34,845 bases of DNA. Source: Candidatus Siliceabacter maunaloa. GTDB lineage: Bacteria; Actinomycetota; Thermoleophilia; Solirubrobacterales; Solirubrobacteraceae. The notes under the pieces are model-generated. The model saw nothing but the letters and a program-made list of their open reading frames with translations, had not been told where the DNA came from and searched no databases. Below are positions 1-34,845 of the stretch, piece by piece (position 1 is the first letter of the stretch; each line of letters starts with the position of its first letter). The stretch covers positions 1-34,845 of the forward strand of contig JANDLV010000040.1 in NCBI GenBank assembly GCA_024330185.1, in the 5' to 3' direction. The translations under genes were made by a program, and so were the position numbers.

Positions 1-2
1 CG

Positions 3-137
3 GCCTCCTGCTGGGCGGCCGACCGCGGCCCGGACGCCGCGACCGCGACCGCGGCCGCCCAGCAGGCCGTCGCGGACGCCGCGACGCGCGCCCTCGGCGT
101 CGACGGCGACGTCGGCGAGCGCGACCGGGCCGCCTGA
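3..137 (+). CDS. C-terminal end of an unknown protein (partial)
   Basis: An open frame runs in from the window edge and stops with TGA at 135-137. The visible 44 residues are rich in Ala, Asp and Arg and resemble no family I know. Support is the unbroken frame and the strong stem-loop that follows directly, as expected at the end of a transcription unit. The 5' part lies outside the window, so function cannot be judged. Confidence 0.4.
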   Translation, partial: ASCWAADRGPDAATATAAAQQAVADAATRALGVDGDVGERDRAA

Positions 138-148
138 ACCGGCCCCCA

Positions 149-188
149 AGAGCGCCGGGAGGACGGAGTTTCGTCCCCCCGGCGCTCT
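149..188 (+). terminator. Long GC-rich stem-loop between a partial gene and ssb
   Basis: The arms 149-165 and 172-188 pair over 17 bp with one mismatch around a 6-nt loop (166-171). The outer 11 bp (AGAGCGCCGGG / CCCGGCGCTCT) pair perfectly. No T-run follows, so it is either an actinobacterial-type terminator without a U-tract or an mRNA processing/stability element ahead of ssb, whose start codon is 50 bp downstream. Confidence 0.55.
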
Positions 189-238
189 ACACCTCCCCAC
201 ACCCACCCACGGGGCCACGCCCCAGAGAGGAACCCCCC

Positions 239-700
239 ATGGCCGCCACCAACGTCAACCGCGTCGTGCTGACCGCCAACCTCACCCACGACCCCGTGCT
301 GCGCTCCACCAGCGCGGGCACCGACGTCTGCTCGCTGCGCCTGGCCTGCAACACGCGCCGCAAGGACCCCAGCGGCGAGTGGGTCGACAAGCCCAACTAC
401 TTCGACGTCACCGTGTGGGGCGCCCAGGGCGCCAACTGCGCGCGCTACCTGGCCAAGGGCCGCCCCGTGGCCGTCGACGGGCGCCTGGAGTGGCGCGAGT
501 TCACCGACAAGCAGGGCAACAACCGCCAGACGGTCGAGATCGTCGCCGACAGCGTCCAGTTCCTGGGCTCGGGCGACAGCGACGGCCGCTCCGCCGGCCC
601 GGCCAGCGACCTGCCCAGCGACAGCGTCGCCACGACGCCCGCCGGCGAGCAGGCGCCCGCCCGCGCCGGCGGCTACGAGGACGACGACATCCCCTTCTAA
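239..700 (+). CDS. ssb: Single-stranded DNA-binding protein (SSB)
   Basis: SSB coats single-stranded DNA during replication, repair and plasmid or conjugative transfer and recruits partners through its C-terminal tail. The 153-aa protein opens with an OB-fold of bacterial SSB type (NRVVLTANLTHDPVLR, then FDVTVWG and GRLEWREF), followed by a disordered Ser/Pro/Ala-rich linker from about residue 115. It ends in the canonical acidic tip DDDIPF. Length is normal for actinobacterial SSB. The ATG is preceded by AGAGAGGA at good spacing, downstream of the 149-188 hairpin. Its neighbours are mobile-element genes rather than rpsF/rpsR, so this is most likely a plasmid or ICE-borne SSB and not the chromosomal housekeeping copy. 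Confidence 0.95.
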   Translation: MAATNVNRVVLTANLTHDPVLRSTSAGTDVCSLRLACNTRRKDPSGEWVDKPNYFDVTVWGAQGANCARYLAKGRPVAVDGRLEWREFTDKQGNNRQTVEIVADSVQFLGSGDSDGRSAGPASDLPSDSVATTPAGEQAPARAGGYEDDDIPF

Positions 701-749
701 AGACCACCACAGGGCCCACCCCGGCCCCGGCCCCGTCGCTCCCACATCC

Positions 750-847
750 GCGCCCGCCCCCGGCGGGCGCCCGGGCGACGCGCCGCCGAACCGATCCCAC
801 ATCAGCAGACCCTCGAGGCGGGCGCCCATCGAGCACCCGCCTCGAGG
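750..847 (+). promoter_or_regulatory. Two consecutive stem-loops upstream of the 77-aa gene
   Basis: GCGCCCGCC (750-758) pairs with GGCGGGCGC (762-770). A second perfect 12-bp inverted repeat, CCTCGAGGCGGG (811-822) with CCCGCCTCGAGG (836-847), has a 13-nt loop. The second ends 35 bp before the start codon at 883 and just before the AGGAG ribosome binding site. No T-run follows either. They may be terminators or mRNA stabilisers; the sequence alone does not decide. Confidence 0.4.
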
Positions 848-882
848 CGCTGGCCTGGGCCCAGACCGACAGGAGCCCACCG

Positions 883-1116
883 ATGACCTTCCCGCCCCGC
901 CGGCGCCCCGCCGCGCCGCGCTGGTCGCCCTACGAGCAGCCCCACGACCCCGAGCCCGCGTGCTTCGTCGCCGGCGAACGCGTCCGTCACCACCACGAGC
1001 CGCGCCCGGGCCACGTCGTCAGGACGCTCGCCCGCGACGGGCTGGTCGAGGTCGACTTCGGACGCCACGGCCTCACCGTGATCGCCGCCGAGGACCTCGA
1101 GCCCGCCTCGAACTGA
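883..1116 (+). CDS. Small basic unknown protein, possible SH3-like barrel
   Basis: A 77-aa protein of unknown function. The start chosen is ATG 883, with AGGAG about 7 bp upstream; the longer open frame upstream overlaps ssb and is unlikely. After an Arg/Pro-rich N-terminus the segment ACFVAGERVRHHHEPRPGHV, then VRTLARDGLVEVDFG, alternates short strands and turns. That resembles small KOW/SH3-like barrels that bind nucleic acid, but this is inference from pattern only. It is one of the small plus-strand genes between ssb and the ArdC-like gene and probably belongs to the same mobile-element regulon. Confidence 0.7.
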   Translation: MTFPPRRRPAAPRWSPYEQPHDPEPACFVAGERVRHHHEPRPGHVVRTLARDGLVEVDFGRHGLTVIAAEDLEPASN

Positions 1117-1212
1117 CCCGCACGCGCCACCAACCACAGCGAAGCGCCTCCGCCTCGCGGCGACGCCCGCCCCCGCCACGTTGCGGACCCCACCACCGAG
1201 AGGAGAAGCATC

Positions 1213-1572
1213 ATGCGACAGCCCCTGCCCCAACGCCTGAGGGGCCCGACGACCTACCTGACGACCGGCCGGCGCTTCGCGCTGCACCTCACCCCCGAGG
1301 CGCACGGCGCGATCGTCGCGGTCATCGACACGCTGGGCCACCCGCTCGACGCCGGCCCACTCGCCGCGCTGGGAGAGTCCGAGCTCGGGCGCCTGCGCGA
1401 CGACCTGACCACGCTGCTGGGCGACGCCGCGGCGCACGGCGAGTGCCCGCACTGCCACGACACCGAGGAGGTCGAGACCGCCACCCGTCGCGACCCGGTG
1501 ACCGGGGCGTGGGACACCGAGACGGTGCGCTGTGGGTGCACCGGCGGGTCCGACGATGAGCCGCCCTACTGA
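1213..1572 (+). CDS. Unknown 119-aa protein with C-terminal zinc-ribbon cysteines
   Basis: Function unknown. A strong GAGAGGAG site precedes ATG 1213. The N-terminal two thirds is helical-looking (HLTPEAHGAIVAVIDTL, then LGRLRDDLTTLLG). The C-terminal third carries CPHCHD and, about 30 residues later, CGC, a likely zinc-binding site. The first five residues (MRQPL) and the first 15 coding bases are identical to those of the gene at 2109. The stop lies 17 bp inside the next gene (start 1556), implying coupled translation. Confidence 0.75.
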   Translation: MRQPLPQRLRGPTTYLTTGRRFALHLTPEAHGAIVAVIDTLGHPLDAGPLAALGESELGRLRDDLTTLLGDAAAHGECPHCHDTEEVETATRRDPVTGAWDTETVRCGCTGGSDDEPPY

Positions 1573-1984
1573 CGCGCGGGCGTGGCCCGAGCGCGTCAGC
1601 GACGCGCAGGCGCTCGCACTGACCGAGGCCCGCACGCTGTGCGAGCGCCACCGCGCCGACCTGGGCGAGGGACGCTGCCCGGCCCCCGAGCTGCGGGGCG
1701 GCCACTGCGGCCCCTGCCGGCCGCGGGTGGAGTACCGCAGCCGGGGCGTGGGCATCGCCCTGCAGACCCCGGCCGGCCATGCCGCCGACCTGGCCTGGCA
1801 CACCTACTGGCGCGAGCACGAGTACCGCACGCTGGACGCCCAGCTGATGGCCGGCGCGCCGGCCCGGCCCAGCCACGAATACCACGAGTGGGTGTGGTTC
1901 TCGTGGGCCCACCTGGGACGCCTGCACCGCGACGACCTCGTCGCTCAGCAGGCACCGACCCAGTTGCAGCTCGCCGTCGAGTGA
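1556..1984 (+). CDS. Unknown 142-aa protein, Cys/His and Trp rich
   Basis: Function unknown. ATG 1556 is preferred over the upstream frame opening at 1532 because it gives the usual short overlap with the preceding gene. Four cysteines in the first half (CERH, then CPAPE, then CGPCRP) could bind a metal. The second half is rich in aromatic residues and contains WHTYWREHEYRT and HEYHEWVWFSWAHLGR, a composition more typical of a folded enzyme-like or phage-type protein than of a random frame. It sits in the small-gene series between ssb and the ArdC-like gene. Confidence 0.72.
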   Translation: MSRPTDARAWPERVSDAQALALTEARTLCERHRADLGEGRCPAPELRGGHCGPCRPRVEYRSRGVGIALQTPAGHAADLAWHTYWREHEYRTLDAQLMAGAPARPSHEYHEWVWFSWAHLGRLHRDDLVAQQAPTQLQLAVE

Positions 1985-1991
1985 GCGACGC

Positions 1992-2013
1992 GCCGCCGCG
2001 TCGCAGCGGCGGC
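1992..2013 (+). promoter_or_regulatory. Stem-loop in the gap before the 87-aa gene
   Basis: GCCGCCGC (1992-1999) and GCGGCGGC (2006-2013) form a perfect 8-bp stem around a 6-nt loop, starting 8 bp after the previous stop codon. The position suits a terminator or 3'-end stabiliser for the upstream pair. No T-run follows. Confidence 0.35.
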
Positions 2014-2108
2014 CCACAACCCCCTCGTCGTGCGCCGGAGTCCGCCGCACGGCCCCACGCGGACCGAGCCGACCCGGCTGGCCGCCCCATCACCCCAAGG
2101 AGACACCC

Positions 2109-2372
2109 ATGCGACAGCCCCTGACCACGCCCACCCAGATGCTCCCGTCCGACGAGACCGACGAGACCACCGCCGGACAGGCGCGCAGCGACGCCACCGC
2201 GCCGGCGGCCGACCGCCGCGGCGCGTGCTGGTACGCGCTCATGCGCAGCCGCGCCCAGCCCGGCAACTCTACGGGCCACGCCGCGGGGCGCCCGCGCTCG
2301 CGCGCCATCCACTGGTCGCGCACCACCGCGCGGGCGACCGACGAGAACCCGAATACCCGAGAGGCCGCCTGA
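2109..2372 (+). CDS. Small unknown hydrophilic protein
   Basis: An 87-aa hydrophilic protein of unknown function, preceded by AAGGAG at correct spacing. It begins MRQPL like the gene at 1213, and the first 15 bases of the two genes are identical, but similarity ends there. The body is rich in Thr, Ala and Arg with one RRGACWYALMRSRAQPG segment. The TGA stop overlaps an ATG at 2372 that would open only a 12-codon frame, which I do not call. The coding status rests on the ribosome binding site and frame, so confidence is moderate. Confidence 0.55.
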   Translation: MRQPLTTPTQMLPSDETDETTAGQARSDATAPAADRRGACWYALMRSRAQPGNSTGHAAGRPRSRAIHWSRTTARATDENPNTREAA

Positions 2373-2492
2373 TGGCCCAGTGGCCTCAGCTGCGCGACCA
2401 GATCCAGTAACGCCCCCCAAAGCGCGGCTCCCATCACGCATCCCGACCAACGCGCGGATGCCACGAAAAACCCTCAGCGAGAGGAGGAGGCC

Positions 2493-2996
2493 ATGACCTC
2501 CACCACGACCGCGTCCGCCCCGGGTGACCAGGTGCTCGACCATGCCAACGGCGAGCTGCTCGACGTGCGCGAGGCGCCCACCGACCGCCTCGCGCGCTTC
2601 CTCGAGGACAGCGCCGAGCTGGCCGGCAAGCTGGGCGAGGCCAAGAGCGCTGTCGAGCGCGAGGTGCTGCGCCGCATGGACGCCGATGCCTCGTGGACCG
2701 CAGTGGCCGGCGAGTTCGAGCTGCAGGCTCCCAGCCCCGAGGCCGGCATGAGCTACTACGAGGTCGACGTGCTGCACGACGCGCTGGTCGACTTGGGCCG
2801 TCGTGGGGTGATCGGCCGCCAGGCCGCCCGCGCGGCGCTCAAGACCGAGATCACCGTCGAGCGCAAGGCCCAGCGCGCCGGCGTCAAGGCGCTGCTGAGC
2901 CTGGGCGGCGAGGTCGCCGCCGCCGTCGCGGCCTGCGAGCGCCGCCGCGAGCAGCCGCCGCGGCGCACGGTGCGCGTCCGCCGCGCACGCCAGTAG
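2493..2996 (+). CDS. Unknown 167-aa helical protein
   Basis: Function unknown. GAGAGGAGGAGG just before ATG 2493 is one of the strongest ribosome binding sites in the window. The protein looks mostly helical: residues about 25-65 (DRLARFLEDSAELAGKLGEA and onward) have coiled-coil character. A middle segment YYEVDVLHDALVDLGRRGVI is followed by a basic C-terminus with repeated Arg that could contact nucleic acid. No catalytic motif is visible. It resembles small accessory proteins of actinobacterial phages and plasmids only in general character. Confidence 0.75.
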   Translation: MTSTTTASAPGDQVLDHANGELLDVREAPTDRLARFLEDSAELAGKLGEAKSAVEREVLRRMDADASWTAVAGEFELQAPSPEAGMSYYEVDVLHDALVDLGRRGVIGRQAARAALKTEITVERKAQRAGVKALLSLGGEVAAAVAACERRREQPPRRTVRVRRARQ

Positions 2997-3061
2997 GCCC
3001 GGCCCCCAACCACGGGGGGCGCGCAGCGTACGAGCGCGCCACCCAGCCCAGCAACCGGCAG

Positions 3062-3093
3062 GGCCGCCGGCGCCACCACCGGCGCCGGCGGCC
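3062..3093 (+). promoter_or_regulatory. Perfect 13-bp stem-loop upstream of gene 3122
   Basis: GGCCGCCGGCGCC (3062-3074) pairs with GGCGCCGGCGGCC (3081-3093) around a 6-nt loop. It lies 65 bp after the previous stop and 28 bp before the next ATG, leaving just enough room for the ribosome binding site. It is another case of the hairpin-before-gene layout of this region. Confidence 0.4.
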
Positions 3094-3121
3094 GGCTGTC
3101 CCGACCCGAAAGGCACACACC

Positions 3122-3319
3122 ATGAGCGACGACGACCTCGACCGCGCAGAGTTCGCCGACCCCGGCGGACGCAGCGCGCTGCGCGCCCCGTCGCGCAGGA
3201 ACCCGCGCAACCTGCCCTGCCCCACGTGCGGGCGGCCCGATCGCCTGACGCTCGCCGACCAGTCGCGCGGCTATCAGTGCGATCGCTGCGCCGACGCCGC
3301 CGAGGGGTGGGGTCCGTGA
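3122..3319 (+). CDS. Small zinc-ribbon protein
   Basis: A 65-aa protein whose C-terminal half has a classic two-knuckle zinc ribbon: CPTCG near residue 37 and CDRC near residue 55, separated by a short hydrophilic loop with DRLTLADQSRGYQ. Such mini zinc ribbons usually bind nucleic acid or other proteins; the role here is unknown. ATG 3122 follows a CGAAAGG site. The TGA overlaps the GTG of the next gene by 4 bp, so the two are probably translated together. Confidence 0.75.
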   Translation: MSDDDLDRAEFADPGGRSALRAPSRRNPRNLPCPTCGRPDRLTLADQSRGYQCDRCADAAEGWGP

Positions 3320-3708
3320 CCTCCCTCGACGAGGCGATCACCGGCGCCCACCGCGCGCTGGCGGGCGACTCCAACGACGCAGAGCACGAGGCCCTCGGCG
3401 CGCTGCTGGCGGCGCTGGAGGCCCGCGCGGCCCAGCCTCACCCGACGCCCTACGAGGCGTCGGTCGAGGACTGCACCGACGCCCTGGCCGCCTACCGCGT
3501 CACCTGGAGGATCGATCTGGACGCCCGGTCCCCCCGCGACGCCGCCGTGCGCGCGCTGGCGATCCAGCGCGCGCCGCAGTCCATAGCGGTGGTCTTCGAG
3601 GTCGCCGCCGACGGCGGGCCCGGCGTCGCGATCGACCTGCTCGAGGAGCGCGCAGCGATGAGCGCAGCGAGCTCCTCACCGCAGCCCTCGGCGGACGGCG
3701 GCGTCTAG
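3316..3708 (+). CDS. Unknown 130-aa protein coupled to the zinc-ribbon gene
   Basis: GTG 3316 is chosen because it overlaps the upstream stop as GTGA and follows a G-rich site; the frame opening at 3226 would overlap the zinc-ribbon gene heavily. The core segment VTWRIDLDARSPRDAAVRAL, then AIQRAPQSIAVVFEV, looks like the small alpha/beta domain of many short actinobacterial plasmid and ICE proteins, where it recurs beside antirestriction genes. I know no function for it. The C-terminal Ser/Pro tail looks disordered. Confidence 0.72.
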   Translation: MTSLDEAITGAHRALAGDSNDAEHEALGALLAALEARAAQPHPTPYEASVEDCTDALAAYRVTWRIDLDARSPRDAAVRALAIQRAPQSIAVVFEVAADGGPGVAIDLLEERAAMSAASSSPQPSADGGV

Positions 3709-3761
3709 GCGGCCCACCAACGGCGCGCCCGCCGACGCGCCACAGCACCCCAGGCGAACCG

Positions 3762-3791
3762 CCCGCCGGCGCCCCATCGGGCGTCGGCGGG
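3762..3791 (+). promoter_or_regulatory. Stem-loop upstream of gene 3822
   Basis: CCCGCCGGCGCCC (3762-3774) and GGGCGTCGGCGGG (3779-3791) pair with one mismatch around a 4-nt loop, 30 bp before ATG 3822. A weaker inverted repeat (GGCGCG/CGCGCC) lies near 3722-3741. There is no T-run. Confidence 0.38.
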
Positions 3792-3821
3792 CCCCTGCCC
3801 GACCCACCACAGGAGGCACAC

Positions 3822-4214
3822 ATGACCGACCACCACCGCGAACGCCCCGCCGGGCCGGCCGCGACGCCGCAGCGCGTCAGCGACGCCCTCGCGCAGATCG
3901 CCCACAGCCAGCGCGCCGTCGCGCAGGCCAGCGTGGACCTCGACCGTGTCGCCGCCGACCTCGAGGTCGCCACCATCCGCGTCGCCGACCTGGAGGACCT
4001 GCGCGATCCCCGCCTCCAGCAGATGCTCAGGCGGCTGCGGGCCAAGGCCGAGGCGTGGCAGACGCTGAGCGAGGCCCTGGACGACAACGCCCGCGGATCG
4101 CTGAGCGCCGCCGACGTCTGCGCCGTGGGCTTCGCCCAGCAGGAGACCCTGGCCGCCGACCACGGGCCCCCGGCCGCCCAGCCCGCCATCGTCACGTCCG
4201 GGCGGTCGCGATGA
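3822..4214 (+). CDS. Unknown 130-aa coiled-coil protein
   Basis: Function unknown. AGGAGG precedes ATG 3822 at ideal spacing. Residues about 18-90 form a long predicted helical hairpin with heptad-like spacing of Leu, Val and Ala (RVSDALAQIAHSQRAVAQAS, then LQQMLRRLRAKAEAWQTL). This suggests an oligomerising or scaffold protein. The TGA overlaps the ATG of the next gene (ATGA at 4211-4214), so it starts a coupled trio that ends with the ArdC-like gene. Confidence 0.75.
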   Translation: MTDHHRERPAGPAATPQRVSDALAQIAHSQRAVAQASVDLDRVAADLEVATIRVADLEDLRDPRLQQMLRRLRAKAEAWQTLSEALDDNARGSLSAADVCAVGFAQQETLAADHGPPAAQPAIVTSGRSR

Positions 4215-4450
4215 GCAACGAAGAGATCGCGCGCTGGAACTCCCGCGCCCCGCTGCGACTGGCGACCATCGGCACCCAGCGCACCGACGCGGTCTGCGTC
4301 GACATCGAGCTCACCGACGGCCACGGCCACCGAGCGGTGGTGGCGGTCTGGGCGACCACCGTGGGCGAGGCGGTGATGAACGCCGAGGCCTGCTGCGACG
4401 AGCACCTGGGCGGCGAATGGGTCCTGAACGACTGGAAGGGCCTGCGATGA
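4211..4450 (+). CDS. Unknown 79-aa protein in the ArdC operon
   Basis: Function unknown. The ATG overlaps the previous stop and its own TGA overlaps the next ATG, so it is the middle gene of a tightly coupled trio. The sequence LRLATIGTQRTDAVCVDIEL, followed by RAVVAVWATTVGEAV, suggests a compact alpha/beta fold, and the C-terminal EHLGGEWVLNDWKGLR is well formed. Small proteins of this kind often precede antirestriction genes on mobile elements, but no specific role can be assigned. Confidence 0.72.
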   Translation: MSNEEIARWNSRAPLRLATIGTQRTDAVCVDIELTDGHGHRAVVAVWATTVGEAVMNAEACCDEHLGGEWVLNDWKGLR

Positions 4451-5412
4451 GCCGCCCGACCCCGAGCGAGGCCGAGCGCCAGGCCCAGCGTGAGCGCAAG
4501 CGCGCCGAGGCCGAGGAGCTCCTCGACGAGCTGATGAGTCAGGAGGGCTGGCAGGCGTGGCTGCGCCTGCGCCGCGGCGTGCACGACTACTCGTGGACCA
4601 ACCAGGTCCTGCTGATCATGGGCGCCTTCAGGCAGGGCTTCGCGCCGTCGCTGGTCAAGCCCGCCTCGCGGTGGCGCCAGGACGGCTACCACCCCGCCAA
4701 GGGCACCCGCGCGCTGTACGTCTGGGCGCCCCACTCGCGGCTGCGCCGCGACGCCACGTGGGCCTGCTGCAGGGACACCCTGACCGCACGGCAGCGCACG
4801 TGCCCGAAGTGCGCACGCCAGCAGACCTACTTCCGCCTGCGCCCGGTCTTCGACACCAGCCAGGTGGCCAGCTTCGACACCGGCCAGGCACCCCCGACCG
4901 CCCCGCCGCAGGGCGAGCCGATCGGCGGCGACCAGCTGGGGTGGATGCTCGAGCCGCTGGCCCAGCACGCCGTCACGGCGGGCTGGGCGGCGTCGGTGTC
5001 CCTGACCGACGCCTCGACAGGCGGCGAGGGCGGCTGGTTCGATCACCGCTCGCGGCACCTGGCGGTCTGCGCCACCGACCCCGACGGCCAGCCGATCGCG
5101 CCCAACGCCCGCCTGCGGGTGCTGCTGCACGAGCTGGCCCACGCCCAGGGCATCGGCAGCCACGACGACCACCACGGACTCTCCTACGCCGAGGCCGAGG
5201 TCTGCGTGGAGTGCGTCAGCTACCTGGTCGCGGCCAGCGCCGGTCTCGATACCGCCGGGGAGGCCATCCCCTACCTGGCCGGCTGGGGCGGCGACCAGGC
5301 CCGCCAGACCGTGCGGCGCATGGCCGCCCTGATCGATGCCACGGCCAAGACGCTCGAGGAGCCGCTGCTGGCGCTGGCTGACCAGCGCCCCCAGGCCGCG
5401 CCGGCGCGCTGA
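4447..5412 (+). CDS. ArdC-like antirestriction protein (ssDNA-binding domain plus zinc metalloprotease)
   Basis: ArdC-type proteins are made by plasmids and ICEs on entry into a host and protect the incoming DNA from restriction. The 321-aa protein has the usual two halves. Residues about 20-145 match the ArdC N-terminal ssDNA-binding domain (YSWTNQVLLIMGA, then WAPH, then RLRPVFDTSQV). Residues about 160-320 hold a zincin with HELAH at 228-232 and downstream glutamates E251/E255. Oddly, C107, C108, C119 and C122 form a probable zinc knuckle inserted between the usual strand and the VFDTSQ strand. ATG 4447 overlaps the preceding stop. The family call is confident; antirestriction activity is inferred from the family. 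Confidence 0.85.
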   Translation: MSRPTPSEAERQAQRERKRAEAEELLDELMSQEGWQAWLRLRRGVHDYSWTNQVLLIMGAFRQGFAPSLVKPASRWRQDGYHPAKGTRALYVWAPHSRLRRDATWACCRDTLTARQRTCPKCARQQTYFRLRPVFDTSQVASFDTGQAPPTAPPQGEPIGGDQLGWMLEPLAQHAVTAGWAASVSLTDASTGGEGGWFDHRSRHLAVCATDPDGQPIAPNARLRVLLHELAHAQGIGSHDDHHGLSYAEAEVCVECVSYLVAASAGLDTAGEAIPYLAGWGGDQARQTVRRMAALIDATAKTLEEPLLALADQRPQAAPAR

Positions 5413-5440
5413 CGCGGCGCCCTCCCCCCGAGACCCACAC

Positions 5441-5481
5441 CGCCAGGCGCGCCCGCCCCCCCGGCGGGCGCGCGCCTGGCG
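5441..5481 (+). terminator. Very stable stem-loop between the ArdC-like gene and the methyltransferase-helicase
   Basis: The arms 5441-5457 (CGCCAGGCGCGCCCGCC) and 5463-5481 pair along their whole length apart from a 2-nt bulge, with a short C-rich loop. It sits 28 bp after the ArdC-like stop and ends 12 bp before the GAGAGGAGG of the next gene. It is the strongest hairpin of the region and could be a terminator, attenuator or processing site. No T-run follows. Confidence 0.5.
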
Positions 5482-5506
5482 ACCATCCCAACGAGAGGAG
5501 GTGCCC

Positions 5507-8500
5507 GTGGAGGGCACACACCGACCCCCCACCGCGCCCCAGGGCGACGGTGCCAAGCGCGCGCGCCTGGACGGCGGCGCGCTGACCGAGGAGACCGTGG
5601 CCTCCAGCGCCGCGGTCCTGCGCCGCGGCGCACGCCACAAGGGCCTGCAGCAGTACTTCTCCCCGCCCGAGGCCGCCCAGCTGGCCGCCCGCGTCATGGG
5701 CGGCGACACGCCCTACGGCCCGGCGGTCCTGGACCCCACCGCCGGCGACGGCGCGCTGCTGGCCGGCTGGCCGCCCCAGCGGCGCTTCGGCGTGGAGATC
5801 GACTCCGACCAGATCAAGGCCGGTGACTACACCGCCGTGCACGGCGACCTGCAGCGCGTCTACCCGCTGCTGCGCCTGGCCGGCGTGCGCGTGGGCGCGG
5901 TGGTCTGCAACCCGCCCTTCGGGCTGGACTGGCACGACGCCACCACTGACCAGCAGGCCAACTCCACCCTGCTGTGCCTGCGCTTCGCGCTGGGGCTCCT
6001 GGACGACCACGGCCAGGGGCTGCTGATCGCCGGGCGCGAGCGCTTTGCCCGCGAGCTCGCCGGGCGCCCCGAGGCCCACGGCGTCTACGCCACCGTGGAC
6101 TGCGACGACCTCTTCGATGGCGTGGCGCTGCCGTGCGTGCTGGCCTTCTTCGTGGCCCCGGCACAGCGCACCACCCGGGCCGCGCTGGCGGTGCAGGCCC
6201 CCCGCGCCCAGCTGGGCGACCTGGCCGACGAGGTCATCGCCGCCCGCGAGCAGCGCGCCAGCAGGGTGTCGGGCTTCTGCGCGCCCGACGAGATCGACCG
6301 CGTGCGCGGCGCGCTGACCACCGTGGGGCGCGAGCACGACCGCCGCCGCGCGGCCCGCACGCGGCGCCAGCGCCACGACGTCGAGCTGCGCGGCGAGCGG
6401 ATCGCCTGCCACCCCTCGGCCTTCGCCAAGCTGGCGCTGGCCGAGCGCGGCCAGCTGCGCGCGATCGAGGGGCTGGACGGCAAGTCGATCCGCTACTTCG
6501 GGCTCAACCTGCGCGACTGGCGCGCCCTGTCCGAGGCGGGCCAGGACGGCGCGCTGACGCTGGCCCCCGGCTTCGCGGCGGCCGTCGAGCGCGCGGTGGG
6601 CGACGCGGTGCGCGAGGCCACCCCGATGTATGCGGTGCGACCCCAGATGCGCCTGGGCTTCGTGGCCGATGTCGACCGCCTGCGCTGCCGGCGCGACGAC
6701 CCCACACGGGGCTTCCTGGCCGGTGAGCGCTACCCGCTGCGCTCGCGCACCAAGGTCGACCACGAACACGGCCAGAAGACCGTCGAGACCAAGCACGGCC
6801 CCGAGCTGTGCGACTACCGCCAGGAGCGCAAGCTGCTCGAGCTGACCGTGGGCGAGCACGTCTTCAACGAGTCACCCGAGGACATCGCCTACCTCATCGA
6901 GCACTTCGAGATTCCCGACCCCGGCGACGTGGGCAGCCGCTACCCCGAGCAGGTCCAGCGCGCACGGACCATGCTGGACCAGATCGCCGAGCGCCGGCAG
7001 TTCACGTGGCGACGCTTCCAGCGCGAGGACCTCGCCCGCCTGCTGGTCAAGGGCTCGGGCGTCCTGGGCCACGAGCAGGGCCTGGGCAAGACGCTGCAGC
7101 AGCTGGCCTTCGCCGAGGCCGCCCCGCGCCTGCACGGTTCCCAGCACTGCGCGCTGTTCGTCGTCCCCCAGGACCTCATCCCCCAGTGGCAGCGCGAGGC
7201 CCAGCGCTTCTTCGGGCGCACGCTGGAGCCGATCGGCGACCAGGGCGCGGCCAAGCGCGTGGCCGCCCGGTTGCGCCGCGGCGGCGGGGGCTGGTTCGTG
7301 ACGTGGTACGAGGCCCTCAGCCTGCGCGGGCGGCGCGACGAGGCGCTGCCGGTGGTGTCGGTGCTGCGCGACGGTGAGCGCCGCGCCGACGTCCCCGCGG
7401 ACAACGCGGCGCCCCTGACCTCCCTGGAGGTGTGCCCCGCCTGCCGCGAGCCGGCCGGCGAGCACTACCGCGACGGGATCTGCCGCGCCTGCGGCCACGT
7501 CCACCGCCGCCTGCGCGTGCCCACCGTCGCCTCGCTCCTCTCCACGGCCTTCGGGCGCGGAGTGATCTGCGTCGACGAGCTGTCGATGATCCGCGGCGAG
7601 GGCTCGCTGCGCTCCCACGCCATACGCGGGCTGCGCGCCCGCCACCCCCTGGGCGCCACGGGCACCCCGATCGCCAACTACGTCGACGACCTGTTTCCCG
7701 GCTTCTGGTGGGCGCTGGGCAACGCCAGCGCCCGCTGGCCCTACGACTACCACGGCCGCGCCAAGTTCCAGGCCGACCACTGCGTGATCGAGACCCAGAC
7801 GCACGAGCGCGACGACGGCACGGTCACCCAGCGGCGCAAGGTGCTGCCCGAGGTCACCAACCTCTCGGTGCTGTGGCGGCTGCTGTCGGGCGGGATGGTG
7901 CGCCGGCGCATGGAGGACACCGGCGAGGACCTCGTCGAGCTGCGCTACCACCCCACCCGGGTGCCCTTCGGCCAGCGCCAGCTCGAGCTCCACGAGCGCT
8001 GGCTGAAGGACTTCGAGCGCTTCTTCACCCAGACCCACCCCGACTCGCCGCTGGTCAAGGCCGGCGTGGTGCACCTGTTCTGCGCCGCGGTCGGCCAGCT
8101 TCCCAAGCTGGAGTACGCCGCCACCCTGCCCCAGTCAGACCCCGACCTGGAGTGGACGCAGATCGCGGCCTCCAACTGGACGCCCAAGACCCTCAAGGCC
8201 CTGGAGCTGTGCCTGGAGCGCGTGCGCGCCGGTGACAAGGTCCTCATCGGCTCGTGCCTGGTGGAGACGGGGCGCTTCCTGGCCCACCACCTGTGCCAGC
8301 GCGGCGTACGCGCCGTACACATCGTCGAAGAGCGCCAGGGCCGCGCCCAGACCAAGAACCCCGCCAAGCGCGCCGACGCCATTCGCGCGTTCATCGACGG
8401 CGACGCCCAGGTGCTGTGCGCCGGGGTGCAGGCCGTCAAGCTGGGCCACAACCTCGACACCGCCTCCAGCGTGATCCTCACCGGGCTGCCCTGGAGCTTC

Positions 8501-8920
8501 GAGGCCCTGGACCAGTTCATCAAGCGCGTGCGCCGCCTGACCAGCCGCCGGCCGGTCTCGGTGTACCCGCTGCTGACCCGCGGATCGCTGGACGAGCGCA
8601 AGTGGGACCTCCTGGACAAGAAGGGCGCGGCCAGCGACGTCGCCCTCGACGGCCAGCTCATGGCCCGTGCCGAGGAGCAGGTCGACTGGAACCGCGTCCT
8701 GCGCGAGATGCGCGCCGCCGGCGTCAGCGCCAGCGGCGACGAACTCGACGAGCGCGACCTGGCCGCGCTGTGGCAGCGCGCCGAGGGCCCCTACCGCCCG
8801 CTGGGTCCGCCCGCCGAGGCGGAGCTCGGCCTGGCCCAGCGCCTGGCCAGCCCCCACGCCGACGAGCCCGCCGTCGCCCCGGACGACGACGGCCAGCTCG
8901 CGCTCGACCTGGCCGCCTGA
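5507..8920 (+). CDS. DNA methyltransferase fused to an SNF2-like helicase
   Basis: A 1137-aa fusion. The N-terminal part is an adenine-type SAM-dependent methyltransferase: motif I DPTAGDGALL (76-85) and catalytic NPPF (135-138). The C-terminal part is a superfamily-2 helicase: GHEQGLGKT (about 521-529), Walker B DELS (about 690), motif III ATGTP, and a C-terminal RecA lobe with SSVILTGLPWSFEALDQF and KRVRR. A zinc ribbon (CPAC, later CRACG) is inserted near 643-665. No nuclease motif is visible, unlike single-chain Type ISP enzymes. GTG 5507 follows GAGAGGAGG; the longer upstream frame would cross the 5441-5481 hairpin. Such methylase-helicases on mobile elements are known as DNA-protection or anti-restriction factors. 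That role is inferred here. Confidence 0.85.
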   Translation: MEGTHRPPTAPQGDGAKRARLDGGALTEETVASSAAVLRRGARHKGLQQYFSPPEAAQLAARVMGGDTPYGPAVLDPTAGDGALLAGWPPQRRFGVEIDSDQIKAGDYTAVHGDLQRVYPLLRLAGVRVGAVVCNPPFGLDWHDATTDQQANSTLLCLRFALGLLDDHGQGLLIAGRERFARELAGRPEAHGVYATVDCDDLFDGVALPCVLAFFVAPAQRTTRAALAVQAPRAQLGDLADEVIAAREQRASRVSGFCAPDEIDRVRGALTTVGREHDRRRAARTRRQRHDVELRGERIACHPSAFAKLALAERGQLRAIEGLDGKSIRYFGLNLRDWRALSEAGQDGALTLAPGFAAAVERAVGDAVREATPMYAVRPQMRLGFVADVDRLRCRRDDPTRGFLAGERYPLRSRTKVDHEHGQKTVETKHGPELCDYRQERKLLELTVGEHVFNESPEDIAYLIEHFEIPDPGDVGSRYPEQVQRARTMLDQIAERRQFTWRRFQREDLARLLVKGSGVLGHEQGLGKTLQQLAFAEAAPRLHGSQHCALFVVPQDLIPQWQREAQRFFGRTLEPIGDQGAAKRVAARLRRGGGGWFVTWYEALSLRGRRDEALPVVSVLRDGERRADVPADNAAPLTSLEVCPACREPAGEHYRDGICRACGHVHRRLRVPTVASLLSTAFGRGVICVDELSMIRGEGSLRSHAIRGLRARHPLGATGTPIANYVDDLFPGFWWALGNASARWPYDYHGRAKFQADHCVIETQTHERDDGTVTQRRKVLPEVTNLSVLWRLLSGGMVRRRMEDTGEDLVELRYHPTRVPFGQRQLELHERWLKDFERFFTQTHPDSPLVKAGVVHLFCAAVGQLPKLEYAATLPQSDPDLEWTQIAASNWTPKTLKALELCLERVRAGDKVLIGSCLVETGRFLAHHLCQRGVRAVHIVEERQGRAQTKNPAKRADAIRAFIDGDAQVLCAGVQAVKLGHNLDTASSVILTGLPWSFEALDQFIKRVRRLTSRRPVSVYPLLTRGSLDERKWDLLDKKGAASDVALDGQLMARAEEQVDWNRVLREMRAAGVSASGDELDERDLAALWQRAEGPYRPLGPPAEAELGLAQRLASPHADEPAVAPDDDGQLALDLAA

Positions 8921-8978
8921 CGGCCGGGCGACCCATCGGCGCCCGCCGGGCGCCCGACCCATCGAGAGGAGAACCACC

Positions 8979-9578
8979 ATGGCCATGGCCATCCAGGCCG
9001 CGCGCCCGCGCGCGGCCACGACCGCCCCGCGCACCAATGGCGCACCGGACCTGACCCACGACCACGTCGCGTTCGCCGCGGCGCGCGCTGCGCTGCAGCG
9101 CAGCGTGGCGCGCGACACCGGTGCCCCCCGCACCGTGGTCGAAGACGGCATCTCGCACGCCTTCGAGCAGCTGTGCCGCCACCCGACTCGGCCCGAGACC
9201 GTGCTGAGCTGGCTGCGCGTCGTGGCCCGCCACGAGGTGTGGCGGCTCATGCGCCGCCTGCGCCGCGAACCGCTGACCGGCGACATCTGCCAGCCAGCGG
9301 GCCACAACGGCGAGCGCAGGTCGATCAACCCGGGCGAGCAGGTGCCTGATCCCCACACGCTCGAGCTCGCCGTCGAGGCCCGACAGGCGCTGCGCACCCT
9401 CGCAGCGCTGGGCGACAACCAGCGCCAGACCGTGACCCTCGGCGTCTCCGGCCACAGCTACGCGGAGATCCAGCGGATCCGCGGCGTGACCCTCACGAAC
9501 GTCAACCGCCACATGCACGAAGGCCGAGCCAGGGCCCGGGCCCTGCACTCGACCGGCGAGGAGCCGACGCCGGCGTGA
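8979..9578 (+). CDS. Small sigma-70-family-like protein
   Basis: A 199-aa protein laid out like an ECF-type sigma factor. Residues about 25-90 resemble region 2 (a helix with AFEQLCRHP, then VLSWLRVVARHEVWRLMRRL). Residues about 130-190 resemble region 4 with a helix-turn-helix (LGDNQRQTVTLGVSGHSYAE, then IQRIRGVTLTNVNRHMHEGR). An HNGE-containing linker joins them. It may direct RNA polymerase to mobile-element promoters, or be a sigma-like DNA-binding protein without core binding. GAGAGGAG precedes ATG 8979. The upstream gap again holds an inverted repeat (8938-8945 with 8947-8954). Confidence 0.8.
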   Translation: MAMAIQAARPRAATTAPRTNGAPDLTHDHVAFAAARAALQRSVARDTGAPRTVVEDGISHAFEQLCRHPTRPETVLSWLRVVARHEVWRLMRRLRREPLTGDICQPAGHNGERRSINPGEQVPDPHTLELAVEARQALRTLAALGDNQRQTVTLGVSGHSYAEIQRIRGVTLTNVNRHMHEGRARARALHSTGEEPTPA

Positions 9579-9715
9579 CGGGACCCACGGGTCGTGCTCG
9601 CCGACCACGTCAATGCCCCCGGCGAGGCCTGCTGTGCCTGCCGTCACGCGCTGGCCTGAGCGCCCGATCCGGACGCCACCGCGCGCCCGGACCCCCACCG
9701 AAGGAAGGAGACCCG

Positions 9716-10195
9716 ATGTCGATCGGAACGTGTCGCCGCGAGGGCTGCGACCGACCGCGGCGCGTGCGCCGCGGCCTCGTCGAGCCGCTGTGTGAGGACT
9801 GCTACCGCGCCGCATGTCGCCGCGTGGCCGCCGAGACAGCCCGACAGCGCTACCGCCAGATCAACCTCCACTCCCACACGCCGGCGCCCGCGCCGCCCCG
9901 CCACACCCCGCGCGAGCCCGCGCCGCCCCACGACCCAGGGCGGGAGGCCGCGCCGTCGCGGCGCCCGCGCGGGCGCCCGCGGCTGATCAGCGACGCGCTG
10001 CTGGAGGAGGCGCGTCGCCGCCACCACGAAGAGCATCGCGCGCTGAGCCAGATCGCCCACGAGCTGCTCGACCACACCGGCTACGCCAAGGCCGCCAACG
10101 CCGAGGCCGCGCTGCGCCGCGCGTTCAAGGGCCGCGGCTGGGCGCTGAGCCGCCGGCGCGGTGGGCCGAGCGCCAACCGCCGCACGCGCTCGTGA
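9716..10195 (+). CDS. Zinc-finger/helix-turn-helix protein of unknown role
   Basis: A 159-aa protein. Residues about 6-37 carry four cysteines (CRREGC, then CEDCYRAAC), a likely zinc-binding module. A Pro/Arg-rich linker follows, containing an AT-hook-like RRPRGRPR segment. The C-terminal 60 residues form a helix-turn-helix-like block (ISDALLEEARRRHHEEHRAL, then SQIAHELLDHTGYAKAANAE) ending in a very basic tail. This architecture suggests a DNA-binding regulator. AAGGAAGGAG precedes ATG 9716. It is the last well-supported gene of the left-hand mobile region. Confidence 0.75.
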   Translation: MSIGTCRREGCDRPRRVRRGLVEPLCEDCYRAACRRVAAETARQRYRQINLHSHTPAPAPPRHTPREPAPPHDPGREAAPSRRPRGRPRLISDALLEEARRRHHEEHRALSQIAHELLDHTGYAKAANAEAALRRAFKGRGWALSRRRGGPSANRRTRS

Positions 10196-10275
10196 GCACT
10201 CCCCGCGAGCGCTCCAGCAGAGCCGAGCCGGCGCCGGCGACCCGCGAGCCCTCTGACGAGTCCACCTCCTCGTAA
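10192..10275 (+). CDS. Possible 27-codon ORF overlapping the previous stop
   Basis: GTG 10192 overlaps the preceding TGA as GTGA and opens a 27-codon frame rich in Ser, Glu, Arg and Pro, ending TAA at 10273-10275. The 4-bp overlap matches the coupling style of real genes here, but the product has no recognisable feature and may be chance. Confidence 0.2.
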   Translation: MSTPRERSSRAEPAPATREPSDESTSS

Positions 10276-10318
10276 GCCCCCGACCACGACCCGAGCGGTC
10301 GCGAGCCGATCTGCCGTG

Positions 10319-10342
10319 CCCCGCCTCCTCAGGGAGGCGGGG
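10319..10342 (+). terminator. Stem-loop at the end of the left-hand gene block
   Basis: CCCCGCCTCC (10319-10328) and GGAGGCGGGG (10333-10342) form a perfect 10-bp stem around a 4-nt loop, about 45 bp after the last plus-strand frame. No T-run follows, but the position suits transcription termination. From here to 10,486 I see nothing else. Confidence 0.5.
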
Positions 10343-10486
10343 GCGGTGCGGTCCGGGCTACCGGGAACCACCGCGCCCTGCTCCGGTGTGGTTGCCGGAG
10401 CTCAGCTCGCTCCCCCGGAGTGACCTTGCTCTCTTTGTGCCCGTGATGCGATCCGACTACATGCCTAACATGCGGCACATGTGGCC

Positions 10487-10714
10487 TCAGGAAGCGAGAA
10501 AGAGGACGTTGCCCAGACAGTCGCCGCCGTCGGCAAGCACCACCGCCAGATCCCGCACGACGCGGCCTCGGTCGTGCTGCCGGCCCGCAGCCTGAAGCGC
10601 GCCGAGCTCGCGCCCAACCGCCCGCATCAGCCCGGTCTTGTCGGCGACCTGGGCCAACAGCGCGCTGCCGACATGGCCAAGGACCGAGAGGAGCCCCTCG
10701 TGCCTTCGTCCCAC
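10487..10714 (-). pseudogene. N-terminal remnant of an IS1380-family transposase
   Basis: The minus-strand frame encodes 75 residues matching the conserved N-terminal block of actinobacterial IS1380 transposases: GLLSVLGHVGSALLAQVADK, then TGLMRAVGRELGAL, then HDRGRVVRDLAVVLADGGDC. The similarity ends abruptly after this block, where the sequence reads LGNVLFLAS and stops. The DDE catalytic core (about 400 residues in an intact enzyme) is absent, so this is a dead fragment. No terminal inverted repeat was found near it. It marks an old insertion or recombination event between the left-hand module and the Dnd island. Confidence 0.65.
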
Positions 10715-11009
10715 CCTGCAACCGACCTGCCGTCTGAGTTGCCCCCGGTGCAGCTGTCCGTCTTCCGAGCCTGCGTCGACCTCACGCGCGCGAGCTTCGC
10801 ACCGATCACGGCGGAGGCGTGGTGGCGCGCTGAGCCACCCTTTCGCGGCCGCCCGGACGCGTTCCGCTCACACCTCCGGCGCCTCGCCGATGCGGGCCTG
10901 CTGACGCGTCCCGCGGATGCCGACCGCGGGATTCGTCCTCACGCTTCGCGGCGAGCGCCTCACCGTCGAAGTTGTCGCCAAGGATGTCCCTCGTCAAGGA
11001 GTCGCCTAG
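10700..11009 (+). pseudogene. Frameshifted small winged-helix-like protein (copy 1)
   Basis: GTG 10700 has AGAGGAG 6 bp upstream. The frame encodes a domain (VQLSVFRACVDLTRASFAPI, then AEAWWRAEPPFRGRPDAF, then LRRLADAGLLTR) clearly related to the gene at 11110. After residue about 73 the frame diverges. The expected continuation TAGFVLTLRGERLTVEVV lies in another frame and ends TAG at 11007-11009, so a single-base shift near 10,915-10,920 breaks the gene unless it is a sequencing error. The fold looks like a small winged-helix DNA-binding domain, inferred from helix spacing and the terminal beta-hairpin-like GF-V-L-RGERL. Confidence 0.6.
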
Positions 11010-11109
11010 GACGTCGCTTCGTGACATCCGCGTGCCGAATCAGTCGCGGAAGTGTGAAATCTCAAGCCGATGGGGGGTCAATCCTCGGCGCTCAATCCCT
11101 CTACGAAGT

Positions 11110-11376
11110 ATGAGCACCCTCACCGCCGTCCAACGCTCCGTGCTCGACGCCTGCATCGAGCACGCCGACGTCAGCTTCCTCAACGTCACCCCGGAGATCT
11201 GGTGGCGTGCCGGCCCGCCGTTTCGTGGTGGTCGAGCGACGTTCGCCGCGCACCTCCGCGCTCTCGAGCAATTTGGCATGTTGGAGCGCTCCCGCGCCCG
11301 CGCGGGCTACCGCGTGACGCCGAGGGGGCGCCGGACCGCTGGCGATCGAGCAGGTCTGGATCGCCTCAGCGCGTGA
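11110..11376 (+). CDS. Small winged-helix-like protein (copy 2)
   Basis: An 88-aa intact paralogue of the preceding broken gene. Shared positions include VQ-SV--AC, the WWRA-PPFRG motif, the AHLRALEQFGMLER helix and the wing-like AGYRVTPRGRR. ATG 11110 is chosen because homology to copy 1 starts there; no strong ribosome binding site precedes it. The domain resembles small MarR-like or winged-helix regulators. It converges on the OLD-like ATPase gene with a 43-bp gap. Whether it regulates the Dnd island is unknown. Confidence 0.65.
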   Translation: MSTLTAVQRSVLDACIEHADVSFLNVTPEIWWRAGPPFRGGRATFAAHLRALEQFGMLERSRARAGYRVTPRGRRTAGDRAGLDRLSA

Positions 11377-11419
11377 CGATCACCCGGTCGACGCACGCGC
11401 ACTGTCGTCGATCCCGGCG

Positions 11420-13246
11420 TCAGTCTCCCCCTGCCGCACCAAACAACCCTGCCTCTTCGAAGAGGTCGAGAATCTCCTCCGAGCCAGCATCGTCTACGTC
11501 GAGCACTTCGGGCGAGCTATCCGACCAGGTCGTCGTTCCTGTCGCGGCTGCACGGGCACCCGCGATCGACGCCCCATCTGCGACTGCCCTCAGGACGGCA
11601 ACGATCTCGCCATCGAGATCGTCAACCTCGAGGGCTCGCTGAATGTCTGGCATGCCAATGGTCACGTCGTGCTGGACGCGCAATCTCGCCGCGAGCCGGA
11701 GCAGGACCAGCCGACCGGGCACGAGCCGCAGTTGACCGTCGAGCGTTTGCCACTCGGCTTCGAAGCGACCCATCACGGAGCAATCGCGCGCTACCTCCGC
11801 CCGGAGACCCGAAAGGATTCGTCTGAGGTAGCCGGCGACGAGGGCGGCGGTCACCTCGCCCTTACCTGCGCGGGCGGCCGCGCGGCTGATCGCGTCCGGT
11901 GTCAAGAGGTAGTTGACGGTGGTCCGGCGTTTCCAAACGTGCAGATCAATGCCGTTGCGCGCCGCGTCGTCGCGGAGCCGCTCGACCTCGGCTTCCGTCG
12001 CGAGCCCCGGGGGCAGCAAACAGATCGCTTCGGTGCGCTCATCGCGCGTCGCATCGATCGCGCGCTTCATGGCCACCGCGAAGGGCCAGTCGTCCCAGGT
12101 GTCGATCGGAAAGCTCGGTAGGAGATCCAGCGGCTCGTCAGCGTCGGGGTTGACGAGGTCGTAGCAACGCTTGAGGAGGCGCACGTCGGCGCTTGGAGCA
12201 ATCAGGAAGCGATCGGCGCGAGTCAAGCGCGCAAACTCCAGGTTGTGCACGCCACCGACTTGCTCGACTACGCGCTGGACGTCTCGAAGGTCGCGTGCTC
12301 GGCGAGCGGAGCGCCGCGTCGAGTCGATGGGCAGGAGCTCATGTGGCTCGACCTCAGACATCATCTCGATCGAGTGGGTAGCCACGATGACCTGCTGTTC
12401 GCGCCTAAGCAGGAAGCGGATGAGACGCCGCTGGAGATCCGGGTGCATGTAGACGTCGGGCTCGTCAAGGACCACCGTTCCGTCGCCGGCGGACCTCGCC
12501 AGGAACCACATGAGTTGAAGCCACATCTGGAGTCCGTGGCCCATGCCTGCCGCCTCACCGACGAAGGGCCCGTCACGGAGGTAGAGCTCGAGATGCAGAT
12601 CCTCACCCAGCCCTGAAAGCTCGACCCCATCGATCCGAAGCGCAGGCCACGTCTGCTCCGCTATGGTCTTGAACACCTCGAAGTGATGGTCCAGCAGACG
12701 TAGCTGGTTGCGAAAGTGAGTTGGAGCGAGCGTGGAGTCAAGCGAACCCTTGACATACCTGTCCGCGAGCGGCCGCTCGTGACGCGCCAGCGGACCGACC
12801 TGCGGCTGGATGCCGATGCGGTCCAGCTCGAAGGATTTTGCTTCCCGCTTCGTCGTGACCTCGCCCCCGTCACCGTCACGAATGACAGCGAAGATCTCAG
12901 CGCCGGGCCCAACGTACAACCGCACTCGTCCGCCGCCGCTGAACGTCGCCTCCAGGATCGCCGGCGGTTCGGCGTAGTGATGGAAGGTCTCGCGTCCGAG
13001 GTCGAAGTCGAGTCCGCGGGTCGACGGCGAAACGCCGCGTGCCGCCTCCAGTCCCTCCAGCCACTCAGGGGGTGCCTCGAAGTTGAGGCTCCCGAACCGG
13101 TTGACCAGGATCGAGACGAGCCGGAGCGCCTCGATCACCGTTGACTTGCCCGCGTTGTTCGGCCCGACCAGGAGGTTGCGCTGAGCGAAGTCGACCTGAA
13201 AATTTTCGAACTTGCGGAAGTTCTCGATGCGCAGGGCGGTCAGCAT
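11420..13246 (-). CDS. OLD-like AAA ATPase with a degenerate TOPRIM-like half
   Basis: OLD-family proteins join an ABC/SMC-like ATPase to a TOPRIM nuclease and often act in phage defence. The 608-aa protein has Walker A GPNNAGKS (28-35), a signature region near AAGMGHGLQMWLQLM, Walker B VVLDEPD (258-264) and the H-loop ATHSIE (289-294). The second half keeps the layout of a TOPRIM domain, but its metal-binding acids look lost: FLIAPSAD (347-354) where VEG-x-x-D is usual, ICLLPPG (408-414) where a D-x-D strand is expected, and TTVNYLL (442-448) where E-NYLL is typical. It may therefore be a non-cleaving ATPase or sensor. It lies 120 bp behind the phosphorothioation-associated gene, so it may be a separate unit. 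Confidence 0.8.
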   Translation of the reverse strand: MLTALRIENFRKFENFQVDFAQRNLLVGPNNAGKSTVIEALRLVSILVNRFGSLNFEAPPEWLEGLEAARGVSPSTRGLDFDLGRETFHHYAEPPAILEATFSGGGRVRLYVGPGAEIFAVIRDGDGGEVTTKREAKSFELDRIGIQPQVGPLARHERPLADRYVKGSLDSTLAPTHFRNQLRLLDHHFEVFKTIAEQTWPALRIDGVELSGLGEDLHLELYLRDGPFVGEAAGMGHGLQMWLQLMWFLARSAGDGTVVLDEPDVYMHPDLQRRLIRFLLRREQQVIVATHSIEMMSEVEPHELLPIDSTRRSARRARDLRDVQRVVEQVGGVHNLEFARLTRADRFLIAPSADVRLLKRCYDLVNPDADEPLDLLPSFPIDTWDDWPFAVAMKRAIDATRDERTEAICLLPPGLATEAEVERLRDDAARNGIDLHVWKRRTTVNYLLTPDAISRAAARAGKGEVTAALVAGYLRRILSGLRAEVARDCSVMGRFEAEWQTLDGQLRLVPGRLVLLRLAARLRVQHDVTIGMPDIQRALEVDDLDGEIVAVLRAVADGASIAGARAAATGTTTWSDSSPEVLDVDDAGSEEILDLFEEAGLFGAAGGD

Positions 13247-13366
13247 CGGTACTCACCAGTCCACGATGCGCGGGCGCGTTCTCTCTTGTTCATTTGCGGT
13301 CACACAACGCGGCCAGTCGTGCTCCTGCGCAAGTCGGCGCTCCTTTCCGGGCACGGCGGAGGCTGG

Positions 13367-13816
13367 TCAGCGGGTGAGCTCGTCGACTACTGCATCGAAG
13401 TCGACGCCTGCGCCGTCGTCGGACCCCGCGTCGCGTTCGCGCTCTAGGACGATCGTCAGGAGGTTGTCGAGGTCGGGCTTGGTCTGCGCAAGCCGTGTCT
13501 GGAGGATGTCCAAGCCGCCATTCGCGAACTCCTCGAACACCGTAAGCCGCTCGTCGGACCTCTCGGCGCTGAGGATGGCGACGTCCTCGTGAACCGCAGC
13601 GGCGAGCATGTCGATGAACCCCTCGACGCCGAGCCGCTGGAAGACATCGAAGTCGATCTGCTCGCCCGAAGGGCCGAGCGGCTCACGGCGGCCCTCCGCG
13701 TAACCGAGTCCGGCGGCGAAGGTCAAGATCTCAGCCAGCGTTTCGAACGGTCCCTCGTCGCTGGCCAGGCGCTTCATCAGCGCCTCGTGCTGAGCTGGCC
13801 GGCGGACCCGCCTCAC
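13367..13816 (-). CDS. DNA phosphorothioation-associated protein 4-like
   Basis: A 149-aa protein whose opening (RRVRRPAQHEALMKRL, then GPFETLAEILTFAAGLGYAE, then GRREPLG) matches what I remember of the dnd-associated protein 4 family, found almost only beside dnd genes. No enzyme motif is visible, and the acidic C-terminus (DDGAGVDFDAVVDEL) may be a docking tail. Function is unknown in that family. GTG 13816 overlaps the stop of the upstream ATPase as GTGA, so it is the last gene of the coupled minus-strand effector series. A role as structural partner of the SMC-like ATPase is plausible but inferred. Confidence 0.75.
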   Translation of the reverse strand: MRRVRRPAQHEALMKRLASDEGPFETLAEILTFAAGLGYAEGRREPLGPSGEQIDFDVFQRLGVEGFIDMLAAAVHEDVAILSAERSDERLTVFEEFANGGLDILQTRLAQTKPDLDNLLTIVLERERDAGSDDGAGVDFDAVVDELTR

Positions 13817-15900
13817 GGGGTGGTCCTCACCGGGATCAGTTCGGCCCGCTCGCCTGCGGTCGACCGGCTGATGTACGGGTAGGCGCCCGATCGCAGCGTG
13901 ATCGTCTCCACCTCGAGGTCCTCCTTCGGGGTGTGGAAGTCGATGACGTACTCGCGACTGATGCGCGGACCCATCTGCTCCTGCACGGCGCCGAGCCCTT
14001 GGCTCTGTGAAACGAACACCACCACCTGCGGCGCCAGATGGGGAATCGCCTCGGCCACGCGCTGCTGGTAGTTGAGATCGAGGCTGCCGAATGGCGAATC
14101 CATCACGACGGGATAGACCCCGCCTTGGAACGTCAAGAGTCCGTCGCCGCCGTCTCGCTGGGCTTCGTCGTAGCGATCCCGTGCATGCTCGGCCAGAGCA
14201 CCCACGAAGGTCAGCGAGAGAATCTGGTTCTCGCCGGTGGATTTGGCGACCGACGCCGAGCGCTGGCCCTCCGCGTTGCGCAGGTCGAGGCGGAAGCTGG
14301 CGTCGAGCAGTGGAACGTAGGCCTTGAATGAGATCTTCGAGTAGAGGTCCTTGATGCGCCGATCGAGCTGCTCGCGCACCTCCTCGGTCCGCAGGTCCAA
14401 GATCTCTCGGAAGATGCTCGCGCCGCTCCGTGCCACGCTCACGCGTCGCCGAGCGATTTCCGCGCGTTCGTTCTCGGCTCGAGCCTTCTCCAGCTCGCGC
14501 TCAAGCGTTCGCTCGCGTTCGTCGAGACCTTCGATCTCGACTTCGGCCCGGGCGAGCAGGCGCTGCTGCTCGGTGATCGACGCGCCGATCCGCTCGCGTT
14601 GTTCCTCGAGCTCCTTGACCGTGTCGCTGTCGCCATGGCGAAGCGAGTCGGAGATCGCGCTGAGCTTGTCGACGATGCGCTTGCGTCCTTCGCGATGACG
14701 ACTGAGCTCCGCGAGCGTCTCGTGCAGGTACGAGTAGAGCTCCTTACGGCGCGTGAGCGTGCCTTCGGCCAACGCCGGAAGCCGCGTCCACGCCGCCTCA
14801 ACGTCGGCGTGAACGGCTCGCTCTCGCCACTCCGCCACAAGGCTGTACGGATCGGTGTCCGGCGTCAGCTCGCAGCCGCAGATGCAGCGACCGCGCTCGA
14901 GGAGATCCTCGACGAACTGGCGCTTGAGGTCAGAAGGGATCTCGCCGCGTTCGCGGCGCTCTTCGAAGACCGCGCTGGTCTGCTGCGCGAGGCCGGCGGC
15001 GAACGCGAGCCAGCCCTTGCGCGCGATGTGGTCGGAAAGCGATGTGCGTGAGGCGCGGATCGATTTCTCGGACTCCTCGAGGTCGCGCTCGAGCTCCTCG
15101 CGCTCGTGCTGCAGCGTGGCCGCTTCGGCGAGCTGCGCCAGCCGGTCACCAACGACCTGGCGTTCGTCCTCGAGCGCGGTCAGGTTGCGTCGATGCTGGG
15201 CGACCGTCTCGCGTCGTTCGTCGCGTTTGGTGCGCACCTGCGCCAGCTCGTCGGCGAGTGCTCGGTCCTCGTCGGTGCCGAGGTCCCGCAGCTCGCGCTC
15301 GAGATCCTTGCGCGCCTCGTCGGTGTGCTTGATCGCGTTCTCGACGACCTGCAGGCCGAGGATCCCCTTGATCGCCTGTTCGATCTCGGCGTAAGCGTCG
15401 GGCTTGACGAGCTGCTCGATTCGCTCGCCGTCGAAGAAGAAGAAGCGGTGCAACCGCTCCGGCAGCACCTCGTTAATCGTGCCGGCGCTCGTGTCGTCGC
15501 GGTTGTGATGCTCGCCGTCCTCGTCGATGAAGCCGACCGAAACAACGGCGTCCTTCACTCGTGACGCGGCGCCCTCGGTGTTCTTGCGATCGACGGTCGT
15601 GCGACGAACGGAGTAGCGGCGGCCCTCGTGCTCGAACTCCAGCGTGACCGTTGCTGCCACGTCGTCCCCCGGCTGTGCTTCAGCCCAAGCCTGTTCGTTG
15701 ATGAGGTGATCGGGCTGCTCGAACCCGGGGCTGCAGGCGCGGTACAGCGCCCAGGTGAAGGCATTGAGCAGCGAGGTCTTTCCGGCGCCGTTCGCGCCGT
15801 AGACCACTGTCACGTTCCGGTCCGGGCTAGTGGACAGCTCGAGCCGCTGGGTCCCGCGGAACTGTCGGAAGTTCTCCAGCTCGATCGCCGTGAGGATCAC
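13813..15900 (-). CDS. Second DndD-like SMC/Rad50-type ATPase with a cysteine hook
   Basis: A 695-aa SMC-like ATPase. Walker A GANGAGKT is at 35-42, and FFFFDGERIEQL (153-164) is the hallmark of DndD relatives. A long coiled coil (about 195-540) carries CICGC (339-343) at its apex, comparable to the zinc hook of Rad50. The C-terminal half has the signature STGENQILSL and Walker B YPVVMDSPFGSLD. It is distinct from dndD at 24271, which lacks the cysteines. GTG 15900 overlaps the 54-aa gene's stop as GTGA. By position it belongs to the effector arm with the PLD-helicase, perhaps as DNA-scanning or clamping motor. Calling it DndD itself would be wrong, since a proper dndD sits in the dndBCDE operon. 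Confidence 0.85.
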   Translation of the reverse strand: MILTAIELENFRQFRGTQRLELSTSPDRNVTVVYGANGAGKTSLLNAFTWALYRACSPGFEQPDHLINEQAWAEAQPGDDVAATVTLEFEHEGRRYSVRRTTVDRKNTEGAASRVKDAVVSVGFIDEDGEHHNRDDTSAGTINEVLPERLHRFFFFDGERIEQLVKPDAYAEIEQAIKGILGLQVVENAIKHTDEARKDLERELRDLGTDEDRALADELAQVRTKRDERRETVAQHRRNLTALEDERQVVGDRLAQLAEAATLQHEREELERDLEESEKSIRASRTSLSDHIARKGWLAFAAGLAQQTSAVFEERRERGEIPSDLKRQFVEDLLERGRCICGCELTPDTDPYSLVAEWRERAVHADVEAAWTRLPALAEGTLTRRKELYSYLHETLAELSRHREGRKRIVDKLSAISDSLRHGDSDTVKELEEQRERIGASITEQQRLLARAEVEIEGLDERERTLERELEKARAENERAEIARRRVSVARSGASIFREILDLRTEEVREQLDRRIKDLYSKISFKAYVPLLDASFRLDLRNAEGQRSASVAKSTGENQILSLTFVGALAEHARDRYDEAQRDGGDGLLTFQGGVYPVVMDSPFGSLDLNYQQRVAEAIPHLAPQVVVFVSQSQGLGAVQEQMGPRISREYVIDFHTPKEDLEVETITLRSGAYPYISRSTAGERAELIPVRTTP

Positions 15901-16061
15901 TTGACAGCCTCTCGGATCGCGGCGATGATCTGCTCCTTCACCCGCACGGGGCGGGAGTGGTACGCGTGCTCCTTCTCGATCCGAAAGATCGCTGCGATCG
16001 CCTTCTTCGTGTCCGGAGAAGCTTCGCGGATGAGTTGGGCGATCTGTTCCTTGGCGGTCAT
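15897..16061 (-). CDS. 54-aa unannotated protein between helicase and ATPase
   Basis: ATG 16061 overlaps the helicase stop as ATGA (16058-16061), and its TGA overlaps the ATPase GTG as GTGA (15897-15900), so it fills the gap exactly and is almost certainly translated. The product is helical and charged. It contains an internal repeat: KEQIAQLIREA (4-14) and KEQIIAAIREA (42-52), joined by a central stretch with TKKAIAAIFRIEKEHAY. Two like helices suggest a bridging or dimerising adaptor between its two large neighbours. I know no family for it. Confidence 0.82.
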   Translation of the reverse strand: MTAKEQIAQLIREASPDTKKAIAAIFRIEKEHAYHSRPVRVKEQIIAAIREAVK

Positions 16062-18154
16062 GTTCCGATGTGCAGGAGGTCGTACCGCGTTCGGAGCTCG
16101 CGCAGCTCGGCGAGCGCCTCGGGCCCGTTGACCGCCAATCCGGCGAACTCCATCACACGTTCGAGCTCTCGTGCCATCAACTTTCGCTCCGACGGGTCGA
16201 CGTTGTCGTCTCCGCTCGCAGGCGGCACGACGATGAAGTCATAGATCTCCGCGAGGTCCTTCCCTGGCGCGCGCCGGAGCACACGCCCGCGGCGCTGGAT
16301 GAACTGGCGCGGGTTGGTCGAGCTGGCGAGGATGTACGCGCGGCGCGTCTCGGGGATGTCGATGCCCTCATCGAGACATCTGATCGCGACCAGCGCGTTC
16401 AGCGAGCCGGACGCGAATCGCTCGCGCAGCACGTCTCGCTGGTCGACGTCAACATCGGCCGTGTAGCGGTTCACAGCCATGCCGAGGCCTTGACCAAGGC
16501 CGCGCACGACGGCCTCGACCTGTCGTTCGTCGTCGCCATCGTCAGCCTCCACGCGCCCGTCGCCGCAGTAGACGAGGTTGTGCGTCGACCGACGCTCCGG
16601 TTCGAGCAGTTCGAGCAGCCGCGGGATCTTCCCGCTCGCGGAGGCGATCAGCCGCGCGCGCCGGATCAGGAGCGCCATCAACATCTCATCGCCATCCGGA
16701 TCGTCGCCTGCGATCGCCATACGCAGCCCGATCCGCTCCGACAGCGCGAGGTACTGATCGAGTTCCTCGCCGTCGAATTCGATCACGATCGGCCGGTACC
16801 GATAGCGGGTCAGCGCGCCCATCTGGATGGCCTCTCCGAGCCCAAGCTCGAACACGGAGCTGCCGAAGTACCGCTGCAGGGCTGCCGTGCCCTCGGTGTC
16901 GTGATGGCGTTCCGGCGTCGCCGAGAGCCCAAGCCGGAACCTGAACCACGCCGGCAGCGCCCGACGAAGCGCCGGCGCTCCGAGGTTATGCATCTCGTCG
17001 GCGATGATCAGCGAAGCCTCGGGCAGCTCACGGATGAGGTCCTGGAACGCCAGCGTGGCGAACGTCGCGTTGGTCGCGATGGCCATGAGGGTTGGTCGCG
17101 CGCCCGCGCGCAGCTCGAGCAGCTGAGAACGCAGCTCGCTCTCCCAGTGGCTGCGACCCCGAAAGCAGCCGATCGGATCGAACGCGAACGCGTTCGCCTC
17201 GGCGATCCACTGCTTGACGAGATGCTGGTACGGACAGAGGACGACGATGGCGAGGCCCTCGTCCTGCTTTGCGCATTCTTCCGCAAGCCTGCCGGCGGTG
17301 CTCAGCGCTGTGATCGTCTTGCCGGACCCAGTCGCCATCTCGAACACACCGGTGCCGCGGGCACGGAACCATGCGGCCATCGCCTCGCGCTGGTACTCGC
17401 GGATCTGCAATCCGTCGGGGGTGGCGGGCCGTCGCGGTCCTCCGCCCGATCGCTGCGTCAGCCGTTCGGCGCGATCGGGGGTGTAGGTGTCGAGCAGCGT
17501 CTGCCTCGCTGCATCGGGGAGGTCGATGACCTCCAGGGTCGAGAGCTCCCGGTTCCACAGCGCGGCGAAGTCACGGTCGAGCTGATTGGCGACAAGCGCC
17601 TCGCTTGGCTTGGCGGTCGAGAACGCGAGGATGCTCTCGAAGTTGTTGACAAGGCCGCCGACGGATTCGTTGGCGCTGCCCTGGAACGCGACGTGAGTGC
17701 CGGCGTCGTCGCGGAATACGCCGATCTTCTCGTGGTAGATCCCCGGTGCCCCCGCCTTCGACAAGACCGCGACGCGCACTTCCAGACGCTCGTGGGCGAT
17801 CAGCCAGCTCAGGCAGCTGAGTGTGTCGCGGATCGGATCTGGGAGCGCGGCGCTGATCAGCTCGCGACGGAGCGCCTCGCCGACGATCTCGTCGCGCCGG
17901 TGGTAGCCGGCGAGCATGGCCTCGACGTCGGCCTCGGTCAGGTGCGGCGAGACGACGAGCCGCATCCGTCCTCCGTGGATCAGGAACGGCACCAAGGCGG
18001 GGGCGGCCAAGGCGAGCGCTCCGCTCGTGAAGTACCCGACAGCCCGGTCGTACTCAGTCGCGCGCTCCAGACAGGGCAGGTAGAAGTCCTCGACAAGATC
18101 GTCCTCGCCGGAGCGGTACCGCGTCCTCAAGAGGAGGTCTGCGAGGCCGCTCAC
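16058..18154 (-). CDS. PLD-nuclease/superfamily-2 helicase (Dnd-associated restriction enzyme type)
   Basis: A 698-aa protein. The N-terminal third is a phospholipase-D-type nuclease with one HKD-like motif: H141-E-K143 followed by GSAN (159-162). One motif per chain implies a dimer to form the active site. The helicase part has Walker A ATGSGKT (274-280), DEMH (386-389), LSATP (410-414) and QRRGRVLRR (620-628). This matches the helicase family annotated as DNA phosphorothioation system restriction enzyme, which co-occurs with dnd genes. GTG 18154 overlaps the upstream stop as GTGA; the frame opening at 18196 would overlap by 46 bp. It is the best candidate for the DNA-cutting effector. Restriction of unmodified DNA is inferred from the family. 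Confidence 0.87.
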   Translation of the reverse strand: MSGLADLLLRTRYRSGEDDLVEDFYLPCLERATEYDRAVGYFTSGALALAAPALVPFLIHGGRMRLVVSPHLTEADVEAMLAGYHRRDEIVGEALRRELISAALPDPIRDTLSCLSWLIAHERLEVRVAVLSKAGAPGIYHEKIGVFRDDAGTHVAFQGSANESVGGLVNNFESILAFSTAKPSEALVANQLDRDFAALWNRELSTLEVIDLPDAARQTLLDTYTPDRAERLTQRSGGGPRRPATPDGLQIREYQREAMAAWFRARGTGVFEMATGSGKTITALSTAGRLAEECAKQDEGLAIVVLCPYQHLVKQWIAEANAFAFDPIGCFRGRSHWESELRSQLLELRAGARPTLMAIATNATFATLAFQDLIRELPEASLIIADEMHNLGAPALRRALPAWFRFRLGLSATPERHHDTEGTAALQRYFGSSVFELGLGEAIQMGALTRYRYRPIVIEFDGEELDQYLALSERIGLRMAIAGDDPDGDEMLMALLIRRARLIASASGKIPRLLELLEPERRSTHNLVYCGDGRVEADDGDDERQVEAVVRGLGQGLGMAVNRYTADVDVDQRDVLRERFASGSLNALVAIRCLDEGIDIPETRRAYILASSTNPRQFIQRRGRVLRRAPGKDLAEIYDFIVVPPASGDDNVDPSERKLMARELERVMEFAGLAVNGPEALAELRELRTRYDLLHIGT

Positions 18155-20361
18155 TCGCCGAATCCCATGAGTTCCTCGAGCGCATCGTCGTCGCACGAGT
18201 CGTCAGGCGGCAGTTGCTGCGCGAGCTCGTCCTGACGGCGAGCCCGCAGCCGTGTGCGAAGGTCGTTGACCGAAGCTGTGGGGTCAAGGCCTATGGCCAC
18301 GGCGATGCGGTCGGGGCGGTCGTCTGAGTCGGCGATTCCGAGCTCGAGAGCGATCCGTCGAAGTCCAGTCGCCTCATCGACCGCGCTGCGCGCGACGGCG
18401 TGCGCCGACCCGCCGTCTTTCAAGGGCACGAACAGGTAGTCCCCCTCGGCGCACCCCAGAGCCTCGACGAGCGCGCGAGTCGATCCGAATGCCGGCTGTG
18501 TCGCCCGCCAACTGATCGCCGCGCTGCCGTTGACGAGCTCGATCGTGCGGGAGTCGCCTGGCCGCACTCCTGCGGCCTGCGCGATGGCCGAACGCGTGGG
18601 CCGCCCCGACCCGCGGAGCACGTCGCGGTCGATAACGAGTCTCACCGCCCAGGAGCCGTCCCACGCGACCAAATCGCGGTCGAGCTCAGCGGGCATGTGA
18701 GCCGCCTCGGTGGAGGCAGCGTCAGGGGGCGACACCAGCAGGGCGCCGTCGCTGTCGCGATGGAACCGCCGCGACGCGGCGTAGCTGCGAATCGACTGAG
18801 CGGACACGCCGAACAGCTCCACGAGCTCGTCGACGATTTCGTTGAGGTCGGCCCGTCCGCCCCTCCGTTCAATGGCCTGCCCGATCTCGTCGGCGATCGT
18901 CGTGTATTCCTCGCCGCCCCACGCAGCCAGGCCGTAGCGATTGAGCCCCAGTCGACGGAAGCGGTCGTCGGCCTGCACCGCGTTCACCATCGACCGAAAG
19001 TTGACGGTTTTGGAGCCCATCGCGGCGTGCAACTCTTCGCGGCTCATCGGCTCACCGTGGACTTGGAGCACCCGGCAAGCCTTGTCCTGCGGGCCCCCCA
19101 CCCAAACGAGGTACCGCTCGTCGAACTCGTGCAGCGGCAAGGCCACGCGAACCGCGTCTCGCGATGTCTCCACCACACCGGCCGATGCCAGCAGCTCGTA
19201 GACGTCTTCTGGGGTCAGCGGCTCGTCGACGCGATCGAGCAGAGTCGCCTTGAGGCTTTCCAGCGCATCGTTGCGTTGCCAGAACCCGCCCTTTGCGCGG
19301 TAGGGTCCGGCGAGCTCCCGCAGGACGGCGCGCCGAAGCTCCGCGTCGCCTGCGTCGTCGTCGACCTGCTCGGCGAGCGCCGCCTGCAGGGCCTTCTCGC
19401 TTGTGATCGTGCCGACGGATCGCCGCACTGCTGCGGCAGCGTGCTCGATCGGCGCGCACGAGTCGCCGACCGTGATGCGGCTCTCGATCTGATCCTTGAT
19501 GTGTCGCTCGATCTGCCGCACGCGCTCGCGCGTGACGTCGAGAGCGCGACCAAGCTCGTCGAGTGTGAGCTTCGCCGCCACCGGAAAGACACGGCCCGCA
19601 AGGATCCGCCGCTCCCGCTCGTCGAAGCGAAGGAGGTTCGCCCACGCCGCATCGGCCGTCTCACCGAGGCCAAGCATCGTCGGGATCGGCATGGCCGAAA
19701 GCCGCTGCCAAGCGTCACGTCCCACATCACTCGCCATCGCCAGCTCCAACGCCTCACCGATGTTCGTCGCGCCCTGCCGATAGGCGGCGCCAACGAGATC
19801 GCGCAGCGCGATGTACTGCTCGGGCGGCGACGTGGGCACAAGCGGCGGAGGTTCACGTGGGTGGATGAACTCGACCGAGGCATGGGCATCGGCGATCGGG
19901 GAGACGTCCGTAGCGGGGTCATGGGCTGCCCAGGCCGCCAACGCTCCGCGCACGATCTCTGTCACCACCTTGCGTCCGGCGTTCGGCCATGTCCCGAGGC
20001 GATCAGCGCTGTGATCGGCGAGGTCCACCCAGGTGTTCGCGGATTGGCGCTTGACCAGGTTCCACGCCCGCACGCTCTCCAGGAAATCCGCAGGCGACCC
20101 GCCGCGCACACCGTGTAGGCCAGGGAGAAGCTCGCCGAGCGGACGGGCGCACAGGTCAGGGCTCGACACGATCGTGGCGGCGGTTACGACGGCGACTGCT
20201 TGATCGGTCCCCAGGTATGGTGCGACGCCGTTCAGCCACCATGCCGGCGTCGCCGCGGACACGGCATCGGCTGAGTCGGGCGTCAGGCGCGAAAGCACAT
20301 CCGCCCGCCACCACGCGATCGCGTGTAGGCGATGCAGCAGGTCTCGGCCAGCGTCCGTCAC
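18151..20361 (-). CDS. Large protein with a sigma-70 region-4-like helix-turn-helix
   Basis: A 736-aa protein of unknown function. Residues about 245-292 (FDERERRILAGRVFPVAAKL, then TLDELGRALDVTRERVRQIE) are a clear sigma-70 region-4 HTH. No region 2 is visible, so it is not a normal sigma factor. The rest shows no catalytic motif; a segment near 365-440 looks winged-helix-like (EPLTPEDVYELLASAGVVET). It ends in an acidic tail (DDSCDDDALEELMGFGE). GTG 20361 has AGAGAG upstream. It lies 59 bp behind dndA and overlaps the helicase start. Position suggests a DNA-recognition subunit of the effector complex. A transcriptional regulator is the alternative. Confidence 0.75.
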   Translation of the reverse strand: MTDAGRDLLHRLHAIAWWRADVLSRLTPDSADAVSAATPAWWLNGVAPYLGTDQAVAVVTAATIVSSPDLCARPLGELLPGLHGVRGGSPADFLESVRAWNLVKRQSANTWVDLADHSADRLGTWPNAGRKVVTEIVRGALAAWAAHDPATDVSPIADAHASVEFIHPREPPPLVPTSPPEQYIALRDLVGAAYRQGATNIGEALELAMASDVGRDAWQRLSAMPIPTMLGLGETADAAWANLLRFDERERRILAGRVFPVAAKLTLDELGRALDVTRERVRQIERHIKDQIESRITVGDSCAPIEHAAAAVRRSVGTITSEKALQAALAEQVDDDAGDAELRRAVLRELAGPYRAKGGFWQRNDALESLKATLLDRVDEPLTPEDVYELLASAGVVETSRDAVRVALPLHEFDERYLVWVGGPQDKACRVLQVHGEPMSREELHAAMGSKTVNFRSMVNAVQADDRFRRLGLNRYGLAAWGGEEYTTIADEIGQAIERRGGRADLNEIVDELVELFGVSAQSIRSYAASRRFHRDSDGALLVSPPDAASTEAAHMPAELDRDLVAWDGSWAVRLVIDRDVLRGSGRPTRSAIAQAAGVRPGDSRTIELVNGSAAISWRATQPAFGSTRALVEALGCAEGDYLFVPLKDGGSAHAVARSAVDEATGLRRIALELGIADSDDRPDRIAVAIGLDPTASVNDLRTRLRARRQDELAQQLPPDDSCDDDALEELMGFGE

Positions 20362-20420
20362 GTCTCTCTAGTCGGCGTAAAGGGGGCCAAGCCTGACATC
20401 GCCGGGCGCGCAACGAGTCC

Positions 20421-21629
20421 TCAGCCCGTCAGCTGACCGATTCGCGCAGCGACCGAGCTCCAGTCCGGGTCCTCCGTGAGGTGGCACCACGACATTCGGA
20501 CCGCGCCGGCGATGCGCTGCTCGGCCAGTCCCATCGCCCGCAGCACGTGACTGGGCTCGTAGCGATGCGAGGTGCAGGCGCTGCCGTTCGAAACCGCAAT
20601 CAGATCCTTGGTCGCCACGATCACGGCTTCGGCGTCCGCGCCGGGGAACGACACGTTGAGGACATGCGACATCGCGCGCTGCTGGTCGCCGTTCACCACG
20701 GGTGCCAGCCGCTCAAGGGCGGCAAGCGCACGATCTCGGAACGCGCGGTTCGTCTCTATGCGCTCATCCTGCTCGGCAAGGGCAAGCCGCGCGGCGGCGC
20801 CGAGTCCCGCGATCAGGTGGACGGGGAGCGTTCCGGGGCGAAGCCCTCGTTCTTGGCCGCCTCCGAAAGCCAGCGGAGTGAGCGGCGGCCGTTCGAATCC
20901 GCGCCGTCGCGCGATCAAAGCGCCCACGCCCTTGGGGCCGTGCAGCTTGTGCGCGGAGACGCTGATCAGGTCGACGCGCGTGTGATGCGGCCCGGCGAGC
21001 TCCTTGCCGAAGCCCTGGGCTGCGTCGATGTGCAGGTAGGCCGGATGATCCCCGAGCCGTGCCGCCACGTCCTCGACTGGCTGGACCGTGCCGGTCTCGT
21101 TGTTGACGTGCATCACGGATACGAGGCCGGTGTCCTCGCGGAGCGCGTCGGCCACGGCGTCGGCCCGAATCAGCCCGGACTCGTCAGCGTCGAGCCACGT
21201 CACGTCAAAACCGTCGCGTTCGAGCTGCTCGATCGGCTCGATGACCGCCTTGTGCTCGAGCCGCGTGCTCACGACGTGGCGGTGACCGCTGGCCGACAGC
21301 GCGCCGCGCAGGCCCAGGATCGCCAGGTTGTTGCTCTCCGTCGCGCCGCTGGTGAACACGACCTCATCGGCCTCGACGTCGGCGACCGCGGCGACCTCTC
21401 GTCGTGCCGCGCCAACCCGTCGCTTTGCGGCGGCTCCATAATCGTGGGTGCGGCTCCCAGCGTTGCCGTACTCGTGATCGAGGAAGAAGCGCACCTCGTC
21501 GCGGATCTCGGGGAGTAGCGGCGTGGTCGCGCAGCAGTCGAGGTAGACCGGGCGCGCACTGCGCCCGTCCGCCGGATCGCGTACGTTTGTCAAATCATGA
21601 CGAACTCGGCGGTCGTGGATCACAAACAC
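20421..21629 (-). CDS. dndA: DndA cysteine desulfurase
   Basis: DndA is a PLP-dependent cysteine desulfurase that supplies persulfide sulfur for DNA phosphorothioation and helps build the Fe-S cluster of DndC. Visible features of the NifS/IscS-like fold are VYLDCCATTPLLP, the FTSGATESNN motif, the PLP lysine in SAHKLHGPKG (K228), and the catalytic cysteine in SNGSACTSHRYEPS (C352). The open frame begins at GTG 21629, overlapping dndB by 33 bp. TTG 21593 would remove 12 residues and the overlap and is at least as likely. Neither has a good ribosome binding site. It is divergent from dndB and leads the minus-strand effector genes. Confidence 0.93.
   Translation of the reverse strand: MFVIHDRRVRHDLTNVRDPADGRSARPVYLDCCATTPLLPEIRDEVRFFLDHEYGNAGSRTHDYGAAAKRRVGAARREVAAVADVEADEVVFTSGATESNNLAILGLRGALSASGHRHVVSTRLEHKAVIEPIEQLERDGFDVTWLDADESGLIRADAVADALREDTGLVSVMHVNNETGTVQPVEDVAARLGDHPAYLHIDAAQGFGKELAGPHHTRVDLISVSAHKLHGPKGVGALIARRRGFERPPLTPLAFGGGQERGLRPGTLPVHLIAGLGAAARLALAEQDERIETNRAFRDRALAALERLAPVVNGDQQRAMSHVLNVSFPGADAEAVIVATKDLIAVSNGSACTSHRYEPSHVLRAMGLAEQRIAGAVRMSWCHLTEDPDWSSVAARIGQLTG
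21585..21605. promoter_or_regulatory. Imperfect palindrome over the divergent dndA/dndB starts
   Basis: GTTTGTCA (21585-21592) and TGACGAAC (21598-21605) are inverted copies with one mismatch around 5 bp. The palindrome spans the dndB start codon (21597) and the possible dndA TTG start (21593). DndB is known as a repressor of dnd operons in other bacteria, so an operator here would be logical; that link is inference. No confident -10/-35 pair was found for either direction. Confidence 0.35.
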
Positions 21630-22760
21630 AATCTACCCGACCCTTCGGACCGGAGCGCGGCCGTCGGCGCCTTCGAGTACGTGTTCCCGGCAATCCGCGG
21701 CGTCCAGGCCGGCCGCGAGTTCTTCGTCTCGATGTGTCCGTTGCGGCTCATCCCGAAGGTCTTCCTGTTCGACGAGGACGAGCTGGTGCCGGAGCTTCGC
21801 GCGCAGCGTGTCCTCAACCGCGGGCGACTGCCTGAGATGGCGCGGTACATCGTCGATAACCCCGACTCCTACGTCTTCTCGGCGCTGACGGCGTCCATCG
21901 ACGGCGAGGTACGCTTCGAGGTGTCCGAACACGCGTCACACGCAGAGCGGATGGGCTTGCTGCGGGTGCCGATGACGGCGCGGTTCGTCATCAACGACGG
22001 GCAGCACCGCCGCGCAGCGATCGACTTGGCGCTGCACGAGCGGCCGGAGCTCGCCGACGAGAGCATCGCGATCGTGTTCTTCCTCGACGCCGGGCTTGAG
22101 CGCAGCCAGCAGATGTTCGCCGACCTCAACCGCTACGCCGTGCGCCCGTCCACGTCGATCGGGGTGCTCTACGACCATCGTGACGACCTGGCCGAGCTCA
22201 CGCGGGTCGTCGTGCTCAAGTCCCCGGTCTTTCGCGATCTGGTCGAGATGGAGCGCAGCACGCTGGCCAAGCGCTCACGCAAGCTCTTCACGCTGAGCGC
22301 GATCTACGGCGCGACCAAGATTCTCCTCGCCGGCCATCCCGGCGACTCCGACGAGCGAGAGGCGCTCGCACGCGCGTACTGGGAGGCGATCGCCGACGTG
22401 ATCCCCGACTGGCATGCGGTCCGAGCGCGCAAGCTCTCGGCGGGCGAGGTTCGCGGCGACTTCATCCACTCGCACGGCATTGCGCTTCAGGCTCTTGGGC
22501 GTGCCGGCCACGCACTCATCGAGTCCGGCGCAACACCGCAGACCTTCGGGGAGCGCCTCGCCCCGCTGCGTGAGCTCGATTGGTCTCGGTCTAACGCGGC
22601 CGTCTGGGAGGGCCGGGCGCTCATCGGCGGCAGGGTCTCGAAGGCGAGCCAGAACGTCGTGCTGACCACCAACGTCGTGCTCACCACACTCCAGCTTCCT
22701 CTCAACGACGAGCAGCAACAAGCCGAACACGCCCTACAGCGTGGAAGGGAGCGTCCGTGA
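21597..22760 (+). CDS. dndB: DndB, DGQHR-type regulator of phosphorothioation
   Basis: DndB is not required for sulfur insertion but influences modification and represses dnd transcription in studied systems. The 387-aa protein has the family hallmark INDGQHRRAAI (DGQHR at 134-138), preceded by FEYVFPAIRGVQAGREFFV near the N-terminus and followed by FADLNRYAVRPSTSIGVLYD. ATG 21597 has no clear ribosome binding site, so a leaderless transcript or a slightly later start such as a GTG near 21,615 is possible. Its TGA overlaps the dndC GTG as GTGA (22757-22760). Confidence 0.93.
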   Translation: MTNSAVVDHKHNLPDPSDRSAAVGAFEYVFPAIRGVQAGREFFVSMCPLRLIPKVFLFDEDELVPELRAQRVLNRGRLPEMARYIVDNPDSYVFSALTASIDGEVRFEVSEHASHAERMGLLRVPMTARFVINDGQHRRAAIDLALHERPELADESIAIVFFLDAGLERSQQMFADLNRYAVRPSTSIGVLYDHRDDLAELTRVVVLKSPVFRDLVEMERSTLAKRSRKLFTLSAIYGATKILLAGHPGDSDEREALARAYWEAIADVIPDWHAVRARKLSAGEVRGDFIHSHGIALQALGRAGHALIESGATPQTFGERLAPLRELDWSRSNAAVWEGRALIGGRVSKASQNVVLTTNVVLTTLQLPLNDEQQQAEHALQRGRERP

Positions 22761-24274
22761 CCTCTGCCTTCGCCGAGCAGGGCCTTCGGCCCACGCTCGA
22801 AGCCCTGATCGCCCAGATCCAGAAGCTGTACTGCGAGGACACCGTGCCGTGGGTCGTCGGCTACAGCGGAGGGAAGGACTCGACCGCGACCCTGCAGCTT
22901 GTGTGGTCGGCGATCAAAGCCCTGCCCGTTGAGCAGCGGGCCAAGCCCGTTCACGTCATCAGCACCGACACCCTCGTCGAGAACCCGATCGTCGCCGCCT
23001 GGGTTTCACGCTCGCTCGAGGTCATGAACAACGCGGCCGACGACCACCGCATGCCTATCAGGGCGCATCGGCTGACCCCTGATGTCAAGGACACGTTCTG
23101 GGTCAACCTCATCGGGAAGGGCTATCCCGCGCCGAGACCCAAGTTCCGCTGGTGCACGGAGCGAATGAAGATCAAGCCGTCCAACGCGTTCATCCGCGGG
23201 GTCGTTCAGGAGAATGGCGAGGCGATCCTCGTCCTGGGAATCCGCAAGGCCGAAAGCCAGGCTCGTGCACGATCGATGGCACGCCAGGAGACACAGCGGG
23301 TCCGCGACCAACTCAGCCCCAACGCGAGCCTGCCCAACTCGCTCGTCTTCTCGCCGATCGAGGACTGGACGAACGACGACGTCTGGACGTTCCTCATGCA
23401 GCAGCCCAACCCTTGGGGCTACGACAACAAGGACCTTCTCACGATGTACCAAGGAGCATCCGCGGACGGCGAGTGCCCTTTGGTCGTCGACAGCTCAACC
23501 CCGAGCTGTGGCGACAGCCGGTTCGGCTGCTGGACCTGCACGCTCGTCGACAAGGACAAGTCGATGCACGCGATGATCCAGAACGACGAGGAGAAGGAGT
23601 GGATGCTGCCGCTGCTTCGACTCCGGGACAAGCTCGACGTGACCGACGACAAGCCGCTGCGCGACTTCCGCCGGCTCAACGGCACCGTCCAGCTCTTTCA
23701 CGATCGCCCGATCCACGGCCCGTACACGCAGGCGTCGAGAGAGACGTGGCTGCGCGAGCTGCTGCAGGCTCAACGCTGGATTCAGGAGAACGGACCGGAA
23801 CAAGTTCGCGACCTCGAGCTGATAAGCCTGGCTGAGCTCGAGGAGATCCGGCGGATCTGGATCATCGACAAGCACGAGTTCGAGGATCGGCTCCCGGTCA
23901 TCTACGAGGAAACGCTGCTCGCGCACTACCCCGGACGCGATCTCGACACGAGCCTTCCGCTCGGCCGCGACGAGCTCGAGCTCCTCGAGGACATCTGCGG
24001 TGAGGACCGCATCCACTACGAGATGGTCCGCGAACTCCTTGACGTCGAGCGCCGCCACCGCGCGATGGTCCGGCGGGCAGGGCTGTTCGACCAGCTCGAA
24101 GGAGCACTCAAGCGAGGGTTCTACAGCGACAAGGACGACGCAATCGAGCGGGCTCGGATGCATCGAGACCTCAAGTCCGCGCCGGCGCAACCCTCGGGTG
24201 CTGACGCACCAACACCCATCGACGACTACTTCCAAGTCGTGGAAGTGGCGTCCAGCGTTGAGGAGGCGTCGTGA
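22757..24274 (+). CDS. dndC: DndC, PAPS-reductase-like Fe-S sulfurtransferase
   Basis: DndC has ATP pyrophosphatase activity and an Fe-S cluster and is thought to activate the DNA backbone for sulfur transfer from DndA. The 505-aa protein shows the PP-loop SGGKDST (37-43), the RWCTERMKIKP segment (131-141) and a cysteine group C240, C251, C258 and C261 (in GEC, SCGD and GCWTC) suited to cluster binding. The GIRKAESQARA motif is also typical. GTG start and stop are both in 4-bp overlaps with dndB and dndD, so the operon is tightly coupled. Length is typical of the family. Confidence 0.95.
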   Translation: MTSAFAEQGLRPTLEALIAQIQKLYCEDTVPWVVGYSGGKDSTATLQLVWSAIKALPVEQRAKPVHVISTDTLVENPIVAAWVSRSLEVMNNAADDHRMPIRAHRLTPDVKDTFWVNLIGKGYPAPRPKFRWCTERMKIKPSNAFIRGVVQENGEAILVLGIRKAESQARARSMARQETQRVRDQLSPNASLPNSLVFSPIEDWTNDDVWTFLMQQPNPWGYDNKDLLTMYQGASADGECPLVVDSSTPSCGDSRFGCWTCTLVDKDKSMHAMIQNDEEKEWMLPLLRLRDKLDVTDDKPLRDFRRLNGTVQLFHDRPIHGPYTQASRETWLRELLQAQRWIQENGPEQVRDLELISLAELEEIRRIWIIDKHEFEDRLPVIYEETLLAHYPGRDLDTSLPLGRDELELLEDICGEDRIHYEMVRELLDVERRHRAMVRRAGLFDQLEGALKRGFYSDKDDAIERARMHRDLKSAPAQPSGADAPTPIDDYFQVVEVASSVEEAS

Positions 24275-26256
24275 TCCTCAAGACGCTGACGCTGACCGAT
24301 GTCGGCGTCTTTGCCGGCGAGCAGAGCATCGACTTTGCGCCCGCCTCGCGCGACCAGCCCGTCACGCTCGTCGGAGGCCTTAATGGCGCGGGCAAGACGA
24401 CACTCATGAGGTCGCTGTTCCACGTCCTCTACGGCGCCCACGCGCTTCCGCTGATAGAGCGCCGCGGCAGCTACGACCGCTACCTCGAGGATGTCACGCG
24501 CTCCGACGCGAAGATCGCGCAAATCGAACTGAGCTTCGTCCTGCAGCGCAACGCCGAAGACGAGGAGATCAGCATCCGTCGCTCTTGGCGACGCCGCGGC
24601 GGCAGCTTCGTCGAAGAGGTCGAAGCGTTTCGGAACGGCAGCCACGACCAGACGCTCAGCGACGGCTGGCTCGACTTCATCGAGAGCGTTGTTCCTCGTG
24701 GCGTCGCCCGGCTTGTCTTCTTTGACGGCGAGAAGGTCGAGGCGCTGGCCGACCTCGAGAATTCCAGCACGACCCTGCGCACTGCAGTCGGCTCGCTTCT
24801 CGGCCTCGACCTCGTCGACCAGCTCGCCGTCGACCTCGAGGTCGTGCAACGCCGACGAGCGACCGAAGCCGCGACGCCTAAAGAGCAACGCGAGATCGAA
24901 GCGATGAACGAGGATGTCCGAGTCGCCGAGAAGACGGCGCTTGAGCGCGGCGAGGAGCTGGCGGCTTTCGAGCAGGACGTCCATGTGTCCATCAGCGACC
25001 TCTCTCGGGTCGAGGAAGCCTTTCGTTCCGCCGGTGGCGACTTCTACGAGCGCCGGGCCGCGCTGCTTGCCGACTCGGAAGTCGCGAAGGACGCCGTGCG
25101 CGAAGCCGAAACCGAGGCTCGCACGCTGGCCGTGCACGAACTGGCACCGTTGCTGCTGATCGATGACGCCGTGGCGACGCTCGCCGAGGCGGCGAGGAGC
25201 GAACAGGACGCTGACGAGCTGAGAACGGCTCGGCGCGTCGTGGCCGACCGCGACACGTTCGTTCGCGATCTGCTTCACGATCTCGATGCGCCATCCGAGC
25301 TGAGGAAGACGCTGGCACGACGACTAAGCGACGACCGTGCAGCCATGGACCGCAAGCTCGCCAAGCTGCCCGACGGGCTCGGCCTCAGCCCCGTCGCGGC
25401 CCTGCTCGACGAGCTGGCCAGCCGGGAGCTCGCGAGCTACGACCGGCGACGCACGGAGGCGATCGAAACCATCGACGAGAGTCAGGCTCGACTCGATCAC
25501 GTCGAACGACTGGCCGCTCAGATCCCGACCGACGACGCGGTGCGAATGCTCGAGCTGGCGCGCTCGGAGGCAGCTGATCGCGTCGCGCTCGTACGCGCGA
25601 AGACTGATGCCGCGGCCAGCGCTCGCGACGACGCCGAGCGCGCGCTCGCACGCGCCCGCGCCGACCGGGAGCGGTTCGCGAAGCGACTTGCTGCCGAGCA
25701 GCTTGAACGCCTCGACAGCGAACGACTGGTCCAGCACGCCGAGAAGGCGCGCGGAACGCTCGCACTGCTGCGCGAACGTGCGGCAGCGCGCAACGTTGAC
25801 CGCATCGCCGAGCTCGCGGTGGAAGCCCTCGAGCAGCTCCTGCGCAAGGACCGACTGATCGCGGAGATGTCGATCGACCCCAAGTCGTTTGCGCCGTCGT
25901 TCCGCGACCGACAGGGCCGCGAGATTCATCCCGAACAGCTTTCCGCTGGAGAGCGGCAACTCACCGCGCTCGCCCTTCTGTGGGCGCTCGCGCGCGCCTC
26001 AGGGCGGCCCCTTCCGGTCCTCATCGATACGCCACTCGGTCGTCTGGATTCGGCGCACCGCCAGCATGTCGTCGCGCGGTACCTGCCGATGGCGAGCCAG
26101 CAGGTGATTGTGCTCTCCACCGACACCGAGATCGAGGCGTCATTGCTCGAACACCTTCAGCCGTTCCTCGGGGCGAGCTACACGCTCACTTTCAACGGCG
26201 AGGACGACGCCACCACCATCACCCCCGGCTACCTGGATGTGGAGGTCCCCGCATGA
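24271..26256 (+). CDS. dndD: DndD, SMC-like ATPase of DNA phosphorothioation
   Basis: DndD is an ATPase proposed to nick or remodel DNA so that sulfur can be placed. The 661-aa protein has Walker A GGLNGAGKT (35-43), the family motif VFFDGEKVEAL (149-159), a central coiled coil (about 200-530), signature LSAGERQLTALALLWAL and Walker B VLIDTPLGRLDSAHR followed by QQVIVLSTDTEIE. No cysteine hook is seen in the coiled coil, unlike the second ATPase at 13813-15900. GTG 24271 overlaps dndC as GTGA, and its stop overlaps dndE as ATGA. Confidence 0.95.
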   Translation: MILKTLTLTDVGVFAGEQSIDFAPASRDQPVTLVGGLNGAGKTTLMRSLFHVLYGAHALPLIERRGSYDRYLEDVTRSDAKIAQIELSFVLQRNAEDEEISIRRSWRRRGGSFVEEVEAFRNGSHDQTLSDGWLDFIESVVPRGVARLVFFDGEKVEALADLENSSTTLRTAVGSLLGLDLVDQLAVDLEVVQRRRATEAATPKEQREIEAMNEDVRVAEKTALERGEELAAFEQDVHVSISDLSRVEEAFRSAGGDFYERRAALLADSEVAKDAVREAETEARTLAVHELAPLLLIDDAVATLAEAARSEQDADELRTARRVVADRDTFVRDLLHDLDAPSELRKTLARRLSDDRAAMDRKLAKLPDGLGLSPVAALLDELASRELASYDRRRTEAIETIDESQARLDHVERLAAQIPTDDAVRMLELARSEAADRVALVRAKTDAAASARDDAERALARARADRERFAKRLAAEQLERLDSERLVQHAEKARGTLALLRERAAARNVDRIAELAVEALEQLLRKDRLIAEMSIDPKSFAPSFRDRQGREIHPEQLSAGERQLTALALLWALARASGRPLPVLIDTPLGRLDSAHRQHVVARYLPMASQQVIVLSTDTEIEASLLEHLQPFLGASYTLTFNGEDDATTITPGYLDVEVPA

Positions 26257-26663
26257 TCGACACCGTCCGCGTCTCGCCCGCTGCGCGCGACCAACTCATC
26301 ACGCTCAAGCGCCGCACCGGACTGACCCACTGGAACGAGCTGTGCCGCTGGGCCGTCTGCCGATCGCTTGCCGAGCCCACTGTGCCGGCTGACGTTCCAA
26401 TCCCCGTGGAGGACGGCGTTGAGATGAGCTGGCGTACCTTCGCCGGCCCGCACGGCGATCTGTATCTCGGGCTTGTCCGACAGCGGTGCGCGCAGGACGG
26501 CCTCGCCGGCGACCACGCCACCGTCGCGCGCCACTTCCGCCTGCACCTGCACCGGGGCATCGGCTACCTCTTCGGGGACGCGGACGTCAACAGCGTCAGG
26601 GGGCTGCTCCGACTCGTCGACTCACGTCGCAACGCCGTGCTGCCGGGCTCAGCGGTGGGGTGA
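26253..26663 (+). CDS. dndE: DndE, small DNA-binding subunit of the modification complex
   Basis: DndE is a small protein that binds DNA (reported for nicked dsDNA) and is essential for phosphorothioation. The 136-aa sequence begins MIDTVRVSPAARDQLITLKR and continues RTGLTHWNELCRWAVCRSLA, as in the family, with the later motif MSWRTFAGPHGDLYLGLVRQ and HFRLHLHRGIGYLFG. ATG 26253 lies in an ATGA overlap with dndD, and the TGA overlaps the GTG of the methyltransferase gene (26660-26663). Length is near the usual 110-130 aa. Confidence 0.92.
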   Translation: MIDTVRVSPAARDQLITLKRRTGLTHWNELCRWAVCRSLAEPTVPADVPIPVEDGVEMSWRTFAGPHGDLYLGLVRQRCAQDGLAGDHATVARHFRLHLHRGIGYLFGDADVNSVRGLLRLVDSRRNAVLPGSAVG

Positions 26664-28102
26664 CACTCGACGCTGCCGAGGCTCGCGGCCGCACTGCACT
26701 CGGCCGCACCGCCCTGTCGCGCCCCATGGCGCGCGCCGTCGAGGACGGCCTGGTCACTGCCTCGGCCACGGTGTTCGACTACGGCTGCGGCCGCGGCGGC
26801 GATCTGAAGCGCCTCGCCCGTCTGGGCGTCTCCTGCAGCGGCTACGACCTCAACCACCGACCCGACGCACCGCGCACGCCCGCACAGGTGGTCAACCTCG
26901 GTTTTGTCGTGAACGTCATCGAGAATCCGGCCGAACGCGAACAGACCCTCCGAGCCGCCTGGTCGCTCGCTCAGCACGTGCTCATCGTCGCCGCCCGGCT
27001 CTCGAGCGAAACCCGCGACCTCGAGGGAGAGGACCATACGGACGGGCTGCGCACGTCCACCGGCACCTTCCAGAAGCTCTACGGCCAACAGGAGCTCAGG
27101 ACCTGGATAGAGCACACGCTTCAACGTCATTCCGTCGCCGCCGCCCCCGGGATCTTCTACGTCTTCCGCGAGCAGGCGCTGGAACAAGCGCTACTAGCTC
27201 GCCGGGTCCGCCACACCGGCGTCCGCCCCCGCGTCAGCCAAGCGCTGTTGGAGCAGCACGAGGAAATGCTTCGCTCTCTCATGGCGTTCTACGAGCAGCG
27301 CGGGCGGTTGCCGCGCTCCGCGGAGACGCCCGAGTACGCGCAACTCTGCGAGGAGTTCGGCTCGCCGCGCGCGGCGTTCGCGGTCATCAGGCGCTTGACT
27401 GGAGATGAGCCGTGGGACCGCGTTCGCGTCGGCCGCACCGCTGATCTCCTCGTCTACCTCGCGCTGTCTCGATTCGGTCGCCGCGCTCGCCCGTCGGAGC
27501 TCCCCGACGACCTCCGCTTTGACATCCGCGACCTGTTCGGGAGCCACAAACGAGCCTGCGAGCAGGCCGACCGACTCCTCTTCGCGATCGCCGAGGCCGA
27601 CCGGGTCAAGGAGGCCTGTCGCGCCGCACCGGTCGGCAAGAAGCTCCCAACCTCACTGTACGTCCACGTCGACGCGCTCGGCGAGCTCGCGCCCGTCCTA
27701 CGCGTGATCGAGGGTGCGGCCCGCGCGCTCATCGGCCAGATCGAGGAGGCCACCCTCGTGAAGATCCACACCGACCAGCCGGCCATCTCGTATCTGGACT
27801 ACCCCGACTTCAACAGTGACCCGCACCCGGCGCTCCGTTCTGGCTACATCGTCCGCCTCGACTCACTTCGCGCGGACTACCGCGACTACTCGCGCCACAC
27901 CAACCCGCCGATCCTTCATCGGAAGGAAACGCTCGTCGCCTCCGATGACCCCCGCCGGGCGAAGTTTGAACGGCTCACTCGACAGGAGGTCCGGGCGAGG
28001 CTCTACGACGTTCCGGCACGGATCGGGACACGCAACGGGTGGAGCGCGGTTCTCGCGGAGCGCGGATTCAAGCTCGCCGGACACCGGCTCGTGCGCGGCT
28101 GA
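26660..28102 (+). CDS. DNA phosphorothioation-associated putative methyltransferase
   Basis: A 480-aa protein with a class-I SAM-binding motif FDYGCGRGGD (39-48) followed by CSGYDLNHRPDAPR and VVNLGFVVNVIENPAEREQT. This fits the putative methyltransferase family known to cluster with dnd genes. After the catalytic domain (about 1-180) a long C-terminal region follows (for example RVGRTADLLVYLALSRFGRR), which may recognise the substrate. The target is not known for the family; DNA or RNA is possible. GTG 26660 overlaps dndE as GTGA, so it is the last gene of the plus-strand dnd operon. The longer frame from 26486 would overlap dndE and is rejected. Confidence 0.88.
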   Translation: MTLDAAEARGRTALGRTALSRPMARAVEDGLVTASATVFDYGCGRGGDLKRLARLGVSCSGYDLNHRPDAPRTPAQVVNLGFVVNVIENPAEREQTLRAAWSLAQHVLIVAARLSSETRDLEGEDHTDGLRTSTGTFQKLYGQQELRTWIEHTLQRHSVAAAPGIFYVFREQALEQALLARRVRHTGVRPRVSQALLEQHEEMLRSLMAFYEQRGRLPRSAETPEYAQLCEEFGSPRAAFAVIRRLTGDEPWDRVRVGRTADLLVYLALSRFGRRARPSELPDDLRFDIRDLFGSHKRACEQADRLLFAIAEADRVKEACRAAPVGKKLPTSLYVHVDALGELAPVLRVIEGAARALIGQIEEATLVKIHTDQPAISYLDYPDFNSDPHPALRSGYIVRLDSLRADYRDYSRHTNPPILHRKETLVASDDPRRAKFERLTRQEVRARLYDVPARIGTRNGWSAVLAERGFKLAGHRLVRG

Positions 28103-28160
28103 CGCGGCACGCCCGCGATGAGCCCGGCCTCGTCCCACGCCGCGCCGCTGTGACCGCGTA

Positions 28161-28177
28161 GGGTTGTGTCACAGCCC
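28161..28177. promoter_or_regulatory. 17-bp palindrome upstream of the DUF262-like gene
   Basis: GGGTTGTG and CACAGCCC flank a single central T, with one G-T position. It lies 19 bp upstream of ATG 28197 and about 60 bp after the end of the dnd operon. The near-zero loop argues for a protein-binding operator rather than an RNA hairpin. Confidence 0.3.
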
Positions 28178-28196
28178 TCGTCGCTCGGAGCCAACC

Positions 28197-28538
28197 ATGT
28201 CGATCCACCGCAGTGGACCGGTGCCGCCGTACTGGGAATACGTCGCCAAGAACGCGCTCATTTCCGACAACGCCCCACCTGATAAGGCCGTTCTCCAAGC
28301 CGGCTATGCCGGACTTACCTGGATCGATATTCCCAGCTACCAGCGCGGCATCTCATGGTCCGTGGCCCAGTTGCTCGACTTCCTGAGCTCGAGCTCTGCG
28401 CTGCTGGAACGTGATTCTGGGTCAGTTTCCAAGACCTTCCAGCGCGTTTACGCATCTTCCCAGCGACGTGAGCGAGTATGTCGTTCTCGTCGACGGGCTC
28501 CAGCGCTTCGCCGTTGGGCCCTCTCTGCCAACGTCCGG
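28197..28538 (+). pseudogene. DUF262 (GmrS/ParB-like) N-terminal fragment, frameshifted and cut by IS3
   Basis: DUF262 domains are NTP-binding modules found in GmrSD-type modification-dependent nucleases and in SspE. ATG 28197 (CGGAG upstream) opens a frame with WIDIPSYQRGISWSVAQLLD, typical of the family start. Near 28,400 the homology moves to another frame (VILGQFPRPSSAFTH, then SEYVVLVDGLQRFAVG), so one base is lost or gained there. The core motif reads DGLQR instead of the usual DGQQR. The gene is then interrupted at 28,539 by the IS3 element and no downstream part was recognised on the other side. It is a remnant, possibly of another defence gene of the island. Confidence 0.65.
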
Positions 28539-28546
28539 TGAGACGC
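28539..28546 (+). repeat. Left terminal inverted repeat of the IS3 element
   Basis: TGAGACGC is the exact reverse complement of the right end at 30120-30127. Beyond 8 bp the match is poor. Confidence 0.6.
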
Positions 28547-28598
28547 CCACTATCGAGGAATCTATGAACCTTGAGGGCGAGAATCGGAGCATGTTGGG

Positions 28599-29099
28599 AT
28601 GTCGCAGGACAACGGACACGATGGTGTTGGGGCCGCGGCTCGGTTCGCTGAGGGAGCCGTAGGCGAGCGAGGCGAATCGAGCCGCGGCGCGCGCGCCGGG
28701 GTGGGGGCGCCGCCGCCGCCGGATCCTGAGCTGGTCGAGCGCGCGACGCGCCGGCGGTTCACAGCCGAGTACAAGGCGCGGATCGTGCGCGAGGCTGATG
28801 CGTGCACGCAGTCGGGCGAGATCGGGGCGCTGCTGCGTCGCGAGGGGCTGTACTCGTCGCATCTGACGCAGTGGCGCCAGGCGCGCGACGCCGGGGCGCT
28901 TGTGGCTCTGGATCGCCCGCGGGGGCGGCGCAAGCCCGATGGGCGTGATGCGCGGATCGCCGAGCTCGAGCGGCGCGCCGAGCGCGCCGAAGCCGAGCTG
29001 GGCAAGGCCCGGCGGGTGGTCGAGATCCAGGGAAACGTCTGTGCGCTCTTGGAGCAGATGCTCGACACCGAGGGCGCGGACGGGAGCACCGAGCGATGA
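28599..29099 (+). CDS. IS3-family transposase OrfA (HTH protein)
   Basis: A 166-aa protein. After a Gly/Ala/Pro-rich N-terminus of about 45 residues comes the IS3/IS911-type helix-turn-helix (RRRFTAEYKARIVREADA, then IGALLRREGLYSSHLTQWRQ). A leucine-zipper-like helix follows (IAELERRAERAEAELGKARR), used for multimerisation. OrfA binds the inverted repeats and regulates transposition. Its TGA overlaps the orfB ATG (29096-29099). Many IS3 elements make an OrfAB fusion by frameshifting; here the ATGA overlap suggests restart translation instead, though I did not find a slippery heptamer. Confidence 0.88.
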   Translation: MSQDNGHDGVGAAARFAEGAVGERGESSRGARAGVGAPPPPDPELVERATRRRFTAEYKARIVREADACTQSGEIGALLRREGLYSSHLTQWRQARDAGALVALDRPRGRRKPDGRDARIAELERRAERAEAELGKARRVVEIQGNVCALLEQMLDTEGADGSTER

Positions 29100-30106
29100 T
29101 GTGTGAGACCCTCGACGAGCTGGCGCCGGTCATCGGCACCCGGCGGGCGTGTCGTGCCGTCGGCGCGTCGCCCGCGACCGTCTACCGGCGTCGCAGCCCG
29201 CCGGCGCCCAGGCCGCCCAGGCCGCGGGCCCGCCCGGTCCGCGCGCTCAGCGATAGCGAGCGTGAGGCGGTGCTGGCCCAGCTGCACAGCGAGCGGTTCG
29301 TCGACCGCTCGCCGGCGCAGGTGTGGGCCAGGCTGCTGGACGAGGGCACCTACCTGGCCTCCGAGCGCACGATGTATCGCATCCTCGCCGACGAGCACGG
29401 CGAGGTGCGCGAGCGCCGCGCGCAGCGTGAGCACCCCGCCTACGCCGCGCCGGAGCTGTTGGCCCAGCGCCCCAACGAGGTGTGGTCCTGGGACATCTCC
29501 AAGCTCAAGGGCCCGGCGAAGTGGACCTACTACTACCTCTACGTGATCCTCGACGTCTTCAGCCGCTACGTCGTGGGGTGGACCGTTCAGCACCGCGAGA
29601 GCGCCCAGGTCGCCCAGGCGCTCATCGCCCAGGCCTGTGAGCAGCAGCAGATCGGGCGCGATCAGCTGACCGTGCACGCCGACCGGGGCAGCTCGATGAC
29701 CAGCAAGCCGGTCGCGTTCCTGCTGGCCGATCTCGGCATCACCAAGAGCCACAGCCGGCCCTACACCTCGACCGACAACCCCTACTCCGAGGCGCAGTTC
29801 AAGACGCTGAAGTACCGCCCCGCGTTCCCCGCTCGCTTCCACTCGATCGAGCACGCGCGCGGCTTCTGCCGCGAGTTCTTCACCTACTACAACGACGACC
29901 ATCGCCACTGCGGGATCGGCCTGATGACCCCGGCCACCGTTCACCACGGCCGAGCCGACACCGTCCGCGACCAGCGCCAGCAGGCACTGGACGCCGCCTA
30001 CGCCACCACGCCCGAGCGGTTCGTCCGCCGGACGCCGACACCACCGGCGGTCCCGGCCGCCGCCTGGATCAACCAGCCCAAGCCAACCACGGAGGCAGCT
30101 CACTAA
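29096..30106 (+). CDS. IS3-family transposase OrfB (DDE integrase)
   Basis: A 336-aa retroviral-integrase-type transposase. The N-terminal HTH_21-like part (RTMYRILADEHGEVRERR) is followed by the rve core, with catalytic D133 (WSWDIS), D196 (HADRGSS) and E232 (NPYSEAQFKTLK). The second Asp and the Glu are separated by 35 residues as in the DD(35)E signature. The C-terminal FFTYYNDDHRHCGIGLMTPA is also characteristic. All three catalytic residues are present, so the enzyme may be active. It ends 21 bp before the right end of the IS. Confidence 0.93.
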   Translation: MMCETLDELAPVIGTRRACRAVGASPATVYRRRSPPAPRPPRPRARPVRALSDSEREAVLAQLHSERFVDRSPAQVWARLLDEGTYLASERTMYRILADEHGEVRERRAQREHPAYAAPELLAQRPNEVWSWDISKLKGPAKWTYYYLYVILDVFSRYVVGWTVQHRESAQVAQALIAQACEQQQIGRDQLTVHADRGSSMTSKPVAFLLADLGITKSHSRPYTSTDNPYSEAQFKTLKYRPAFPARFHSIEHARGFCREFFTYYNDDHRHCGIGLMTPATVHHGRADTVRDQRQQALDAAYATTPERFVRRTPTPPAVPAAAWINQPKPTTEAAH

Positions 30107-30774
30107 TAGACGACACGAAGCGTCTCACCGGGCTTGACAGGCTCCGGCCGAGCTTCGGACCTCTGACCCACAGGCACGAGGTCACGTGCACCGACGGCCC
30201 AGCCCTCCGCAAGCTCGAGGCCCGGGTCCTGCAGCCCCTCACCGAGCGGAGCCAGCGTGGCGATGTCTTCCAATACCTGCCATCGACGGGTGTCAGCCCG
30301 CGAGCGCCCATGGCGAGCGGCCTCTCGCGCAAGACGGGCGACGGCACGACGGTCGACGCGGGCTGAGCCGGGCTCCCTCGCGTCGACGATCAAGTGGTCG
30401 ACGACGCCCGCCAACGCCTCGAACGAGACCGCGGGATGCAGCACGACCGCGACCTCGCCGTCGCCGGCGACGTCCGCGAGGCCAGCGGCACCTTCTATGT
30501 CGGACGCGCAGACAACGCCACGCTCCTCCCGGGACGCGCGGACGAAGCTCCAGCCGCGCCGCCTCGACGTGTCTATGGGCACCGCACGGTCGGCGAGCAC
30601 GCTGACCGGAGTCATCCAGCGGTTGGCCACCTCAGGCACGGTCGCGCCCAGCACCTCGGGCTCGAGATCGTCGCTACACAAGACGACGCCCGCGATCGAC
30701 GTGCCGTGCGTGCTCTGTAGGTGGGAGCGCGCCTCGTCGACCGACGTGAACGTCAGAAGGAGGTGGACGAGCAT
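30103..30774 (-). pseudogene. Unknown minus-strand gene truncated at its 3' end by the IS
   Basis: The frame encodes about 223 residues from ATG 30774 (MLVHLLLTFTSVDEARSHLQ, then HGTSIAGVVLCSDDLEPEVL, and SFEALAGVVDHLIVDAREPG). It has the alternation of a genuine alpha/beta protein, perhaps with a receiver-like or STAS-like core, but I recognise no family. The last eight residues (GETLRVVY) and the TAG stop at 30103-30105 come from the IS3 right end, so the native C-terminus is lost. Start choice is uncertain; the open frame extends to 30,900. From 30,775 to 30,984 I see nothing else. Confidence 0.5.
30120..30127 (+). repeat. Right terminal inverted repeat of the IS3 element
   Basis: GCGTCTCA, reverse complement of the left end at 28539-28546, followed directly by CCGG. 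Confidence 0.6.
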
Positions 30775-30984
30775 CGCGGCGGAGTCTTTCACTGGTCGTC
30801 GCGAGGGACACGGTGTCGAACTCGACTCCCGAGTTCCGCCTGCCATCGCGCAGCCATGCGCAACGCAAGCAAGGATCACAAGTGGGCGGCCCGCTTGCAC
30901 GCTGACCGGCCCGCGCCGGCGACGGGGTTCAGGTATCGCCTTATGTTGCTCGGGACCGGAAGGGTGCCGTCCGGAGGGTGTCGC

Positions 30985-31995
30985 CTATGACCAGGGTGGC
31001 GCGACAGGCTTGCGGCGGCGCGTGAGCTCGAGCCTGCGCGGCGAGCCGCCCCGCTCCTTATCGGTGCCCTCGAGCGCCGCGATGTCGCAGGGTTCCCAGC
31101 CATCGGCGACAAGCGCATCGACCATGCGGTGGAGCAGATCGACAGGGCTGGCCCCCGCGCCGTGGTGCAGCGGCACGTATGCCAGCGGGCCCTCCACCTC
31201 GTCTTCGTCGATCTCCACGTGGATCGTCCAGCGCTCCACCTCCACCTCCACGGGGAGGTCGAGGTCCCGCAGTCCGCTGATGAGCCGCCACTCCTCCTCG
31301 TCGAGCCGCCCGGACCGCACGAGAGTCTCGGCGATCGCGCTGGGGAGCTCCCCGCTGTGGCGCAGATGGCGCACCAGCTGCAGCCGCGCCGGCGTCGGCG
31401 TGCCGACGGTGCTCGATGTGGACAGAAGCGCGCCGAGAAGGCGTTCGCGCCGTCCTGGGCGGTCGGGGTCGGTGGCGGCGTCCGCCCGCGCCTCGCTCTC
31501 CGAGTCGGTGAGGGCGCCGTCCCTCAGCCTGAAGGCGTGCACCGCCCGCCGCGCGGCCAGAATCTCAAGCCTTTCGAGCTCCGTGTCATCGTCGTCGTCG
31601 AAGACGGCTGGGCGATGCTGCGGCGCGGGGTCCGGCGCGGGTCCTTCCGCGAGCCAGCGCTCGAGCTCGGCGCGCCAGCCGCCGACGAGCTCGGCGAATC
31701 GCGCCGGAGAGACGGACAGACAGCCACCGCTGGCTGGCCACACGGCGATGCGACGGGACTCGAAGCAGACGGTCCCCCTGGGGGTGGCGATCTCGTCAGC
31801 GGCTCCCCCGTCGACGCGGCCAGCGAGATCGGTCAAGGATCTCGGCGTCTGCGCCTCGAGGATGTAGGCGAGATGGAGAAGAAACCGCGATTCGTCGTCG
31901 ACCACGGCGTCGCACTTGGTGAGGAGCACCGCTGGCCGCGCTTGGCAGCCGTCCTGCAGCAGGACGCGGTCGAAGACCTCGGAGCGTCGACTCAC
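30985..31995 (-). CDS. Unknown 336-aa protein, paralogue of the upstream gene
   Basis: Function unknown. GTG 31995 overlaps the upstream stop as GTGA. By eye the protein is a paralogue of its neighbour at 31992-33373 from that protein's residue about 120 onward. Shared layout includes DDESRFLLHLAYILEAQTPR versus MDEETAFLVHVAMTLGPATT, then RFAELVGGWRAELERWL versus RFVDLLDGWRSLLSA, and a C-terminal VERWTIHVEID versus VRRWSIDLRID followed by LVADGWEPCDIAAL versus LLGDGWEGADLHTL. It lacks the N-terminal barrel-like domain of its neighbour. No catalytic motif is visible. Confidence 0.7.
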   Translation of the reverse strand: MSRRSEVFDRVLLQDGCQARPAVLLTKCDAVVDDESRFLLHLAYILEAQTPRSLTDLAGRVDGGAADEIATPRGTVCFESRRIAVWPASGGCLSVSPARFAELVGGWRAELERWLAEGPAPDPAPQHRPAVFDDDDDTELERLEILAARRAVHAFRLRDGALTDSESEARADAATDPDRPGRRERLLGALLSTSSTVGTPTPARLQLVRHLRHSGELPSAIAETLVRSGRLDEEEWRLISGLRDLDLPVEVEVERWTIHVEIDEDEVEGPLAYVPLHHGAGASPVDLLHRMVDALVADGWEPCDIAALEGTDKERGGSPRRLELTRRRKPVAPPWS

Positions 31996-33373
31996 CACGA
32001 GCGCCAAGGCATCTTCGGTGGCTGGCGTTCCCGTGTGAGCCGGACACGGCGGATCGGCACGGTGAGCTCGTGGTCCGGGACGTCGAGGGTGTGGAGGTCG
32101 GCCCCCTCCCACCCGTCTCCGAGGAGAAGCTGCGTGATCGCGCGAAGCTGGGGCAGCGGACTTGCCGTCTCCTCGCCAGGCCGGTGCGCGGGCGGGAGGT
32201 CGTGGGGCCGCCCATCGATACGCAGATCGATGCTCCAGCGTCGGACGCGAAGCTGCGGCGTCTCGAGCCAACGTAGAGGCCGGAGGGCCTCCCACGCCGG
32301 ATCACCGACACGACCGGCTCGCAGAAGTGGCATCGCGCCACTGACGGCGGGAGCACGTCGGCGTCGACCAGCGCCTGAACCGAGGCCACCCGCGCCGGGG
32401 TGAGGGAGCCTGGCGAGAGGTCGGCCGCGCCCAGGGCGCGCAGGGCACGGGACCGCTCGGGGCGGTGAGCCGCCAGACGAGCGGGAAGGTCGTGGGCGGC
32501 GCGTTCCGCGAAGGCGGTGAGGCTTCCGCCGGCGAGGCGGTAGCGAAGCTCGCGGCGCGCCACGGCGGTCAGGACGGCGGTGTCGCAAACGTAGCTCCTC
32601 TCGTCGGTCTCGGGAGCCCCGGCGCTGCCGGGCTCGACCATCTCGGCGCGGTACTCGGCGTCGCTCGGCTGGTCGGCAGACAGCAGGGAGCGCCAACCGT
32701 CGAGCAGGTCGACGAATCGTTGCGTCGCCACGGAGAACCGGCGCCGGGAGACCCAGACGCGATCGGCATCGATCAGGACCGGGCCATGGTCGTGCTCGTC
32801 CGAGATGACGGAACCGGCGCCGGCGGGGTGCATAGCGGCGAGTGCCCGTGACCGAAGCTGATCGAGGTCCTCGGTCGTCGCAGGCCCGAGGGTCATGGCC
32901 ACATGGACGAGGAAGGCCGTCTCCTCGTCCATGCGCGCGTCCTCGGTGGTCAGCAGGGGCGCCGTGTATGGCCCCCGACGGGAGCGCAGCGTCAGCCGGT
33001 GGAAGACACCCGTGCTCGGCGGGCGCTCGGGCGGCTCCTTGGTGACCAGGAGACAGCCGCCAAGCAGCGAGAGCGTCACCTCGTCCGTCGGGGTCCCCCC
33101 AAGCTGTCGGAGGAGGAAGGGTGGCAGCTCCAGTGACCCGTGGTCGGTCCATTGGGCCTCCATCGACTGGGCGGAGTAAAAGCGGCGGATCTGGTGCTCC
33201 CGGCGAGGGTCGAGTCCGAGCATCCTCTCGTCGACGTGCGAGTCGAACCGCCCGGCCGGCAGGATCTCGATCGTGCCGGTGACGGCCGCGGCGCTCAACA
33301 CGACGTTGGGACCGAGCTCGTCGCGCCACCGCTGCGGCACCTCGAGCAGCACCGCGCGGTGTCGATCGGTCAT
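31992..33373 (-). pseudogene. Unknown protein with an N-terminal barrel-like domain, frameshifted
   Basis: ATG 33373 opens a frame encoding about 348 good residues. Residues about 63-112 (FYSAQSMEAQWTDHGSLELP, then PFLLRQLGG and DEVTLSLLGGCLLV) look like a MraZ/AbrB-type beta-barrel, a weak guess. Near 32,330 the homology to the downstream paralogue passes into another frame (MPLLRAGRVGDPAWEAL, later RRWSIDLRIDGRPHDLPP), which ends TGA at 31992-31994. A one-base deletion, or a sequencing error, explains this. If repaired, the protein would be about 460 aa. It is coupled to the paralogue by GTGA, so the pair is one operon of unknown function. Confidence 0.6.
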
Positions 33374-33430
33374 CGCCGGCAGATGGTGCGTCGGTATGGC
33401 TGCAACCGTGCGCTCAGGCTCCTCGCGGCC

Positions 33431-34693
33431 TCAGGGGCGCCGCGTCTGGCCCGCCTCGAGCGCGTAGGCGAGCATCTCGCCGCGCACCCGCTGCTCGAAG
33501 TCCCCGGTGAACAGAATCGACAGGTAGCCGCCGCAGCGCAGCAGACCGGACGGAACCGGCTCCTCGCCCAACGTCCACCGGCCGTCGTCCCGAATCGCCG
33601 CGCGGGCGAGGTGCAGGCGGGGTCGGCCAGCCGCATCGAGGTAGGAGTATCTCAAGCGCACGATGCCCTCGGCGCGGCTGGTCACCGCGCCGTTGGCCGA
33701 CAGGCGCCCGCCGGCGAGCGAGATCTCCTCCACCCGCAGTTCGGCGTCGCGGGCGGCAGCGCGCAGTCGCACCTCCTGCGGGCGCGTGTCGGCATCACCG
33801 CGGTAGTAGATGGTGACGATGCCTGTCCCCAACCGGGCCTGCTCGCGGGTGAGCGACTGCTGGAAGCGGATCTGGTCGAGGTCGGCGTCGTTGGGCGTGA
33901 CGGCGGCGTCGAAGCTCTCCAGACGCCCGGCGGCGTGGAAGGTCACCTGCACGCGGCCCTCCGCGCGCGACGTGATCGGAGCGAAGACGTCCAGCGAGCG
34001 CTCGTCACGGAGCACCCGGGAACGACCGACGCGCAGCTTGGCGGGGTTGAGATAGCCGGGGGCGCCCTCAACAGGGCATTGGTACTGCGGCTCGAGGCCG
34101 GTGATCGCCCCCGGCGCCGGCTCCACGCGGCCGAAGGTGTGCACCCACTCCCACCCGCGCTGGCCGCCCACCGCGCCGCCCGCGCCAATGGTGCGGTAGC
34201 CGGGCTCGAGGATGTTGGCGCGGTGCCCCGTGCTCTCCATCCACCCATCCACTGCCTCCGCAGCCGTCTCCGGGCCGGAGTAGATGTTCTCTCCAGCGCC
34301 GGCCGGGTACCCGGCGGCGGCCGCCCGGCAGCTGGGATCGCAGCCATCAGGGTTGGTGTGATCGAAGAAGCCTCGGCGCACCTCGTCCTCCGCATGACCC
34401 TGAGCCGCCGCCGTCAGGCGAGCGTCGACATACATCGGCGCGATCCCGCGCGAGGCCCGCTCGAAGTTCACGAGGCACACCGAGGCCAGGAGGACCTCGG
34501 GGCGCAGCGGGTCCGACAGCGGCGCCGAGCGGTACGCGCACGTGGTTCCGGAGGCAGAGGGGCCCTGAGTCGCCTGGCCGCTGGCGGCGGCCGGCGCGCC
34601 GGCCGCCACTGCACAACCGGCGGCGAGGACGGCGAGAAGGCACCTGCGGGAGGCGCGACCAGTGAGGGGGGACGTTTCGTGAGGGGCGGACAT
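33431..34693 (-). CDS. Secreted CAP/SCP-domain protein
   Basis: CAP (SCP/PR-1) proteins are extracellular; bacterial members are mostly of unknown role. ATG 34693 gives a 420-aa protein with a signal sequence: basic TGRASRR (11-17), then CLLAVLAAGCAVAAG, cleaved near AAASGQA. The SRR-C-LL context could be a Tat-type signal, and LAAGC is a weak lipobox. The CAP domain (about 65-195) shows HAEDEVRRGFFDHTNPDG, GENIYSG and WMESTGHRANIL. The remaining 220 residues contain two similar segments (VTSRAEGIVRLRY and ITSRAEGRVQVTF), an apparent internal repeat. The frame opens at 34819, but the promoter at 34775-34803 lies inside that extension, so the shorter start is preferred. Confidence 0.82.
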   Translation of the reverse strand: MSAPHETSPLTGRASRRCLLAVLAAGCAVAAGAPAAASGQATQGPSASGTTCAYRSAPLSDPLRPEVLLASVCLVNFERASRGIAPMYVDARLTAAAQGHAEDEVRRGFFDHTNPDGCDPSCRAAAAGYPAGAGENIYSGPETAAEAVDGWMESTGHRANILEPGYRTIGAGGAVGGQRGWEWVHTFGRVEPAPGAITGLEPQYQCPVEGAPGYLNPAKLRVGRSRVLRDERSLDVFAPITSRAEGRVQVTFHAAGRLESFDAAVTPNDADLDQIRFQQSLTREQARLGTGIVTIYYRGDADTRPQEVRLRAAARDAELRVEEISLAGGRLSANGAVTSRAEGIVRLRYSYLDAAGRPRLHLARAAIRDDGRWTLGEEPVPSGLLRCGGYLSILFTGDFEQRVRGEMLAYALEAGQTRRP

Positions 34694-34774
34694 GCGGAGA
34701 GTCTCGTGGGCGTCGCGACTCGCAGGCGAATCGATTCGGGCGCCGCCGAGCGCCATGTCTGCCGCTGACGGCTC

Positions 34775-34803
34775 ATCATGAGGGGGGAATGAGTTATTGT
34801 CAA
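34775..34803 (-). promoter_or_regulatory. Sigma-70-type promoter for the CAP-domain gene
   Basis: On the minus strand a perfect TTGACA (-35, 34803-34798) is followed after exactly 17 bp by CATGAT (-10-like, 34780-34775). This is an unusually AT-rich spot in GC-rich DNA. Transcription from here would start near 34,768, giving about 75 nt of leader before ATG 34693. Confidence 0.5.
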
Positions 34804-34845
34804 ATGTTGTGGATGACATGGCGTGAGGACGCTCAGACGGCGACC

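Follow-up and report, generated by a model that had tools for sequence, protein, structure and literature searches.

We describe here an OLD-like protein that has retained its ABC ATPase and lost the catalytic acids of its TOPRIM domain, encoded beside a complete Dnd–PbeABCD defence locus. The window, which is the whole 34,845-nucleotide stretch of DNA analysed, carries the gene at positions 11420-13246 of the minus strand. The family alignment and the structural model strongly support a catalytic loss, by which the protein would be a pseudonuclease, as an earlier sequence-only reading had suspected. With moderate confidence, we favour the explanation that it descends from a one-gene PARIS-like suicide effector and now serves Dnd–Pbe as an accessory, a sensor or adaptor driven by ATP.

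The gene (window:11420-13246:-) is an uninterrupted open reading frame of 608 codons, giving 608 residues from an ATG with zero internal stops, and its third-position GC is 0.73-0.83 across all parts. The sequence-only reading had its coordinates exactly right and had left the strand unstated. Pfam searches matched AAA_15 (8.7e-21) and AAA_21 (1e-20), and the best PADLOC matches were AriA (top, 8.8e-22), NsnB, PtuA, AriAB and GajA, which by sequence similarity would place the protein in the OLD/ABC-ATPase group of defence proteins. The gene is laid out as follows:

11420-13246, minus strand: OLD-like ATPase with a putatively dead TOPRIM domain, 608 aa (intact open reading frame; Pfam; PADLOC)
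12242-13246, minus strand: ABC-ATPase domain, residues 1-335, with 61 of 62 conserved family positions retained
13142-13165, minus strand: Walker A, GPNNAGKS, residues 28-35 (from sequence)
12527-12547, minus strand: signature-like loop, GMGHGLQ, residues 234-240; M235, G236, G238, L239 and Q240 are conserved family columns
12455-12475, minus strand: Walker B, VVLDEPD, residues 258-264, with the catalytic E262 retained (from sequence)
12371-12379, minus strand: H-loop, THS, residues 290-292 (from sequence)
11897-12241, minus strand: degenerate TOPRIM domain, residues 336-450, predicted fold kept (model; structural matches)
12185-12208, minus strand: TOPRIM motif 1 position, FLIAPSAD, residues 347-354 (family LLVEGKD); E351P and G352S, D354 kept
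12005-12025, minus strand: TOPRIM motif 2 position, ICLLPPG, residues 408-414 (family CILDSDY); D412P and D414G
11903-11929, minus strand: TOPRIM motif 3 position, RRTTVNYLL, residues 440-448 (family RKEIENYLL); K441R, E442T and E444V
11549-11896, minus strand: C-terminal helical region, residues 451-566, the family's most diverged part
11420-11548, minus strand: acidic C-terminal extension, residues 567-608 plus stop, with pLDDT 40-61 over most of it

Among the features that mark the OLD family, the ABC-type ATPase is present, and its Walker A, Walker B and H-loop can be read directly, in agreement with the sequence-only reading; the C-terminal TOPRIM fold is present in the model, as judged by strand-helix order, pLDDT and structural matches; the TOPRIM metal-binding acids (Glu, Asp-x-Asp, Glu) are absent. 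In a comparison of the full-length model with solved structures, the top match was PtuA of retron Ec78 (Z 22.5 over 296 residues). This comparison reached the ATPase alone, and the C-terminal part was therefore folded separately.

The loss that the sequence-only reading had seen in FLIAPSAD, ICLLPPG and TTVNYLL was borne out in a 71-sequence alignment, where 66 catalytically complete relatives define 82 columns of at least 90% conservation. Of these columns, the window protein keeps 61/62 in residues 1-335 versus 8/16 in residues 336-450 (Fisher p 4e-6). Eight conserved TOPRIM columns are lost (E351P, G352S, G383T, D412P, D414G, K441R, E442T and E444V) and eight are kept (D354, L358, P377, A428, L435, W438, N445 and Y446). 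All five catalytic acids (E351P, D412P, D414G, E442T, E444V) are among the replaced residues, and they are missing from none of the 66 complete relatives, which come from the best 80 of 296; the surrounding structural positions are kept. Motif 1 retains its second acid, D354, and apart from it the TOPRIM half contains no family-conserved acid. The TOPRIM and C-terminal regions show the lowest conservation among the 71 members, while the ATPase regions rank as ordinary. Judging from the alignment and the model, metal catalysis has very probably been lost. A search of the open-licence literature on inactive or degenerate TOPRIM domains returned nothing relevant. Sequencing error was considered and rejected, as it would have had to hit five separate acids and leave 61 of 62 ATPase positions untouched.

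The fold layout, which had been thought from the letters to persist, does so in the structure prediction. Folded alone, the C-terminal half reaches a pLDDT of 94.7; P351 directly follows the strand 346-350, P412 follows 406-411, and V444 lies in the helix after the strand 433-437, so that in the model the replaced residues appear to occupy the canonical strand-end places of a TOPRIM domain. The best solved match is AriB (8ux9_A, Z 10.7 over 203 residues), followed by the C-terminal regions of the Xcc and Bp (Xanthomonas/Burkholderia) OLD proteins (Z ~8) and then GajA (Z 6.3). The Foldseek E-values of the same model are weak (0.04 for AriB), and the resemblance to AriB is therefore one of fold and motif order and not of close kinship. 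When solved structures were searched with a sequence profile of the C-terminal part by itself, none proved to be a true relative. In active relatives the TOPRIM half matches the PADLOC AriAB (to 1.2e-12) and AriB (to 1.3e-07) profiles, and that of the window protein matches neither. The sequence-only reading had missed that this half is closest to PARIS AriB and that the protein resembles a one-gene AriAB. The aligned core of the family stops near residue 560, and the acidic tail of the window protein extends past it; this tail (residues 567-608), which ends in a helix predicted at low confidence (589-599), could be an interaction motif.

A single-protein scan of 84,980 species genomes returned no relative, and an alignment query built from the window protein and two distant relatives recovered 296 in the species-genome scan. 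The best 80 of these 296, on which our description of the family rests, form a coherent group of about 570-600 aa found in many phyla at 25-45% identity, and the C-terminal half of nearly every member shows VEGxD, DxD and KEIENYLL. In architecture they are OLD ABC-ATPases joined to a TOPRIM domain that comes closest to AriB of PARIS; further degenerate members may exist outside the best 80 of 296. Most of the relatives within this set are solitary genes. In the available flanks of the catalytically complete loci, many of them short, no Dnd, Pbe, Mza or BREX genes were detected, and four complete loci (L057, L077, L081 and L086) lie beside or inside type I restriction operons.

No close homolog was found in the order (232 genomes), class (399) or phylum (396) of the window's organism. 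Phage records contained no homolog and viral contigs distant homologs only, while the plasmid search returned two distant Cupriavidus copies with complete catalytic motifs. Among the searched genomes, phages, viral contigs and plasmids, there is no ortholog closer than ~42%. In a quick tree, the window protein falls among active members as one separate loss, on a branch of 1.66 versus a median of 0.42, and this length makes its exact place uncertain. The sequence-only reading had asked whether a family alignment would show the loss to be conserved. It is not a trait of an ortholog group, as a close ortholog was not found, and a parallel loss occurs elsewhere in the family. The same genome encodes a distant OLD-like relative on contig 35 (L011), with the motifs FLEG, FDRLE and REIENY and a doubtful second Asp.

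The gene lies on the same strand as the pbe operon, 120 bp downstream of pbeD, in the following neighbourhood:

13247-13366, minus strand: intergenic gap between pbeD and the OLD-like gene, 120 bp, with one weak terminator-like hairpin on the plus strand
13367-13816, minus strand: pbeD candidate, 149 aa, in the pbeD position, with size and order as in PMC6459918 and without a family match
13813-15900, minus strand: pbeC, CxC-type ABC-ATPase (PADLOC PbeC 4.7e-181)
15897-16061, minus strand: pbeB candidate, 54 aa, with 4-bp start/stop overlaps with both neighbours
16058-18196, minus strand: pbeA, PLD-like domain plus SF2 helicase (PADLOC PbeA 2e-234; ResIII 9.9e-18; PLDc_2 3.7e-05)
18151-20361, minus strand: 736-aa protein, flanked by pbeA and dndA (sigma-70 region 4 and RNA polymerase alpha-CTD-like matches)
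20421-21629, minus strand: dndA/sspA cysteine desulfurase (PADLOC)
21597-22760, plus strand: dndB (PF14072 1.4e-132)
22757-24274, plus strand: dndC (PADLOC DndC 2.7e-197)
24271-26256, plus strand: dndD (gene order; SMC_N/AAA_23 domains)
26253-26651, plus strand: dndE (PF08870 1.8e-35)

The pbeA-B-C-D operon is complete and oriented divergently from dndBCDE, and the immediate upstream neighbours of the OLD-like gene are pbeD and pbeC. The sequence-only reading had placed the gene next to a Dnd effector arm, 120 bp from its upstream neighbour. Both the adjacency and the gap (13247-13366) hold exactly, whereas the identity of the arm, PbeABCD, had escaped it. No sigma-70-like promoter was found within this gap. 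A copy of the gene is absent from L101, the one further Pbe locus that was read completely, and from all six PbeC-bearing plasmids (0/6), and therefore it is not an obligate part of Pbe. The 736-aa protein, which lies outside the described Pbe components, also weakly matches MzaA, which is the sigma-factor-like component of Mza.

Other genes of the window were noted in passing. An SSB gene at 239-700, an ArdC-N-like protein at 4417-5412 on the plus strand (below the Pfam cut-off, and overlapping the next gene) and an SNF2-helicase protein of 1194 aa at 5336-8920 on the plus strand, which weakly matches an N6-methylase, look like mobile-element DNA, possibly carrying its own anti-restriction gene. 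An rve-type transposase/integrase (29096-30106, plus strand) adjoins the dnd arm and is another sign of a mobile island.

A second lineage with altered catalytic residues was found in Bacteroidales. It comprises L060, L069, L070 and L087, with L068 as a near-identical copy of L069, and in the quick tree it forms a clade that branches within the active members, at a distance from the window protein; the two losses are therefore independent. The clade keeps 56-57 of the 62 conserved ATPase positions. In its TOPRIM domain, E351D is found in all members, D412 and/or D414 is changed in all, and K441N or E444D occurs in some. This lineage is less eroded than the window protein, and in L060, which is putatively dead, the changes are limited to E351D, D354S and D412N. 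Searches of the Bacteroidales order (393 genomes) and of genera (85 and 85) returned no new kind of dead member.

The dead Bacteroidales genes also adjoin multi-gene defence systems. L060 and L070 directly follow a C5-methylase–MzaB–MzaC–MzaD–MzaE operon, and L087 follows MzaD–MzaE at the start of the available stretch; the gap to MzaE is at most 40 bp, or the genes overlap. L068/L069 lies one gene downstream of brxP–brxC–pglZ–brxL, which from its gene content is probably a type-4 BREX. That stretch (1-17782 in L068 and L069, from water buffalo gut) reads as a BREX operon, a 204-aa protein, the dead OLD, a 451-aa gene, a NACHT protein and a 455-aa protein that belongs to a recurrent cluster, the whole being a compact defence island. 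The L070 and L068 proteins are 60% identical, yet their neighbouring systems differ, as expected of a portable accessory. Strong purifying selection acts on the dead TOPRIM domain of the one testable dead pair, L070/L087 (dN 0.10, dS 1.8, omega 0.056), although dS is near saturation and the ratio is rough; synonymous sites were saturated in most pairs tested, and the one active pair measurable at a similar distance, L017/L040, gave an omega of 0.057. The defence role that the sequence-only reading had thought likely is supported by the family, by the intact Dnd–Pbe neighbourhood and by this dead lineage beside Mza and BREX-4. Tallied by locus, the contrast with the complete members is extreme. 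With two independent losses and short flanks at many complete loci, the link between catalytic loss and multi-gene defence neighbours is a lead and not a statistical result.

We then propose how the protein could work. Its ATPase would still dimerise on ATP and shift shape upon a trigger, like the ATPases of OLD and PARIS. Candidates for the trigger are the DNA of a phage or plasmid and an anti-restriction protein. Having lost the ability to cut, the TOPRIM half would relay this shape change as an interaction surface. The beneficiary would be the neighbouring Dnd–Pbe, in which PbeA itself carries a helicase and a PLD-like nuclease-fold domain, and a one-gene PARIS-like suicide effector would thereby have been converted into a sensor or adaptor of a modification-based defence. 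The role of sensor, adaptor or inhibitor that the sequence-only reading had suggested is plausible. We infer the trigger, and likewise that the protein works together with Dnd–Pbe. Reuse of the dead half as a switch or adaptor is suggested because the separately dead relatives also adjoin multi-gene defence systems. A role as sensor or adaptor is further favoured by the selective loss in TOPRIM, the kept fold, the lack of obvious decay and the parallel loss in Bacteroidales, and there are precedents: E. coli YbjD without its TOPRIM domain retains its anti-phage phenotype (PMC13261556), the cell-cycle role of archaeal Cran1 is ATPase-dependent and not nuclease-dependent (PMC12796447), and AriA senses Ocr. 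We count against it the long branch without an ortholog closer than ~42%, the 120-bp gap that allows separate transcription, the absence from L101 and the PbeC-bearing plasmids, the occurrence of two losses only, with short flanks and four complete loci by type I restriction–modification genes, and the lesser erosion of the Bacteroidales lineage, where L060 is putatively dead.

Two rivals are serious, and we think neither of them likely. The protein could be a pure decoy or sponge, whose ATPase binds Ocr-like DNA mimics and keeps them off Dnd–Pbe with no signalling. For AriA, recognition of Ocr and Arn is based on charge (PMC11455837), and the dead members adjoin systems that such anti-restriction proteins could target; however, a decoy leaves unexplained why a dead TOPRIM fold is retained, under constraint in the tested pair. 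Alternatively, it could be a stand-alone ATPase effector that never needed its TOPRIM half and merely adjoins Dnd–Pbe. The YbjD phenotype that survives TOPRIM removal, the solitary state of most relatives and the 120-bp gap all speak for such an effector, whereas the dead members of the parallel lineage always adjoin multi-gene systems, with gaps of at most 40 bp or an overlap with MzaE, and the TOPRIM half is conserved as a fold.

Early decay, in which the TOPRIM half drifts and the gene is being lost, is distinctly improbable. It would fit the long branch, the lack of close orthologs among those searched and a TOPRIM and C-terminal identity that is the lowest among 71 members, but not an intact reading frame with coding-like third-position GC in each part, nearly all conserved ATPase positions kept and a C-terminal half confidently predicted to fold. 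We consider it very unlikely that the protein is still a nuclease with a metal site rearranged from other acids of the TOPRIM half, such as D354, E406 and E418. D354 is kept and other acids are present in the domain, but the canonical positions are all changed, two of them to proline, no family-conserved acid except D354 remains, and the AriB profile matches vanish. Least probable of all is a negative regulator that forms mixed oligomers with active OLD-like proteins and restrains them: OLD and AriA proteins do oligomerise (PMC10568477, PMC11455837), but L011, the one further family-like gene detected in the genome, is distant (E 1.5e-36 versus 2.6e-221 in the same profile search).

In most of the literature, OLD and PARIS proteins are regarded as nucleases gated by an ATPase. 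If true, a gate that was kept while the blade was lost, at least twice and beside systems with effectors of their own, would separate sensing from killing, and it would offer a candidate sensor for Dnd–Pbe, whose activation is poorly understood. It would also provide a natural test of recent reports in which the OLD TOPRIM half is dispensable or otherwise used. A broader idea, which we regard as possible and rather doubtful, is that AriAB-like OLD proteins with a dead nuclease form a module that recurs: a PARIS-like suicide guard would lose its blade on recruitment to a modification-based system and then act as the trigger sensor or anti-restriction decoy of that system; with the same reserve, this module might span Dnd–Pbe here and Mza and type-4 BREX in Bacteroidales. 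Dead OLD/PARIS proteins that recur beside multi-gene defence, and are constrained in one tested pair, merit bench work.

Among known systems, the locus resembles Dnd–PbeABCD in holding a full dndBCDE, dndA and the pbeA-B-C-D operon within the window, a cassette described in PMC6459918 and re-annotated in PMC10853773, and differs from it in the OLD-like gene, which is absent from the Pbe components described in these two reports. Gabija GajA, a class 2 OLD, shares the OLD ATPase, the TOPRIM domain and, at the lower Z given above, the fold; in the window, by contrast, no GajB-type helicase partner adjoins the gene, the nearest helicases being pbeA (SF2) and the gene at 5336-8920 (SNF2), and the nuclease acids are lost. 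The class 1 OLD proteins (T. scotoductus OLD, P2 Old and E. coli YbjD) are likewise single genes with an N-terminal ABC ATPase and a C-terminal TOPRIM domain, and among solved structures T. scotoductus OLD gives the best match by sequence, its motif 1 aligning with the family profile; the acids are kept there, and the window protein differs further in adjoining a multi-gene defence system. The accessible part of a report on BREX describes loci that recruit OLD-TOPRIM modules as backup effectors (PMC12839542), which likewise sets OLD ATPases with TOPRIM nucleases beside a modification-based defence; that part presents them as active and reports no dead TOPRIM halves.

In PARIS, the ATPase AriA forms a scaffold; it detects anti-restriction proteins, Ocr among them, and sets AriB free (PMC11455837). 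AriB is a two-metal TOPRIM tRNase (PMC12409363). The window protein differs from this system in being one polypeptide with five acids gone and a Dnd–Pbe neighbour; its matches to PARIS profiles fall far short of full length, and its TOPRIM half matches neither the AriB nor the AriAB profile. It has the same two domains as AriAB, which occurs as two proteins or as a single-gene fusion; AriA is its top PADLOC match and AriB the top structural match of its TOPRIM half, and its active relatives match both the AriAB and the AriB profiles.
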